63,012 nt of DNA from Chitinophagaceae bacterium (GTDB lineage: Bacteria; Bacteroidota; Bacteroidia; Chitinophagales; Chitinophagaceae), in NCBI GenBank assembly GCA_023251255.1, contig JAHEZD010000019.1, positions 1 to 63,012 on the forward strand, given 5' to 3'. Of this stretch, positions 1-63,012 are shown piece after piece. The position numbers were made by a program, and so were the translations under genes. Within the stretch, counting starts at the first letter, position 1, and every line of letters starts with the position of its first letter. The notes below the pieces were generated by a model that saw only the letters and a list, made by a program, of their open reading frames with translations, made no database searches and had not been told where the DNA came from.

Positions 1-3000
1 GTTGGGTCCACATTGTTCACGGGGTCATTGCCCATGCCAAGGTAGGGAGAGGCAAACTCATCATAGGGGTCCGTACTGATCCAGCGGCCAATCTGGGGAT
101 CGTACATGCGCAGGTCAAACTCATTGTACCCTGTTTCCTCTTCCTCTTCCGCATATTGCCCTTGGTAACCATGCTTATTGGGCAGCTTGTTGTAGGCCTT
201 GGCGCATGCACCCGCCATTTTCAGGCCGTCCGGGTAGTAGCTGTTCTCTTCCAGAATACGTCCACGTTCATGCGTTATGGCCAGGTTGTCAAAATAAACG
301 GTAAGCGTGGAGGTTTCATTGCTTACGTACACATAGGCATACCCGTTCTTGGGCACCCTGATGTTCAGCCCGGTTAATGGCGATACGCCGTCCCCGCTCT
401 GCGATACCCTGGCATAACCGCTGCCCTCACCAGCGGCGTTGGGCGGTATGAAATTGAAGTTCTCGTCAAAGAACAGCCAGTTCAGGTAGGCCCTTGGCGG
501 CTCCGTGGTACCATAGGTTTGGTTTTGCGGTGCCAGGAAACTGTAAAGGCTGCCCGATGGGTCGGTCAGGCTGGAACCGATGCTGCTGAGGTTCTCATGC
601 ACAGCACTGGGCACCGTTCCATTGCCAAACGAACCCGTGAGCGAGTTGACTAATTGGCCCAGCAGGTTGTCGATGTTTGTTGAGGGCTCTACCAGGTCGG
701 TTGAATAGAAGTAGTCCACTTTGGTGCTCAGCACATCACTGGCCATGACCTTCAGCAACTGGCCCGGGCCTACGGCTATCTTGAAGGATGGATCGCTCCG
801 CGACCCCATGCCCCTTAATGAGGTTGCTTTTGCGGAAGTATTGGAGGCCCATGCGGCTGGTTTGGCCTTCCTTGTATTGATCAAAGCATTGTCGGCATCC
901 GGGTTGCCACTGGCATCAACCGAACCAAAGATCCTTTCCTCATAGTCCTTCACTGCGGTAACCGCATCTTCCATGGTGGCCAGGTGGTACTCCCTGTGCA
1001 CCTCCTCCGTGAGCACCACCCTGGTATTGCCCTGGTGGTCCTTTACCATCCAGTCAAAAACGCCCTGCATGCCTTTGGGCAGGGCAATGCCGCCGCCCTG
1101 TTCCAGTGCCGGCACCTGCGTGCCGAACGTGTTCTTCGGATCAATAGGCCTTATGCGACCCTCTTCCTGCTGTATGTATTCCAGTTCCACATTGCCGCTC
1201 GTTTCGGTGTACACATAGTTGCCCATGTACCAACTGGTCTTTACTGCACCGGTGGCCACAGTGGTGGTGGTCTTGCCCAGTTTGGTGCCCGTGGCATCAT
1301 AAATGAACGCCACATCGCTCTTGCCATCTATGTGCATGGCCTGTGGCTTGTCCATATAGTTCCAAACAATGCCTTGGGAAATAATGCTGGTGGCAATGAT
1401 GTTCCTGTTCTGGTCCATGTCCAGGTTGCCGTTCTCGTCATAGTGGTAGTCATCGGCAGTGCCGTTGGTGCCGTCCTTGAAATCTCCCAGCAGGCCATTC
1501 TGTGATCCCAGTGCATTGGTGGCATCCGTAACACTGGTCAATTGGTTGCTGAGATCCACTCCATAAAACTGTTTGTAGGCATAAACCAGCCTGTCCACAT
1601 AAAGGCCGCCCACGGTTCCGGGTTTGGTGCCCATCCGGTCCAGGGTTTTCAGGTTGCCGTTTTCATCATAGCTGATATTGTCCATGCTGAAATTGGCCGT
1701 GGCCGTGCTCCAGTTATCGGAGGGTTTGTCCCGCTGCTGGTAATGGGCGGCGGTGAAGCGGCCAGCATTGTCGTACGCCATATCAAAACGGCGCATGGTA
1801 TTGTCGCCCTGCGATTTCCAGGTCATGCCCGTAATGGAGCCATTGAGCTGCTTGCCCGTAAAGGCATTGTCCCGGTTGTCATAACCGAGGTAGATGCCAA
1901 AGTAGCTGTTCCACTGGTCGCTGTTGGTGGTGCTCAGGGCATAGTCCTTGTTGATGCCCGTGAGCCAGCCCTGTATATTGTAACCGTAGCGGAGGGTTTC
2001 CATGCCGAGGCCACCATTGTAATCGGGCGACAGCAGTTTCTGCTTCACACGGCCAAACGGATCGTAGCTAATGGCATTGATTTTCTTGAACCCATTGCTA
2101 CCGTAGTTGTACTTGCGGTAGATGGCTTTGGTGCGGCCCAGCCGGTCCACGTCCGTGTAACTGAAGGTTTCAAAGCCGTCCATGTAATGGCCGGGGAAGC
2201 TATGCCTGGTATAGCCATTGATGGCCCTGCCCGCAAAATCGAACTGCTGCACGGCCACGTCCACACCTCCCTTTATGTTCTGCGAGCGGCTCTGATATAG
2301 CCTGCCCTGCTCGTCATAGAAACTGTTGCTGGTAAGGAAATGGTCATTGGTATAATCGCCGTCATCGTGCAGTTCATCTATTACCCGCACTTTGGCACCC
2401 ACTGCGGCACCGTTTACCCTGAACGATTGCGTGGAGGTTTCCGGATACGGTGCACTGCCGCCCTGAAAACTGAAGCCGTTATAATAGTCAAAGCTGCCTG
2501 AAAACACGGGCTGGTCGTAATAGGTAACCGTGTTGTACACGGTATTGGTGCAGCTATTGCAATAGCTGGGGTCACCTGCCACGGGGTTATTGGCCACGAT
2601 GGTTTCATTGCTGCCCGTAAAGACTGTTACATTGGTATTGGGCAGGGCCAGGGTATTGACAAAATCCTGCATGTCCTTTCTGGGAATATCCTTGTCAAAC
2701 AGTCCCGTAGCAACCGTCCTGTCAAATTCATCGTACAGGTTGAAGCTCCACTGCTGCACTGGCCTTGCACGCTGCTTGGCATCCTGCGACAGCACCAAGC
2801 GGTCCCTGGTATCATATACCATGTATATTTCGCCGGCTGCTGGTGAGTGCTTAACAATGGTCCTGCCCCGTTCATCATAGTGGTAGTAAAAGCAGAGTTC
2901 ATCCATTATTGATGGATAGTGGTTCAGGTCCCAACCATTGGACACCAAAAAGTTTACGGCTTTGGGTGTGATAATGTACCTGAGCCTGGAGAAGTCATCA

Positions 3001-4754
3001 TATACATAATAGGTAACCAGCCAGCCGGTATAGCCGTTCTCGTCCAGGTTGCCGCCCGTGTTTTCAAGTTGCACTTTCTTGCAAATGGTCCTTCCCTCAA
3101 AGTCCTTGTATTCCACCACTTTTTTCAATTGCTCGTCCAGCACAACGCTCTTGACCAGCTTGCCTGTTTGGTACTTGTCTGGCGAGTAAGGTATGGAACC
3201 GGGGCCCGCATCAATGTTCCATATCCGGATGTTTTCGTCAACCATATTGAAAGCATAGTCTGCCTGTACGCCCGTATAGCTGCCGTCGCCGCCCCAGGCG
3301 GTGCCAGACGATTTGGCCTGCAGGGGCCTGCTCAGTGGGGAGTTCTCAAATTCCACCTTGCTCCAAGTGGGTGCACTGCTGGCCTCGCTGTAGTAGCCAC
3401 GCAGGTAGGCTTGCTGTTCGGTGAGTGCATCGGTTTTAAATAAACCGATGGTGCTACCGGATGGATAGGGCAAATAACTTTTGCTTACTCTGCCGCCTTC
3501 ATCATAACCTACATGGGTCACAAAGTCGTTCCAAGTATTGCTGCCCTCGTCATAACTGGTTTCCTTGCTTACCTGCTGTATGGTGCGGGCCAGCCCATCA
3601 GAATAAGTGGTACGTTGCAGTTTGTCCCCAATGGCCAATTGGTCTGCCTCGGGCCAGCTTTTGATGCCGGGTTTCAATACATTGTTGACACGTAGGTAGT
3701 TCCTGTTTTCCTCCCAGGGACTCTGGTAGATGATATCGTAACTGAGTATATTGGAATAGAGCACATCACTGCCGCATTCCACTTTGCGCCTGATGCGTGT
3801 ATCCGTGGTGATGGGTGGATGGGCGCTAAGGGGCAGGTCAATACCGCTGGCCAGGAATATCCAGTTTTCATGGTTGTAGCATACTTCCCAAGTATATACT
3901 TTGGAAGTGCAGAGGCCACCAATGGCCTGGTGCTGCTGTATCTGCAGCGGGGCCTGGTTATAGGGTATCTGAACGGCATCCACCTGGTGGTGCACAGCAG
4001 TTAAATTGGTTTCATTTGGATTGTAATCAATGGTGCCTGCACCAAACTCCGATAACCTCACGGCGGCATAGCGGTAACCTACAAAGACATCCCTGTTACT
4101 GCCCGAAGGCGGCGTAACGGTAACCTTGCAGCGGTACATGGTGGTACCTATATAGGTCATGGCAGCAGGCTGTACCGTGGCGGAAGTGGCACCGGCTATG
4201 TCCTGCCAGTTCCACAATCCTGTTGAGGCCAATATGGTATTGTGGTCGGAGGCATAGTAGAATGCACCGGGCAGTTCCACAGATTGCCACTGGTAGGCAA
4301 TGGTATAGGTAAAGCCGCTGGGAATGCCGCAGTTGGAAAATGCTATTGGCTGCGGCGTGGCCAGGTATTCCACTTCCTGGTCCACTGGCGAAATCATGGA
4401 ACAGACCTCAAAAAAGTTGGAGGCATCCAGTATGGTTACGCTCTGTATATAAGCATTGCTGCCAATGGAATAAATGACCGTGCCATTCCTGTCTTCCTGG
4501 TTCCTGGTCCAGTAATCCCATTGAACGGTTACATAGATGGTGCCATTGGCAGGGTCATCATTTGCCGACAGTATGGTACCGCCCTTTACAGACCATACAC
4601 CATGTTTGGCAGAGGGTGGATAAAGTGAGGGGTCCAGGTTATAGGTGTAGGTAAGGCCCTCCACCACAATTTCGGACCCGATGATATTATTGGCTTTTGA
4701 CAGCAATGGCATTACCAGTACAAAAACCAGCAGGTAAATGAGTTTCTTGAACAT
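1..4754 (-). CDS. RHS repeat-associated core domain protein (partial, runs off left edge)
   Basis: The minus strand is open from an ATG at 4754 to the window edge, more than 1580 codons, so the C-terminus is missing. The N-terminus begins MFKKLIYLLVFVLV, a likely signal peptide. It is followed by Ig/adhesin-like sequence (about residues 25-350), many YD repeats (forms such as YDEGGRV, YDPFGRVKQ, YHYDENGNL) and finally the RHS core signature YDPQIGRWISTDP near the left edge. In RHS/YD proteins this core closes a shell around a variable C-terminal domain, often a toxin; that part lies outside the window. The stop of the upstream RHS-like gene is 8 nt away, so the two are surely co-transcribed. 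A secreted or cell-surface location is inferred from the signal peptide. The family assignment is secure; the cargo is unknown. Confidence 0.93.
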   Translation of the reverse strand, partial: MFKKLIYLLVFVLVMPLLSKANNIIGSEIVVEGLTYTYNLDPSLYPPSAKHGVWSVKGGTILSANDDPANGTIYVTVQWDYWTRNQEDRNGTVIYSIGSNAYIQSVTILDASNFFEVCSMISPVDQEVEYLATPQPIAFSNCGIPSGFTYTIAYQWQSVELPGAFYYASDHNTILASTGLWNWQDIAGATSATVQPAAMTYIGTTMYRCKVTVTPPSGSNRDVFVGYRYAAVRLSEFGAGTIDYNPNETNLTAVHHQVDAVQIPYNQAPLQIQQHQAIGGLCTSKVYTWEVCYNHENWIFLASGIDLPLSAHPPITTDTRIRRKVECGSDVLYSNILSYDIIYQSPWEENRNYLRVNNVLKPGIKSWPEADQLAIGDKLQRTTYSDGLARTIQQVSKETSYDEGSNTWNDFVTHVGYDEGGRVSKSYLPYPSGSTIGLFKTDALTEQQAYLRGYYSEASSAPTWSKVEFENSPLSRPLQAKSSGTAWGGDGSYTGVQADYAFNMVDENIRIWNIDAGPGSIPYSPDKYQTGKLVKSVVLDEQLKKVVEYKDFEGRTICKKVQLENTGGNLDENGYTGWLVTYYVYDDFSRLRYIITPKAVNFLVSNGWDLNHYPSIMDELCFYYHYDERGRTIVKHSPAAGEIYMVYDTRDRLVLSQDAKQRARPVQQWSFNLYDEFDRTVATGLFDKDIPRKDMQDFVNTLALPNTNVTVFTGSNETIVANNPVAGDPSYCNSCTNTVYNTVTYYDQPVFSGSFDYYNGFSFQGGSAPYPETSTQSFRVNGAAVGAKVRVIDELHDDGDYTNDHFLTSNSFYDEQGRLYQSRSQNIKGGVDVAVQQFDFAGRAINGYTRHSFPGHYMDGFETFSYTDVDRLGRTKAIYRKYNYGSNGFKKINAISYDPFGRVKQKLLSPDYNGGLGMETLRYGYNIQGWLTGINKDYALSTTNSDQWNSYFGIYLGYDNRDNAFTGKQLNGSITGMTWKSQGDNTMRRFDMAYDNAGRFTAAHYQQRDKPSDNWSTATANFSMDNISYDENGNLKTLDRMGTKPGTVGGLYVDRLVYAYKQFYGVDLSNQLTSVTDATNALGSQNGLLGDFKDGTNGTADDYHYDENGNLDMDQNRNIIATSIISQGIVWNYMDKPQAMHIDGKSDVAFIYDATGTKLGKTTTTVATGAVKTSWYMGNYVYTETSGNVELEYIQQEEGRIRPIDPKNTFGTQVPALEQGGGIALPKGMQGVFDWMVKDHQGNTRVVLTEEVHREYHLATMEDAVTAVKDYEERIFGSVDASGNPDADNALINTRKAKPAAWASNTSAKATSLRGMGSRSDPSFKIAVGPGQLLKVMASDVLSTKVDYFYSTDLVEPSTNIDNLLGQLVNSLTGSFGNGTVPSAVHENLSSIGSSLTDPSGSLYSFLAPQNQTYGTTEPPRAYLNWLFFDENFNFIPPNAAGEGSGYARVSQSGDGVSPLTGLNIRVPKNGYAYVYVSNETSTLTVYFDNLAITHERGRILEENSYYPDGLKMAGACAKAYNKLPNKHGYQGQYAEEEEETGYNEFDLRMYDPQIGRWISTDPYDEFASPYLGMGNDPVNNVDP

Positions 4755-4762
4755 ACACTTTT

Positions 4763-7700
4763 TTAGTTGGTTTTGTAATGGTATTCGTAAGTTTTGATGA
4801 GGTTGCGCTTTTCGTCCTTCACCTTGAACAGCCTGTTCAGTCCGTCATATTCAAAATAGGTAATGCGGTTATTGAGGTCGCACTCGTCCGTTTTGCCTAT
4901 GGAGGGGTTGTACGTGTAAGTGGTCATTTTAGCCCCCTTGGGATATACCCTGAGTTCATCCACGAAAACACCGTGGCCGCCCGTTAACTGGATATTGCTT
5001 TCATTTTCTGCAATGTCGAATTCGTAATAGGTCCAGCCCTTTATCGTGGGGCCGGTCCTGCTGGGCGGCATGCCCCGTAGGTAAATATTGCCTTCTGTGC
5101 CCCATACCGTTAACAGGGAGGGCTTTTCGAAACGCATGGGGAAGCTTACCTGGTTCTCAATGGGGTAATTGTATTCGCCCGTTACGGAGAAGTTGTTGTT
5201 GATCTTGGATACATCATAGCTGATGCGTACCGCAGGGCCCATATCCAGGTTATCAGGATTGTCTATATAGGGCAGCGCAAGCGTATAGGCTTCCTTTTCA
5301 AAGGAGGTGTACACCACCTGTGTAGGCTGCGCCCCTATTATATCTGCTATTACACGCCTGTTCCCGTAGCCCCATATCTTGCTATTTACCCTGCCCTTGG
5401 TGTCCTGTATGGCTATCAGGTCGCTCCAGACATTGTAGGTATAATTGGCCACATTGTCGTAGAAGGAATAGCCATAGATATTGTTGGGGTCCGCATTGTC
5501 CGTTATGGCATCGGTTATGGGTGTTTGGAGAACGGAACTGTACTGCCTTGAGGGCCTGATCCGGCCATCGGGCAGTATATTGAACTCGGTGGCACTGGCG
5601 CCAAGCAGTAGCCTCGGTTCATTGATGGTGCGCTGCATCCAGTTTACCTGTGTAATGGGCACGCCAATCATGTTATTGGATATCATGGTGGTCACCACCG
5701 TGTTCACATTGCTGTAGTCATCGGGGTAATAGATGTTCTGCCCCTTGGTTTCTCCCTTGCTGTTTTCGCTATAGGTGGAGGACACTAGGTTATTGGCATC
5801 GTTATACTCATAGTGGGTGGTGGTTTCCGCATAGTGCGCACCGCTAACATCGTACTGCTGCTGCAGGCTGGCTATTAACCTTACCCTCCCCTTTTGGAGA
5901 TGGTAGAACTCACGGGATATCCAATTATCGTCCACATTGCTATTGTTGAAAGTGAACCAGTCATACCTGTTGGAAAGGAAATGGTTGGCTTCCATCCTGC
6001 AGGACTTGAAGTTATCGTCCAGCACCGTGGTGGCTATATCATAGGTGTTTTCCGTATAGTTTACCAGTGCCCCATTGCTGTTGTACACATAATTGTACAA
6101 TGGAAGCCCATATTTCCAGGATTCGGCCCTTTGCTTCTGGCTGTAGGGGAAGCTGTTGGGCAATATTTCGGCACTACTGGCCGGCTTGGAGAACTCGGTA
6201 ACCGTTCTTCCGCTATTGGCCACGGAGGATACTTTCACTTCTGCGCGGGAATACAGGTAGGGTGAAGGGTTGGAAGCATTGAGCGCAGTAAGGCTGTAGC
6301 TGCCCACGCTTACGTAGTCCCACGGATCAAACCAGTTATCTATAACGGGCATAACGAAATTCAGCAGAAGGGAGAAAATGAACTGCAAGAGAGGATTGGG
6401 AATGACCAGGCTGGCTGCGGTTTCTATGGCATCCTTCTGTCCCTTCATCCTTGCCAGGCTGCTGTGGTCGCGCAGCATGAGGCCACCATAGTTGTAGCCG
6501 CTGTTGTCCTTGCGTATATCAATGCCCCTTTCGGAATAGTAAACGGGCGTTTCCACCCCCCATCCAGAAGACAGCCCATTGGCCAGTTGGTACTTATAGT
6601 CGGTTACCTGGTTGCTGGCCGTATTGCTGCCATCGTACAGGGTTATTGTCTTCACCCTTACGCCACCTGCATACTGCTCCGCACCATTGTCGTCCAGGTA
6701 ATTGTTCTGCTCGTACTCAAAGGTCATGGAGCCGCCAGTGGGCAGTTGCACAGACTTCAACATGCCTAATGAAGCTGTATTTGGCGATGGTGCCCTGTAG
6801 GTGGTGGGATCCACTAGGAGGGTCTTCAGAGCGGCTTTGTCATAGCCCACGGCCCCGTCATCCGTTACGCCATTCTTGTTGTAGAAGCCCCAGTGGTCTA
6901 TGTTAAAAGTATAGCGGGAAGGTACCATGTCCAGGTTGTCACTGGATTCCGAACCCGTATAGTAATCAAATTTATAGGGCGGTATGGACAGGCCGCTGCT
7001 GCCCCTGGTTACAATGGCTTCCAGGCTCAAGCGCAGGAAGCGCTTATCAATCCTGGGGTCGCCCGTGTACTCTATCCGTTCCTTCCTGTAAAAATATTTG
7101 TGGTAAAAATCGAATGCCTTCACCAATTCATTCTTCCTCCGCAGGTTAATGGTGGACAGTATCTTATCACCGGGCACATCCTGCCTATCGGCGGCATCAT
7201 AAACAAATTCCAAATAATGTCCATCCGGGAATTCCGTTTTGAGCAACCTTTTTGATTTGATGAAGGCATGGTTTTCTATTACGGAAACCGATTCCCCATC
7301 TTCCCCAATCATCTGCTGGTAGGCAGCGGAGGTACCCGTAATTACATCAAGGTCCACATTGGTATAGGTAAACTTTATCTTTTCATTGGTCATGGGGTTC
7401 ACGATTTCCGAAAGGAACCATTTGTTTACCACATAGGCACCTGTGCGTCTGCTCTGCTGCACGTTCAGTCCAAGGCCATCATTATCGGACAGGGTTTCCA
7501 TCAGGTCCACCACTTCCCCCAGTTCCAGTTCATTGAAAAGGTACTGTACACCGTTTTCGTCCGTTACGGTAAACGAGTTGATCTTGGTCCTGATCTTGCT
7601 GCTGGTCATGTCCTTCACAGTGAAGACTATCTTCAATTTTGAATCATCCAAGCATACTACCGTAAGGTCCTTGCCAATCACAAAGCTTACCATGCGCCCA

Positions 7701-8206
7701 TTGAGGCTGCAGGAAAACACATCCTGTTCACGGTCGGCCAATGCCAAAGGGCTCTGCTTGTAGTCCTTGGTCTGGCTACTGGTGAACCTGGACTGTATGG
7801 CCAATTGCCTAGGTATATCATTGATGGAAAACGTAGTGTAGAGGAATCCATCGGGGTAATAATTATCACAGGCAGCCCAAACCTCCCTTTTAATAATTTG
7901 CTGGTCACTGGCCAAGCCATAATTGGCAGGATTATACTGATCGTCCGGTTCGCCGTTCTGGATGCGCTCTATAACCCCTCCGGCGTTCAGTGCCCATCCA
8001 AGCCCTATATTGGAGGCAAGTTCCCCCGCCCTGATGCCGCCGCCGGAATAGTAGTTAACGGTAACGGCGGAACTCAATCCGCTCTTGGCATCCGAGTAGC
8101 TGAAAATGGGCAGGGAATAATCAACACTGCCTGTTTGGAGGTTCACCTGTGCATGGGTACTTGTAGCAAGTGCCAGCACAAATAGTAAAGCAAGGGTATT
8201 ACGCAT
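4763..8206 (-). CDS. RHS/YD-repeat-like secreted protein, 1147 aa
   Basis: The start is MRNTLALLFVLALATSTHAQ, a clear signal peptide with cleavage after AQ. The next part (VDYSLPIFSYSDAKSGLSS, then GLGWALNAGG) is the entry segment seen in SpvB/RHS-type shells of Bacteroidota. The middle is beta-rich, and the protein ends in YD-type repeats (ITYFEYDGLNRLFKVKDEKR). It has no RHS core and no downstream toxin-like tail; its stop lies 8 nt before the next RHS gene. The likely reading is that it supplies the first half of a two-protein RHS shell, with the neighbour supplying core and cargo. That split is inference. A short hydrophobic stretch near residues 600-625 (ASLVIPNPLLQFIFSLLLNFVMP) is unusual for a shell. 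Confidence 0.88.
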   Translation of the reverse strand: MRNTLALLFVLALATSTHAQVNLQTGSVDYSLPIFSYSDAKSGLSSAVTVNYYSGGGIRAGELASNIGLGWALNAGGVIERIQNGEPDDQYNPANYGLASDQQIIKREVWAACDNYYPDGFLYTTFSINDIPRQLAIQSRFTSSQTKDYKQSPLALADREQDVFSCSLNGRMVSFVIGKDLTVVCLDDSKLKIVFTVKDMTSSKIRTKINSFTVTDENGVQYLFNELELGEVVDLMETLSDNDGLGLNVQQSRRTGAYVVNKWFLSEIVNPMTNEKIKFTYTNVDLDVITGTSAAYQQMIGEDGESVSVIENHAFIKSKRLLKTEFPDGHYLEFVYDAADRQDVPGDKILSTINLRRKNELVKAFDFYHKYFYRKERIEYTGDPRIDKRFLRLSLEAIVTRGSSGLSIPPYKFDYYTGSESSDNLDMVPSRYTFNIDHWGFYNKNGVTDDGAVGYDKAALKTLLVDPTTYRAPSPNTASLGMLKSVQLPTGGSMTFEYEQNNYLDDNGAEQYAGGVRVKTITLYDGSNTASNQVTDYKYQLANGLSSGWGVETPVYYSERGIDIRKDNSGYNYGGLMLRDHSSLARMKGQKDAIETAASLVIPNPLLQFIFSLLLNFVMPVIDNWFDPWDYVSVGSYSLTALNASNPSPYLYSRAEVKVSSVANSGRTVTEFSKPASSAEILPNSFPYSQKQRAESWKYGLPLYNYVYNSNGALVNYTENTYDIATTVLDDNFKSCRMEANHFLSNRYDWFTFNNSNVDDNWISREFYHLQKGRVRLIASLQQQYDVSGAHYAETTTHYEYNDANNLVSSTYSENSKGETKGQNIYYPDDYSNVNTVVTTMISNNMIGVPITQVNWMQRTINEPRLLLGASATEFNILPDGRIRPSRQYSSVLQTPITDAITDNADPNNIYGYSFYDNVANYTYNVWSDLIAIQDTKGRVNSKIWGYGNRRVIADIIGAQPTQVVYTSFEKEAYTLALPYIDNPDNLDMGPAVRISYDVSKINNNFSVTGEYNYPIENQVSFPMRFEKPSLLTVWGTEGNIYLRGMPPSRTGPTIKGWTYYEFDIAENESNIQLTGGHGVFVDELRVYPKGAKMTTYTYNPSIGKTDECDLNNRITYFEYDGLNRLFKVKDEKRNLIKTYEYHYKTN

Positions 8207-8251
8207 AAAGTGTCATTTCTATTTTAAATATCTTGTTGGGAAGGTGCTTCA

Positions 8252-9685
8252 TTAGAGGGTCCAGCCAAAACGGAATACGATGGGGCTGCCCCAAGGCCGC
8301 TGCTGCTGGTACAAAAGGTCATATAAGACCTGCATCTTGGCCGTTTTCTTGTTGGCTATCTTGTATTTCCTGCAAAGGCCAATAAGCCCGCCTCTTTGCC
8401 ACGCATTGAGTTTGGCTATATCTTCCAATTTCCTGTATTCACTGAAATAGTTGAGTTCGTAACCGCCACTGATCCACCACTGTTTTTTCAGTTTGATGTC
8501 CAAATAGGTACGGAAGCCCACTCCCTGATTGGTGAAGCTGAAATCGGTTATCTTCTTGCCCCAGCCCAATTTATAATTGGTTCCGATGCCAAAAACGCTG
8601 GCATCATTTAATTTATAGCCAATGGAAAAGCCAATGTCACTTGTTACAGGCAGTAAGCGGTTGCTGGTCTGCGTCTGCAGGTTGAACGAATATTCCAACC
8701 GCCGCAGGAACTTCTTAACTTTTTGGGAATTGGGCACAAAACCGGTGGGCATCATGTCATTACTGTTGCCGCTTGCCAATTTGTTCAACTGGCCCTTTGC
8801 CGTGCCCAGTATATCCAGGCCCTTGCTCAATTGCTGGGAGAACTGCTGGGGCAGGCTGCTGCTGCCTATACGGGCAGTCATGGCCTGCTGAATGCTGAAC
8901 CTAGATTGGAAACCAAGGAGGCTGGGCGCTACCGTGGCGGCAGTGCTGGATGATGGGAACAAGCGGCTTAATTGGCCGTTCTGCTCAAAGAAGCTTTTGA
9001 AGGAAGGTGTACTGTTCAATATGGCGAGCACTTTCTGCTCCATCTTTTTTGTATCATGCAGCATTTCCTTGTATTCGTTCAGTTGGGCCTGATAATAATA
9101 TACTTGCTTATTAATGGCCATTAACTGTTTGTCCATCCCTAACTGCTGGAGCTGTTCGTTCAGTTGCTGCTTCCTTTCCCTAATTTGCTTCTTGATTTCA
9201 TCGACCACTTGCATTTTGTTTCCGAACAACTGCAACTGGGCCTTAGCATCTGCGAGTTCCTTTTTAAGCTGGGGGTTACTGGTTGCGCCCTTTTCCAAGA
9301 AGGCCAATGAAGTGCTGAGTGTGTCAAAGTGTGGCAGGTATTCCTTCAGTTTGGTATTGCCGCTATCTGCTGCACGGAGTTTATTTCTTAGTTGTGCGTA
9401 TTTGGCTGCATTACTGGCAAATAGCTTTCTGGCTGCGGCACTGTCTATTTGCTGCAATTTCCTGCACAGCTTTGCTTCCTGCTTTTCCATGCGGTCCAGC
9501 ATGTGGCTGGTCTTCTTGGTAATATCCTGTTGCAGTTTGGAGAATTTACCGCTTACATCATTGAGAAACTGGTACGTCAACCTTTGTGGAAGGGGAGGCT
9601 GCTGGACATTTTCTACTGTTTGTGCATATCCATACTGCAAACTAACCAAAAAAAGAATTGTAAGGTTTTTTTTGAGCATTGACAT
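8252..9685 (-). CDS. Coiled-coil protein with C-terminal outer-membrane beta-barrel-like domain
   Basis: The reading frame is open upstream to 9781, but the ATG at 9685 (MSMLKKNLTILFLVSLQYGYAQ, or the ATG at 9679) gives a proper signal peptide, so that start is preferred; the protein is about 477 aa. Residues 30-220 are strongly helical and rich in K, Q, E and L (for example KLQQDITKKTSHMLDRMEKQEAKL), a long coiled coil. The last 150 residues alternate in the manner of outer-membrane strands (GFSIGYKLNDASVFGIGTNYKLGWG) and end FRFGWTL, a terminal aromatic strand. It is the first gene of the RHS operon, 45 nt upstream of the next gene. A role in exporting or displaying the RHS proteins is inferred from context only. 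Confidence 0.8.
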   Translation of the reverse strand: MSMLKKNLTILFLVSLQYGYAQTVENVQQPPLPQRLTYQFLNDVSGKFSKLQQDITKKTSHMLDRMEKQEAKLCRKLQQIDSAAARKLFASNAAKYAQLRNKLRAADSGNTKLKEYLPHFDTLSTSLAFLEKGATSNPQLKKELADAKAQLQLFGNKMQVVDEIKKQIRERKQQLNEQLQQLGMDKQLMAINKQVYYYQAQLNEYKEMLHDTKKMEQKVLAILNSTPSFKSFFEQNGQLSRLFPSSSTAATVAPSLLGFQSRFSIQQAMTARIGSSSLPQQFSQQLSKGLDILGTAKGQLNKLASGNSNDMMPTGFVPNSQKVKKFLRRLEYSFNLQTQTSNRLLPVTSDIGFSIGYKLNDASVFGIGTNYKLGWGKKITDFSFTNQGVGFRTYLDIKLKKQWWISGGYELNYFSEYRKLEDIAKLNAWQRGGLIGLCRKYKIANKKTAKMQVLYDLLYQQQRPWGSPIVFRFGWTL

Positions 9686-9847
9686 AGCTGCGAATTTTTC
9701 GCGGCTAAGATGTGAGAAATACCTATTCGGAAAGTGCGTGCCAGCACTGAAAAAAAACAGTATTAGCACGCATGTTTTCAATTAAATAAAACCTTATAAT
9801 GCGCCTTTTGAAAATTCGGTTGAAGATACTTTCTCAAAAAACTGAAA

Positions 9848-10183
9848 ATGGTAAATAAATTTTTATTGAAACAAATTGTCGGCGTAAAATCTATGAAACA
9901 AAAAGGACCGTTCTTTACCCTTTTTGAGATCAGGATAATTGAACTGATCTGCAAGGAAAAGACCATTAAGGAGATTGCCTTTGAATTGAGTACGGAGAAG
10001 AAATCCTATTCGCACAGGACGCTTGAAGGATACCGTGACCGCATTCAGGAGAAGATGGGGGCCAAAAGCACATTGGGCATCGTGTACTATGCCATCCGGC
10101 ATGGGATTATTGAAGTGACCAAGACCGACATACGCATACAACCCCTGTTTTCGGATTCATCCAATACTGGCACTGATATTTGA
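9848..10183 (+). CDS. Small LuxR/GerE-type helix-turn-helix protein
   Basis: The protein is 111 aa with no receiver domain. FTLFEIRIIELICKEKTIKE, then IAFEL and RTLEGYRDRIQEKMGAKS, matches the GerE helix-turn-helix, in which the recognition helix is followed by a K/RxGxKS turn. An internal ATG at 9893 is an alternative start. It is divergent from the RHS operon; the 160-bp gap between the two starts would hold both promoters. Bare GerE proteins of this size often sit beside RHS or secreted-protein operons in Bacteroidota, so control of the neighbouring operon is plausible but unproven. Confidence 0.75.
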   Translation: MVNKFLLKQIVGVKSMKQKGPFFTLFEIRIIELICKEKTIKEIAFELSTEKKSYSHRTLEGYRDRIQEKMGAKSTLGIVYYAIRHGIIEVTKTDIRIQPLFSDSSNTGTDI

Positions 10184-10397
10184 TGTGCAATCAATAAAAT
10201 TTAAGTATCTGCTGCCTTTTGCGCTTATTAATTCTACTATTTAAAATTCACTGTTCATGGTGAACTGTTTGCTAGAGAAGCATACGTTTTTGCAGTTCAT
10301 AGATTGCTTGTGAGGTCTTAAGTCTTTGCTCTCTTCTGAATTAGTAATAACAAATCAAATGCAAAACTCAAAAAAGTCAATTATTTCATACCCTTCT

Positions 10398-12878
10398 TTA
10401 CTCATTAATTATCTCTAGAACAAGTTTTAGTTTTTCAAAATCATCTTTATAATCTTTCAACATTTTTTTGAATACCGCCTTGGGTTCTTCCTTGATTGAT
10501 GGTAGGTAAGTATGATACCTACTTAGAAAACTATGATAATCCAATAGGTTATCGAAAATGTCCTTATACGCTCTATAAATCGGTAATAATTCCACACTAT
10601 AATCTTGCTTGTGCTTTCTTATATTGTGCGGCGTGGTAGTACGTAAATCTTTTTTTATTTTATTAATATCTGTGTAATGAAGGATGGTATTATACCAGTG
10701 TTCAAATGAACTTCTCAATAAGGTTGCTGCCTCATTGGATATATATTCTAAATTACAATACTCGCATAAAAAATCTCTTTCAAATGTATCAACCAGCGCC
10801 TTCAAGGCATCGAAATTTTTAGAAGCTTTTACTTTGTCCAACAAGTCGAAATAACTGTTGAACATTTTTATATCCAGGAAATCCATTGGGTCGCTTCGTT
10901 TGATAAGGGTATTTATTTTTAATGATGGGGTTTCCAATTCAGCAAAGACTTTCAATAAATGATGCACATCGTACAGAATTTCATAACTTTTGATTTCAAT
11001 TTCTTCATCAATACCTGAATGCATGAATTTGTTTCTGAGCAAAGGAACACAATATTGATAATAATCAAACCGCTGGTCTGAGAACTCATAATACGGTCTT
11101 ACCGTTTCTACTTTATCCGGCAGAGAAGGAAGCCGTTTGCCATGCTCTATGCTGTCTGCCATTTCCGAGAACAAGCCCTCTATTTGTGTGAGGGCAAGGC
11201 CATAGAACCCAAACCATTTTTGTTCCTTAAAAAGGACAATCAGTTCTTCAAACAGGTCTTTTCTAGAGACTTTTCCAACCGGCAAAAAAGAAATATAGTA
11301 TTTGATTTCATGAAATACCGCCTCTTTACTCACATGACTCTCCAACTGAGTATAAAATTCTTTTTTATTGTTACCATAGAGTTCTTTTAGCCGATTGGCT
11401 TCTGAAATACGCACAGAAGCTAATCTATGGCCGCATTTATCAATTAATTTATGGTCAAAAAATCCTTCAGAATTGGGGATACTTGACCTATATGGCCTAT
11501 CATAGTACCAATCGAAGTAATTGATGTGTGTAAGGTACCTAACATTGCATTTAGAAACCACCCTTTTATCCAAGTGGTTAAAAAAATAATCAATTATAGT
11601 TTGTTGTTCGTTTAAGTTCCGAATATAAAAATCGTGGAGTGTATTTTCTTCCTGATTTCTAGGTGTTATCTTTTTTTGTTTGAAATCCTTTATAAAATCA
11701 TTTTGTTCATACCTGTTAATTAGGTCTGTCCTTTTCTTTAAGTCTTCTTTTACCTGCTTTTCAATAATTTGTTTTTCAGTTCCGGGAAGCTTTTCTAAAT
11801 TCAAGAAATGAAATAGAAGTTTGTCTAAAAGGTCTGGTTTCTCTTCTAAAAGGGCAATTTCATAATCTCCGAAATGTTCTTTAAATAGTTGTAAGGGATT
11901 TTGACAGTTTGCTCTTACATTGGCATCGTCCATGCCTAGTTGATTTTCGAAAGTATAATCGAGCGACTTTAGAATATGGAAACAAAGTGCTGTTTTAGAG
12001 GGCACAAATAACATATCACCAAGTTTGATCATTAAATCCTTTTGAAATTGGAATAGTCCTTCATTGGACCTATTATAATTAGAGATATTCATGAGTTCGG
12101 CTACTTTTGGGGGTAGTTTTGACTTTACCTTATGTGAGAGCAATTGCTTAACCTCTTCGTCTTGAAATGTTCGGATTTTATGGCTGATATTTTCTATAAA
12201 ATAGGTACTGTATTCAGCTTTAGATATGAGCTGTGCAATTTCAAAAGCCGAAGGATAATCTGTTACATTGGGGGCAGTTGGTGTGCATAGTAAATAATCA
12301 ATGGAAGGATTTGAAATTTCAATGTTGAAATTAATAAACCCATCGTCAGTAACAGATGTTTCTTCTGTTCCATTGATGCGGAACAGTTTATGCTTTAAGT
12401 ACCCTTTAAACATTTTTGCCCACCAGTCAGTTAAGCTACTTGCAATTGTTGGGTTTTTAGCACTTAATTGTGGCATTGTCTTTATCGCTACCGTTCCCCA
12501 ATCTTTGAACAGATTTACTTCACCCGGTTTGCAAATCTGTTCTGCCTCTGCCAATGCAAAAGCTTGATTTTCCAGTGCTCCAAAACCGTCATTTATGCTG
12601 ATTGTTTCTTTAAATGGAACTATCAATGCACTGCCAATTGCTGGCGTATTGTTTGAAAAAAGCATTGTATATGTATGATGCCTTGTAGAGGAAGTTCTGC
12701 CATACCTGATTGGACATTTTACAGTTTCTGCTTTATCGAAATCTAGGTATTTCTCTCGCCAATTGTTCCGAAGAACCCCTATTTCTTTTGAAATGGCATT
12801 GTCCTCATTTTCCCACAAGAGGGAACCGATAATTAATACTGCTCCCTGCAATTTTGTTTGTTCTTTATTGTTGCTCAT
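10398..12878 (-). CDS. Unrecognised 826-aa protein with HEPN-like RX4H motif
   Basis: No full-length family was recognised. The N-terminus (GAVLIIGSLLW, then IRYGRTSSTRHHTYTM) looks like a compact alpha/beta domain with some resemblance to gamma-glutamylcyclotransferase-like folds (weak). Around residues 560-660 there are long helices bracketing LLRNKFMHSG, in which R615-x4-H620 fits the RX4-6H signature of HEPN ribonucleases; the following helix is SYEILYDVHHLLKVFAE. A second RX4H (RSSFEHW) occurs nearer the C-terminus and may be chance. No signal peptide or membrane segment is visible, so it should be cytoplasmic. It stands alone at the edge of a dense defence island and is AT-rich like the island. 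HEPN domains are frequent RNA-cleaving effectors in such islands, so an abortive-infection role is a reasonable inference. Confidence 0.6.
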   Translation of the reverse strand: MSNNKEQTKLQGAVLIIGSLLWENEDNAISKEIGVLRNNWREKYLDFDKAETVKCPIRYGRTSSTRHHTYTMLFSNNTPAIGSALIVPFKETISINDGFGALENQAFALAEAEQICKPGEVNLFKDWGTVAIKTMPQLSAKNPTIASSLTDWWAKMFKGYLKHKLFRINGTEETSVTDDGFINFNIEISNPSIDYLLCTPTAPNVTDYPSAFEIAQLISKAEYSTYFIENISHKIRTFQDEEVKQLLSHKVKSKLPPKVAELMNISNYNRSNEGLFQFQKDLMIKLGDMLFVPSKTALCFHILKSLDYTFENQLGMDDANVRANCQNPLQLFKEHFGDYEIALLEEKPDLLDKLLFHFLNLEKLPGTEKQIIEKQVKEDLKKRTDLINRYEQNDFIKDFKQKKITPRNQEENTLHDFYIRNLNEQQTIIDYFFNHLDKRVVSKCNVRYLTHINYFDWYYDRPYRSSIPNSEGFFDHKLIDKCGHRLASVRISEANRLKELYGNNKKEFYTQLESHVSKEAVFHEIKYYISFLPVGKVSRKDLFEELIVLFKEQKWFGFYGLALTQIEGLFSEMADSIEHGKRLPSLPDKVETVRPYYEFSDQRFDYYQYCVPLLRNKFMHSGIDEEIEIKSYEILYDVHHLLKVFAELETPSLKINTLIKRSDPMDFLDIKMFNSYFDLLDKVKASKNFDALKALVDTFERDFLCEYCNLEYISNEAATLLRSSFEHWYNTILHYTDINKIKKDLRTTTPHNIRKHKQDYSVELLPIYRAYKDIFDNLLDYHSFLSRYHTYLPSIKEEPKAVFKKMLKDYKDDFEKLKLVLEIINE

Positions 12879-13307
12879 TATGTTATTATGTCAATTTAAA
12901 GATAACGATTGGTTGTTATGAGGTCTGGGAAGGTAAAATATTTTATTGAACTACTTTTGATAGTCAGTATTTCCTTCCGTTAAGATAATCTGCATTAAAA
13001 TAATTCAAAATAATACTGACTTTTCATTTTACTCTACTTCGCGAATCTCTTGACGGCATTTTGAAAAAGCAAGGTCTGCACCCCGAAGGTTTTCGGGGCT
13101 GGCCTGCGGTTTTGCAATAAAAAACCGCTGCGCTTGTTGCTTTTGCGGCATAAACCGCTGCGCTTTTTATTCCACAGTCAACATTTTTTAATTGCAAAAA
13201 CCTTGCTTTTCCAAAATACCGTTTCAAGGCCGGGTTGCTACGAGGGAAATGAACGAGGTGCAAACCGAGGTTCATAAAACATTTATTCATCATTAAATTT
13301 TTATTTT
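12879..13307. other. Structured non-coding region upstream of ssb
   Basis: No convincing gene. It holds a 10-bp perfect inverted repeat (12962-12971 with 13012-13021, AGTCAGTATT), a short hairpin CCCCGAA-GGTT-TTCGGGG at 13081-13098, and two direct copies of ACCGCTGCGCTT within 13115-13175. The density of repeats directly before an ssb gene recalls a regulatory or single-strand replication/transfer region of a mobile element; this is inference. Confidence 0.4.
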
Positions 13308-13700
13308 ATGGAAATCATTGCAAGAGTTACGGCGGATGCGGAGGTGAAAACACTCCCTAGCGACAAGCAGGTGGTCAACTTCAATGTGGCCATCAATGAC
13401 AGTTACAAAACGAAGGGCAGCAACGAGGCAACCAAAATCACTACTTATGTGCAGTGCGCTTATTGGGTGAATGCCAATATTGCACCCTACCTAAAAAAAG
13501 GAACGCTGGTGGAATTGCAGGGGCGTATCGGGGTGAACGCTTGGAACAATGCACAGGGCGAACCGAAGGCGGCTATCACCTTCCATGTGAACAGTATCAA
13601 GCTGCATGGCACACCGAAGTACACTAGCGACAGCACAGCAGTAGCTGCACCTGTTGCACCAAGTGAACTTACAGAACCATTGGACGATTTGCCGTTCTAG
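13308..13700 (+). CDS. ssb: Single-stranded DNA-binding protein
   Basis: The protein is 130 aa with an OB-fold of the bacterial SSB type: MEIIARVTADAEVK start, central THVQ-like strand TTYVQCAYW, then LKKGTLVELQGRIGVNAW. The C-terminus ends EPLDDLPF, the acidic tail with terminal PF that SSB uses to bind partner proteins. It is shorter than chromosomal SSBs, and VNFNVAINDSYKTKGSNEA is typical of element-borne copies. It leads a plus-strand trio with the DUF932 and YubB-like genes, a set common in leading regions of Bacteroidota conjugative elements. It should coat single-stranded DNA, perhaps newly transferred strands. Confidence 0.9.
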   Translation: MEIIARVTADAEVKTLPSDKQVVNFNVAINDSYKTKGSNEATKITTYVQCAYWVNANIAPYLKKGTLVELQGRIGVNAWNNAQGEPKAAITFHVNSIKLHGTPKYTSDSTAVAAPVAPSELTEPLDDLPF

Positions 13701-13802
13701 TGGTTCGTTTCAATCCTAACCTTATTTCATTATCAATCATTTTTTATAACCAAACCGCAGAAGTACCACTTGCGGGATATAAAACAAGTTGGGTAACACA
13801 TT

Positions 13803-14870
13803 ATGGCACACAATATCAATTTCAACGGACAAACAGGAAAACACAGTTTTTTCTCCGTACAGCAAAAAGCATGGCATGGATTGGGACAGATTGTTACGGA
13901 TTATCCCACCAGTAAGGAAGCATTGCGTTTTGCGGGGCTGGATTACACGGTAGCAAAAAGAGCCTTGTTCACCTATGACAATGAGAACCAGGAAGCCAAT
14001 GGTGATTTGGAAATCAAGTTAGCCGAGGTGGAAGTACCGAATTATTATGCGACCATCCGAACCGATACGGAACATGTTTTGGGCGTGGTGGGCAAGGATT
14101 ATGAAGTGGTGCAGAACACCGATGCGTTCACCTTCTTTGACAGCATCGTGGGTGGTGATGGCATCCAGTATGAAACAGCAGGGGCTTTGGGCAATGGGGA
14201 ACGGATATTCATCACTGCCAAACTGCCCTCTTATATCAAAGTGGGAAACGATGATTTGATTGAGCAGTATTTGTTTTTGACCACTTCGCATGATGGCAGC
14301 GGCAGCATCACCGCAGCATTCACCCCTATCAGGATTGTTTGCAACAATACCTTAAATGCAGCGATGCACAATCGCTCCAATAGTATCAAAATTAGGCACA
14401 CAGCAAACGCAAAAGAACGTTTGGAAACCGCACACCGTTTGATGGGCATTACCAACAACCTAAGCGTTGAGTTGGAAGGGATGTTCAACCAATGGGCAAG
14501 TATCCGTATCACGGATAGCGAAGTGATGAAGCTGGTACAAATGGCAATGGTGCCAAACAAGGAAGTATTGAAAAACCTACAGGCTGGTAAGGATGATGAG
14601 TTGTCCACTTGTTTCAAGAACATTTGCGATACCACTTTTGAATATGCCATGTCTAATCCTTCACAGCAATTAGAATCGACTAGGGGCACTTTGTTCGGTG
14701 CTTACAATGCGGTAACGGGCTACTTCCAGAATGTGCGTTCCTACAAAAATGAGGAAGCAAAATTGAAGTCTTTGTTATTGGGTGGTACAGGGCAGTTGCG
14801 TACACAAAAAGCGTTTGCACTTTGTGCTGATTTTGCCAAGAATGGCAGCGATGGATTGTTCCTGAATTAG
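13803..14870 (+). CDS. DUF932 / phage-plasmid-like protein
   Basis: The protein is 355 aa and recognised as the DUF932 (phage/plasmid-like) family from MAHNINFNGQTGKHSFFSVQ, AWHGLGQIVTDYPTSKEALRFAGLDY and the later RIVCNNTLNAAM segment. The molecular role of the family is not settled; it is carried by plasmids, conjugative elements and phages. It lies 102 nt after ssb and is followed at once by a strong rho-independent terminator, so ssb and this gene probably form one transcript. The codon use and base content are those of a mobile element rather than of the neighbouring AT-rich defence genes. Confidence 0.88.
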   Translation: MAHNINFNGQTGKHSFFSVQQKAWHGLGQIVTDYPTSKEALRFAGLDYTVAKRALFTYDNENQEANGDLEIKLAEVEVPNYYATIRTDTEHVLGVVGKDYEVVQNTDAFTFFDSIVGGDGIQYETAGALGNGERIFITAKLPSYIKVGNDDLIEQYLFLTTSHDGSGSITAAFTPIRIVCNNTLNAAMHNRSNSIKIRHTANAKERLETAHRLMGITNNLSVELEGMFNQWASIRITDSEVMKLVQMAMVPNKEVLKNLQAGKDDELSTCFKNICDTTFEYAMSNPSQQLESTRGTLFGAYNAVTGYFQNVRSYKNEEAKLKSLLLGGTGQLRTQKAFALCADFAKNGSDGLFLN

Positions 14871-14878
14871 GGGTTTTC

Positions 14879-14916
14879 AGGGTTGGGCATTGCCCAACCC
14901 TATTTCTACTTTTTTG
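14879..14916 (+). terminator. Rho-independent terminator after DUF932 gene
   Basis: A perfect 11-bp stem (AGGGTTGGGCA with TGCCCAACCCT) closes around a tight loop 9 nt after the stop codon and is followed by a T-rich run (ATTTCTACTTTTTT). Confidence 0.85.
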
Positions 14917-14950
14917 GAAATATTTTTTAATCAATTAAAACGTATCAATC

Positions 14951-15439
14951 ATGGCAAATTTTTGTTGCAATACGGTGCATTTTATTGGCAATGCAACCAA
15001 TAAGAAAAAACTACCAGAACTGTTCGCTGCAATGGCAGAAAAGGAAACGGAAACACAGGAAGGACAATTGCCGCCTTTTGTGGAAGCGACAGAGGGCTAT
15101 ATGTTCCAGACAGCTTTAGAAGATGGTGTGCTCTTCTACCAGACAAAATGGTCACCTAATCTGAATGTAATGAAACAAATAGCCGACCATTATGGATTGG
15201 GTTTCCATATGTCCTATGACGAACTGGGGAATATGGTGTATGGGGAAGCTTTTTACGAGAATGGCAAGCTGGTGGATGTGTTTTTGGAGGATAGCGATTT
15301 TGAACAGTATGAGTATCAAGAGGACACAGAAGATTACCTTTTCGAGGGTGAGCTTTATGAGAGCGATTATGATATTTTGGAGATATTGATGGAGCGTAAA
15401 AAAGCTACTTTGGAACATGGTTTTATGGTGGCTTGGTGA
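14951..15439 (+). CDS. YubB ferredoxin-like / DUF1281-type plasmid protein
   Basis: The protein is 162 aa, beginning MANFCCNTVHFIGN with GFHMSYDELGNMVYGEAFYENGKLVD in the middle. This is the pattern of the ferredoxin-like plasmid family related to YubB (PF18406/DUF1281), in which a small alpha/beta domain measures differences between expected and seen aromatic-rich strands. Function is unknown. The last third is very acidic (DSDFEQYEYQEDTEDYLFEG), giving a charge like DNA-mimic proteins; whether it mimics DNA is speculation. It is the third gene of the mobile-element-like trio and may have its own promoter, since a terminator precedes it. Confidence 0.7.
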   Translation: MANFCCNTVHFIGNATNKKKLPELFAAMAEKETETQEGQLPPFVEATEGYMFQTALEDGVLFYQTKWSPNLNVMKQIADHYGLGFHMSYDELGNMVYGEAFYENGKLVDVFLEDSDFEQYEYQEDTEDYLFEGELYESDYDILEILMERKKATLEHGFMVAW

Positions 15440-15479
15440 CCACAGATAAATATAGGTATCCTCTTTAATGCTAGAATAG

Positions 15480-15572
15480 TTGAAAGCGAGCAGTCCATTA
15501 ATGGGCTGCTCGCTTTCAATAAAGCTGCCGCCCCATATTGCTATTGATGATTGGTAAATGGGGTGGCAGCTT
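15480..15572. terminator. Two adjacent strong hairpins between convergent genes
   Basis: The first hairpin pairs 15480-15499 with 15500-15519 over 20 positions with one G-T wobble (core GAAAGCGAGCAG). The second pairs 15522-15536 with 15558-15572 over 15 positions with one wobble (core AAGCTGCCGCCCCAT). They lie between the ends of the YubB-like gene and gajB, which converge. A bidirectional terminator is the simplest reading, though neither has a clean T run. Confidence 0.55.
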
Positions 15573-15643
15573 GGTGCTTAATCCAGTATATCAAAATATT
15601 CGGATTTCTTGTAAGGCACGGTCAATAGGAATTGTGAATTCCC

Positions 15644-17212
15644 TCAAAAGGTTACTCCCACTACCTTAAGTTTTCGAAGGGTTTCATTGGTAACGGATTC
15701 CAGACATGCTATACATAAAAACCTCTCAGCACGGCTGAATGCCACATAACCTAACCTTGGATAATCCGTTTTCTCATTGTCCCGTTTCGTCTCCCTAATT
15801 GAATGATCTGTTTCAATCCAAAGCAGCAGTTCCTCTTCTGTTTTTGCGATTGCCAGCACCGCTTCAGCTTCCAGGCCTTTAATGGTATGGATATTTGCGA
15901 TAGTGACAACGGTGCTGTCATTATTGTTGCTGAAATCAGCCCTTAAGTTTTCAATCTTCACAGGTAGCCCCACTTTCATTTGCAGGTTAAGCTTACCAGT
16001 AATGAAATTTCCATAACTGTCCTCATCTGTGATTTCACCATTATGGATGGCTTTAAAGATAGATACCGCATGTTTTCTTAAGGTATAGATATTGGTTTGG
16101 TAATGGTCGCAAAACTGAGTCTGGTTCATCTGCATGGTTGAAAGCAATGTATCCTGAATAGCTTTTAATGGTAGAACATTTGTGGCTTTCTTGGGGTTCA
16201 TGTACTGGTTGTTGACAGAAGCAACAATCCTTTTGAATACGTCATTTTTTTTGGCGATGATGCACCTTTTTGAAATCGGGATATTAATGCCTTCACAGCG
16301 GGTGTAGAAATCTTCTTTGATTGATTTGACATCACCAGTCTTTTTTATGAATAGTATGTCTTCTCCTAATTCAGCATCATCAGCAAGGTTCGTCTCCTTC
16401 GAAATTGCTGTCTGCTGGAATTTTATCGAATTGAAATACCTTCCATTGAACTGGTTTAAAAAAGCCACTATTTTTTTTGTTGATCTGTAATTGGAGTTGT
16501 TGATCAGTACTTTGTATCCGTTACTTTCTGCTGCTTTTAAGATGGGGATATTTTTAAATAGCCTTATTGGTGAATCAAAGCTCTGTATGTATTGTTCAGG
16601 GTCTCCAACACAATAGACACGGGTTTTATTTTGCTTTCTGATATTCTCAATAATTGAGAATACATCATTGCCAGAATCCTGGAACTCATCCACAAATAAA
16701 AACTGTAGACGATTGCTTATGATACGGCAAATATCCTTGTTCAACAGGCAATTTTTTGCAATGGAAAGTGTTTGGTCGAATGTGATATACCCGAGTTTAT
16801 TCAGCTTCTTTGTTATTTTCGCTCTAATAATAGCAGCGTCTTCTGGAGTCTTGCTTCTGTCTTCTTTAACCTTCATTTTTTCCACCTTGTCGAAAACATC
16901 ATCAATCCCGCATTGCATAAAAAGTTTCTCCTTTCCAATATCCATTCCTGCCAAGGATGAAAAAGGGATTATGACAAATTTATTAAGGAATGAATGTATC
17001 GTTCCGATAAAAAGGTTCTCCGGGATGGTGATTTTTTTTGCAAGCCTTTTTTGAATATTGCTGGTTGCGGAGTTTGTGTAAGTTATAACAGCCATATAGC
17101 GGCAAGGCAACAAATCGGGTAGTGCCCTAAGGATGGTTTCTACCATATTATAGGTCTTGCCAGCACCTGGTCCTGCAATGATGATTTCTCCCAGTGCTTT
17201 TGCCTTGGCCAT
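15644..17212 (-). CDS. gajB: Gabija protein GajB, UvrD-like helicase
   Basis: The protein is 522 aa with the superfamily 1 helicase motifs in order: Walker A GPGAGKT (residues 14-20), ITYTNSATSNIQKRL, GTIHSFLNKF, DEFQD at 175-179, GDPEQYIQSF, NYRSTKKIV, NIHTIKGLEAEAV and VAFSRAERFL. The 2B subdomain is short, as in GajB. Its ATG shares one base with the gajA stop (TAATG), so translation is coupled. In Gabija, GajA and GajB form a large complex that degrades phage DNA when nucleotide pools fall. Pairing with an OLD-type GajA in this exact order makes the call secure; either protein alone would be ambiguous. Confidence 0.93.
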   Translation of the reverse strand: MAKAKALGEIIIAGPGAGKTYNMVETILRALPDLLPCRYMAVITYTNSATSNIQKRLAKKITIPENLFIGTIHSFLNKFVIIPFSSLAGMDIGKEKLFMQCGIDDVFDKVEKMKVKEDRSKTPEDAAIIRAKITKKLNKLGYITFDQTLSIAKNCLLNKDICRIISNRLQFLFVDEFQDSGNDVFSIIENIRKQNKTRVYCVGDPEQYIQSFDSPIRLFKNIPILKAAESNGYKVLINNSNYRSTKKIVAFLNQFNGRYFNSIKFQQTAISKETNLADDAELGEDILFIKKTGDVKSIKEDFYTRCEGINIPISKRCIIAKKNDVFKRIVASVNNQYMNPKKATNVLPLKAIQDTLLSTMQMNQTQFCDHYQTNIYTLRKHAVSIFKAIHNGEITDEDSYGNFITGKLNLQMKVGLPVKIENLRADFSNNNDSTVVTIANIHTIKGLEAEAVLAIAKTEEELLLWIETDHSIRETKRDNEKTDYPRLGYVAFSRAERFLCIACLESVTNETLRKLKVVGVTF

Positions 17213-19083
17213 TATGCTAGAAATTTTATGCCATCAGAAATATATGTCGGTACTGTAAAGCCCTTGCTGTCCTCCTCCAGATGTAACATTAAGCTATAGG
17301 CGAATTCAGATTTATACTCTTCTACCAAAGCAAAGTATTCATCAATAACAATAGCCTTGGTTCCCAAGTTTTCACAATAGGCCTTTCCTGAATTTGGCCT
17401 GACATCTTTGATTACTTTCAACAAAATAGCCCTCCCTTCACCAGTTTGGTTAAAGGAGATAAGGTCTTTTTCAAAAGTTGTTTGCTGTGTTATGCCAACC
17501 TTTATTTGTTGGACACTAGCATATTTGGTTGCAAGGGAATCTGCACGGTCCTTGGTCTTTGTGTCGGTATCGCTATCTGTCAAAACCAAACATTTTTGGA
17601 AGAACCCATTTTTTATTATCTCCAGAAAATAGCTGAATGCCAAACCGTTTACGTTTATCACACAACAGCTTGATTTTTCCGTTGAATGGTTCGTTATGAT
17701 TTTAAAGAATATAGGCACTAATAACTTTTCTGATATGCCTTCTACCAAAATTATCTTTCTTGAATAAAAAAGGTTGGCATTGACTGCATCGAGATACTTA
17801 TTCAAATACTTAATCTGTTTTTTGCCTAAAGCTGTATCTCCAAATCCGTCCAAAATGTAATGAGAAACAATCCCATTGTCTGTTTCGTATAGCACCACTG
17901 TATTTTCAAAATCGATTTTCGTGGTGATGTGGGTAGAGTGTGAAGTAATAAGCAATTGAATGTCCTTCCTGAATTCTTTTTGTCCTGTGACTTTGATTAA
18001 TGACTCAATGTTGTGTGCAAGATGGTCTTGCAGGTTTGGGTGAAGGTGGGATTCTGGTTCTTCCAGTCCCACAACCCTGAAATAAGCACTCTGTGCCCTT
18101 GTCACATCTTCTATGTATGACAGGACAAGGGAGATAAACAACAGATTGTTACGTCCTGTGCCATTCCTTTCTATCTTTATTGGATTGTCCCCATATATCA
18201 AACTGATTTTCTTAAGTAGATCCGAAACATCTGGTAATGTAAATATCAAATCGACAAGATTAGATGTGTCATCCGTTTTAAGGGAAATTTTATCAAGTTG
18301 GGTAGAAATTCCCTGCTTGATTTCCTGCAAGGATTTATTCTCGTTGATTGCTTTCTGCAGACCAACCAACTGCCCTTTTAGATCCTGGTATTCATTTTCT
18401 TCTTTCGAATTCAAAATCCTGAAAAGCAATTTACTATTATGACTTGCAACCAGTTCTGAGCAGGCATCCCGTAGGGCATCCAAAAGTTCAAATTTCAATT
18501 GGTTGAGATGGTAGGTATTCGCAAGTGTATCGCTGCTGCCACCAAAAATATTGTAGTGGTATTTTGAGATTGGGAAGTTGATCAGGTCAAGTTTTGCAGT
18601 TTCCAATAAAGCGTCAAATACCTCTGATGTATGTTCTTTCTTATAGTCCTCAATAAATTTTCTTTGTTGTTTTAGCTCATCTAAACGGTCGAATTTGGAA
18701 GACGGTGCAAAAACGTAACGCAAAGTTGCTTCTGTGAAAGTTACATTGCTGAACCAGTCCGATATAACTGCCTCCTGGTCATCATTCCAATCGGACAAGG
18801 TAGCTTCAATGGATATTTCCGGAAACTCAATCTTATCAATTGGTATAGAAAAATCAAGTACTTGTTTTTTAAAGTTTACCAGAACGTCATAATTGAAATC
18901 AGATACTTCCAATACACGCCTCTTGAAGAATGAAATATCCTGTCCGAATATCAATCCAATTGAATCGAGCAGGTTGGATTTCCCAATGTTGTTCTCCCCA
19001 ATAATTAACGTTAATGGCTTGAGCTTAATAGAGAATTCTTTAAAGGTTCTGTAATTCTTGATTTCAAGGTTAGATATGTACAT
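17212..19083 (-). CDS. gajA: Gabija protein GajA, OLD-family ATPase with TOPRIM nuclease
   Basis: The protein is 623 aa. The N-terminal ABC ATPase shows FKEFSIKLKPLTLIIGENN with Walker A GENNIGKS (29-36) and the D-loop/Walker B GLEEPESHLHP (E341, E342), then LLITSHSTHI. The C-terminal TOPRIM domain shows ILVEGISEKLL (E448) and LTDSDTD (D503, D505), the metal-binding residues of OLD nucleases. It is upstream of and overlaps gajB by one base. Known GajA proteins are sequence-specific DNA-nicking enzymes whose activity is inhibited by nucleotides. The first gene of the operon begins 272 nt from the divergent beta-helix gene. Confidence 0.94.
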   Translation of the reverse strand: MYISNLEIKNYRTFKEFSIKLKPLTLIIGENNIGKSNLLDSIGLIFGQDISFFKRRVLEVSDFNYDVLVNFKKQVLDFSIPIDKIEFPEISIEATLSDWNDDQEAVISDWFSNVTFTEATLRYVFAPSSKFDRLDELKQQRKFIEDYKKEHTSEVFDALLETAKLDLINFPISKYHYNIFGGSSDTLANTYHLNQLKFELLDALRDACSELVASHNSKLLFRILNSKEENEYQDLKGQLVGLQKAINENKSLQEIKQGISTQLDKISLKTDDTSNLVDLIFTLPDVSDLLKKISLIYGDNPIKIERNGTGRNNLLFISLVLSYIEDVTRAQSAYFRVVGLEEPESHLHPNLQDHLAHNIESLIKVTGQKEFRKDIQLLITSHSTHITTKIDFENTVVLYETDNGIVSHYILDGFGDTALGKKQIKYLNKYLDAVNANLFYSRKIILVEGISEKLLVPIFFKIITNHSTEKSSCCVINVNGLAFSYFLEIIKNGFFQKCLVLTDSDTDTKTKDRADSLATKYASVQQIKVGITQQTTFEKDLISFNQTGEGRAILLKVIKDVRPNSGKAYCENLGTKAIVIDEYFALVEEYKSEFAYSLMLHLEEDSKGFTVPTYISDGIKFLA

Positions 19084-19354
19084 ATTTTAATTGCAAGCAG
19101 TATGCTTATTTTATTATCAAGTAGTTATTAATAATGGCGATTGAAAATTATAACATTACAACGAGTATTCAAATACTTTTAATCATTTGGATAAAAGTGA
19201 AAGCGTATTTGCCTATCAGGGAATTTTTAGGGCGTTATTTTTAAACGGCGTTACAATTTTTACTAACTTAGAGTAACCGTACTACTTGTGCCACAAGTTG
19301 CTCATCATGCGTAATAGTATTACTATTTAAATTACCAATGAAAATAAACCAAAT

Positions 19355-21367
19355 ATGAAGATTGCGACATTTTTATTGGTCACTTTTTCCCTCTTAAAGA
19401 CTATTAATATTGAGGCACAGACCAATTATTATGTATCACCAACAGGCAGCAACGCCAATAATGGAACATCGATGGCTGCCGCATGGGCTACCGTTCAAAA
19501 TGCCGCTACTAAGGCAACTCCAAACAGTATCGTAAATATTGTAGCAGGTACTTATAACGAATTGGTTACAATAAATGTAAACGGTACTAGCGGCAATCCT
19601 ATTACCTTCAAGAATTACCAGAATGGAACGGTAATAATTTCAGGGAGTGGCTTTTCAGGAGCTTATAGTAACTTGATTACAATAGAGAATAAAAGTAATA
19701 TTGTTATAGATGGCCTGATACTAGAAAAATTAACCGCAGCTGGTGCTGATGGGATATTATTACGTTCAAGTGCTGGAAGCCAGATGGCAAACATTTCACT
19801 GAAAAATTTAAAGATCAGGAACATTGGCTATTCCACCAACGCTAGTTCAATCCCAATATCCGGCGATAATGCCCATGGAATCGAAGTATATGGACGGGGC
19901 ATCACCACAACCGATGCTATCAAGAATATAAATATTGAAAACTGTGAAGTCTATAACAATGTAAATGGATACAGCGAGAACATTACCATCAATGGCAACG
20001 TGGATGGCTATTCAATATTGAACAACAGTATCCATGACAACACGAACATCGGTATAGATGTCGCCGGCAATCACGCTGCATCGGCGAACTCTGCATTGGA
20101 CCACGCAAGAAATGGAACAATCTCGGGTAATTTTGCCTTCAATAATATTTCACTAGTTGCAAATAGTTCGGGCATTTATTGTGATGGTTGCCAGAACACT
20201 GTTATTGAAAGGAACACATCGCATCACAACACGGTCGGCATCACTGTGGGTTGTGAAAATAACGGGGCTGCGGATAATGTGACCATAAGAAACAATTTCG
20301 TGCATCAGAATACTTCTTCAGGTATTGAGATTGGTGGTTATACAACCACAACGACAGGCATTGTGCTGAATTCAGTTATAAATAACAATACTTGCTACCG
20401 TAATGATATGAGCAACCTGCATGGCCAATTGTTGGTTAAAAAGGTCAGTAACTGCAGCATCTTTAACAACATATTACATAGTGATGGCAATCTCTTATTC
20501 TATGTTGACAATATAGCACCGCAAAGCTTCACTTCAAATTATAATGAGTTTTATACCACGCAGGGCAATGTTTCGCTTGCACAGGTAAACTATCAATGGA
20601 GCACCATGAGTTATACCACCTATAAAACAAATACTTCGAAGGATGCGAACTCTCTCTTTTCCAATCCGCAATTTGTTAGTACCAACTTGGCATCACTCGA
20701 CCTGCACCTACAAGGGACATCGCCAGCAATTAACGCTGGCAATCCACTGTTCAGCCCTTTGGCTGCAGAAAAAGATTTTGATGGACAGAGCCGGGCCAAT
20801 GGCATTGTGGATATTGGAGCAGATGAATATTTTTCTGCTTTACCTGTTACTTTTTTGTCATTCACGGTTACTTGTAGCAATCATGAAAAATTACTGAACT
20901 GGGTCACTTCTTCAGAAATCGACAATACTTTTTTTGTAGTGGAAAAAAGCATCGACGGCAATCGTTGGGAACAGTTGGGAGTTGTCGAAAGCATTGGCAA
21001 TTCTTCCAATGCAACACATTATTCTTTTGTTGATACAAAGCAGGCAGCTATCGCATATTACAAACTCAAACAAGTTGACCTTGATGGCAGGTCAACTTAT
21101 AGTCAAGTCTTATCTCTTAGTAATTGCGATAGGGAACTCATTGGCTTTACTTTAGTGCCAAATCCAGCTAGTGATAATGTCTTCATTCAGCTTCATGGCA
21201 TAACAGGAAAACAACAGGTACAGATCTTCAATCTGGCAGGTGCAATTCTTAAAACGACGGATCTACCTCAAAATATGCGAATTAATATTGGAGACCTTTC
21301 AAATGGGATATATTGTATAAAACTGATTAACTATCCAGGGGTTCAAAAGTTCATCATAAGTCGTTGA
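19355..21367 (+). CDS. Secreted right-handed beta-helix protein with T9SS sorting domain
   Basis: The protein is 670 aa. A signal peptide (MKIATFLLVTFSLLKTINIEAQ) is followed by TNYYVSPTGSNANNGTS, the usual opening of parallel beta-helix proteins, and by about 350 residues of N-rich coils (NNSIHDNTNIGIDVAGN, CQNTVIERNTSHHN). Then come a fibronectin-like segment (VTFLSFTVTCSNHEKLLNWVTSSE) and a C-terminal type A sorting domain (LVPNPASDNVFIQL to FIISR). It should be exported by the type IX system and held at the surface or released; beta-helix proteins of this kind are often polysaccharide lyases, but no catalytic set was recognised. Its position between two defence units, in the opposite direction to Gabija, is odd. 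Confidence 0.88.
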   Translation: MKIATFLLVTFSLLKTINIEAQTNYYVSPTGSNANNGTSMAAAWATVQNAATKATPNSIVNIVAGTYNELVTINVNGTSGNPITFKNYQNGTVIISGSGFSGAYSNLITIENKSNIVIDGLILEKLTAAGADGILLRSSAGSQMANISLKNLKIRNIGYSTNASSIPISGDNAHGIEVYGRGITTTDAIKNINIENCEVYNNVNGYSENITINGNVDGYSILNNSIHDNTNIGIDVAGNHAASANSALDHARNGTISGNFAFNNISLVANSSGIYCDGCQNTVIERNTSHHNTVGITVGCENNGAADNVTIRNNFVHQNTSSGIEIGGYTTTTTGIVLNSVINNNTCYRNDMSNLHGQLLVKKVSNCSIFNNILHSDGNLLFYVDNIAPQSFTSNYNEFYTTQGNVSLAQVNYQWSTMSYTTYKTNTSKDANSLFSNPQFVSTNLASLDLHLQGTSPAINAGNPLFSPLAAEKDFDGQSRANGIVDIGADEYFSALPVTFLSFTVTCSNHEKLLNWVTSSEIDNTFFVVEKSIDGNRWEQLGVVESIGNSSNATHYSFVDTKQAAIAYYKLKQVDLDGRSTYSQVLSLSNCDRELIGFTLVPNPASDNVFIQLHGITGKQQVQIFNLAGAILKTTDLPQNMRINIGDLSNGIYCIKLINYPGVQKFIISR

Positions 21368-21468
21368 TAGAATCTTAAATAAAAAAATTACCTTGTCTGA
21401 ATTTAAAAGAAACTTTGGTGTACCAGAACATACCTAAACACATTTATGAACCCTTTAAAAGCTAACTG

Positions 21469-22116
21469 ATGGAGGATCATCTCAAAAAATTCAGGGACAG
21501 GTTACGAATAACAATTATACTGTATGTTTTTTCCGAGCCTTTAAACAATGACCCCCATTACTTTTCTGTATTCAGAACCGAAATAAAAATTCAGGCCCTG
21601 GATTTTTTATTGCGTTATCCAGATTTTTTCTCATTAGAACTTCTTGACCTCTACTCTTCCGAAAATCTTAACACAAATGAAATACAGGAAACAATCAAGC
21701 AGATATTCTCTTCAAACGAACCTGTTTTAAGGGTTGAGGAAATGGAGAAATTCTTTCATGGTGCATATGAGAGTATTGATGATGTAATAGCCTTCCTTTC
21801 AAGCATCTCTTTCATTAAATATGAAAGCAAGAGGAGAAGGGATGGGAAAGAGTATGAGAAGCATTACTATTTGACTCACCTGGCAAAGGGAAAGATAGAG
21901 CAGCAACTCACCCAGATTGAATCGGTCAAATGGTATTTGGAAAGATGCTTATTGATTAAAAAATATTTTGATGGTTTCAGTGGTACAGAATTAAAGAAGA
22001 GACAATATAAATATGTCGAGGAATATGCGACTGTCCCATATAAAAGTAAGATTAAACAGGTACAACTGAAAGTTAGGGACTCATTTTATTCAAACTTCAA
22101 TCAAATTTTGGCATGA
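21469..22116 (+). CDS. Winged-helix-like first gene of a three-gene SMC/nuclease system
   Basis: The protein is 215 aa and not recognised by name. The N-terminal half is helical. Residues about 90-150 (VEEMEKFFHGAYESIDDVIA, then SSISFIKYESKRRRDGKEYEKHYYLT) look like a winged helix with a basic wing. The C-terminal 60 residues are helical and lysine-rich. There is no enzyme motif. Its stop overlaps the start of the SMC-like gene by 4 nt (ATGA). Small proteins in this place occur as LmuC/DdmB in Lamassu/Ddm systems and as the middle component of ABC-three-component systems. By analogy it may bind DNA or bridge the ATPase to the nuclease. Confidence 0.65.
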   Translation: MEDHLKKFRDRLRITIILYVFSEPLNNDPHYFSVFRTEIKIQALDFLLRYPDFFSLELLDLYSSENLNTNEIQETIKQIFSSNEPVLRVEEMEKFFHGAYESIDDVIAFLSSISFIKYESKRRRDGKEYEKHYYLTHLAKGKIEQQLTQIESVKWYLERCLLIKKYFDGFSGTELKKRQYKYVEEYATVPYKSKIKQVQLKVRDSFYSNFNQILA

Positions 22117-24269
22117 ATATTTTCGACTATAACAAATTTGTCAAGACTGTACATCAATCCTTTACAGATTCAGCTACTGAGCAGCAGGTACATGATTGGC
22201 TAAACCTAGAAGATGATTACAACAAAGACAGTCCGGCATCGTTAGGCAAATCGCTTTCAATATCAAGAATCAAACTCAAAGGAAAGAAGAACAATCTAGA
22301 CATCATAGATTATGATGAACCATTTCAAAAGGGCCTTACTGTCTGGATCGCTGATAATGGGCAAGGAAAATCAAGTATATTCAAAGTAGTAAAATATTGC
22401 CTTACGGGTTCCAACAGTATCAAAAAAGACGTCAAGTCGTGGCTTAAGGAATTATTGTTGGAATTCAAGATAGGAGAAAATACTTTCACCATTTTCATCG
22501 ATAAAACTTCGAGGGTTTCTGAAGGGGCTCTTTACAGTTTTTCCATCGACCAGTTTTTACTTTTAAAAGAAAGCGGAAAAATTCAGGGGATAGAGAACCA
22601 GGAACTGTTTGTTTTCAAAGGGGATGATGCATTGACCAATCTAATGCAGACTTTTTTCTTCAATCAATTTTCCTACTATTCATTGAAGTATACCCAAAAA
22701 AGCTCAGGCAAAGATGACCTGTCATTGAAGACGTCAAACCTTAGCTGGTCAACATATTTCAAAACAATCTATCTGGAATCTTCCGAACACGAGTACCTTT
22801 TCTTGAATAATGATTATGGCAAGCAAGGAACGAAAATCTTTGAGATGATACTTGGGCTGCGGCTGACTTATCCTATCAACAGGCTCACGCTTATGATGAA
22901 CCATGTTGATGAGGAAATTGCAAAACTTAAATTGGTAAGGGAAAGCATTGAAAGAAGCAGTTCTATAAATAGGCCTCAACTGGAAAAGGAGTTACAGGCA
23001 TTGAATGAAGAGATTAAAGGCCTCACTTCGATCAAACAGAATGAGTCGAATATAAAATCATTGGTTGACGAACAGTTGGATATACAAGCCTCTATAAACG
23101 ACAAGTTGGCCAGCCATAGGTCTATACAGTCAGAATACCAAAAAGCCATCAGCAAAAAGAGAAAGACGGAAGAGGAAATCTATAACTTTGAAAGTGACCT
23201 TAAGGTAACAGATATAGAGGTGTTACGCCTTGAGAAGCAGGTCTTGAATATGCAAACCTACAGGGATGTCGAAGGGTTTTTTACCAATCTTGAAATCAAG
23301 GCATGTCCGCATTGCGAGAACAGTATTTCGGAGGAGAAGCTTGAGAAGGAAAAACACCAACACGTATGTGGTCTATGCGGTTCAAATGAATTGACTACAA
23401 AGATCGATATTGATGAGATCAATCAAAAAATTGAATCTATGATCCATGATATTGATAATTATAAAAAAGGGATTAGGACAACTGAACTTACTATTTTGAA
23501 GTTGAAGTCCAGCCTGGACTCCCAAGAAAAGAACATCCAACAATTATATGGAGAATTTGTAAAAGGGCCTTCTGTTGCGAATGAGCAGGAGAGGCTTGAT
23601 CAGATAAGCAATGAGCTCAACAGAATCCAGCAGGAAAGGTTACAACGCAAGAAAGATGAAGAGGCCTATGACCTGATGAAACAGAAAAGGGCAGTGCTGG
23701 AATATAGGATCCAAGAATTAAGCAAAGCAGTTGAGATGCCAGATACGAGACAAAGTGAAATAAGTGTCAATGAATTAAAGAAAGCAGTTTTCAAACACGC
23801 AATAGATATTCTTAAACGACAAAGGCAAGACCTCAACCTTGAGCTCTTGAATAAACTGGAGGGGCTAATACTGAATGAGATACAGGCATTTGGATTGAAG
23901 AATATAGCAAGAGCAACTATAACAAACGATTACAATATCTCGTTTTTGCAAAATGGTGAAAACCTCCTGTTTGATGAATTAAATGAAAGCGAAAAGTTAA
24001 GGGTGAAATTTGCCTTCTATTTAAGTTTGATCCAGTTGGATATAGAATACAAGTTGGGAAGGCATCCTCGTTTTTTGATCATAGATTCACCAGGTAGCGA
24101 AGAAATAAGTAAAAATAATCTGCATGGATTGTCAAGCATTTTTGCTCAAGTGAATAAACGTTTTGGGAATGAACTGCAAATTTTCATAGGAACTACCTTG
24201 CAGGAGTTCTCAGGGGCTACATCCCCCGAACAGACATTTTTAAAGAAAACTGACGAATATATTTTTTGA
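22113..24269 (+). CDS. SMC/Rad50-like ABC ATPase with zinc ribbon at the coiled-coil apex
   Basis: The protein is 718 aa. Walker A is ADNGQGKSS (residues 80-88), with alanine where the first glycycle residue usually is. Long coiled coils cover roughly 270-395 and 425-560. Between them are two CxxC pairs, C398-C401 and C419-C422, separated by 17 residues, so one chain can hold a zinc by itself, unlike the single CxxC of a Rad50 hook. The C-terminal half has LNESEKLR (623-630) in the place of the LSGG signature and a Walker B IIDSPGSEE (D658) with serine after the aspartate. This head is like those of Lamassu LmuB and ABC-three-component ATPases. It overlaps both neighbours (ATGA before, TGATG after), so the three products probably form one complex. 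Confidence 0.8.
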   Translation: MNIFDYNKFVKTVHQSFTDSATEQQVHDWLNLEDDYNKDSPASLGKSLSISRIKLKGKKNNLDIIDYDEPFQKGLTVWIADNGQGKSSIFKVVKYCLTGSNSIKKDVKSWLKELLLEFKIGENTFTIFIDKTSRVSEGALYSFSIDQFLLLKESGKIQGIENQELFVFKGDDALTNLMQTFFFNQFSYYSLKYTQKSSGKDDLSLKTSNLSWSTYFKTIYLESSEHEYLFLNNDYGKQGTKIFEMILGLRLTYPINRLTLMMNHVDEEIAKLKLVRESIERSSSINRPQLEKELQALNEEIKGLTSIKQNESNIKSLVDEQLDIQASINDKLASHRSIQSEYQKAISKKRKTEEEIYNFESDLKVTDIEVLRLEKQVLNMQTYRDVEGFFTNLEIKACPHCENSISEEKLEKEKHQHVCGLCGSNELTTKIDIDEINQKIESMIHDIDNYKKGIRTTELTILKLKSSLDSQEKNIQQLYGEFVKGPSVANEQERLDQISNELNRIQQERLQRKKDEEAYDLMKQKRAVLEYRIQELSKAVEMPDTRQSEISVNELKKAVFKHAIDILKRQRQDLNLELLNKLEGLILNEIQAFGLKNIARATITNDYNISFLQNGENLLFDELNESEKLRVKFAFYLSLIQLDIEYKLGRHPRFLIIDSPGSEEISKNNLHGLSSIFAQVNKRFGNELQIFIGTTLQEFSGATSPEQTFLKKTDEYIF

Positions 24270-26065
24270 TGGTTATTGATGCTGACATAATGAAGCTTTT
24301 TGCTGGGACCGACAAGTTCCAGCAGGTGCTTTTTTTGGACAATTTTCACGAAAGAATAGATATTGATTTGTTTGAAGGGAAAGTCATCGAGGATTTCCTA
24401 TTCGGTGTGGCTAACACTGGTGACATCTATATCAAGAGGGCAGCTATAATACTGCTTGGCGATTTATATATTATGGATAAGGCCACAAATATTTACAGGT
24501 TTTTGGGTCTTTTGAAGGAAGTTATAGACAAAGAAAATGACAGCTTTCTTGTGGCAACATCATTGAGGTATTTCATTTTGGTATCTCCTTCATATGATGA
24601 TAAAATTATCGGATTACTCAAGGATTTAACCGATAATGACAATGCGGATATAGCAAGCGAATCCTTTTATTCACTTGGCATTATAGAATTGGCTGAAATA
24701 GATAATCAGTCATCTATCGAAGGATTTATCAACGCTTTGCAACATGCAAAAAAATATTTCTTAGAAGCGGCAGCCGTTGTTGAGAACAGGACAGATGCCC
24801 TTTTTATTTCTGCTGTCATATCTTTTTTGGAAGCCACTATTTCTAATGATATTGCACAGGCATCAGAAAAATTGCAACGTGTTAAGGAGATTTTCATTGC
24901 AAGACAGATATATGAATTGGAAGTGGTCTATGTGGAGTTTGACTTTATGTTCTACAGAATTATTGAAAAAATAGCTGCCATATTGAATAGGCTTTCAAAA
25001 ACAGGGGAATGGATTGAATACAAAACAGAACTGCTACAAATAATAAGGATAAACAAGCAAATTGAAAAGCTAAAAAGCACAGAAGGGAAAAATGCCATTG
25101 TTTACAATAAGGTGTATAATTCTGCAATGGTCCATGTTTTGGACATAGCATATGGGATTAATCTTAAGAATGACAAGAGGCGGATTGAAATAATCAATAT
25201 AGAAGGTTACAACACTGAACTCATTGATTTTTCAAATTATCTACTAACACTTCTGCCAAATACAGGCAAGGGTATTGATGACATGCAATTGTTTGCAACT
25301 CTTATCAGTATTTATGGCAAGGATGGGGCTTTAGAGCTTTATAACAAAATAAAAGATGATCCCTCCAAAATAGTTGAGGCAATTCAAAATGCACAAAAAA
25401 GCAATGAAACATCAATATCACATTTTGTTACAGGCTCCTTAAATGGCCATAATATCTATCATTCTTTGAAGTTGTCGTTAAAAGAAAAACTTCCAAGTTA
25501 TCCCATCGATAAATTTGAAACTTTCTTTGCAGTGGTCGAAGAATTGATACGTTATGTGTTGATGAGTATTTCGGGTAGCAGCAAGAGTGACTTCCTATTT
25601 CTGTATTCTTCTGAAGAAGGTGGCAAAGGCCAATTGGCGATAGAAAATGATTTACAGGACCATCTCTTCAACAAATTAAAGTTCACAAAACTTGCTTATG
25701 GGTTCGAGCATGAAAAAGCAAAATTTGTAGATGGTGGACGTGTTGATATTGTTTTTAAAACAGATTTAATAACCATCCCAATAGAACTGAAGAAATCATC
25801 CAATCAGGTTACAATACAAAGGATTGAATCGGATTATATGGCACAGGCACAGACTTATGTATCGGGCCATGATCAAATTGGCATTTTTGTTCTGCTTGAT
25901 TTATCGGATAACCCATCGCAAGTGAATCCTAATATTAAGGACCTATTTAATATCCATCATCTTGCCCCTTCTAGTGGACTGACAATCGGCCATCCAGACT
26001 ATGTAATATCCATAGTAATCCCTGGAAACAAAAGATTGCCCAGTAGTAAAAGTAAATACACTTGA
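24269..26065 (+). CDS. Helical-repeat protein with C-terminal PD-(D/E)XK nuclease, third gene of the system
   Basis: The ATG at 24269 shares one base with the upstream TGA; a TTG three bases earlier is less likely. The protein is 598 aa. Residues 1-420 are helical with a HEAT-like rhythm (IKRAAIILLGDLY, ATSLRYFILVSPSYDDKIIGLL, ASESFYSLGIIELAE). The C-terminal 140 residues form a nuclease: LAIENDLQDHL, GGRVDIVF (D493), then IPIELKK (E506, K508), followed by a basic/aromatic helix MAQAQTY. This D-x12-E-x-K order is the PD-(D/E)XK core. The likely role is an effector that cuts DNA when the SMC protein is engaged. It does not resemble the Cap4-type LmuA that I know, so the system is a variant or a different class. 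Confidence 0.75.
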   Translation: MVIDADIMKLFAGTDKFQQVLFLDNFHERIDIDLFEGKVIEDFLFGVANTGDIYIKRAAIILLGDLYIMDKATNIYRFLGLLKEVIDKENDSFLVATSLRYFILVSPSYDDKIIGLLKDLTDNDNADIASESFYSLGIIELAEIDNQSSIEGFINALQHAKKYFLEAAAVVENRTDALFISAVISFLEATISNDIAQASEKLQRVKEIFIARQIYELEVVYVEFDFMFYRIIEKIAAILNRLSKTGEWIEYKTELLQIIRINKQIEKLKSTEGKNAIVYNKVYNSAMVHVLDIAYGINLKNDKRRIEIINIEGYNTELIDFSNYLLTLLPNTGKGIDDMQLFATLISIYGKDGALELYNKIKDDPSKIVEAIQNAQKSNETSISHFVTGSLNGHNIYHSLKLSLKEKLPSYPIDKFETFFAVVEELIRYVLMSISGSSKSDFLFLYSSEEGGKGQLAIENDLQDHLFNKLKFTKLAYGFEHEKAKFVDGGRVDIVFKTDLITIPIELKKSSNQVTIQRIESDYMAQAQTYVSGHDQIGIFVLLDLSDNPSQVNPNIKDLFNIHHLAPSSGLTIGHPDYVISIVIPGNKRLPSSKSKYT

Positions 26066-26205
26066 TGCCATAAGTATTATAGAGCTTGGATAGGTAAATG
26101 GGATTTATAAAATAAATGCAAGTGAAATGAATTTTAATCTTGTTAAAACTAACTCATGTAAACCAATGCTTTGTGTTATTTGCGGCAATTTCTATAATGT
26201 GAGAT

Positions 26206-26387
26206 ATGAACAGTAAACATTTATTCGATCAAATTAAAGATTATGTTCTCTAGTTGGCGGAAGGGATAAAAATCTTTAATAAACTGAACCTGACCGATGA
26301 TGCAAACTTTGCAGAAGATTGTATTGCCGCTTGCTGAATTCAGTATATGGGTATGAACTGAAAAATATTAACCGCATTTTGAACTGA
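26206..26387 (+). pseudogene. Decayed SMEK-like domain remnant
   Basis: From ATG 26206 the frame reads MNSKHLFDQIKDYVL, meets TAG at 26251-26253, continues LAEGIKIFNKLNLTDDANFA, meets TGA at 26335-26337, and continues in another frame as LLNSVYGYELKNINRILN to a TGA at 26385. The pattern LNLTD...AED...LLN.VYGY.L.N.N fits my memory of the N-terminal SMEK domain found in defence-associated proteins. With two stops and one frameshift it is inactive. It shows that another defence gene once stood between the SMC unit and the caspase gene. The rest of 26066-26537 holds nothing recognisable. Confidence 0.45.
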
Positions 26388-26537
26388 ATGCGAATATTTT
26401 TTGAAGTAATATGCCAGTTTCTTTTCCACCTGTTCAGATACGTATCGCATAACTATAAAAGTAATTTTTAAATTTTTCAAATACCCCTTCAAAAGAAACC
26501 TGTGCAGAATCTGGTGAAGTTTTTTATTAGGACGACA

Positions 26538-27389
26538 TTAATCAGAAAGTCCCCATAATATCAATCCGGCTATTGCAGCGAGTACAAGTCCATCAGAACT
26601 AGAACTATTAGCTTTCGGCCGTGAAGTAATATATTGAGGCCTTTCTATTTCTGCAAAAGGGATAAAATTAGCAGAAACGATTGCAAGGGGCACTTCAAAA
26701 TTCCCGTCATGGAATGTAATACATGGCAACTGAGGCTCATTGGCTTCTCTTAAACTTTTCTTGGTATTGTCCAAAGCCCTGCTCACCGATACCGGATAAT
26801 AACCTGAAGCAGTTTTTTCTGCAAATAAGCATTGCAATAAAGCCAGTGTGAACTCTCCGCCTCTTCCATTTCTTTCATCATAGGCAAACTCACCTTCGGT
26901 GGTTGAATGCAAGATCATTCTTCCCGGGCCTGTACCCAAGATATAACGATCAAATAATTCCCGTGCTTCTGAATAACCATCAGCATACTGCCATTTCTCA
27001 ACTTCACCTGGTATTCCGCTAATCGTTGGTAAATAACAACGGCAAGCATCTATTATAATCAACTGACGGGGGCTTACAGGATTGAAAAGATTACAGTCAA
27101 TTACATTATAATCCTTAAAGCATACCAGATTATTCTTCCATTCATCCATGAAACCATGCCCCGAAAAATAAATAAATACATAATCAGCAATTGCGTTGTT
27201 GATTGCATCCTGTACATCCCAAGTAGAAGGGTTATCCAGTATTTCAATTTCATTGGCGTACCATGCACCTCCACGGGGCGATTGCAGGTAATCATTCATG
27301 TTGTACAAATCATTCACAACACCAGGAAGCCGTTGCTTTCCTGATCCCGGTGCACCCATCAATATGGCTCTCCTTACTGGTTTGTACAT
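26538..27389 (-). CDS. Caspase-like cysteine protease (peptidase C14) with C-terminal membrane anchor
   Basis: The protein is 283 aa. AILMGAPGSGKQRLPGVVND is the first strand and following turn of a caspase fold and contains a GSGK that mimics a P-loop. The catalytic dyad is visible: H78 in YFSGHG and C116 in IIIDACR. A later RMILHSTTEGEFAYDE and GGEFTLALLQ match the family. After a serine-rich linker the last 20 residues (DGLVLAAIAGLILWG) form a single membrane helix, so the protease is probably tethered. Caspase-like proteases act as effectors in several bacterial defence systems, cutting cell proteins or activating pore formers. The upstream 187-aa gene, 77 nt away, is the obvious candidate partner. 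Confidence 0.85.
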   Translation of the reverse strand: MYKPVRRAILMGAPGSGKQRLPGVVNDLYNMNDYLQSPRGGAWYANEIEILDNPSTWDVQDAINNAIADYVFIYFSGHGFMDEWKNNLVCFKDYNVIDCNLFNPVSPRQLIIIDACRCYLPTISGIPGEVEKWQYADGYSEARELFDRYILGTGPGRMILHSTTEGEFAYDERNGRGGEFTLALLQCLFAEKTASGYYPVSVSRALDNTKKSLREANEPQLPCITFHDGNFEVPLAIVSANFIPFAEIERPQYITSRPKANSSSSDGLVLAAIAGLILWGLSD

Positions 27390-27466
27390 TGTCTACGCTT
27401 GATAGATGCAATTTACTGAAATATTGCCATAGAAATAATTGAATTGGGAACTGGTGTGATAGTCAA

Positions 27467-28030
27467 TCAATTGGCAATATCCAATCTTTCATCTAATCCC
27501 AAAAGCAATACCCCATTCCTGAAAATGCAAGATCCCCCTTCTGTATCTGTTTCCCTAACTAGAAAAGGACTGAAGTGGCAATTATCAATGCCCTTAAAGG
27601 AGTCCTGACAAATTGGGATGTCTTCCAAGAAAGGGCATTTTGAAAGTGTATTATCTATCAGTTCCTTGACCACAAGGCTGCATGACATTAAAAAATTGAA
27701 GCTCTCCTCCATGTGACTGCAATGAGCAGCTTTTCCATGAATGTGTGTGGCATCCATATACCTCACTGTTCCTGTACCATATTTTACTAGCATTCCCTTC
27801 CAGAACCGCTCATCAAAATCATCAGCAGGATGAAAAAGCGTTCGACCACCCTGATCGGAAGTTATGTTGTTTAAATCGTACTTCATAATATTATAAGCGA
27901 ACAGGAACACATCATTTTTGTCCAGATGCTTTTCGGCCAATTCCATATTCATTTTGCAATGAGCCATTGATTTTTCTAAACCATCCTGCAAATAATCCGC
28001 TTCATTAGTACCACTTAATAAATCTTCCAC
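27467..28030 (-). CDS. Unrecognised protein upstream of the caspase gene
   Basis: The frame opens with GTG at 28030 (an in-frame TGA lies just before it); the first ATG is at 27967 (MAHCKMNMELAEKHL) and may be the true start. The product is 187 or 166 aa, cysteine- and histidine-rich (SKCPFLEDIPICQ, HIHGKAAHCSHMEES), with no signal peptide or clear membrane segment. I recognise no family and see no gasdermin-like pattern. It is divergent from the SEC-C nuclease gene by 134 bp and likely co-transcribed with the caspase gene. It could be a sensor, substrate or inhibitor of the protease; none is shown by the sequence. Confidence 0.55.
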   Translation of the reverse strand: MEDLLSGTNEADYLQDGLEKSMAHCKMNMELAEKHLDKNDVFLFAYNIMKYDLNNITSDQGGRTLFHPADDFDERFWKGMLVKYGTGTVRYMDATHIHGKAAHCSHMEESFNFLMSCSLVVKELIDNTLSKCPFLEDIPICQDSFKGIDNCHFSPFLVRETDTEGGSCIFRNGVLLLGLDERLDIAN

Positions 28031-28164
28031 CAGACGTCAATTGAGCGGTTAATCAACGATCAGGCCTTGCACATTTAATCATTAAGAAAGGATAGATGTT
28101 TATTTCCGAAAGTATTTATGTTTTTGTATTATATTAGTACAATATTATCCCAAAAATTAAAAAA

Positions 28165-31100
28165 ATGGCAAAAATAGGACGAAATGACCCCTGCCACTGC
28201 GGAAGTGGTAAAAAATATAAAAAGTGCCATTTGCCACAGGAAAATAAGAGTACTACACTGGCAAATACCTCGCAATCAGCACCAACCAATTTTGATAATT
28301 TAATAACTTCCAATAGTTCTGTGCAAATATTGGGCGTATTAGGTGCATTACAGCTTCATCCTGAAAACCACGGCAGAAATGTCCGTTTTGAACAATTGTG
28401 CCTTGAAACACTACGTCATTATAACCCTAACGATGAAAAACCAAAAGCTTCGTGGGAAAAATTAAAACAGGTAATTGAACATTATACCGACGGCGCAGCA
28501 ATGGAAGATCCACTCTCTAACGCTTTTACAGAGATCGCTATTTTTGAGCAAGGTAATTATATTGTCTATCCAGGTATATATGATGGCTTCACTGATATTT
28601 TGAACCTGCTTACAGAGTCCATTTTCCTTGTTAAACACAATCTTGACAGCGGTTTTATAAAGAAGGTGCGGGATGCAATAGGTTTACTTTTGTTCATGAG
28701 CCAAAATGTGGCGCATGAAGCCGGACACCAACCTTTCATTTACCAGGAAGGAGAATCAGGTGATATTGAGTTTCCGACTTATGATACAACAGCTCAATAC
28801 ATTGACGCCATCTACTTTGCCAGAGCGTATTTAAAGCAGATATGCGATGCACATAGGTACGATATCGGCATTTTGGAAGACTTTATAGTGCAACCGGGTA
28901 TGGAAGAACTTCAAAATGATAATCCAGACGAAAATATAGTCAACTTCAAGCCGCTTGTTACGGTAGGTGATGGTGTTCTTCTTTATATGCCAACTGGTAT
29001 CCTGAACTCACTGATAACTTATGTCTATCAAAAGGCAAAAGAACACAAATGTTACGAAGAGTTAATGGAATTATTATATGAAAGGCAATTCCATCTTACT
29101 CGAGTGGCTCTTGCCAAAACAGGCTGGTTGGCAACAGATATCAAACTCCCCGAATTAAAAAAGCCGCTCCCTATCAAGGAAGCTGTTTTTCAGTTCGACA
29201 ACCAGAAACTTGCCTATATATGCTACATTAAAACGGGCGAATCACCAGTCCCTTTTAGAGAAAACATTTCCTCCGTAAAGTCTCCTGACCCATACGAAGA
29301 TAGGACTACTGAAGTTGTACAATTTCTAAGCACTCTTGAAGACGCACAGCCATTTGGCGTATTTTGTTTGTACGTTATAGGTGAAACAGCAAATGACTAC
29401 TACTTTATGTGGTCTAAGCCTTCCGCTGGTAATCAATCATTAGCTTTAAAATACCGCGAACTTTGGACAATAACCCACTCTTCCCATGTAAACAGCCTAA
29501 CACTTTGGAAATTTGCAAAATGTTATAGCAGAACAAATGAATTAGCAAGGGTAATGGCGATGGGAGGTGCAATGGATGCCTATGCCATTTACCGTGAAAA
29601 TCATGGAAGCTTACTTCATTCAGATGAAGAGAATCCCTTGGGTGGTATGTTTATGATCGTTAATGGCAGTTCTGATGATTTCAGGAGAGAAGTGCAAAAA
29701 CAACAACATGAACACGCTGTACCTATATTCTACAAGGGAAAGATAGCTAATGCCAAAGTAATCCGATACAAAGATTATGCGCCTATTTACATCGAAAGAG
29801 AAGTCAGTAATGCCTTCCAGATAGTTATTGAAAACTACAAGATGCCTATATGGCTCACTAACCCGCAAACCAAAGCAGCGGAAGAAAGCTGGGGTACTTA
29901 TACTTGCGAAGCGGTCGCTTTCTGGTTGAATAAAATGGAAGCGTTGCTAGCGCCCTATCTAAATGAACAAAAACTGATTCAGTTTGAAATTGAAATTCAG
30001 GTAGCCGATGAATTGATGAAGGCTGAACAATTTATAATTAAGGAAGTAGCATTGGACGACATTAAAATTGCCTCTGAAATTGTCCCGCCAGTAATACGCA
30101 TAACTATTCCCTTCGATTACATATATGCCGTCATGCTTTCTGACAACAGTGCCGACAAGATATTAATGAAAGCTGTTTTGAAGGGTATAACGGACTACAT
30201 AAAGGCATCTGGAAATGCTACAGAATTGAACAGTGATATTATTGATGGAATAATATTTCAGGCACTGCAGCCAACTGGAGCTAAAATGCTTCTTTTTAGC
30301 GATGCATCCAGCAATATTAAAATGGATGATCGCAATCTGCCACCTATGCGATATATCCACGATACAGATGTTTCTTATGTCCTGGACAATCTTGTTAGCT
30401 ATCTTCCACAGGGTTATGTGGTCCCCAATAACATACCTGATAAAAAAGATAAAATACAACTCTGTGACGATATAGTAACAGCACTAATTGATCAAATCAC
30501 CAACAAACTTGCTTCATTCGATGGCGCAAGGTTATTGGAATGGTTAATTAAGCTTAACGAAAAGTGCATCCAGCTTAGGGAATTTAGAGAGATTGTTATC
30601 CCGGCCAAGATTGCCTGCTTCAGTGATTTTCAGACAGAAGTGGAACAGCTATTGGATAGCGAAAAAAACATTGTCATTACCGCTCACGCCATCAGAACCT
30701 TGATTGAGTTTGTAAGCTTAAATATCCCCAAAGGCACCAAATGGCCGAATTTTGATGATGTAGACGAGTTGCTGGCACTGACAAACCAGCTTACAGAATG
30801 GGGCGCTCTGAGCGAGGCTATGCGGATGGGTATCGACGATCCTGAAATGGGATTATTGCCATCCGGACGGATAGGCACTGATAAGACGGTTGAACGCGAA
30901 GCCTTAAAGCCTTATGCTGTTGCAAAAACTGAAAGTGCCATATTTAAAAACATTGAAGATTTTGAAAGCAATTATGTATCCGTCAAAAAAACAGGCGATG
31001 CGGTGGAAACTGCAGAATCAAAAGCACTTGATGCTGCTCACAAGGCAGAATTTGGAATAACGATTACTGTATTATCAAAAATTATAGGGGCAATGGTAAA

Positions 31101-31977
31101 TGAAGGTTTCGCCAACGCACAATCGTGTATGGAAATAGAGGAATCTGCATTAATCGGTATTTTATCCAAAATAGAAGGCGTAACCGCAGATAACATTGGT
31201 ACTGCATTGCGCTTATTAACTCTACTGGAGCGTAAAAGCATAGGTACGCCTCCTGACGGATATACAGCAATTGATATTTTTCCCTGGAGATATAATAGGC
31301 CCATCTCTTATATCAGACGGCCATTAGCTAAATTGCAAAAGGGTGATGGTGCCTACTATTATTATGGATATAGGCATCTAATGCAGTTTATCGACAACCT
31401 GTTTTACCTGCTGTATTCAAGCAAACTTCCTAGTGTTAAATCCGAAGAAATGAAAAGCTGGCTTGCTGCAATTTCAGGTGATAAAGGCAATCCATTCAGG
31501 GAAGCAGTAAAAAAATGGTTTGAGGAACACTCCGATTATGAAGTTATACCGCATGAAGTCACAATGGATAAAGGCGTATCCGAAATGCACATAGAAACCG
31601 AAAAGCATTATGGCGACATTGACCTGCTCTTAATTGATCACAGGAAGCTTATAATATATCCAATAGAATGTAAGAATATTCAGGGTGGAAGGAATATACA
31701 TGAAATGAAAGTTGAAATGGATGATTATCTTGGAAGGGATGGAAAGGACAAGAAAGCAAAGATGCGCAAGCATGTTGAGCGTAATGATTGGTTGAACGCA
31801 AACAAAGAAGCGTTGAAAAATCTTGTACCAGATGCGGAGAAATACACTATTAAATCATTCATTTTAACAGCCGACGAAATTCCGCTTCGCTATCTTAAAA
31901 AGGATGACCTTCCTCTACCAGTAAAATCATTCTCATTTCTGCGAAAGAACGGATTGTCTTATTTATCAGACTTATAA
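28165..31977 (+). CDS. Large SEC-C motif protein with C-terminal PD-(D/E)XK nuclease
   Basis: The protein is 1270 aa. It begins with a SEC-C zinc motif, DPCHCGSGKKYKKCH (C10, C12, C21, H22). About 1000 residues of mixed, mostly helical sequence follow with no ATPase, helicase or membrane motif that I can see. Near the end, YGDIDLLLID (D1153) and IYPIECKN (E1168, K1170) form a PD-(D/E)XK nuclease core. The family is not one I can name. A lone, very large, nuclease-tipped protein in a defence island is a good candidate single-gene defence system; SEC-C motifs usually bind proteins or nucleic acid. The start is supported by the motif itself, which lies at the very N-terminus. Confidence 0.75.
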   Translation: MAKIGRNDPCHCGSGKKYKKCHLPQENKSTTLANTSQSAPTNFDNLITSNSSVQILGVLGALQLHPENHGRNVRFEQLCLETLRHYNPNDEKPKASWEKLKQVIEHYTDGAAMEDPLSNAFTEIAIFEQGNYIVYPGIYDGFTDILNLLTESIFLVKHNLDSGFIKKVRDAIGLLLFMSQNVAHEAGHQPFIYQEGESGDIEFPTYDTTAQYIDAIYFARAYLKQICDAHRYDIGILEDFIVQPGMEELQNDNPDENIVNFKPLVTVGDGVLLYMPTGILNSLITYVYQKAKEHKCYEELMELLYERQFHLTRVALAKTGWLATDIKLPELKKPLPIKEAVFQFDNQKLAYICYIKTGESPVPFRENISSVKSPDPYEDRTTEVVQFLSTLEDAQPFGVFCLYVIGETANDYYFMWSKPSAGNQSLALKYRELWTITHSSHVNSLTLWKFAKCYSRTNELARVMAMGGAMDAYAIYRENHGSLLHSDEENPLGGMFMIVNGSSDDFRREVQKQQHEHAVPIFYKGKIANAKVIRYKDYAPIYIEREVSNAFQIVIENYKMPIWLTNPQTKAAEESWGTYTCEAVAFWLNKMEALLAPYLNEQKLIQFEIEIQVADELMKAEQFIIKEVALDDIKIASEIVPPVIRITIPFDYIYAVMLSDNSADKILMKAVLKGITDYIKASGNATELNSDIIDGIIFQALQPTGAKMLLFSDASSNIKMDDRNLPPMRYIHDTDVSYVLDNLVSYLPQGYVVPNNIPDKKDKIQLCDDIVTALIDQITNKLASFDGARLLEWLIKLNEKCIQLREFREIVIPAKIACFSDFQTEVEQLLDSEKNIVITAHAIRTLIEFVSLNIPKGTKWPNFDDVDELLALTNQLTEWGALSEAMRMGIDDPEMGLLPSGRIGTDKTVEREALKPYAVAKTESAIFKNIEDFESNYVSVKKTGDAVETAESKALDAAHKAEFGITITVLSKIIGAMVNEGFANAQSCMEIEESALIGILSKIEGVTADNIGTALRLLTLLERKSIGTPPDGYTAIDIFPWRYNRPISYIRRPLAKLQKGDGAYYYYGYRHLMQFIDNLFYLLYSSKLPSVKSEEMKSWLAAISGDKGNPFREAVKKWFEEHSDYEVIPHEVTMDKGVSEMHIETEKHYGDIDLLLIDHRKLIIYPIECKNIQGGRNIHEMKVEMDDYLGRDGKDKKAKMRKHVERNDWLNANKEALKNLVPDAEKYTIKSFILTADEIPLRYLKKDDLPLPVKSFSFLRKNGLSYLSDL

Positions 31978-32188
31978 AAAATCATATAGTGATTCAAAAA
32001 TCCAAAAAGGCAGTAAAAGCTAACAAAGTAGATATCTCTCAGAACTAAAATGCTCTAAGGCACGCCTACTGGTATTTTAACTGATTAGTTGAAGCTTAAC
32101 AATCAGCATTTTTTGAACAGTATAAAGAAGATGTTTATCTTGTAGATTGAATCAATTCATCAAATAATTTGAAAAAAAACTTACAAAC

Positions 32189-33634
32189 ATGCCTATCCCT
32201 TATTCTACAAATACCTTGCAGCCAAAAGGGAAACTTGAAATAGAAGAAGTTAAACCCGGTTTTTATAGAACAATGTACATCCCGCCAGTTGAAGTGCTTC
32301 CTAATCCTAACTCAAAGCCCGAGGAGTTTAAAAGGCCAATTGTAGACATCGACCAAAAAGAAAAGGTATTGACCATCTATCCATTTCAAGTGGGTGGTTT
32401 TTTTTCCATGAAGAATAAGTATTCTAAACTTTTTATCATCAGTTTTGACCTCGAGTGGTATGCTGATAATTTCTTGCCCCCTGATGAAGACAAAATACAA
32501 ACTCTGCTATCTTATGTATTGCCTGAGGCATTCATTGATGATTACAATTTTGGATTTGGTTTCCGAAAGAATTACAAACCAATATTGTCAATGTTGGAAG
32601 GGTTTGATATATCAAAATTGCACATTACTGTAAAAGGAGCAACAAGATTTGATTTGCAGAAAAAGGAGGCATCCATAAAGAAATCGGATTTTGAAAGAAT
32701 GTCTAAAGCTATCAATAAAATTACGCAGCGATTTCAAAAGGCATCGTTCAAGCTGAAAAGGGATACTGTAAGTGATATTTTTTCGCAGTTGTTGAATAAT
32801 GCAACTGTGGATAACACAAACGACACAATTGCTTCTGAGCTTGCAAAGACAATTGGTAACTCTACTAGGTTTATGCTCAATGGAGCAACCAAGAAAGAAC
32901 AATCCGAAGCCATTGAAGTGCTTAAACAGAACAGTAAGAAAATCATTGCTGAACAACCCGGTGAATTTTTAAAGCTACGCAATGAAATAGAGTTGGTATC
33001 ATTGGAAGAACTGATTAGTAAGTTCGAAATCATGTTGGATAAAAAGTTATCCGAGTCCGAATGGCAAAGGCTATTTGATGAGAACCCTTTCATACTGACC
33101 ATGGCATTCGGAACGCCGGTAATCAATGTACATGCACAGGCATCTGTTGGTGGAACCAAACTTTCTGGTAGTGGAAATAAAATAGCAGATTATTTGGTCA
33201 AGAACAGCGTTACCAATAACGCCGCACTTGTGGAGATAAAGACACCTTCCACAAAGTTGATCAATTCCAAAGTATACAGGGGGGGAGTATTTGCACCTTC
33301 AAATGAAGTGACAGGTGCAATCAATCAAATCCTTGACCAGATACATCATTTCCAGACGAGCGTTAACACATTAAAGGCGGAGAGCAGGGAATACAACCTT
33401 GAATCTTATTCGGTTCAAGCTATCCTGATTGCAGGTAGGTCAGTGGAGGGATTGGATGAGAAGAAATCATTCGAATTATTTAGGGGTAATTCGAAAAACG
33501 TACAAATTGTAACATTCGATGAATTATTGATGAAACTGAAGAATCTCTATTCATTTCTTAACTTGACCAGTAAGCCCTTAACGAAACGTTCGACTCAGGA
33601 ATCACTTCCCTCTTACGATGAATTACCCTTTTGA
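32189..33634 (+). CDS. sduA: Shedu defence nuclease SduA (DUF4263)
   Basis: The protein is 481 aa. The C-terminal DUF4263 domain has ESEWQRLFDENPFIL, then KIADYLV (D334) and ALVEIKTP (E349, K351), and a long helix GAINQILDQIHHFQ, which together are the Shedu nuclease signature. The N-terminal 200 residues (FYRTMYIPPVEVLPNPN, VKGATRFDLQKKEASIKK) form the variable sensor part. Shedu acts alone as a tetramer that nicks DNA near free ends. There is no partner gene close by, which agrees with a one-gene system. Confidence 0.9.
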   Translation: MPIPYSTNTLQPKGKLEIEEVKPGFYRTMYIPPVEVLPNPNSKPEEFKRPIVDIDQKEKVLTIYPFQVGGFFSMKNKYSKLFIISFDLEWYADNFLPPDEDKIQTLLSYVLPEAFIDDYNFGFGFRKNYKPILSMLEGFDISKLHITVKGATRFDLQKKEASIKKSDFERMSKAINKITQRFQKASFKLKRDTVSDIFSQLLNNATVDNTNDTIASELAKTIGNSTRFMLNGATKKEQSEAIEVLKQNSKKIIAEQPGEFLKLRNEIELVSLEELISKFEIMLDKKLSESEWQRLFDENPFILTMAFGTPVINVHAQASVGGTKLSGSGNKIADYLVKNSVTNNAALVEIKTPSTKLINSKVYRGGVFAPSNEVTGAINQILDQIHHFQTSVNTLKAESREYNLESYSVQAILIAGRSVEGLDEKKSFELFRGNSKNVQIVTFDELLMKLKNLYSFLNLTSKPLTKRSTQESLPSYDELPF

Positions 33635-33991
33635 AACAACATTTACATTCCGATATTTGACCTTACGAAATTGAAGAGTGTCTCCAATTGCTTAAATCAC
33701 TTTCTAACACGATTGTACGCTAGATCAGAACATCTGCAAGTATATAGCAAGTTGATTGTAAAAGGAAACCCTTCATTAGTTTGCGACTGGAATAGTTGTT
33801 GATCGATCAGAAAACCTGCTTCATGGATAGTCGGAATAAGATAAGTTGAGAATGGAGTGTTTCGCGTGTTCGGACATTGGTAGCGGTAATGTGCTGCTTA
33901 CTTAGTTGCCGTTTTGAATTTGCAGGTAAGTGGGTACAAAGTATTGCGCTGGATAATGTCACAACGTTATATTAGTGTTATAAGGAAAGAT
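33635..33991. other. Intergenic region without a gene
   Basis: All frames are broken by stops and no repeat or hairpin of note was found. An AAGGAAAG purine run lies just before the ATG at 33992 and supports that start. Confidence 0.5.
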
Positions 33992-34852
33992 ATGAAAACT
34001 ATGTCCGATAAAAACGAACTCGACTGGGAGGACTATGAAGCCATCACCAAATACATCTATGGTGCACTCGGTGCCCAGTACGGCGTTAAGGTCAAAGGTT
34101 ATGGACGCAATTGCAAGATCAAAGGAAAATCCGGGTTGGAGCATCAGGTAGACGTGCTGACTGAACAGTTCGATGGTGGGCGACAACTGCTTACGGCGAT
34201 TGAATGTAAATACTGGAAGAAAAAAGTAAACAAGGACATTGTTATGAAGCTTTCCGAAACCATGCTGGATTCGGGTATAGCTATTGGTATCATCGTTTGT
34301 AAAATGGGCTTTACAAAAGATACGCGAACCTACGCTGAGTACAAAGGGATAAAGCTTGTCGAATTGAGGGAAGCCGAGGAAAATGATGTGGACTTCAAAA
34401 GGACAATTGAGGTTGGAACTTTGGATCTGAACATCAAAATAATGGTCTCGCGCGGGAATGTTACAAGCATCGATCTTGGTAGCACTATTATCACTGGTGA
34501 AAAGGAAATTATGGCCATGTACTATGCCGAACTGCACGATCCTCATGGAAGGACGGTCCCTTTTGGCACATACTTGAAGGCATTCTCAGAAGAGGTGCAA
34601 CATCGAGGAGAACTGTTGAAAATCAGTACTATAGATTATCCACTTAGTCCCAAGCTGTTCTGGAAGCTCTCGGACAAGGAAATCCCTGTTGAAAAAATAT
34701 CAATCACCGGATTTTTGATAAAGATCGATAGAAGCTCTATAAGGTCTTTTTTATTGACCGATCAGGTTTGGCTGATCATGAAAGAGTTGTTCGATAAAAG
34801 GAAACTAACCTTGTCAAAGAGTGGATTGATATGGAACCTACCTCTAGACTAA
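33992..34852 (+). CDS. Mrr-like restriction endonuclease
   Basis: The frame is open to a TTG at 33914; ATGs exist at 33956 and 33992, and the latter is chosen because an AAGGAAAG ribosome-binding-like run precedes it. The product is 286 aa. Residues 10-120 form an Mrr-type PD-(D/E)XK domain: ITKYIYGALGAQYG, GLEHQVDVL (D54), TAIECKYWKK (E71, K73) and GIAIGIIVCKMGFT. The C-terminal 150 residues are beta-rich and unrecognised. Mrr enzymes cut modified DNA, while other members with this core act in unrelated systems. No methyltransferase is nearby, which fits a type IV or stand-alone role. Confidence 0.78.
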   Translation: MKTMSDKNELDWEDYEAITKYIYGALGAQYGVKVKGYGRNCKIKGKSGLEHQVDVLTEQFDGGRQLLTAIECKYWKKKVNKDIVMKLSETMLDSGIAIGIIVCKMGFTKDTRTYAEYKGIKLVELREAEENDVDFKRTIEVGTLDLNIKIMVSRGNVTSIDLGSTIITGEKEIMAMYYAELHDPHGRTVPFGTYLKAFSEEVQHRGELLKISTIDYPLSPKLFWKLSDKEIPVEKISITGFLIKIDRSSIRSFLLTDQVWLIMKELFDKRKLTLSKSGLIWNLPLD

Positions 34853-35767
34853 TTAATAACTACTTTTAACGTTTGATAATTATCCCTTTCAGACATATAA
34901 ATTATTTATAGACCTTAAATAGTCAACAACATAATACCTAATCCATTTCCCTTTGGTATACCAACCTATTTTTTTCTGTTTATGTCTAGGGTTAAGAAAG
35001 TGGGTGATTATATCAAAGAGGATGTGAAGCAGTTGTTGAAGGAAGGTTATTAAGTTAAACAAGATTGAAAAGAAAAAAGCCTGTTATAGGGCTTCTTATA
35101 TTTAAAGACTTGCAGGGTGGATAGAATTGTTCTTTGACTGGGTTATTTGAATCATGATTATTCTAGATTTTGTTTCCATAATCACCTCCTTTCCTTGGGT
35201 TTGTATTTGCATTGCAGCAAAGTTGTTGTTTAAAATTGAACCATTGCTTCTTTTAAATCCAAACTGTACATAATTATTAATCCTAAAAAAAGTAACACAT
35301 TCAAGAACTGTTTTGCTTTCTTCCATCCCTGGGCCAAGTGCTTTACTTCTGATTGAAAGCTATATTAATACCACAATGATATAAAAGGTAACCAAGACGA
35401 AAATGTGGGCAATAAAAAGTTCCTGTAACTAGTGTGAAAGATGGGTGCACATTCTGACCATTGACCATCTCATTCTAAAAGCTATATCAAAACAACTAAG
35501 TACTTTAAAGCACACGGATTCCCATAATCAAGTCTTTCGTAACATCCAAGTCTGGTTACCGTTTAACAGCATTGCACAAATTTCCTCTTAATGGATTTAA
35601 TGAACACCATGTAGTCTTTGTCAATTCAATTTTCATATTTACCAATTTTATGTAAGTAAAGGTATAAAACTAAGAAACCTAATGCATTGATTATTATGCA
35701 ACTATACTTGCCAATCGTCTCAAATCTGCCATAAAATAGTTCGAAAATTGTACAGGGAGGACGACTG
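34853..35767. other. Long region without a convincing gene
   Basis: It contains only a 23-codon frame at about 34983 (MSRVKKVGDYIKEDVKQ...) and a 74-codon minus frame at 35102-35326, neither recognised. A weak hairpin AAGCC/GGCTT sits at 35077-35094. It probably marks the right edge of the defence island. Confidence 0.4.
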
Positions 35768-35804
35768 AAAGGCTGTCCATTCTGGACAGCCTTTCTATTT
35801 TTTT
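35768..35804 (+). terminator. Strong rho-independent terminator-like hairpin
   Basis: An 11-bp perfect stem (AAAGGCTGTCC with GGACAGCCTTT) and a 5-nt loop are followed by CTATTTTTTT. No complete plus-strand gene ends nearby, so it may be left from a lost gene or RNA operon. Confidence 0.7.
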
Positions 35805-35821
35805 AAGCCGCCAATGTTTCC

Positions 35822-35977
35822 ATGCCACACTACGTGTACATACTGCAAAGCAAAAAAGACAACAAGTACTATATCGGCGAAAGTGCGGACGTAACAGCAA
35901 GGTTAGCGTACCACAATGCAGGCAAGCAACGCTCAACCAAGAACAGGATTCCCTTTGTAATTGTGCTGGTAGAGTAA
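35822..35977 (+). pseudogene. Truncated GIY-YIG nuclease
   Basis: Reads MPHYVYILQSKKDNKYYIGE then SADVTARLAYHNAGKQRSTK, the start of a UvrC-like GIY-YIG domain. It stops at TAA 35975 after 51 codons, while the family needs about 80 and has the catalytic Glu further on. The frame continues past the stop as YENLFGSQ, where VE-E-YE would be expected, so a GAA to TAA change is likely. Confidence 0.7.
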
Positions 35978-36040
35978 TATGAAAACCTCTTTGGGAGCCA
36001 ATAAAATTTATTGCCAGCCATAACTGTTTTTTTACAGGTA

Positions 36041-36131
36041 GTTTTGGCGAAGTATAGGCTACTTATACTTCGCCAAAACCATTAATTTTTAGTACATTTG
36101 GCGAAGTATAGATTCTTTATACTTCGCCAAA
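36041..36131. promoter_or_regulatory. Two tandem palindromes before the DUF234-type ATPase gene
   Basis: The first pairs 36041-36056 with 36064-36079 (GTTTTGGCGAAGTATA, perfect over 16 bp, 7-nt loop). The second pairs 36097-36110 with 36118-36131 (TTTGGCGAAGTATA, perfect over 14 bp, 7-nt loop). The arms of both are the same sequence, so one factor could bind both. They end 40 bp before the ATG at 36172. Operator, RNA hairpin or end of a mobile cassette are all possible. Confidence 0.75.
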
Positions 36132-36171
36132 ACCTTGGTTTTACCTTAGGCAGGGCATTAACTGAGTACAA

Positions 36172-37602
36172 ATGGAAACGATTATTGGAAGAAAAACAGA
36201 ACAGGTATTACTGTCGCAAATCCTTATGTCTGGTGAGCCGGAACTTGTTGCCATGTATGGAAGGCGAAGGGTTGGCAAAACATTTTTGATACGCAACGTT
36301 TTTGAAAAGCAGCTTGCATTTGAATTTTCGGGTATACATAGTGCTACCCTTGACCAGCAACTGGAAAATTTTAGCGAAGCATTGTCCAATGCTGCAGGGC
36401 TGCGGATGGCAAGGCCTACCACTTGGGTACTGGCATTCAAGTCACTCACTGATTATTTGACACCCATTATAAAGAGGCAACGTAAAGTAATCTTCTTTGA
36501 TGAATTCCCATGGGCCAGTACGCCGAAGTCCGGCTTCATGCAAGCCTTTGAAAATTTCTGGAATATGTGGGCTTCCCGCCAGAAGAACCTGGTTGTCGTA
36601 ATTTGCGGTTCGGCAGCGGCGTGGATGATCCAGAAGGTTATTAACAACAGGGGCGGGCTACATAACAGGGTAACGAGAAGGATAAGGTTATTGCCATTTA
36701 CTGTTGGCGAAACAGAAGCCTTCTTAAGGGCAAGGAAAATCAAAATAAGCAGGTACCAGATGCTGCAACTATATATGGTAATGGGAGGGGTACCACATTA
36801 TTTGAAAGAAGTTCAACCGGGAGACAGTTCCATGCAGGCAATTGATAGGGTATGTTTCACCACAGGGGGCCTGCTGCATGATGAATTCAAACAGTTGTTC
36901 CATTCACTTTTTGATCATGCTGCCTCCCACATAGATGTAATAAAGGCACTGGCAAGGAAGGGAAAAGGACTAACAAGGAATGAAATTATTGAGGCATGCC
37001 GTTTAACATCAGGAGGCGGAACAACACAGCTACTGGAAGAATTGACGGAATCTGGTTTTATAACGCCTTACACTCCTTTTGGCCGCACAGCTAAAGACAA
37101 TATCTATAAACTAACGGATGAATATTCCCATTTCTATATGAAGTTCATTGCCAACAGCAAATTCAGTGGCACAGGTACCTGGGCAATTTTTGCTGCTAGT
37201 ACCTCATGGAAAAGCTGGAGCGGGACAGCCTTTGAAAGTGTATGCATGAAACATATCCCGCAAATAAAAAAAGGGCTGGGAATAGAAAGCGTTCATACGG
37301 AAGCTTCCATGTGGAGGTACAAACCGCAGGACGGGGTGGACCAAGGAGCACAGATTGACCTATTGATTGACAGGCAGGACTTATGCGTCAATATATGCGA
37401 AATGAAATTCTCGATCAATGAATTCGAGATGTCAAAAAAATACGCAAAGGAACTGGAGGCCAAGCTCCATATCTTCCAGCGAAATACCAAAACAAGGAAA
37501 ACACTGTTTCTCACTATGGTGACAACTTATGGTGTAAAAAAACTAAGCGAGCACCTCGGCCTTGTTCAGAAGGAAATTACCATGGATGTACTTTTTGAGT
37601 AA
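36172..37602 (+). CDS. AAA family ATPase with C-terminal DUF234-like nuclease-fold domain
   Basis: The protein is 476 aa. METIIGRKTEQVLLSQIL leads to the Walker A GRRRVGKT (30-37) typical of archaeal-type STAND-like ATPases; Walker B is KVIFFDEFPW, and FICGSAAAWM-like (VVICGSAAAWM) is the sensor strand. Residues about 215-330 hold a winged helix (LTRNEIIEACRLTSGGGTTQ). The C-terminus (GVDQGAQIDLLIDRQDLCVN, then ICEMKFS) is a PD-(D/E)XK-like DUF234 domain with D and E-x-K. Such genes occur in many copies in Bacteroidota and their role is unclear. It is a single gene with two palindromes just upstream, and decayed GIY-YIG genes on both sides. Confidence 0.85.
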   Translation: METIIGRKTEQVLLSQILMSGEPELVAMYGRRRVGKTFLIRNVFEKQLAFEFSGIHSATLDQQLENFSEALSNAAGLRMARPTTWVLAFKSLTDYLTPIIKRQRKVIFFDEFPWASTPKSGFMQAFENFWNMWASRQKNLVVVICGSAAAWMIQKVINNRGGLHNRVTRRIRLLPFTVGETEAFLRARKIKISRYQMLQLYMVMGGVPHYLKEVQPGDSSMQAIDRVCFTTGGLLHDEFKQLFHSLFDHAASHIDVIKALARKGKGLTRNEIIEACRLTSGGGTTQLLEELTESGFITPYTPFGRTAKDNIYKLTDEYSHFYMKFIANSKFSGTGTWAIFAASTSWKSWSGTAFESVCMKHIPQIKKGLGIESVHTEASMWRYKPQDGVDQGAQIDLLIDRQDLCVNICEMKFSINEFEMSKKYAKELEAKLHIFQRNTKTRKTLFLTMVTTYGVKKLSEHLGLVQKEITMDVLFE

Positions 37603-37639
37603 CGTCTGCTAGCCCTATTGTTTTATTTGATAAGCTATA

Positions 37640-37739
37640 ATGGACATTCAGACAGTGGATACATGTAGTTGGCAAAAGTGCAGACCTAGCTGTAAGGATG
37701 GAGTATCACAATGTTGGCACTGCAAAGGGAAGCAAATAA
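37640..37739 (+). pseudogene. Decayed GIY-YIG nuclease remnant
   Basis: From 37668 the frame reads VGKSADLAVRMEYHNVGTAK then GSK and a stop at 37737. This lines up with IGESADVTARLAYHNAGKQR of the GIY-YIG copy at 35822. The part before it is out of frame, so it is a dead fragment. Confidence 0.65.
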
Positions 37740-37842
37740 AAAGCTGGAAGGGCGGCAATGCTTTCAAACAACTGGTTTCGGGAAATGGCCCCGCCTGGCC
37801 TATCTATCGTGTGGACACATATATAACATGAGTTGTTAGGCC

Positions 37843-37980
37843 TGGCAGTCTTCCCCCACAGATGGCAAATGCACTTGATTTTTCAGGGAACTGGTCAACC
37901 GGGCAGTAGGGCCCCATTGATTGACCTAGATCCACTGCCTCTTTTCTGCAAAAAATATCACTGATTGACCTTTTCATTGC
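37843..37980 (+). repeat. Intergenic repeat, copy A
   Basis: The first 41 bases (37843-37883, beginning TGGCAGTCTTCCCCCACAGA) are identical to 46411-46451. Similarity then continues at lower level to CCTCTTTTCTGCAAAAAATA near 37970. It lies just before the TetR gene and mirrors copy B after the efflux locus. Confidence 0.8.
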
Positions 37981-38032
37981 AATTAGGGCTACTCATGAAG
38001 TTATTCTGTAGGAAAATAAAAAAACATTTTGA

Positions 38033-38053
38033 AAAATGAACAATGTTCATTTT
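38033..38053. promoter_or_regulatory. TetR operator 1
   Basis: A perfect 21-bp palindrome, AAAATGAACA-A-TGTTCATTTT, ends 22 bp before the ATG at 38076 and overlaps the earlier ATG at 38043. It suggests autorepression by the TetR protein and argues for the later start. Confidence 0.8.
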
Positions 38054-38075
38054 CTTTGCACTACAATATAAAACA

Positions 38076-38690
38076 ATGAGCACCGCAGAACGAAAGGCAA
38101 GGGAAAAGGAAGAATTGAAAGCCCTGATACTAAAAGCATCAATGAAGTTGTTTGTTGAAAAGGGTATTTCGCAAACAACTATCCGGAATATAGCGGACGC
38201 AATTGATTACAGTATTGGCACTGTTTACATTTATTTTAGGGATAAGAATGCGATACTATATGCCCTGCATACGGAATGTTTCAGTGAGTTGGGTGGCCAG
38301 TTCAGGGTGTTGTACAATGTAAAAGACCCGATGGAACGCCTGAAAGCCATGGGAAAAGTGTATATCCAGTTCGCAATGGAAAACCCTGATAAATATGACC
38401 TGATGTTTAACCTAAAGGAACCGATGGAGTTCCTCAATGAGATCCAGGCAAAAGAATGGGATGAGGGTGCAGCAACCTTTGATGTATTGAGAACAACAGT
38501 CCAGGAATGCATCAAGGCTGGCCATTTCAAAGGACATAACCTGGAACCGTTATCATATTTGATATGGAGCTGTGTGCATGGCATGTGCAGTCTTGAGATA
38601 CGGGCAAGAACAAAAGGCGTTCTTTTAAAGAACCCGGATACCATTGTTTCTGATGCTTATAGCGAATATTTAAAATTGATCGATAAATAA
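38076..38690 (+). CDS. TetR/AcrR family repressor of the adjacent RND efflux operon
   Basis: The product is 204 aa from ATG 38076; the ATG at 38043 lies inside the operator and is less likely. The N-terminus has the TetR helix-turn-helix: LILKASMKLFVEKGISQTTI followed by RNIADAIDYSIGTVYIYFRD. The C-terminal ligand domain is of the AcrR type (MENPDKYDLMFNLKEPMEF). A matching operator lies before this gene and another before the efflux operon 64 nt downstream. It should bind a hydrophobic compound and release both promoters. The regulator and pump genes run in the same direction, so they could also be one transcript. Confidence 0.9.
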   Translation: MSTAERKAREKEELKALILKASMKLFVEKGISQTTIRNIADAIDYSIGTVYIYFRDKNAILYALHTECFSELGGQFRVLYNVKDPMERLKAMGKVYIQFAMENPDKYDLMFNLKEPMEFLNEIQAKEWDEGAATFDVLRTTVQECIKAGHFKGHNLEPLSYLIWSCVHGMCSLEIRARTKGVLLKNPDTIVSDAYSEYLKLIDK

Positions 38691-38708
38691 TAATTTTTTT
38701 GTCCATTG

Positions 38709-38723
38709 GTGAACATTGTTCAC
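38709..38723. promoter_or_regulatory. TetR operator 2
   Basis: A perfect 15-bp palindrome, GTGAACA-T-TGTTCAC, shares the core TGAACA-W-TGTTCA with operator 1. A half site (ATGTTCA) follows at about 38733. It lies 31 bp before the efflux operon's first ATG. Confidence 0.8.
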
Positions 38724-38754
38724 TTTAAATATCATGTTCAAATAAACATTTAAA

Positions 38755-40092
38755 ATGAAAAAGATACTCATCGTTCTGTTACTGTTTCCTGTTGTTGAGA
38801 CTTATGCTCAAACCAGCCTGGATACCTATATCAAAACAGCATTAACTAATAATGAAACAGTTAAACAACAACAATTCCTGCTTACCAAAAGTTTGCATGC
38901 CCTAAAAGAAGCGAAATCACTATTCCTTCCCTCAGTTGGGTTTAATGGTACCTATACCCTTGCAGGTGGCGGACGTACCGTGGATATTCCTGTGGGGGAT
39001 TTAATGAACCCGGTTTATAAAACACTTAACCAACTAACAGGCACCAACAATTTCCCGCAAATACAAAATCAAAGTGTACTGCTTAACCCCAATAATTTTT
39101 ATGATGCCAAAATAAGAACAACGTACCCGATACTGAATGCAGAGATTGAATACAACCGGAAAATAAAAACACAACAATATGGCCTGCAGCAAATAGAGAT
39201 AAACCTGTATAAAAGGGAATTGGTAAAGGAAGTAAAAACTGCCTATTATAAATATTTACAGGCTTGTGAAGCTGTAGCTGTTTACAGAACAGCCTTGGTT
39301 CTTGTAAACGAAAACCTAAGGGTAAATACTTCGTTGTTCAATAACCAAAAAGTAAACCGGACCGCAGTAATAAGAAGCGATAATGAAGTGAGCAAATACA
39401 ATGCATTGCTTGAATCTTCAATACAAACACAGAATAATGCGAAGGCATATTTCAACTTCTTGTTGAACACTGGTTTGAACACAGCCATAGTAAAAGACAG
39501 CATTACCACCATTCCTGTTGATTTGTTTTTAACTGATACTGTTGTTGCCGGGAGGGAGGAACTTGAAAAGCTGAAGGAGGCTGTAGCCATCAATCAAAAT
39601 ATAACAGCACTCGCTAAATCGTACAAGCGTCCAAAACTGAATTCGTTTGTTGATCTTGGCTCACAGGCTTTTGATTTTAAAGTGAACAATAAGTCCGTCT
39701 ACTATTTTGCCGGTCTATCGCTGGAGTGGAACATTTTTTCCGGCAATAAAAACAAGTACAAAATTCGCCAGGCTGAAACGGATGGGCAGGTACTGCAATC
39801 ACAAACAAGTTATGTGGAGCAGCAACTAAAACTGCAACTAACCATTTCCACCAATTCATTTAGGGCTGCACTTGCTGAATATAATGCAGCAAGGTCCCAG
39901 GTAGCATCTTCCCAAAAATATTACAATGATATGTTCCGCCTGTATAAAGAAGGTCAGGCACTTTTTATAGAACTGTTGGACGCACAGAATCAACTCGTAA
40001 CCGCAAAACTTCAACTGAACATTTCCCTCTTTGATACCTGGATTAAAGCAGCAGACATTGAAAGGGCAAACGCAGGATATAATCTTAAATAA
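38755..40092 (+). CDS. TolC family outer-membrane efflux protein
   Basis: The protein is 445 aa with signal peptide MKKILIVLLLFPVVETYAQ. It has the two-fold repeat of TolC channels: long helices (LTNNETVKQQQFLLTKSLHA, LVKEVKTAYYKYLQA) and paired strands, with the second repeat around VYYFAGLSLEWNIFSGNKNK and ELLDAQNQLVTAKLQLNISL. It is the first gene of the three-part pump; the adaptor gene starts 20 nt after its stop. It should form the outer-membrane exit duct. Confidence 0.92.
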   Translation: MKKILIVLLLFPVVETYAQTSLDTYIKTALTNNETVKQQQFLLTKSLHALKEAKSLFLPSVGFNGTYTLAGGGRTVDIPVGDLMNPVYKTLNQLTGTNNFPQIQNQSVLLNPNNFYDAKIRTTYPILNAEIEYNRKIKTQQYGLQQIEINLYKRELVKEVKTAYYKYLQACEAVAVYRTALVLVNENLRVNTSLFNNQKVNRTAVIRSDNEVSKYNALLESSIQTQNNAKAYFNFLLNTGLNTAIVKDSITTIPVDLFLTDTVVAGREELEKLKEAVAINQNITALAKSYKRPKLNSFVDLGSQAFDFKVNNKSVYYFAGLSLEWNIFSGNKNKYKIRQAETDGQVLQSQTSYVEQQLKLQLTISTNSFRAALAEYNAARSQVASSQKYYNDMFRLYKEGQALFIELLDAQNQLVTAKLQLNISLFDTWIKAADIERANAGYNLK

Positions 40093-40112
40093 TAAAAAAC
40101 AAAATACATTTT

Positions 40113-41171
40113 ATGGCACAAAAGATAATAAGCCACCTCGCCTTTTTAATGGCCACAACGATAGTTGCATCCTGCGGCGAAAAGAAGCATACTGAAAATG
40201 GCAATGGTTTTTCACCAGAAACCATTGCCGTAAAAACAGCCCCGGTTAAATCCGGTGATGCATCTGGTGTGATAACTGCCACGGGCCTCATTACAACAGC
40301 CAATGAAGCACGTTATGCTTTTAAAATTGGCGGGGTGGTAGAAAGGATTTATGTAAGCGAGGGGCAGTTTTTCAAAAAAGGGCAACTGTTGGCCACACTT
40401 AAGCTCACGGAAATAGATGCACAGTTGTCACAGGCCTCACTTGCTTATCAAAAGGCAAAGAGGGATTATACAAGGGCCGACAATCTTTACAAGGACAGTG
40501 TGGCCACTTTGGAGCAATTGCAGAATGCACAGACAGGTGTTGATATCGCAGGCAAGACGGTGGATGCAGTTGCTTTCAATAAAAAGTTTGCTTACATCTA
40601 TGCAGAAGCAGATGGCTTTGTAACAAAGAAGATTTCAAACGAGGGTGAAATGGTTGGTCCGGGTTCACCGGTGTTCGCCATCAATGAAACTTCTGGCAGC
40701 AACGACTGGACGTTGAAATTAGGTGTGACCGACAAGGAGTGGGCTGCTATCGCCATTGGAAAACAGGCTGCAGTAACAGTGGATGCCTTCCCTGGCAAAA
40801 CATTCAGTGCAACGGTTTTCAGGAAATCCCAGGCAGCAGACCCCAACAGTGGTTCTTTCCAGGTAGAATTGAAGCTGGTTATGGATGGCAACAAACCAGC
40901 AATAGGAATGTTTGCTAAAGCTACTATCAACACTGAAGCGGTAATGCATCTTGCTACCATACCCTATGACGCCCTGATTGAAGCTGACGGGAATTCAGCT
41001 TTTGTTTTTATACCTGACGGCGGTACAAAAGTGAAACGCATCCCGGTTGCAATTGAAAGGTTTGATAACGGGAAAGTGTATATCAAATCTGGCCTGGAAA
41101 ATATTAATGAAGTAATAATATCCAACAGTGCATTCCTGAACGACCAATCAACCATCACCATCATTAAATAA
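40113..41171 (+). CDS. RND efflux periplasmic adaptor (HlyD/AcrA type) lipoprotein
   Basis: The protein is 352 aa. The signal MAQKIISHLAFLMATTIVAS ends at C21, a lipobox, so it is probably a lipoprotein on the inner membrane. GVVERIYVSEGQFFKKGQLL is the lipoyl half-motif, followed by a hairpin of helices (LSQASLAYQKAKRDYTRADN), the second lipoyl half (AYIYAEADGFVTKKISNEGE) and beta-barrel and membrane-proximal domains. It sits between the TolC and RND genes, 5 nt before the latter. Confidence 0.92.
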   Translation: MAQKIISHLAFLMATTIVASCGEKKHTENGNGFSPETIAVKTAPVKSGDASGVITATGLITTANEARYAFKIGGVVERIYVSEGQFFKKGQLLATLKLTEIDAQLSQASLAYQKAKRDYTRADNLYKDSVATLEQLQNAQTGVDIAGKTVDAVAFNKKFAYIYAEADGFVTKKISNEGEMVGPGSPVFAINETSGSNDWTLKLGVTDKEWAAIAIGKQAAVTVDAFPGKTFSATVFRKSQAADPNSGSFQVELKLVMDGNKPAIGMFAKATINTEAVMHLATIPYDALIEADGNSAFVFIPDGGTKVKRIPVAIERFDNGKVYIKSGLENINEVIISNSAFLNDQSTITIIK

Positions 41172-41176
41172 CCTGT

Positions 41177-44100
41177 ATGAAGCTCACTAATTTTTCTGTA
41201 AAGAACTACCAGTTTACCCTGGTGATGTTTATGATGATTGCAGTGGTAGGTGCAGTAACACTGTTTACCATGCCAAGATCGGAAGATCCCACCATACATC
41301 CGCCGCAGTACCTTATCACAGTCATATATCCTGGCACCAGCCCCGATGACATGGAAGAACAGGTGGTAAAGCCTATTGAGAATAAGATATACCAGCTCGA
41401 GAATATTGAAAAACTGTTAACCACCATTGAGGATGGTGTCGCAGCAATTCAGGTTAAGTTCAAGTATGGGGTGGATATTGATAACAAGTACCAGGAAGTG
41501 GCCACAGCGGTCAATGCCTTAAAGAACAGTGGCCTGCCGAAAGACATTTACCTTATAAAAACAGAAAAAATAAACCCTTCTGATGTGAATGTTTTTGAAG
41601 TAGCGTTGGTGTCTAACAATGCTTCAACAAAGGTATTGCGTGATTATGCCGATAACCTTAAAACAAAACTTGAAAAGATTACCGACCTTAAAAATGTAGC
41701 GTATTCGGGAGCACCGGAGCAGGAGATACGTGTTGACGTGAAGGTGGACAAGCTTGCACAATGGGGAATTCCGTTAAACGTTGTGATTGGCAGCTTACAG
41801 AGTGAAGCTGCTGACATACCAGGCGGCAGCATTAATCTTGGCACCAAGTCCTTCAATGTGAAAACAAGTGGAAAGTTCCTGGATGCGGATGATGTAGCAA
41901 ACACTGTGGTATCAAATGCCAACGGAAAAATAATCTACCTGAAGGATGTTGCGGAAGTAGGTTATAAGAATGAGATTGAAAAACACCTGGTACGGATAAA
42001 CGGTAACCGATGTGTACTGGTACATGCCGGAATGAAAGAAAATATAAATATTGCTGCTGTTCAGGCAAAATACCTGCCCGTAATAGATGAGTTCAAAAAG
42101 ACCCTACCAGCTAATATTACAATGGTAAAACCCTTTGACCAGGCAGACATGGTATCGCACAGGTTGGGCCACCTGGGTATTGAATTCTTGACAGCTATAA
42201 TACTGGTGATTGTCACCTTGCTGCCCTTGGGTGCCAGGGCATCCCTTATCGTAATGATTTCCATTCCACTCTCACTCGGCCTGGGCTTGATTGCTTTGAA
42301 TGCCGCAGGCTTTTCTTTGAACCAGTTATCCATTGTTGGATTGGTGGTAGCACTTGGGCTTTTGGTGGATGACAGCATTGTGGTAGTGGAGAATATAGAA
42401 CGATGGTTGAGGGAAGGTGCTACAAAACGGGAGGCCGTATTGAAGGGTACCAAACAAATAGGCATAGCTGTGATTGGTTGTACCGCCACGTTGATTATTG
42501 CATTCCTTCCACTTGCATTCCTTCCTGATATCGCCGGTGAGTTTATTAAAAGCCTGCCCATGGCCATTATTACCAGTGTACTGGCATCAATGCTGGTAGC
42601 CTTGACCCTTGTACCGTTCCTGAGCAGCAGGTTTTTGAAAACGCATACCAAAGGACATGGCAATGTGCTATTGGTTTTTCTTCAGAAGGTGCTGAATAAG
42701 TCATATTCCCGGATAATGCCTGTTGCTATACGTTGGCCCAAAATAACGGTAGCGGTTTCATTGGTCTTAAGTGTTGGGGCTATTATGTTGATACCCAGAG
42801 TTGGGTTCAAGCTTTTTCCCGCATCCGAGAAACCAATGTTCCTGATAAATATCAAGATGCCACTGCAGGCGAACATCCCCGAAACTGACAGCGTAACCCG
42901 GTTGGTAGAAAGCGAACTTAAGACCCACAAGGAGATCACCTATTTTACTGCAAACGTAGGTAAGGGCAATCCCCAGATTTATTATAACATACGGCAGCAG
43001 GAAGATAAGGCCGACTTCGCCCAGGTCTTTGTTCAAATGGATGAGAATACAACACCAACGGAGAAGGTAGCCCTTATCGATAAGCTAAGGTCCAATTTCA
43101 AAAGTTTCCCCTTTGCAAAAATTGAAGTAAAGGATTTTGAGCAGGGGAGCCCCGTCGAAGCAAACATTGTGGTCAGGGTGTTTGGGGATGACCCGGCACA
43201 ACTACGCAAACTGTCTTTTCAGGTCGAGGATATACTGCGGAAACAAAAAGGTACCGTATATATCAATAATGAACTGAACACATACAAAACCGATATCAAA
43301 TTAAAAATAAACAAAGAGAAAGCAAGGACCTTGGGCGTATTGACAGCCGAAATTGACAGGACTGTTCGGATGGCTGCTGCTGGTTTGCCTGTAGGGGATT
43401 ACCTGGATGAAAAGGGCGACAGCAGGAACATACTCATTACCACGGCCTTTAACAAGTTTCCAAACCTGGATGCGTTCAGGAACCTGTATGTAAACAATAT
43501 GCAGGGAATGCCCGTTCCGCTTAACCAACTGGCTGAAATTACATTGGAGACTTCACCAACTGCTATCAATCATTTTAACAAGTCACGGTTTGCAAAAGTT
43601 ACTGCAATGACGGAAAAAAATGTACTGGCAAATAATGTTCTGAAAGAAGTGGTACCACAACTGGATAAACTTAAAATGCCAGCCGGATATTATTACAAGC
43701 TATCGGGAGAGGCAGAATCTGAAGGTGATACATTGGGTGGGAACTTTTTAACGGTGATTCTTTTCAGTACCTTTTTGTTTATCGCTGTCCTGTTGCTTCA
43801 ATTTAAAACATTCAAGGGGATAATCATTGTACTATCGGTCATTCCACTGGGCATTATTGGTGGCGTAATCATGCTGTTGATTACAGGTTTCCCTATGTCA
43901 CTTGTTACGATTATCGGTTTCATTGGGCTCTCGGGTATACAGGTCAAGAACTCTCTTTTGCTTGTAGACTTCACCAATCAGTTGAGGGCGGAGGGATATT
44001 CCATTGACGATGCAATCAGGAAGTCGGGTGAAACAAGGTTCCTGCCTGTGGTGCTGACCTCACTTACTGCTATTTGTGGATTGATACCTATAGCAATGAA

Positions 44101-44230
44101 CCCTAACCCCCAGATTGCACCATTGGCAATGGTGCTCATTGGCGGACTAATAAGTTCAACTATCCTCTCGAGAATTGTAACGCCGGTAATGTACAAGCTA
44201 ATCCCGCCAGCAATTGAATCAGGAGAATAG
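41177..44230 (+). CDS. RND efflux permease (AcrB/HAE-like)
   Basis: The protein is 1017 aa with the RND plan of twelve membrane helices and two large periplasmic loops. MKLTNFSVKNYQFTLVMFMM starts the first helix and SEDP follows. GLVVALGLLVDDSIVVVENI carries the paired Asp residues of helix 4 used for proton relay. The second half has FKGIIIVLSVIPLGIIGGV and RIVTPVMYKLIPP at the end. It is shorter than AcrB in the loops, as in many Bacteroidota pumps. Substrates are unknown; drugs, bile-like or hydrophobic compounds are usual. Confidence 0.93.
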   Translation: MKLTNFSVKNYQFTLVMFMMIAVVGAVTLFTMPRSEDPTIHPPQYLITVIYPGTSPDDMEEQVVKPIENKIYQLENIEKLLTTIEDGVAAIQVKFKYGVDIDNKYQEVATAVNALKNSGLPKDIYLIKTEKINPSDVNVFEVALVSNNASTKVLRDYADNLKTKLEKITDLKNVAYSGAPEQEIRVDVKVDKLAQWGIPLNVVIGSLQSEAADIPGGSINLGTKSFNVKTSGKFLDADDVANTVVSNANGKIIYLKDVAEVGYKNEIEKHLVRINGNRCVLVHAGMKENINIAAVQAKYLPVIDEFKKTLPANITMVKPFDQADMVSHRLGHLGIEFLTAIILVIVTLLPLGARASLIVMISIPLSLGLGLIALNAAGFSLNQLSIVGLVVALGLLVDDSIVVVENIERWLREGATKREAVLKGTKQIGIAVIGCTATLIIAFLPLAFLPDIAGEFIKSLPMAIITSVLASMLVALTLVPFLSSRFLKTHTKGHGNVLLVFLQKVLNKSYSRIMPVAIRWPKITVAVSLVLSVGAIMLIPRVGFKLFPASEKPMFLINIKMPLQANIPETDSVTRLVESELKTHKEITYFTANVGKGNPQIYYNIRQQEDKADFAQVFVQMDENTTPTEKVALIDKLRSNFKSFPFAKIEVKDFEQGSPVEANIVVRVFGDDPAQLRKLSFQVEDILRKQKGTVYINNELNTYKTDIKLKINKEKARTLGVLTAEIDRTVRMAAAGLPVGDYLDEKGDSRNILITTAFNKFPNLDAFRNLYVNNMQGMPVPLNQLAEITLETSPTAINHFNKSRFAKVTAMTEKNVLANNVLKEVVPQLDKLKMPAGYYYKLSGEAESEGDTLGGNFLTVILFSTFLFIAVLLLQFKTFKGIIIVLSVIPLGIIGGVIMLLITGFPMSLVTIIGFIGLSGIQVKNSLLLVDFTNQLRAEGYSIDDAIRKSGETRFLPVVLTSLTAICGLIPIAMNPNPQIAPLAMVLIGGLISSTILSRIVTPVMYKLIPPAIESGE

Positions 44231-44277
44231 GATTATACCAACATACAACAATTATACTAACATAAAACAAAAACAAA

Positions 44278-45054
44278 ATGAAAGAGTATGTATTGCTCAC
44301 CGGTGCATCATCCGGTATCGGTTACGAAATGGCAAATCAATTAGCAGCCAAAAAATTGAACCTGATATTGGTTGCCCGTACCGAAACTAAACTGCAGCAA
44401 ATGCAGGCAGAACTGGCAAATAAGTATGGCATCCTGGTCCAGTATTTTGTTGCCGACCTCTCTGATGTACATGCTGCAATAGGCCTTTACAAAGCGGTGC
44501 AGCAGGAAAATTATTTGGTAACTGCTTTGATAAATAATGCCGGGATAGGCAACTATGGCAATTTTACTGAAACACCATTGGAAGAAGAACTGAGCATGAT
44601 CCAATTAAATATTTCCAGTTTGGTAGTACTTACCAAGCTCTTTGCAAAAGATATGGTCAGCCGCAAATCTGGCAGGATTATGAACGTATCGTCATTGCTT
44701 GCATTTCTACCATTTCCATATTATTCCGTTTATTCTGCTACTAAAGCTTTTGTAATGGCATTTAGTGAAACACTTGCTGCCGAATTGGACGGCACTGGCA
44801 TCATCGTTACATCTCTTTACCCCGGCACGACTGATACTGGTTTTACTACAGATAAAATGCACTCAACAAATCATTATAAAAGCAGTAAGCCAATGCATCC
44901 AAAAATGGTAGCAGAGCAAGCTGTGAAACATCTTTTACATGGAAAAGGGAAAAAAGTGGTTGGCTTTCAAAACTGGTTCAACTCAAAACTTTCAAGTATT
45001 GTCCCTGATAATATTATGATGAAGATCAAAAAGAAATTAGCCAGTCAACAATAA
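44278..45054 (+). CDS. Short-chain dehydrogenase/reductase (SDR)
   Basis: The protein is 258 aa. The cofactor motif TGASSGIGYEMA (8-19), NNAGIGNYG, the catalytic serine in NVSSLLAF and Y-x3-K in YSVYSATKAF are all visible. It begins 47 nt after the RND gene on the same strand and is likely part of the same regulated unit. The substrate is unknown; an oxidation or reduction of the compound that the pump handles is possible. Confidence 0.9.
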   Translation: MKEYVLLTGASSGIGYEMANQLAAKKLNLILVARTETKLQQMQAELANKYGILVQYFVADLSDVHAAIGLYKAVQQENYLVTALINNAGIGNYGNFTETPLEEELSMIQLNISSLVVLTKLFAKDMVSRKSGRIMNVSSLLAFLPFPYYSVYSATKAFVMAFSETLAAELDGTGIIVTSLYPGTTDTGFTTDKMHSTNHYKSSKPMHPKMVAEQAVKHLLHGKGKKVVGFQNWFNSKLSSIVPDNIMMKIKKKLASQQ

Positions 45055-45104
45055 AGAACTAAGTTCTAAATGAAATATCTCACACAATCAAAACAACAAA
45101 TACA

Positions 45105-45668
45105 ATGAAAACAACAACTATTATGTCATTGCTATTTTCCTTTCGTTATTCACACAAAAAAGCAGTTCAATCAAGTTTACCTTATTCAGATAAAATTAAC
45201 TGGCCGGAAGGGTTTAAACCAGCAGAATCAGATTTTTTGATACACACCGAAATAGACATTAAAGCTTCGACCCAAGTAGTTTGGGATATTTTGATCAATG
45301 CTGCCAAATGGCCGGAATTGAATAAAAAAGCTGAAGGCATTAAGCTGCTGAATTCACCTGATGGTAAGCTTAATTCATCCAGTGTTTTTATCTGGCATCC
45401 GGCAGGTAAATTCACGTCAACTATAAAGGAATTCAAACCTCCTTATAACATAGCCTGGCTGGGGGAAACCGATAATAATAAAATGACCGTTTATGTTGCG
45501 TGGATGATTATCCCAACTGCAGAAGGCTGCAAGGTTATTTTAGAAGAATCGCAAAATGGACCCAAAACAAAACTGGAGAAAATTTTCGCACCTAATATGG
45601 TTCGTAAAGATTTTAAGAATTGGTTAATAAGGCTGAAAGAACAGTCGGAGAAACAATCAAATAATTAA
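45105..45668 (+). CDS. SRPBCC (START-like) family protein
   Basis: The protein is 187 aa. HTEIDIKASTQVVWDILINAAKWPELNKK is the opening helix-grip segment of the SRPBCC/polyketide cyclase-like fold, and the terminal helix is APNMVRKDFKNWLIRLKEQ. A hydrophobic pocket for a small ligand is the usual function. The first 30 residues are poorly conserved and a later start is possible. It follows the SDR gene by 50 nt. Confidence 0.8.
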   Translation: MKTTTIMSLLFSFRYSHKKAVQSSLPYSDKINWPEGFKPAESDFLIHTEIDIKASTQVVWDILINAAKWPELNKKAEGIKLLNSPDGKLNSSSVFIWHPAGKFTSTIKEFKPPYNIAWLGETDNNKMTVYVAWMIIPTAEGCKVILEESQNGPKTKLEKIFAPNMVRKDFKNWLIRLKEQSEKQSNN

Positions 45669-45776
45669 ATCACAGGCACTATCTCTCTTTGGGGTGGTTA
45701 TAGCCATAAACACAAATATACCTGGATTAACTTTTCTCATTGTTTGGATAAAATCATATCGGAAGCCTTATAAAAA

Positions 45777-46355
45777 ATGATGCAGGAGCTTGGAGATAAA
45801 ATAATTTCAAACGCCCATGTCCGTTTCCTTAACGGGGGCATCAGATGGCTGAACCTGGACTGCATTGCCCATGACTGCGGCATTTCCCGAAAAACGCTGA
45901 ACCAGTATTTCAAAAGGAACCAGCTTATCGATGCCGTCATTGAAAACCTGATAAAGGCCTACCACCAGTCCCTGCTGGCCATAAAAAGGAAACGGCTTGA
46001 ACCATTGAAGGAGTTGAGAATGATTTTAAGTTTCACCGAAAATTCAAGCCATGATTTCTCTGCCATTTTTTTAAGGGACCTCAGGAAACATTATCCTGGG
46101 AATTGGTCATAGATAGATGGTTTTATTGAAGGTTCACTTAAGAAACTATTCATGCAAAACCTGGTCAAGGGTGTTAAACAGGGCTTTTATAGAAAAACAA
46201 TTGATACGGTACTGCTGACAGAGATTTATTTTAGTACAGTGCTTATGTTGATTGAAAGAGGATATGGGCAATTGAATACAGAGTTGGGCGGTAAAAGCAT
46301 TGAGGAAATGAATAAAAATTTTTTTGCAGGGTTGACAAATTTTAATTTTAAATAA
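45777..46355 (+). pseudogene. TetR-like regulator broken by an in-frame TAG
   Basis: The first 111 codons begin MMQELGDKIISNAHVRFLNG and include a helix-turn-helix (IAHDCGISRKTLNQYFKRNQ). They end at TAG 46110-46112. The same frame carries on without a gap as IDGFIEGSLKKLFMQNLVKG up to a stop at 46353, giving the full C-terminal ligand domain. A single nonsense change therefore splits one gene of about 192 codons. It stands at the end of the efflux region and was probably a second regulator. Confidence 0.75.
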
Positions 46356-46410
46356 AACCAATATCGATGAAAATGCAACTGTATCCCATGCAGAAACTCC
46401 TAATCAGGCT

Positions 46411-46515
46411 TGGCAGTCTTCCCCCACAGATGGCAAATGCACTTGATTTTTTCATGCAACTGGACAACTGGGCCAGTAGGCCTCCCACTGATTATCCTAA
46501 AATTCACTACCTCTT
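46411..46515 (+). repeat. Intergenic repeat, copy B (with part moved to 46672-46700)
   Basis: The first 41 bases match copy A at 37843 exactly. The last part of copy A (TTTCTGCAAAAAAT...CTGATTG) is found again at about 46670-46697, so about 155 bp are inserted in copy B between CCTCTTT and TTTCTGC. Confidence 0.75.
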
Positions 46516-46598
46516 TGGCGGTTCATTAAAACTCCAACAGTGTTAAACATTTTTGCTGCCAACCTGACCTTGATGTTGAGTGGATTTGAGAAACGTTG

Positions 46599-46671
46599 AA
46601 AAATGTTAAGGAAAAAATGTTAAGTTTTTTTTGTTAAGTTTTTTTCTTAACATTTTTCTCTTAACATTTTT
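46599..46671. repeat. Long TTAACA hairpin
   Basis: Arms 46599-46624 and 46646-46671 pair over 26 positions with two mismatches. Each arm holds two AAAAATGTTAAG units; the 21-nt T-rich loop has one more GTTAAG. It sits inside the extra sequence of repeat copy B. Confidence 0.8.
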
Positions 46672-46869
46672 TCTGCAAAAAAATATCGCTGATTGTTGGC
46701 AGGGTGCCAATTTCCATCCATACAGGGTACAAAGTTGATCTCCTTACGGGGGAGAAGTTGGGTGCTGTTCATTGCCGTTGCCGTACGTAAACTGAAAAAA
46801 AAACCGTTTTGAAAAAGGCCGGCCGCCATTATTTTCAGTTTCCTCCTTTTGCAAGTGATACTTTTTGAC

Positions 46870-47021
46870 TGTCACCTTTTTTTGCAGGTTAACGGCGGAA
46901 CCTTTGGGAAGGAGTTCAACGAGCGGCATGTCACATATTTTTAGGTGACATCCATCATGTGACATGGCACTTGTCACGGATTCAATGTCACATGAAAATC
47001 TGTGACATCAAATCTGTGACA
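46870..47021. repeat. Cluster of TGTCAC/GTGACA boxes
   Basis: TGTCAC is at 46870, 46929, 46972 and 46986; GTGACA is at 46945, 46959, 47002 and 47016. Seven of the eight lie in 93 bp with 13-16 bp steps and mixed orientation. The 400 bp that follow (to 47424) hold no convincing gene. Confidence 0.75.
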
Positions 47022-47424
47022 TATTAACATTTGAAGGCTGTATCCCCCAATAAGAAGGTAAAAATGGGAAAAGGGGGTATTCAAAATGACGGTTGAACGG
47101 GCAGGGCCTTTAAACGACCGTTCGGCATTAAAAACAGGGTGCATTCACGAGACGATCACCATCACCTATATAATCCAGGAAGCCCTTAGCCAGTTCCTCA
47201 TTGGTGCGCTGGATTTCTGGTCGTTGGTGGCTGCTACGGCTGCAAAGAAGACGATTGAAAGGCTGCTCATATTTCTGGACAGCTTTTTTACTTTACATGT
47301 GAACAGAATGGGGCATCCATTTATACTGCTACACTGGGCCCGGTCTGGTACCTTTGCAACCTGCTTTGATAATCAAAGTTACATTTGAACAACTGCTTCT
47401 TGTAGAAAATAAAAACGCTAACCG

Positions 47425-47886
47425 ATGTTGCAGAAAAAAGATGTTGCGCCAGATTTTACACTCCATGCAACTCCCGACCAAAAAATTAGCCTGTCCGAAT
47501 TCAAAGGACGCAATGTAATCCTCGCATTTTACCCTGCCGATTGGAGCCCTGTATGCAGTGACCAGATGGCATTGTACAATGAGATGCTGAAGTATTTCAA
47601 GCAATATGATGCTGAAATAATGGGGATTTCTGTTGACAGTAAATGGTGCCACTTGGCATTTTCACAATCAAGGAATTTACATTTCCCCTTACTGGCCGAC
47701 TTTGAACCCAAAGGCGAGGTTGCTAAAAAGTATGGTGCCTACAATGAAGCAGAGGGTGAATGCAACAGGGTGCTATTTGTAATCAATAAGGAAGGCATTA
47801 TTGAATGGAGCTACCAATCGCCCATAGCAATCAATCCCGGTGCAGATGGTATATTGGAAGCTTTAGAATCCCTTATCAAAAAATAG
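47425..47886 (+). CDS. Peroxiredoxin (AhpC/TSA, redoxin fold)
   Basis: The protein is 153 aa. APDFTLHATPDQKISLSEFK leads to FYPADWSPVC, in which C44 is the peroxidatic cysteine of the Pxxx(T/S)xxC motif; NRVLFVI carries the conserved arginine. There is no obvious resolving cysteine in the usual C-terminal place, and the CNR cysteine might serve. It reduces peroxides with a thiol donor. The DsbA-like gene follows by 6 nt, so the two form an operon. Confidence 0.9.
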   Translation: MLQKKDVAPDFTLHATPDQKISLSEFKGRNVILAFYPADWSPVCSDQMALYNEMLKYFKQYDAEIMGISVDSKWCHLAFSQSRNLHFPLLADFEPKGEVAKKYGAYNEAEGECNRVLFVINKEGIIEWSYQSPIAINPGADGILEALESLIKK

Positions 47887-47892
47887 AAAAAG

Positions 47893-48408
47893 ATGCTACT
47901 AAAACCAGCGGTTGATAATCATGACCATGTACAGGGCAATACAACAGCCGATTTGATAATCGTAGAGTTTGGGGATTACCAGTGCCCACATTGCGGTGCT
48001 GCCCATCCCATTATTAAGGAGATGATGAACAAATTTGGCAGCCAGACAAAATTTGTGTTCAGGAATTTTCCATTAACAGAAATCCATCCGTTGGCACGTC
48101 CTGCGGCCTTGGCAGCCGAAGCTGCCGCATTGCAGAATAGGTTCTGGGAAATGCACGATGCCATTTTTGAGCACCAACCATTTTTAGCAGAAAACCTCTT
48201 GCTACAACTGGCAGGGAAACTGCAATTGAATATTGATCAATTTAGAAAGGATATACATCAATCAGCATTGGCAGCCAAGGTGGATGGTGATTTTGAAAGC
48301 GGCATGCGGAGCGGGGTAAATGGCACACCCAGCTTTTTTGTTAATGGTAAAAAATTTGATGGTGGTGCGGGAGACCTGTTTGAATTGCTACAATCAAGCA
48401 CCGAATAA
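47893..48408 (+). CDS. DsbA-like thioredoxin-fold protein
   Basis: The protein is 171 aa. EFGDYQCPHCGAAHPIIKEM holds the CPHC active site (C31, C34), and GVNGTPSFFVNGK has the cis-proline loop. RPAALAAEAAALQNRFWEMH is the helical insertion of DsbA. No signal peptide is visible, so a cytoplasmic place is likely and it may act as reductant or isomerase with the peroxiredoxin rather than as a periplasmic oxidase. Confidence 0.88.
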   Translation: MLLKPAVDNHDHVQGNTTADLIIVEFGDYQCPHCGAAHPIIKEMMNKFGSQTKFVFRNFPLTEIHPLARPAALAAEAAALQNRFWEMHDAIFEHQPFLAENLLLQLAGKLQLNIDQFRKDIHQSALAAKVDGDFESGMRSGVNGTPSFFVNGKKFDGGAGDLFELLQSSTE

Positions 48409-48540
48409 TTTTTTGGAACAACTTAATAGTTCTTTATGACTATTCGTATGTGGGAAAGCATGTCAGATTGAGTAAACGAATGTTTGCTTCGCAAAAAAGC
48501 ACATTGAACCTGCCTGCCGGCAAAGGCAGGGATGACAGTT

Positions 48541-48614
48541 AACCACTAAGACCTCTAAGGGCACTAAGTTGAAAAACTACGTTTTTCCCTTTGTGTGCTT
48601 TGTGTCTTTGTGGT
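48541..48614. repeat. Imperfect inverted intergenic repeat
   Basis: AACCACTAAGACC on the left pairs loosely with TTTGTGTCTTTGTGGT on the right. This kind of ACCACTAAG/CTTTGTGGT element is spread in Bacteroidota genomes. The rest of 48409-48838 has no gene; a CTGCCTGCCGGCAAAGGCAG hairpin lies just before it. Confidence 0.5.
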
Positions 48615-48838
48615 AAAATAAAAATCATTTGTTTACAAATGGTTTTCAATATCTTATACTAACTGTTATTGACAGCTTCTCGAAACCGTATTCAAGTTGT
48701 GCTTTACGCTCATCATATCTGTCTTTGCGGGCCGGCAGGCCTCGAGAACCTAAGTATGACAACGGAAATTGTCAATGCTTTCCTACATGCGGATGGTCAA
48801 TTAGTTCTTCATTAAATAACAATTTAAAACTAAAACAA

Positions 48839-49660
48839 ATGAGCAAGATTACCGTAAAAGACGGCACCGAAATTTATTACAAGGATTGGGGCACAGGCCA
48901 ACCAATTGTATTCCATCATGGATGGCCATTATCTGGCGATGATTGGGATGCACAGATGATGTTTTTCCTGGAAAAAGGGTTCAGGGTCATTGCGCACGAC
49001 CGCAGGGGGCATGGGCGTTCCACTCAAACAAGCACAGGCAATGACATGGATACCTATGCAGCAGATGTGGCAGCACTTACAACCGCACTTGATTTAAAAA
49101 ATGCCATACATATTGGCCACTCCACAGGTGGTGGGGAAGTGATCCGTTACGCTGCAAAATACGGAGAGGGCCGCGTGGCCAAAGCCGTATTGATCAGTGC
49201 TGTGACGCCAATCATGGTACAAAATGAAAAGAACCCGGATGGTGTTCCCCTATCCATATTTGACGGAATACGCTTGGGCACAGCAACACAAAGGCCACAG
49301 TTTTTCAAGGATTTTACTGTAGCATTTTATGGGTACAATCGTGAAGGTGCAAAAGTATCGCAAGGCATACAGGACAATTGGTGGCGCCAAGGAATGATGG
49401 GCGGCATAAAAGCGCATTATGACTGTATCAAGGCTTTTTCAGAAACTGATTTCACAGAAGACCTGAAGAGCGTTGATATACCCGTACTGGTGTTGCATGG
49501 TGAAGACGACCAAATTGTTCCCTTTCCACTTTCAGGAGCAAAAGCCGTAAAGCTTTTAAAGAATGGGAAGCTGATTTCATACCCGGGCTTTCCACATGGG
49601 ATGCCTACTACGGAGGCTGCTACCATCAATGCAGATTTGTTGGCGTTCATTCAATCTTAG
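48839..49660 (+). CDS. Alpha/beta hydrolase, chloroperoxidase-like
   Basis: The frame opens at 48629, but ATG 48839 (MSKITVKDGTEIYYKDWGTG) is the conserved start, giving 273 aa. The oxyanion segment is HHGWPLSGDDW, the nucleophile is S95 in GHSTGGGE, the acid is D224 in HGEDDQIVP, and the base is H253 in FPHGMP. This is the non-haem chloroperoxidase/esterase group. A peroxidase side activity is known in the family; the natural substrate is unknown. Confidence 0.92.
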   Translation: MSKITVKDGTEIYYKDWGTGQPIVFHHGWPLSGDDWDAQMMFFLEKGFRVIAHDRRGHGRSTQTSTGNDMDTYAADVAALTTALDLKNAIHIGHSTGGGEVIRYAAKYGEGRVAKAVLISAVTPIMVQNEKNPDGVPLSIFDGIRLGTATQRPQFFKDFTVAFYGYNREGAKVSQGIQDNWWRQGMMGGIKAHYDCIKAFSETDFTEDLKSVDIPVLVLHGEDDQIVPFPLSGAKAVKLLKNGKLISYPGFPHGMPTTEAATINADLLAFIQS

Positions 49661-49770
49661 TGGATAAAATAATCATACCATAAGACGAAAATAAAGATAG
49701 CCGTCATCAGTCATGTTGGTGGCTATCTTTTATTAGTGAACCACCGTACATTCGATTCAAAAATAGATGT

Positions 49771-50289
49771 ATGCCTGTACATGTTGCCATTACCCGAAAA
49801 GTATTGCCCGGTAAAGAAGAGGAATTTACAGAAGCATTGCGGAAATTCCTGGGGGAGTCCTTCTCGCATGATGGTGTCCATGGTGCAGGAATGATTACTG
49901 CCCTGCCTGGCACCGGCGGCAGGGAAATAGGCATTCTACGGACCTTTAAAGACAAGGCAGAAAGGGATGCATTCTATCATTCAGCAGTGTTTAAAAAATG
50001 GGAGGCCTATGCTTCAACAGTTACCGAAGAACCAGTTTATCGTGACCTGACCGGGCTGGAAGCATGGTTCCGTTCACCATTGCCACCACCACGTTGGAAG
50101 ATGGCCATTGCAACACTATGCGGTGTTTTCCCCACAAGCATCTTTCTTTCATTTACTATTGGTAAATTAACCCAACATCTACCACTTTTAATTCGCCTCT
50201 TTTGTATTGCAGTTTGTATGGTAGCATTGCTCACATGGGTGGTAATGCCGGTTCTAATTAAGCTGTTGAAGCATTGGCTAAAAGCGTGA
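49771..50289 (+). CDS. Antibiotic-biosynthesis-monooxygenase-like protein with two membrane helices
   Basis: The protein is 172 aa. Residues 1-95 (HVAITRKVLPGKEEEFTEAL, GREIGILRTFKDKAERDAFY) form an ABM-type ferredoxin fold. Two membrane helices follow (MAIATLCGVFPTSIFLSF and LFCIAVCMVALLTWVVM). ABM domains with such a tail are known in bacteria but their role is not clear; binding of a small molecule at the membrane is likely. Confidence 0.85.
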   Translation: MPVHVAITRKVLPGKEEEFTEALRKFLGESFSHDGVHGAGMITALPGTGGREIGILRTFKDKAERDAFYHSAVFKKWEAYASTVTEEPVYRDLTGLEAWFRSPLPPPRWKMAIATLCGVFPTSIFLSFTIGKLTQHLPLLIRLFCIAVCMVALLTWVVMPVLIKLLKHWLKA

Positions 50290-50435
50290 ATATTTATTAG
50301 TGCGCTGTCTCAGCAGGGAAGTATTCCATGTATGCTTATGTAGGCCCCTGCACAAATAAATGCAATTTTAAAAATGCTGTACCCTTTAGGGGGCTGGTTC
50401 AACATTATCGGGGTATGCTTTGTATGCACAATCAG

Positions 50436-50443
50436 TAATTTTG
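50436..50443 (+). promoter_or_regulatory. TAnnTTTG-type -7 element
   Basis: TAATTTTG fits the Bacteroidota -7 box exactly. No -33 TTTG at 19-21 bp was found; a TTTG lies only 13 bp upstream. The box is 19 bp before a small frame that is followed by a terminator. Confidence 0.4.
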
Positions 50444-50462
50444 TGGCTAAATATCCTATTTC

Positions 50463-50555
50463 ATGAGTACACATATACCTACAAAGGTTTCTGGTGAAAT
50501 TCCAAATAATGAGGTACTCATGTACCTGAGCGAGAAACTGGTTGAATTGAGTTAA
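50463..50555 (+). CDS. Possible 30-aa peptide
   Basis: MSTHIPTKVSGEIPNNEVLM then YLSEKLVELS. It has no known family. It is supported only by its place between a TAATTTTG box and a strong terminator starting 15 nt after its stop. The same unit could instead be a small RNA of about 150 nt. Confidence 0.35.
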   Translation: MSTHIPTKVSGEIPNNEVLMYLSEKLVELS

Positions 50556-50569
50556 CCCGTTCTCAATGG

Positions 50570-50607
50570 CAATCCGCCAGCATACTTGATGGCGGATTGT
50601 TTTTTTG
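50570..50607 (+). terminator. Rho-independent terminator
   Basis: A 10-bp perfect stem (CAATCCGCCA with TGGCGGATTG) is followed by seven T. Confidence 0.85.
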
Positions 50608-50755
50608 TAGGTGTCCCCACTTCTTATTGAACATGGTATGGGCAAACAGCGCCAAGCAGTCCACTTCATAGGCGGCTGTTATAAATGTCACAAAAGACAA
50701 CATTTCTTCACCCAACTTATCTATTTTTATGTTGCAACCGACTATCCGGTTAACT

Positions 50756-51157
50756 ATGCACATGAACCAGCCGTACATCCTTTTCGTTGATGATGATCCA
50801 GATGAGATAGACATTGCAATGGAACTCTTTCGTGAATCCGGTATGGAAGACCACATGCAATCTGCCCGTAGCGGCATGGATGCATTGGCATTCCTGGAAC
50901 AGGCACATGCCAGCAGTACACTGCCAGCCATGTTGGTACTCGACATCAATATGCCCAGAATGGACGGGATGGAAACACTCAGGGCAATCAAGGATGCAAA
51001 CAAATTCCATTCGGTGCAGGTGTACATGCATTCAACAGCCGCAGACCAGGCCACCGAAGCAGTATGCCTATTGCTGGGTGCAACGGGCTTCATACGCAAA
51101 GGCATGGACAATGAAGGTATGAGGAAACTGGTAATGCTCATACAGGAGATGGTCTAG
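50756..51157 (+). CDS. Stand-alone receiver domain (CheY-like)
   Basis: The product is 133 aa from ATG 50756 (MHMNQPYILFVDDDPDEIDI); ATG 50729 is an alternative. The acid pair is D12/D13, the phosphorylated residue is D63 in VLDINMP, the Ser/Thr is in VYMHSTA and the lysine in FIRKG. There is no output domain, so it should pass phosphate or act by protein contact. No kinase gene is directly beside it. Confidence 0.88.
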   Translation: MHMNQPYILFVDDDPDEIDIAMELFRESGMEDHMQSARSGMDALAFLEQAHASSTLPAMLVLDINMPRMDGMETLRAIKDANKFHSVQVYMHSTAADQATEAVCLLLGATGFIRKGMDNEGMRKLVMLIQEMV

Positions 51158-51207
51158 GTTAAACCCCGGTACAGGCAGGTTGTTGAACAGTACGTTACTT
51201 AATAATT

Positions 51208-51379
51208 GATGTTACGCAGAGATTGTGGGAATGATGTCAGCCTGAGGCCCTCGAAGGCGATTTTCGTTTCTAAGCTGGTTTCCACAACACTTCGACAAGC
51301 TCCTTTATAACATTGCTCAATTCCCATGAAAACATCGGGACAGGCTATGACATCAGTATTTGAAATTTTGCGTAACATC
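51208..51379. repeat. Nested inverted repeat
   Basis: Outer arms GATGTTACGCA (51208-51218) and TGCGTAACATC (51369-51379) are perfect. Inner arms TGATGTCAGCCT (51232) and AGGCTATGACATCA (51342-51355) lie at the same 24-bp offset. It also has ACTTCGACAAGCTC-type sequence common in intergenic repeats. After it, 51390-51480 is low-complexity (TTTCGCCCTTC units). Confidence 0.65.
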
Positions 51380-51477
51380 AGTTAATATAACCCCACCTTC
51401 GGTCCTCAATCCTTAGCCCTCAGACTTCGGCCTTCTACCCTTCACCTTTCGCCCTTCGCCTTTCACCTTTCGCCCTT

Positions 51478-54060
51478 CTACTGCTGCACACTCTCTGTTG
51501 CACTGTTATCCCCGTTACTGCTCTTCCGCTTAAAAAGTGAAACATCCAATTTACCGAAGCGGTAAGTGAAATTGAGTTTCAGCATTTGGGGGTCACGCAG
51601 GCGGCTATAGGTCTGCGTAAAATAGTCGCTGCTGGAATACTGTGTGTTGATACGGGTCCTGAAAATATCCGTAATGCTCAATGATACCGATGCAGCATTG
51701 TTTTTCAGGAAGCTCTTCTTAATGGCAAGGTCCATTCCCCATGATGGGCTGATGTATCCCTGCGAAGAGCTTTGGCTCTGCATCATGGGTGGGCCGCCCA
51801 TACTACCGCCTGTACTCACAGGTAAATTGGTTTTTGATTGATAGGTAGCGGTCAACTGCACGGCAAAATTGGAGGGCAGTTTGAAGTTGCTATTGAACTT
51901 TCCAAACAGGCTCCACATGGCATCTGAACCGTTGGTGGTTACATTGCTGGTATTGATCTTGGAATTGTACAGGTTCAGGTTGGTACTGATGTCCCACCAT
52001 TTGGTAAGCGTATTCAATAGGGTTGCTTCTGCACCCGCAGTATAGCTGGAATTGGCGTTGATATAGGTATTGATCAGCGCTGTACTGCCACTTACTGCAT
52101 CTGTTTCCTGCGACAGGTAACGGGTAATCAGGTTGTCGGTGTGTTTATAGTATAAGGAGGCCAAGAATGTATTGCTCTTTTGGAATGTTTTTAAGTACGA
52201 TAATTCAACGGATTGCGTAAACTCAGGTACAAGGTTAGGGTTGCCACGGGTAATATTCAATTTATCCGTATAATCAGTAAAAGGGATCAATTGAAAAAAG
52301 TTGGGCCTGTTAATGCGGCGGCTGTAACTCAACTGCAGCTCTTGGCGGTTCTGTAGTTTCTGGCTCAGGAAAACCGATGGGAACAAACTTACGGGGTAGC
52401 TGTTCTTGAATGTTTCACCGGTATTGGTAAGGGTACCGTTATAATTGGAGCTTTCCGCACGCACACCCAATTTATAACTGAAATCCTTAATGCTGTTACT
52501 GTAAGTGGCATAGGCAGCATATACGTTATCGGTATTCTTATAATTGCTTGTAGCAGATGGGATGATCAAATATTGCTTGGCACTATCGCTGTATAAATAA
52601 TTGTCGTTTACATTCACCCTGTTACGGATGGCAGCCCTTGCACCGGCCTCCAATTTGGCCGTTTTGCTTAGCGGCAGGGTATAGTCTGACTGTACCACAA
52701 AATTCCTATCGCTACCGGAGCCCAAGGCTGTTTGCAAGGAGGTACTATTGATAGCGCCATTGGTGCCAAAGTAGTCGGTAGTGTACAATGAACTGTTGTT
52801 GCTCTTGCCACCAAAATAATTGGCATCCACTGTAAGTTCCTCCCCTTGTTTGGGGAAAGTATGTTTAAATCCAAGTACCAGCCCCTGGCCATTGAATTCC
52901 CTTGTACCCGTGGTCAACCGTTGGCTCAAGGAACTGATCTTCCCACTGCTGTACAAACTATCGGTGTTGATGCCAATGGTTTCGTATGGGCTGAATTCGC
53001 CATGCACTCTTATGCCCGATAAGGAGAAGGTGGTCCTATTGGTAGCAAAATAGTCCAGCCCCAGTTTGGCAAACAGGAAGCCACCTTGGTTCTTATTGTA
53101 ATTGCTTTGCGAAGTGATGGTCTGCGGCGTTACCAGTTGGCTAATGCGTTCCGTGGTACCCGTGGTGCGGTCCTTGTTTTGGTTGCCATTGATGGAAGCA
53201 CTGAGGTTGATCTTGCCCTGCCTAACATTGAAGTCGGCACCGCCATTTAGGCCGCCCCGTTTATCAACCCCGGCCCTTACATTGCCATTGTACCCCGTCT
53301 TCTTGTTTTTCTTCAGTACAATGTTCAGTATACCGGCACCGCCGCCAGATGCATCATATTTGGCAGAGGGATTGGAAATCACTTCCACACTTTCTATGGC
53401 ATCTGCCGGTATCTGGTCCAGCGTTAATGTGGTGGGCCTGCCATCCACCAGCAATTGCGGTGCACTGTTGCGCATGGTAATATTGCCATCAATATCCACA
53501 TTCACGGATGGCACATTGCGCATCACATCCACACCCGTACCACCAGCACTCATAATGTTCTTTTCCACGTTGAATATTTTTTTGTCCGCACTCAGTTTTA
53601 TGGTAGGTATGGTAGCCGTTACGGTTACCGATTGCAGGTCTTCTGCATTGGCTGTCATCTTGACCTTACCAAGGTCCTTATCTGTTGTTGGCGGCTGCAT
53701 GGTGCCATCCGCATTCTTATTGAACAGGTTAATGGGCAGTTGGTATTCCTTGAACCCAATACTGCTTATCTTCAACGTGTACCTGCCCTTTAGGGCCACT
53801 TCTTCAAAACTGAAATCCCCGTTGGCCTGGGTAATGGCAGATTTGTACAGCAACTGCTTTGCCTTTTTGGTAACGGTATCCATTTTGTTCTCCATCAACA
53901 ATACAGTAGCGTCAGCCATTGATTTGCCATTGTTATCAGTCACGTTACCATAAATGTGTACGGAGCTGTTGCCACCAGGTTTCAGTCCTGCTGGGGGCAT
54001 CTGTGCAAATAAGCTACTGCCCGCCAGTACCATTTCAATCAATAACAATAAATGTTTCAT
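51478..54060 (-). CDS. TonB-linked outer-membrane beta-barrel protein
   Basis: The protein is 860 aa with signal MKHLLLLIEMVLAGSSLFAQ. A carboxypeptidase-regulatory-like domain (IYGNVTDNNGKSMADATVLL to SSIGFKEY) is followed by a plug (VDVMRNVPSVNVDIDGNITM, SAPQLLVDGRPTTLTLDQIP, then DAIESVEVISNPSAKYDASG) and a 22-strand-like barrel of the OMP_b-brl_3 type (VELSYLKTFQKSNTFLASLY). No SusD partner is nearby. Its neighbours upstream are a LytTR regulator and kinase on the same strand, which may control it. Ligand unknown; the group is often linked to siderophore or peptide uptake. Confidence 0.9.
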   Translation of the reverse strand: MKHLLLLIEMVLAGSSLFAQMPPAGLKPGGNSSVHIYGNVTDNNGKSMADATVLLMENKMDTVTKKAKQLLYKSAITQANGDFSFEEVALKGRYTLKISSIGFKEYQLPINLFNKNADGTMQPPTTDKDLGKVKMTANAEDLQSVTVTATIPTIKLSADKKIFNVEKNIMSAGGTGVDVMRNVPSVNVDIDGNITMRNSAPQLLVDGRPTTLTLDQIPADAIESVEVISNPSAKYDASGGGAGILNIVLKKNKKTGYNGNVRAGVDKRGGLNGGADFNVRQGKINLSASINGNQNKDRTTGTTERISQLVTPQTITSQSNYNKNQGGFLFAKLGLDYFATNRTTFSLSGIRVHGEFSPYETIGINTDSLYSSGKISSLSQRLTTGTREFNGQGLVLGFKHTFPKQGEELTVDANYFGGKSNNSSLYTTDYFGTNGAINSTSLQTALGSGSDRNFVVQSDYTLPLSKTAKLEAGARAAIRNRVNVNDNYLYSDSAKQYLIIPSATSNYKNTDNVYAAYATYSNSIKDFSYKLGVRAESSNYNGTLTNTGETFKNSYPVSLFPSVFLSQKLQNRQELQLSYSRRINRPNFFQLIPFTDYTDKLNITRGNPNLVPEFTQSVELSYLKTFQKSNTFLASLYYKHTDNLITRYLSQETDAVSGSTALINTYINANSSYTAGAEATLLNTLTKWWDISTNLNLYNSKINTSNVTTNGSDAMWSLFGKFNSNFKLPSNFAVQLTATYQSKTNLPVSTGGSMGGPPMMQSQSSSQGYISPSWGMDLAIKKSFLKNNAASVSLSITDIFRTRINTQYSSSDYFTQTYSRLRDPQMLKLNFTYRFGKLDVSLFKRKSSNGDNSATESVQQ

Positions 54061-54178
54061 GTTTCAATATTTATGTAAAACTATCCAGCCTGTACGGGGT
54101 GGTAGGGGCAAAAGAGATGAGACGGGGGAATGTTGCGACCAAATGGCAATAGGGGAGGTGACGTGTTGGAGGAGGGCG

Positions 54179-54886
54179 TCACTTAGCAGTAAGTGCAGCA
54201 ATGGCATCACGGTAATGCTCGCTAACGGGCAGTTCAAGGCTATCAATAAACAAACTGGTCTTGCGGATGGAGGTAATGAAGGAGACGCCCACAATATAGG
54301 ATTTGTGTATCCGTATAAATAAGCTGGAGGGCAGCAGGTCTTCCATGGCTTTCATGGGCATACGTGTTACCACGGGTTTTGAAGTGCTTCTCAAATGCAG
54401 CTTGATGTAATCCTTGAGGCCCTCGATATACACAATATCGGTAATGGTTATTTTTACCTGGCTGTATTCCACATTTACAAAGAAGTATCCCGGATTTGCA
54501 GGAGCGGAGCTTTCTTTTGGTGCATGCTTCAGTTCAAATAGCTCCTTTGCTTTATAGCAGGCTTTGATAAAGCGGTCCAGTGCCACGGGTTTTACCAGGT
54601 AATCGGTGACATCCAAATTGAAGCCTTCCAGTGCATATTTCTCGTAGGCTGTTATTAATATGAACATGGGCTTTACCGTCATGCTCTGTATCAACTGCAG
54701 GCCAGTAAGCCCGGGCATCTGTATATCCAGAAAAATAAGGTCCACGGGTTGTTGCTCCATTATTTGCAGTGCTTCCATCGCATTGTCGCAGGCAGCTACC
54801 AATTGCAGGAAGGGTACCTTGCTGATATTGTCCTGCAATAGTTCCAGTGCAAGCGGCTCGTCGTCTATGGCAATGCAGCGTATCAT
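54179..54886 (-). CDS. LytTR family response regulator
   Basis: The protein is 235 aa. The receiver has DDE at 8-10, D54 in FLDIQMPG and VKP near residue 100. The C-terminal half is a LytTR DNA-binding domain (IVYIEGLKDYIKLHL, FIRIHKSYIVG). Its ATG overlaps the kinase stop by 4 nt (ATGA). It ends 118 nt before the outer-membrane protein gene, which could be its target. Confidence 0.93.
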   Translation of the reverse strand: MIRCIAIDDEPLALELLQDNISKVPFLQLVAACDNAMEALQIMEQQPVDLIFLDIQMPGLTGLQLIQSMTVKPMFILITAYEKYALEGFNLDVTDYLVKPVALDRFIKACYKAKELFELKHAPKESSAPANPGYFFVNVEYSQVKITITDIVYIEGLKDYIKLHLRSTSKPVVTRMPMKAMEDLLPSSLFIRIHKSYIVGVSFITSIRKTSLFIDSLELPVSEHYRDAIAALTAK

Positions 54887-55932
54887 GAGTGCAAATGTAG
54901 TAGAAGTGAGATGCTGAAAATACCACCGTCCTTGGTGATGTCCAGTTCATGTTTATTGGCATACAATAGCTCCAGGCGGCGCTGAACGTTGGATAGGCCA
55001 ATGCCACTAGCATTGTCCTTTATGTCAACGGAGGTTGGGTCGTACCTGTTCCTCACTGTAAAGTACAGTATATGGTCCAGTGCATAGAGGTTAATGTCAA
55101 TTTGAGCTTGGCCAATCATGCCCGTACCGTGCTTAAAGGCATTCTCCACAAAGGGTATCAGCAGCATCGGTTCGATCTCGTATGGTTGGTCAGCAGGTTT
55201 CAAGGATACATTCAGTTGCAGGTTCTTGCCAAAGCGTTGTTTCTGCAGGTCAATATAGCTTTCCAGGTATTCCGTTTCCTTTTCCAATGACACTTTTTGT
55301 TCCCCTGTTTCGTACAGCATATAGCGCATTAGGGAAGACAGTTTGATGAGTGAAGGCTCCAACAGGTCAGACTGTTTCCTTGCAAGGGCCACCATATTAT
55401 TGAGCACATTGAACATGAAATGCGGGTTCACCTGCGAACGTAAAAGCGATAGCTCTGTTTTCAGGTTCTCGCTCTCCCGTTCCCTTGCCAGTTGATCAAA
55501 GGTGATTTTGTCTTTGATCGTTTTATAGGCAATGCTGCAGGCCAGTATGAACAGGAAAACAAAAGTGCAGAAGGGAATATGCTTGCGCAGGGTAAGGTGG
55601 GTATCGGTATAGCTAAATTGCCTCATCACCAGCCACGACAATAAGGTGAAGCAGGCAAAGCAGCACAGCACGGTAGCCACATACAGCAAGTAACTTTTCT
55701 TATAGAACAGGCGTACCATCAGCACAGCCGCGTTCAAGTAAAAGAAGCCAATGAGCAACAGGTCATTGAAACGGGCGGCCATAAAGCTGCCGATAGTGGT
55801 TACCGGTTCTGCATGTTGGTGCTCGTTCGGGTCATGCGAAGGCCGGAGCAGGGAAGGCAATGAAAAAAGCAGTATCCATGCCGCCACATGCATCAATACC
55901 ACCAGCCCCTTTTTGTATTTCCCCTTCTTCAT
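54883..55932 (-). CDS. LytS-like sensor histidine kinase
   Basis: The protein is 349 aa. Four membrane helices lie at about 12-28, 55-73, 83-103 and 119-136. A short coiled coil leads to the His_kinase motif SQVNPHFMFNVLNNM (H171) and to the N box FVENAFKHG and ASGIGLSNVQRRL of the ATP domain. It is the sensor of the LytTR regulator in the same operon; the signal is unknown. Confidence 0.92.
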   Translation of the reverse strand: MKKGKYKKGLVVLMHVAAWILLFSLPSLLRPSHDPNEHQHAEPVTTIGSFMAARFNDLLLIGFFYLNAAVLMVRLFYKKSYLLYVATVLCCFACFTLLSWLVMRQFSYTDTHLTLRKHIPFCTFVFLFILACSIAYKTIKDKITFDQLARERESENLKTELSLLRSQVNPHFMFNVLNNMVALARKQSDLLEPSLIKLSSLMRYMLYETGEQKVSLEKETEYLESYIDLQKQRFGKNLQLNVSLKPADQPYEIEPMLLIPFVENAFKHGTGMIGQAQIDINLYALDHILYFTVRNRYDPTSVDIKDNASGIGLSNVQRRLELLYANKHELDITKDGGIFSISLLLHLHS

Positions 55933-56260
55933 GCTGCTAAATTACTTACTGCAAAATGGAATACACAAAATACGGCCATCAATGCGACGAAATGCCGAAT
56001 TGGTGAGACGAAAGAGGAGGGAGGGATTTTTGATGGAGGAGGAAGAAGGTTAATTGGTTATCCCGATGTTTTATCGGGAGGTTAATTGGTGATTATGGAG
56101 GAGGATAGAGGATGTATGATGTGTGATTTTTAGATATTGGATGCTAGATACTGGATGTTAGTGAAGGAGGTGAAAGGTGTAGGGTTTAGGGTGGATGGAG
56201 AAGATTGGTGGGGAGGGATGAAGGATGCTTGCGGTTGCTTGTTAATTAGATAAAGGGTTT
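55933..56260. other. Intergenic region with purine-rich low-complexity sequence
   Basis: No gene. GGAGG/GATGG-type repeats run over 56030-56230, with a palindrome-like TATCCCGATGTTTTATCGGGA at about 56059. Confidence 0.5.
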
Positions 56261-56698
56261 CTATTTCAAGCTCATTAAAAGCTCCGTTTCCAATTTGGTA
56301 TCGTCGTTTGTCCAGTGTCCATAAATCTCCATGTATGGTAATGTAGTCTCGAAACCTTTGCGCTTTAATTCATCCCTCATATGCTGTCCCACTTGTTTTA
56401 TTAAGCTATAGGGGCCAATATGCTTGTAGTATGCATATTTGGTAAGGGTAATGGTTCTTTCTTCCAGTCCAGTGTTATGTTCGGGAATACCGTTCAGTTC
56501 CACTCCTGCAAACACTTTTTCATCCTGTTCGTATACCCAGATATTGAGCCCTTTGTTGTTGAGGTTGTTTGATTTGACTACCTGCCACATTTTGTCCATT
56601 AGTTTAAAAGCAGTTCCAGCATAATCCTTATTTACGGCTATTCCTGAAAACCCGTGAATATCTACTAGGAAATTTTTGTTGATGATTTCTACGTTCAT
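56261..56698 (-). CDS. GyrI-like / AraC effector-binding domain protein
   Basis: The protein is 145 aa. FSGIAVNKDYAGTAFKLMDK and LNIWVYEQDEKVFAGVEL, then KYAYYKHIGPYSLIK and PYMEIYGHW, match the stand-alone GyrI-like small-molecule-binding domain (a duplicated SHS2 fold). There is no DNA-binding part. It may bind hydrophobic compounds. It is the leftmost of the same-strand small genes in this region. Confidence 0.85.
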   Translation of the reverse strand: MNVEIINKNFLVDIHGFSGIAVNKDYAGTAFKLMDKMWQVVKSNNLNNKGLNIWVYEQDEKVFAGVELNGIPEHNTGLEERTITLTKYAYYKHIGPYSLIKQVGQHMRDELKRKGFETTLPYMEIYGHWTNDDTKLETELLMSLK

Positions 56699-56748
56699 GG
56701 TCCAGTGTTATAAGGAGGTTTATATTGGGGAGCCCAATCGTAATCCGG

Positions 56749-57645
56749 CTAATAATTTATAAAGGTCCGCTTTGTTAATCGAGTCATATTTTCATTTGAA
56801 GACTGTTCCTTAACATGCCAATTGCCAAAAGGGTCATAATTCTTATATTCAACCTTGTCACCATAAGGTTCCTCTTTTTCTGAAATGAGTTGTTTGTTTT
56901 CATTGTAGTAATAATTTCTAATCATAGGGTTCGTAGATGAATTTTCATACCATTCTTTTTTGTAAAGTAACCCTTTGTCATAATAATAGATTACACTGTC
57001 ATTCAACACCCCATTTCTTATATGTTTATGTAGTATTACTTGGTTAGCTTTATTGTATTGGTATAAATTTTTTGCGTCTAGAAATGAACTTTTGGTCCAT
57101 TCTTCAATTAAATTCCCTTTGGGGTCATACTTGAAATAAGTGCTCTTAATTATATCGTTATTTTTTTTTGAAACAACCATCACGCTTACCAGTTCTTTTT
57201 TTTCATAACTGTTTCCGTAGTCCAATATATTCACTTTATTGCTTTCAGTTGTTTTGAGTTGCCTTATGTTGCCATGCTCATCCAGCTTTCTTTCAAATAG
57301 TTGAATTGAGTTTTTGAAGTGCAAAAGAATTTTACTTTCTATACTGTTCCCATTTGAATCAAATATTTCATTGGTAGTTTGATTAAGCGTATCGTTAACA
57401 AAATATTTCCTATTTGCAGAAACAAGTATCCCATTTTTTAACTCAAATAATTGAACAGTTTCTAATTTCTGGATGCCATTTTTAAAGACCAAAATGCTAT
57501 CAATAATTTTAGTAGTCTTTGGATTAAGGTTGATTTCTTTTGGTAATGACTTGTTTTTTAGTGAATGCTCAGTAGCATTTTGACCACAAGAAGAGGTGAA
57601 AAATAAAAGAAATATAAAACTTATGAATGTCGTCAGGTAAGGCAT
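56749..57645 (-). CDS. Lipoprotein with YD-like repeats
   Basis: The protein is 298 aa. FLLFFTSSC gives a lipobox Cys at residue 21. The rest has repeats of the type YFKYDPKGNLIEEW, YYYDKGLLYKKEW, YYYNENKQLISEKEE and NYDPFGNWHVKEQ, like the antitoxin or YD-repeat proteins of Bacteroidota. It is not a full RHS protein. Function unknown; location on the membrane is predicted from the lipobox. Confidence 0.75.
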   Translation of the reverse strand: MPYLTTFISFIFLLFFTSSCGQNATEHSLKNKSLPKEINLNPKTTKIIDSILVFKNGIQKLETVQLFELKNGILVSANRKYFVNDTLNQTTNEIFDSNGNSIESKILLHFKNSIQLFERKLDEHGNIRQLKTTESNKVNILDYGNSYEKKELVSVMVVSKKNNDIIKSTYFKYDPKGNLIEEWTKSSFLDAKNLYQYNKANQVILHKHIRNGVLNDSVIYYYDKGLLYKKEWYENSSTNPMIRNYYYNENKQLISEKEEPYGDKVEYKNYDPFGNWHVKEQSSNENMTRLTKRTFINY

Positions 57646-57782
57646 TGTTTGCTATTTTGTTATGTAATTTGTCAATCAGTAATCACTTCTGAGCTTTCGG
57701 GACTATGATTGCCCTTCCGTCCAGCCCTGCTATTGCAAATACTTTTATTGTGCGGTCGTGCTTATTGCTCTCGATAGTCAAG

Positions 57783-58235
57783 CTACAAAACCGATTTGTT
57801 TTTTCTAAAGAATTTATCAAATCGAGGTTCTTTCAATTTTGGCCTGAACAATAAAAAGATTGTGTCAAGTACAATTTTGTTAAATGTCCAAAGAAAAGCT
57901 CCAAATGCCAAAACAAAAACAGCGCCTACATTTTCGTCTTGATATAAGTATGAATTATGAAAATGCTCTTCAAATGCAACTTGCTCAGTTACCCATAAAA
58001 TGAGGTTCAATAATAAATTTAAAATTGTCAACCAAGTTTTATATCGAGTTGTCAATAAATAGAAAAATAGTAGTCCTCCAATAATAGAAGCGTAAGTCAA
58101 AAGTAGAAGAATTACACCAAGGGTTGAACTTAGTGAAAACAACAAATTAGAACTCAATGAAAGTATTCCAACAATGAAAAATAATAGAAGTGAGCACAAA
58201 AAACTCCGTCCAATATTTCTAATATGTTGTTTCAC
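57783..58235 (-). CDS. Small membrane protein, four helices
   Basis: The protein is 150 aa. Hydrophobic segments lie at about 13-30, 36-60, 67-85 and 104-130 (FLCSLLLFFIVGILSLSSNL, GAVFVLAFGAFLWTFN). The basic tail is LKEPRFDKFFRKNKS. No family was recognised. It is in line with the neighbouring genes but separated by spacers of more than 100 bp. Confidence 0.7.
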   Translation of the reverse strand: MKQHIRNIGRSFLCSLLLFFIVGILSLSSNLLFSLSSTLGVILLLLTYASIIGGLLFFYLLTTRYKTWLTILNLLLNLILWVTEQVAFEEHFHNSYLYQDENVGAVFVLAFGAFLWTFNKIVLDTIFLLFRPKLKEPRFDKFFRKNKSVL

Positions 58236-58344
58236 TTATTTTTAATTTCTTTTAAAAGTGTTGTTCATGTCAGCATGACGCCCCACGTCAGGGCTTAGTG
58301 ATGTGGCGATATCCCGTTTATGGGCAACTTGTTATGATTGATTT

Positions 58345-59289
58345 TTATTCTTGGGAGAAAGTAACACGTTGCCTCATCCAGAATTTTACTTTTCTATTAT
58401 GTTTAATTGCTGGATTCCATTTTGGTGAACGAGAAATAGCACTTTCGGCAATTTTATCAAATTCCGGATAAAATGGAGTACTCACAAATACGTCTACCAC
58501 TTTGCCCTCTTCATTAACTGCGAAGGACACTACTACGATTGCTTTATCTGCATTTACGATTTTATATTGCTCAGGAAAGTATACTTTCTTAAAGACATAA
58601 TTTTGCCAAGCAGAATTGCCACCGGGGAATACTGCATCCCTATCCTTGTTTGTAGTGTCAGACTGTGGGTTCCCCCCTTCGTCAAAATAGTTCTTGTCTA
58701 CTAATTTTCCTTCATTAAACAGTTCGATTGAACTAATTGCCCCATTGTCATGATAGAATTTCCACTTTCCATGTTGTTTTCTACCAGCGGCATATAACCC
58801 AGCCACGGAAGGGTACCCATTGTCAAACCATGATACCTCGAGCCCACTGCCATCTTCATGCAGTACCAATGAATCGGCAATATAACCATTGGAGTGCCAA
58901 GATAAACTTGTTCCTATGATCCTGCCAGCATTGTAGACTGTGGAGTCACTCATCATGCCATTGCTATGGAAGCCTAACCATAGCCCATTTTTCTTGCCAT
59001 TTACATATGCCCCTGCGGATTCTACCTTCCCATTTGAATGAAAAAAGAGAAAATGGCCATTGGCAATTTTGCAATCCACATCAGTGTACTTGCCTAACAT
59101 TTGAAGCAATTTTTCATGAATGAAATAATCCTTTCTAACGTATCCAGAATCTGTTTTGGTAATAACACAATAAAATCTGGCTTCATTGGCCTCACATGGT
59201 TTCCATTGGTAGTCAAAATATTTTTCTACCGTTTGTGCGTTAACATGTAAAAAAGCCACTAACAATAAAAGCATCAATCTATATCTCAT
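58345..59289 (-). CDS. MORN-like repeat protein with TonB C-terminal domain
   Basis: The protein is 314 aa with signal peptide MRYRLMLLLLVAFLHVNAQ. Repeats of the toxin-antitoxin YwqK/MORN_2 kind follow (FFHSNGKVESAGAYVNGKKN, WHSNGYIADSLVLHEDGSG). The last 90 residues are a TonB C-terminal domain (VVVSFAVNEEGKVVDVFVST, AISRSPKWNPA). Such fusions are common in Bacteroidota; a role at the envelope is likely, but true TonB energy coupling is doubtful without an N-terminal anchor. Confidence 0.82.
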   Translation of the reverse strand: MRYRLMLLLLVAFLHVNAQTVEKYFDYQWKPCEANEARFYCVITKTDSGYVRKDYFIHEKLLQMLGKYTDVDCKIANGHFLFFHSNGKVESAGAYVNGKKNGLWLGFHSNGMMSDSTVYNAGRIIGTSLSWHSNGYIADSLVLHEDGSGLEVSWFDNGYPSVAGLYAAGRKQHGKWKFYHDNGAISSIELFNEGKLVDKNYFDEGGNPQSDTTNKDRDAVFPGGNSAWQNYVFKKVYFPEQYKIVNADKAIVVVSFAVNEEGKVVDVFVSTPFYPEFDKIAESAISRSPKWNPAIKHNRKVKFWMRQRVTFSQE

Positions 59290-59400
59290 TTGCTATTCAT
59301 ATTTAGACATGGAACCTATTCAGGTTGCCCATTACTGTTTGGGACTTTGGGTTGAGGCAGTAAATGTAAGCACTGTCTTTTACTTCCATTATGTTCACCT

Positions 59401-59634
59401 TTAATCCATCACATTCGTTACTCTATTGCAGTTACTGCACCACCCATACTTCTTTAAGGTATCCTCCAATTGGCTTTCTTTTTTGTGGCAATGTGAACAT
59501 GCCCTTTCTAATGTTTCATCTTCAAAAGCAATATACCCACATTCGCAACAGCCTCATTTTGTCAACGGTAATTCATCTTCGCTAATCCATGTAAAAGAGC
59601 CTAATTGACAGTTTGGACAGATTTGTGTAGCCAT
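59401..59634 (-). pseudogene. Zinc-ribbon protein gene broken by an in-frame TGA
   Basis: From ATG 59634 the frame reads MATQICPNCQLGSFTWISED then ELPLTK and TGA at 59554-59556. The same frame goes on GCCECGYIAFEDETLERACS, then HCHKKESQLEDTL and KKYGWCSNCNRVTNVMD with its own stop at 59401. The four CxxC pairs are kept on both sides. A TGG (Trp) to TGA change would explain it. Length without the stop is 77 codons. Confidence 0.75.
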
Positions 59635-59732
59635 AATAGTATAACTGTTGATGTTGCTTTTCCTTGGACTAGCGGCTTGGTGGCAGAGAAAAAAGTTTCC
59701 TTTGAAATATTCAGGTTTATCAAACAGTAAAT

Positions 59733-60149
59733 TTATTTCCTGTTGGCAATGAAATAATGGCTCAGCCCTGTAATGGGTATGATAGGTAGCAAATAAGCAG
59801 CATGGTACCAAGCTGGATAGTCTTGCCAGACCCTACAAAAATGAATATACGCAGCAACACAGCATACCGTGGCCCCAACCAACCAAGCACTTTTCCCCTT
59901 ATCCTGCGCAATTTTTGTCGCAATAGTACCTGAAAAGGCAGCCGCAAGTATTCCGATTAATAATCTGGACAATAGCATTTCACGTGTATACGATTTATCT
60001 TTACTAGCTATGGCATAGGCAGGCCAGCAAGTGCGTAGCAGATACAAACCAATGGAGCCAACAATTATATATACAGTGAGTCCCGATAATATTCCATAAT
60101 ATTTTTTGCTTCTGCTTTTTGGGGTCCATTGGTCTGAACTATTTTCCAT
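59733..60149 (-). CDS. Small membrane protein
   Basis: The protein is 138 aa with about four hydrophobic segments (SGLTVYIIVGSIGLYLL, LLSRLLIGILAAAFSGTIA, SAWLVGATVCCVAAYIHF, LLPIIPITGLSHYF). No family was recognised. It has the size and isolation of cassette genes in this region. Confidence 0.7.
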   Translation of the reverse strand: MENSSDQWTPKSRSKKYYGILSGLTVYIIVGSIGLYLLRTCWPAYAIASKDKSYTREMLLSRLLIGILAAAFSGTIATKIAQDKGKSAWLVGATVCCVAAYIHFCRVWQDYPAWYHAAYLLPIIPITGLSHYFIANRK

Positions 60150-60250
60150 GCAGTTTATTTTAATTGAATCGTATAAAAAGCCACCAGTTTATTAGTCCAT
60201 TGCTTGTATGCCAATCCACTGAGGACAGTAGGGTGGTCATTAGAATAACA

Positions 60251-60372
60251 GCTAATGATTCGGGTATTGCCGAAGGTGGTGCACTACCGTTTAATAGAAT
60301 GACGAATGTTTAATTAATTCCGTCAGACGAATAATATTGAATCGACCCCGCTTTTGGCAATACCTTGTTAGC
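60251..60372 (-). repeat. attC-like structured repeat after the metallopeptidase gene
   Basis: Outer arms GCTAA (60251-60255) and TTAGC (60368-60372) surround inner arms GGTATTGCC (60263-60271) and GGCAATACC (60356-60364). The whole is 122 nt and starts 7 nt after the stop codon of the gene at 60380. This is the R-L...L-R plan of integron attC sites, but the RYYYAAC/GTTRRRY core match is imperfect. Confidence 0.5.
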
Positions 60373-60379
60373 GGATGCT

Positions 60380-61627
60380 TTATTGTGTGTCCAACCAAGC
60401 TTTGTAACCATTGACAAGCGTATCAAAATCTTTTTTGAAAATGTCTTTTGTTTTATTTTTCTTGTTTTCTGTTAAACAATATTTTTTGAAAGTTTCAATG
60501 CCAAATTTGTCAATTATATATTTTACGAATACCCCACAAACTGAATAATTAGCTTCAGAATATTGCCCATAGAAATCTCTGTTATTTATTATTAAGTCAG
60601 CATAATTCAAGGTATCCTTGAATTTTTTTGCAATTCCTACTCTTTTTTTAAATAGATCTTTGTCGTTAAGATTGGTTATATACTCAACACACCCCTCTAC
60701 AAAAAAAGCAGGGTTGTTGTCTTGAGGAATAGTATTGTCGAAAAGAAAATGTGAATATTCGTGTTTAACCAATCCCGTATTAAATCCATTGGTATGAATT
60801 TCTCCACGAATGCTAAAACCTGCAGAATTATTGCCTGGGCAAGTTAATCCAAACATACCCGACATCGTGCCGTACTCCTTCATATTTGAATGAAGGAACC
60901 AACTGATTTTTTTTACGGGCAATTTCAGTTTATAAATAGTTAGAAATTGCTGTACATACGATTTCAATTCCATGTAGAGCTTTGAATAATTTACTGTGTC
61001 TTTGAATGTTTTTGAAACATAAATGGCAGAAAATAATTCGGATTTTTTTTGATAGTAGTTTGTTTGTTTCAGGTTTTGAAGGTTAAACCAATTGAAGCGG
61101 GCACTATCTTTTCTGTTGCCGAAATAGGTTATTTTTCCATTTTGCACAAGTAAAATGTCATGTCCGCCTGTAAGCGCCAATTGAGCGTCTTTAACAGCTT
61201 TAAGACTGTTTCCGCTTATGATTATTCTATTTGTATCCACATAAACAAATCCATCATATTTGTCCTTAAATATCTTATTGTTAATGATAAATCCATTGGC
61301 AGTGGGAATAATTGGTGTTTTTAGCTGGGTCCAATTTTTAAAATCATTCAAAATACCCACCATTAAAATATCCTTGGCATAATCACTTGCACTCAATTCC
61401 GATTCTTTTTTCCGGATACAGTTACTTCCAAATGTGCCGCAATAATCGGTAAGAATTGCATCCAGTCCTTTGCTATTATCTGGTGATGCTATCATTGTTT
61501 GCCTGCCAATAATTGTCATTACTTTTTTCAGGGAGCAGTCATAGGAGGGGAGGGTAGATAGGTCCTTTGTTTGAGCAAAAGAAATTGTCGCTAAAAGATA
61601 AAAAACGAAAGTTGCTATTGGTTTCAT
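60380..61627 (-). CDS. Secreted gluzincin-like metallopeptidase
   Basis: The protein is 415 aa with signal MKPIATFVFYLLATISFAQ. The zinc motif is HEYSH (289-293), and the third ligand is probably E311 in FFVEGCVEY, as in peptidase MA family proteins. The first half (SYDCSLKKVMTIIGRQTMIA) is unrecognised. It should act outside the cytoplasm; whether it is an active peptidase is not certain, but the ligands are present. Confidence 0.75.
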   Translation of the reverse strand: MKPIATFVFYLLATISFAQTKDLSTLPSYDCSLKKVMTIIGRQTMIASPDNSKGLDAILTDYCGTFGSNCIRKKESELSASDYAKDILMVGILNDFKNWTQLKTPIIPTANGFIINNKIFKDKYDGFVYVDTNRIIISGNSLKAVKDAQLALTGGHDILLVQNGKITYFGNRKDSARFNWFNLQNLKQTNYYQKKSELFSAIYVSKTFKDTVNYSKLYMELKSYVQQFLTIYKLKLPVKKISWFLHSNMKEYGTMSGMFGLTCPGNNSAGFSIRGEIHTNGFNTGLVKHEYSHFLFDNTIPQDNNPAFFVEGCVEYITNLNDKDLFKKRVGIAKKFKDTLNYADLIINNRDFYGQYSEANYSVCGVFVKYIIDKFGIETFKKYCLTENKKNKTKDIFKKDFDTLVNGYKAWLDTQ

Positions 61628-61732
61628 ACTGGTGGTGTAAAACCGGCCGCTAGCGGCCAGGGCTTGTTGTTGTGCTGATATTCTGTGATTCTTCAGCCCA
61701 AACTGAAGCTGAGTAAAGTTAATACAGTTGAT

Positions 61733-61862
61733 GTTATGTTCTATCGCTTGGCTTCATTTGTCAAGCCCCGAACCGCAGTACAACAGAAGCTTATTAATCT
61801 GTCCACCGACATAACGCCAATGCAATGTAGAGTGCTAGTGCTTCTCTGTTCATTAAGTTATG
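61733..61862 (-). repeat. Inverted repeats with GTTATG/CATAAC ends
   Basis: GTTATGT (61733-61739) pairs with ACATAAC (61809-61815), and CATAAC (61810-61815) pairs with GTTATG (61857-61862). The second pair has inner AATG/CATT arms and overlaps the end of the gene at 61853. A palindrome GGCCGCTAGCGGCC lies nearby at 61645-61658. The form is like short attC sites. Confidence 0.45.
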
Positions 61863-62665
61863 ATTGCAATTTGTTTTGGTTTCCATTTCCAGACTATAAG
61901 CGTCAAAACAATGAACCCAATGTTGGTTAATAGAAGGAGTGATCCAAACTGTGTCCAACCCATGTTGTTTGCATGTTGATTGGTCGTAAATAGTATTGAG
62001 GTTTCTTTTCGTCCTTCAGTAAAAAGAGATGAGTTTGCTAAATTGTTGCCCCAATGAAGACCGATAGCAAAATAAATCGTTCCCGATTTTAATAATGCTT
62101 CACAAAACATTAAATGCCCTATAAAAAGGGTAGCTGCATAAGCTATGATCTGGACTATGTTGCCATTCCAAAAATCATGCATGCCTATAAAAAATAAACC
62201 ACTAATGATTATGCCCGTAGTTTGATTGCTCATTTCTATTATCTTTTTAAAGCAATATCCCCTGACAATAAATTGTTGTACAGCCGCTGTTGGTAGAACC
62301 CAATAAAGTTGCTGAAGAATACTTTTATAGTTTATGTTATGATTAATATTCCATTGTTCACCAGTGATAAAAGTCCTAAAATAGAAGCCAGCAACAAATG
62401 CAATAATGCCCAAAATAAGCCCAATGGGCAAGAATGATAGATTTCGCTTTTTGAGGTCAAAACCAAGCGCACTAAGATTTCTATTTTCTGTGCGGAACAT
62501 AAACCAATTGGCCATTACAACGAGTGTTGTCCCAACGAAAGGAAAATATTCTCCAAGATGGGGGGTATTAGGAATAAGCCCACTAAGAATTAGTGCAAGG
62601 AGAATAAGTAAAGCACCTAAAATAAGCCGTGAAATGTTAGGGTAAGTCAGAAACAGTTTTCTCAT
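61853..62665 (-). CDS. CPBP-family membrane protein with altered active site
   Basis: The protein is 270 aa with about seven or eight membrane helices. The CPBP (Abi/CAAX-type) motifs are in place: VQQFIVRGYCF (Q130, Q131, R135), FFIGMHDF (H163) and GLHWGNN (H204). The two glutamates of the EExxxR motif are both glutamine here (CAA CAA), so the intramembrane protease activity is probably lost or changed. It is the last full gene at the right edge. Confidence 0.8.
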   Translation of the reverse strand: MRKLFLTYPNISRLILGALLILLALILSGLIPNTPHLGEYFPFVGTTLVVMANWFMFRTENRNLSALGFDLKKRNLSFLPIGLILGIIAFVAGFYFRTFITGEQWNINHNINYKSILQQLYWVLPTAAVQQFIVRGYCFKKIIEMSNQTTGIIISGLFFIGMHDFWNGNIVQIIAYAATLFIGHLMFCEALLKSGTIYFAIGLHWGNNLANSSLFTEGRKETSILFTTNQHANNMGWTQFGSLLLLTNIGFIVLTLIVWKWKPKQIAIIT

Positions 62666-62903
62666 TTTGTCAGAGTAAAATTGGAAGGTTATTTTGAAAT
62701 CTGTTGCCTTTTAGCATTACACACAACACAAAGATTGATGCTATTAGTTGCAATCCCAAAAATAATTCCCTATTAATAATCAACCAGTTAATGTTATACG
62801 TTTTGTACCTGCCTGCTGGTAGGTGGTCGCCGTTAGGGCAATCCACTTTTTTAATTTTACCAATGTATCTGCTCGTTCTTCCATTTCCACACGCACCAGT
62901 TCC

Positions 62904-63012
62904 TTCGCTTCTCCTTCGTGTCTTGTTCGGTACTCCTTCGGTGGTCCTTCGGTAGGGCTTCGGTCGTTACCGAACAGGTACCGAACATGGACCGAAGAAG
63001 TACCGAAGGAGT
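62904..63012. repeat. Phased 11-bp array of TTCGGT and ACCGAA with dyad symmetry (cut by window end)
   Basis: TTCGGT starts at 62926, 62937, 62948 and 62959; ACCGAA starts at 62969, 62980, 62991 and 63002. Every step is 11 bp, and the two halves mirror each other about 62966.5. Degenerate TTCG copies at 62904 and 62915 extend it to the left. The 5-bp spacers mostly do not pair. The remainder of 62666-62903 has no gene. Confidence 0.9.

Follow-up and report, generated by a model that had tools for sequence, protein, structure and literature searches.

Three overlapping genes at positions 21469–26065 of a 63,012-nucleotide stretch of Chitinophagaceae DNA (contig JAHEZD010000019.1, hereafter the window) raise the question of whether they encode a new defence system or a branch of a known one. 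Judged by sequence, the operon is a predicted Lamassu-type defence system and belongs, as an unusual branch, to a known system and not to a new one. We consider it likely that it belongs to a widespread and already modelled lmuC-lmuB-lmuA branch of the three-gene Lamassu family, including the sensor and effector mechanism discussed below. The support counted for this reading comprises matches to PADLOC profiles, the C-B-A gene order, the kinship of LmuB, conserved residues, a domain swap in LmuA, the position within a defence island and the published behaviour of Lamassu.

Operon structure and family assignment

The operon consists of three ORFs, all located on the forward strand and each overlapping the next. 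An ORF analysis of the window confirmed the coordinates, strand and overlaps of 1–4 nt given in an earlier note on this DNA. The features are listed in Table 1. The lmuC/lmuB junction is a 4-nt overlap (ATGA, 22113–22116). The lmuB/lmuA overlap is 1 nt with the ATG start at 24269 and 4 nt with the TTG start at 24266, which gives a LmuA of 598 or 599 aa, respectively. Upstream of the TTG, the 603-codon lmuA frame stays open for only some four codons; thus, a much earlier start is ruled out and the third protein begins at the junction. The GC-content of the three operon genes is 34.7–37.5%, compared with 52.5% and 46.5% in two genes nearer the window ends.

Table 1. Features of the operon and of the surrounding defence island in the window. 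Conservation is given in alignment rows.
Feature	Position	Strand	Evidence
lmuC, 215-aa winged-helix small subunit	21469..22116	+	ORF; PADLOC LmuC model PDLC03872, 7.3e-59
lmuB, 718-aa Rad50/SMC-like ATPase, two CxxC motifs between coiled coils	22113..24269	+	PADLOC PDLC03864, 9.5e-149; hhalign
LmuB Walker A, ADNGQGKSS, residues 80–88	22350..22376	+	N82, G85, K86 in 38/38 rows
LmuB zinc motif CPHC...CGLC (C398, C401, C419, C422)	23304..23378	+	all four Cys in 38/38 rows
LmuB ABC signature LNESEKLR, residues 623–630	23979..24002	+	Ser626 in the window, codon 23988–23990
LmuB Walker B, DSPGSEE, residues 658–664	24084..24104	+	D658, E664 in 37/38 rows; S659 in 33/38
lmuA, 599-aa effector, N-terminal alpha-solenoid and predicted C-terminal PD-(D/E)XK-type nuclease	24266..26065	+	PADLOC PDLC03853, 5.2e-71; model
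LmuA N-terminal alpha-solenoid, residues 1–440, constant module	24266..25585	+	helical model; N-module profile finds L059/L060
LmuA predicted C-terminal nuclease module, residues 441–599, exchangeable	25586..26062	+	predicted strands and motif; C-module profile misses L059/L060
LmuA PD-(D/E)XK motif, G491-R492-x-D494 ... E507-x-K509	25736..25792	+	R-D-E-K in 33/41 rows
Terminator-like hairpin past the operon (weak)	26373..26392	+	consensus scan: 6 sites against 3.0 expected
Gabija GajB	15644–17212	-	PADLOC 7.5e-135
Gabija GajA	17212–19083	-	PADLOC 9.9e-242
Caspase-like gene	within 26538–28030	-	PDLC02987 6.2e-7, partial match
Upx-like, 1270-aa protein	28165–31977	+	Upx match, residues 559–1244, 1.5e-41
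Shedu SduA	32189–33634	+	2.8e-138, near full length
ATPase, candidate defence family PDC-S27	36172–37602	+	2.1e-202, whole length

All three proteins matched curated Lamassu models of PADLOC-DB 2.0.0 (2023) over nearly their full length, with alignments covering residues 5–208 of 215 and profile positions 10–212 of 220 for LmuC, residues 5–718 of 718 and positions 4–657 of 657 for LmuB, and residues 44–598 of 599 and positions 104–655 of 655 for LmuA. The homologues that were scanned matched the same three models (LmuB 38/38, LmuC 32/32, LmuA 10/10). The PADLOC definition of Lamassu comprises LmuB, an adjoining LmuA effector and, for type II, an adjoining LmuC, and all of these are present in the operon. 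The earlier note had presented the locus as an undescribed variant; this claim does not hold, as the PADLOC models already fit and the layout is widespread. The note had named full-length matches to one described subtype as the finding that would speak against novelty. The matches come close to this, with the initial 103 of the 655 positions of the LmuA profile unmatched. We make no claim of first description for the branch or for the phosphorylase version described below, the literature searched being openly licensed papers.

Other libraries were less informative. Pfam gave nothing convincing for the three window proteins, and NCBIfam contained no useful family for them, the LmuB-ASRP match (4.1e-10) reaching 38.9 bits against a cut-off of 300 bits. 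The PDB sequence search with LmuB listed Rad50 heads and coiled coils, including the archaeal Rad50 structure 3aux (E 2.4e-6), among the best 60 of 186 matches; nothing useful was among the matches listed for LmuA and LmuC. Fold searches with the predicted LmuC and LmuA models listed generic winged-helix and alpha-solenoid chains. No Lamassu entry was among the listed matches of the sequence and fold searches, and this was counted against the main reading, although its absence from the fold searches is uninformative.

Conserved positions were read from alignments A4–A7, chosen locus subsets that comprised, in addition to the window, 40 LmuA, 37 LmuB, 31 LmuC and 44 LmuA rows. Apart from the residues in Table 1, R630 and G649 of LmuB are invariant in 38/38 rows and Q689 is kept in 37. 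LmuC has twelve invariant residues in all 32 rows (R13, F46, R49, P51, P85, G98, A99, W155, Y156, Q179, Y186 and I195). The earlier note had called the ATPase motifs atypical, and Walker B indeed reads D-S instead of D-E in 33 of the 38 LmuB rows. In LmuB generally, this glutamate is replaced by glutamine, according to the accessible part of PMC10586767; the canonical residue is thus lost in the window branch as in other LmuB proteins, but the substitute differs. The same part of that source describes a zinc-hook CPxC motif in many, not all, Lamassu LmuB proteins, and the CPHC...CGLC motif of the window agrees with this. At signature position 626, Gly is found in 36 rows, Ser in the window only and a gap in the remaining one of 38. 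The serine may alter the ATPase behaviour of this LmuB copy and was counted against the main reading.

The LmuA effector and exchange of its C-terminal module

The structure model of LmuA (pLDDT 78.1, pTM 0.56) and the alignments divide the protein into two modules, and W249 in the first of them is invariant in 41/41 rows. The second is a candidate nuclease by its motif, its predicted strands and weak Pfam matches in 3 of 45 homologues; the window LmuA itself gave no nuclease match in Pfam. This basis for the nuclease was counted against the main reading. Several proposals of the earlier note hold up, namely a winged helix, helical repeats, a PD-(D/E)XK motif at the C-terminus and a logic resembling Lamassu and ABC-3C. 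Among the key residues that it listed, K86 of Walker A and D658 of Walker B are exact; numbering from the TTG turns E506 and K508 into E507 and K509, which form the triad together with D494.

The putative nuclease site occurs in several versions. R492-D494-E507-K509 is present in 33 of 41 rows, a GE(I/V)D...IEAL variant in six and another domain in two. These two are the LmuA proteins of the Planctomycetota loci L059 (7854–10109) and L060 (7841–10084), where a PNP_UDP_1 domain (Pfam E 7.7e-20 and 4.2e-18, respectively) replaces the nuclease. Their N-terminal parts of about 400 residues match the PADLOC LmuA model at 1e-20 and 7e-25. Both proteins are found by an N-module profile from which L059 and L060 had been omitted (1.1e-20 and 1.8e-24, respectively), and both are missed by a C-module profile at E up to 10. 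Among 100 shuffled controls, the lowest E-values were 1.1 for the N-module profile and 0.31 for the C-module profile. The phosphorylase swap on a kept solenoid thus identifies the solenoid as the constant part of LmuA and the C-terminus as the exchangeable effector. Since the solenoid stays when the C-terminal domain is swapped in the two Planctomycetota, it is probably a docking platform.

The GE(I/V)D...IEAL variant, in which the usual lysine of E-x-K is missing, was found at the LmuA C-termini of L048, L049, L051, L052, L054, L055 and L057. The lysine may have been relocated, or the domain may be inactive. The variant was defined by position, as 4 of 41 LmuA rows contain the letters IEAL by chance at another place. 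In a quick tree (LG+G4), in which long branches were flagged and effector labels were assigned manually (PD-(D/E)XK as the default), the variant forms one group of seven LmuB rows (SH-aLRT 99). A larger group of 12 rows (SH-aLRT 100) unites these seven with the window and four rows from Bacillota.

Relation to textbook Lamassu and proposed mechanism

The window system shares with ABC-3C and textbook Lamassu systems, such as V. cholerae DdmABC, three genes and a homologous LmuB with a zinc motif. It differs in gene order, which is A-C-B (effector, MC, ABC ATPase) in the textbook systems and C-B-A in the window branch, and in the place of the effector module, which is N-terminal in the former and C-terminal in the latter. 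The accessible part of PMC10586767 describes the Lamassu LmuA as an N-terminal effector followed by variable C-terminal docking domains, refers to LmuC as a "middle component" from its operon position and includes nucleases among the known effector types. Trypsin-like protease fusions to LmuA are reported in the part of PMC12799240 that was available. The presence of LmuC beside LmuB and LmuA resembles Lamassu type II, defined in PADLOC and in the available text of PMC8565338 as LmuA and LmuB with an additional LmuC; according to the latter, a Janthinobacterium type II system was phage-protective when tested.

Canonical regions from the same phylum served as controls: L115 encodes an alpha/beta hydrolase-CTD8 protein, MC4 and LmuB, and L119 and L120 encode CTD9, MC5 and LmuB. 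These are the three of seven canonical-type regions that were assigned by domain matches; L117 was assigned by ORF sizes, L116 and L121 were left unassigned, and the two upstream ORFs of L118 had no Pfam match. Comparison of the LmuB family with the canonical LmuB set of the same phylum gave an hhalign probability of 99.8 (E 2.3e-28, 564 columns). No profile relation was found between the LmuC family and the MC4/MC5 set of five proteins (hhalign probability 0.4). Neither an MC domain (E up to 10, a search in which L115, L119 and L120 matched) nor a CTD was found by Pfam in the window proteins. The features of Pfam-defined ABC-3C (CTD1-12/MC1-8), namely the MC domain, the CTD on an effector with an N-terminal enzyme and the gene order, are absent from the operon. 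Because LmuC is unrelated to MC4/MC5 by profile and LmuA has no CTD, shared descent with textbook Lamassu is shown for LmuB alone, which was counted against the main reading. The system can be classed as Lamassu by its putative sensor and by curated models, and its other two subunits fail the Pfam-defined features of ABC-3C. It would represent a cross-phylum Lamassu branch that is already in profile libraries and departs from the textbook A-C-B layout.

Two readings take these differences further. Tentatively, and with somewhat less than even confidence, the operon can be regarded as an inverted Lamassu, in which a Lamassu-type SMC sensor is combined with unrelated coupling parts, i.e., a LmuC with a winged helix of the PadR-like kind and a solenoid at the N-terminus of LmuA that carries swappable C-terminal effectors. 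If true, these effectors would be the canonical PD-(D/E)XK nuclease, the GE(I/V)D...IEAL variant and the nucleoside-phosphorylase domain of Planctomycetota, and the switch would be structurally unlike the solved Lamassu complexes. It is more doubtful that the operon represents a separate SMC-based defence class, with only the LmuB-like ATPase in common with Lamassu, LmuC and LmuA recruited independently and their names positional. The unrelated LmuC profile, the Pfam CTD and MC domains confined to the canonical controls and the different gene order would fit such a class; however, PADLOC curates all three proteins under Lamassu names, LmuB is clearly homologous to canonical LmuB, and missing sequence similarity, which for LmuC was assessed by profile against MC4/MC5, is compatible with a common fold.

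Under the Lamassu-family reading, a LmuB dimer with Rad50-like heads and a zinc apex would, together with the winged-helix LmuC as a bridge or regulator, keep LmuA silent via its N-terminal alpha-solenoid. LmuB with LmuC would sense abnormal structures in the DNA of a phage or plasmid that is replicating, whereupon LmuA would be released or clustered. The C-terminal PD-(D/E)XK nuclease of the freed LmuA could then cut DNA, and the infection would abort or the plasmid would be lost. The operon, the profile-based family assignment, the conserved motifs and layout and the swapping of the C-terminal module while the solenoid stays constant are directly supported, and every step past the operon architecture is one that we infer for this branch. 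Release and tetramerisation of LmuA in a Cap4-type Lamassu are described in the available part of PMC12409362 (addendum), and Lamassu is presented as an abortive infection system in that of PMC10586767. The module exchange predicts that the effector is held and freed by the solenoid, which would act as the switch in place of a C-terminal docking domain. With the phosphorylase, a nucleotide-targeting effector would sit on the solenoid platform, and this domain may deplete nucleotides; the accessible part of PMC11249213 reports that the PNP effector of Detocs cleaves ATP and that Lamassu displays 10 different effectors.

Wadjet (JetABCD) also has an SMC-like ATPase and a nuclease sharing one operon. 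The window system differs in having three genes, and no Jet model was among the PADLOC matches of its proteins up to E 10; identity with Wadjet was rejected because no Jet match was found. A Wadjet-like mode of action, in which foreign DNA is recognised by the SMC complex and is the sole target of LmuA cleavage, leaving the cell unharmed, is unlikely in our estimate: the nuclease and the SMC-like ATPase in the same operon would suit it, but the exchange of nuclease for phosphorylase on the same solenoid favours a diffusible toxic effector over a selective DNA cutter, and the published abortive behaviour of Lamassu also argues against it.

Distribution and genomic setting

A scan of a species-level genome collection with the LmuB profile (alignment A2) found 67 loci, a sample that by its design covers LmuA where LmuB is present. 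In 59 of them, profiles from alignments A1–A3 placed LmuC, LmuB and LmuA on one strand in this order. Each protein is a single ORF in 49 of these loci, and 35 of the 49 permit a 4-nt LmuC/LmuB overlap like that of the window, with distances measured to the nearest possible start codon and not to annotated starts; in the other 10, at least one protein is split across several ORFs. The ordered loci belong to at least eight phyla: Pseudomonadota (34), Actinomycetota (9), Bacteroidota (6), Bacillota (4), Planctomycetota (2), Chloroflexota, Myxococcota and Acidobacteriota (one each), with one locus lacking a phylum. As the C-B-A order recurs in 59/67 loci and the 4-nt overlap is available in 35/49, the overlapping arrangement is more than chance, and a chance overlap of the genes was rejected.

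The script found no such order in eight loci. L052 was recognised by eye as a sixtieth C-B-A locus, the divergent LmuA of which had escaped the LmuA profile. At L058 (5180–10004, Chloroflexota), lmuA is convergent on the opposite strand and adjoins a small helix-turn-helix-like gene, and L097 gave no LmuC match. L100 and L109 begin at the contig start, L111 stops at the contig end, and L112 and L113 contain LmuB in fragments.

A tblastn search of plasmid records found LmuB in 29 records and LmuA in three. Six plasmid regions were examined (four via LmuB, two via LmuA), and five have the LmuC-LmuB-LmuA order, namely L041 from Sphingomonas and L042, L043, L044 and L046 from Streptomyces. The sixth, on the Rhodococcus opacus plasmid pROB02, has a LmuA-like gene (L045, 4609–6402), and neither LmuB nor LmuC was detected within its 12 kb. 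Phage records contained no match, and a viral-contig scan with the single LmuB protein likewise gave none. Among 395 genomes of the window's phylum, the LmuA model PDLC03853 matched the window and gave eight partial matches, three of which were confined to the C-terminal nuclease region; PDLC03864 had matches in 95 genomes, mostly short and weak.

The PADLOC profile search of the window placed the operon in a defence island that also contains Gabija, Shedu, caspase-like and Upx-like genes. A Rad50-like complex that serves housekeeping DNA repair and has an accessory nuclease, which the resemblance of the LmuB heads to archaeal Rad50 would suggest, is very improbable and was rejected, since LmuB is missing from all 58 other relatives of the window genome that were searched, is patchily distributed over phyla, occurs on plasmids and is encoded here within a defence island.

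The Gabija pair is located directly upstream of the T9SS-like gene of the island and the Lamassu operon, on the strand opposite to the operon. The caspase-like gene is followed by a gene for a 187-aa protein with a weak PDC-M33C match (0.0024), and the two (26538–28030, reverse strand) possibly form a two-gene unit. The 1270-aa Upx-like protein has an N-terminal motif that we take to be a SEC-C-like zinc motif. On the flanks of the island, an 826-aa protein (10398–12878, reverse strand) and a 312-aa protein (33914–34852, forward strand) had no PADLOC match at E up to 0.01; the latter appears Mrr-like by eye.
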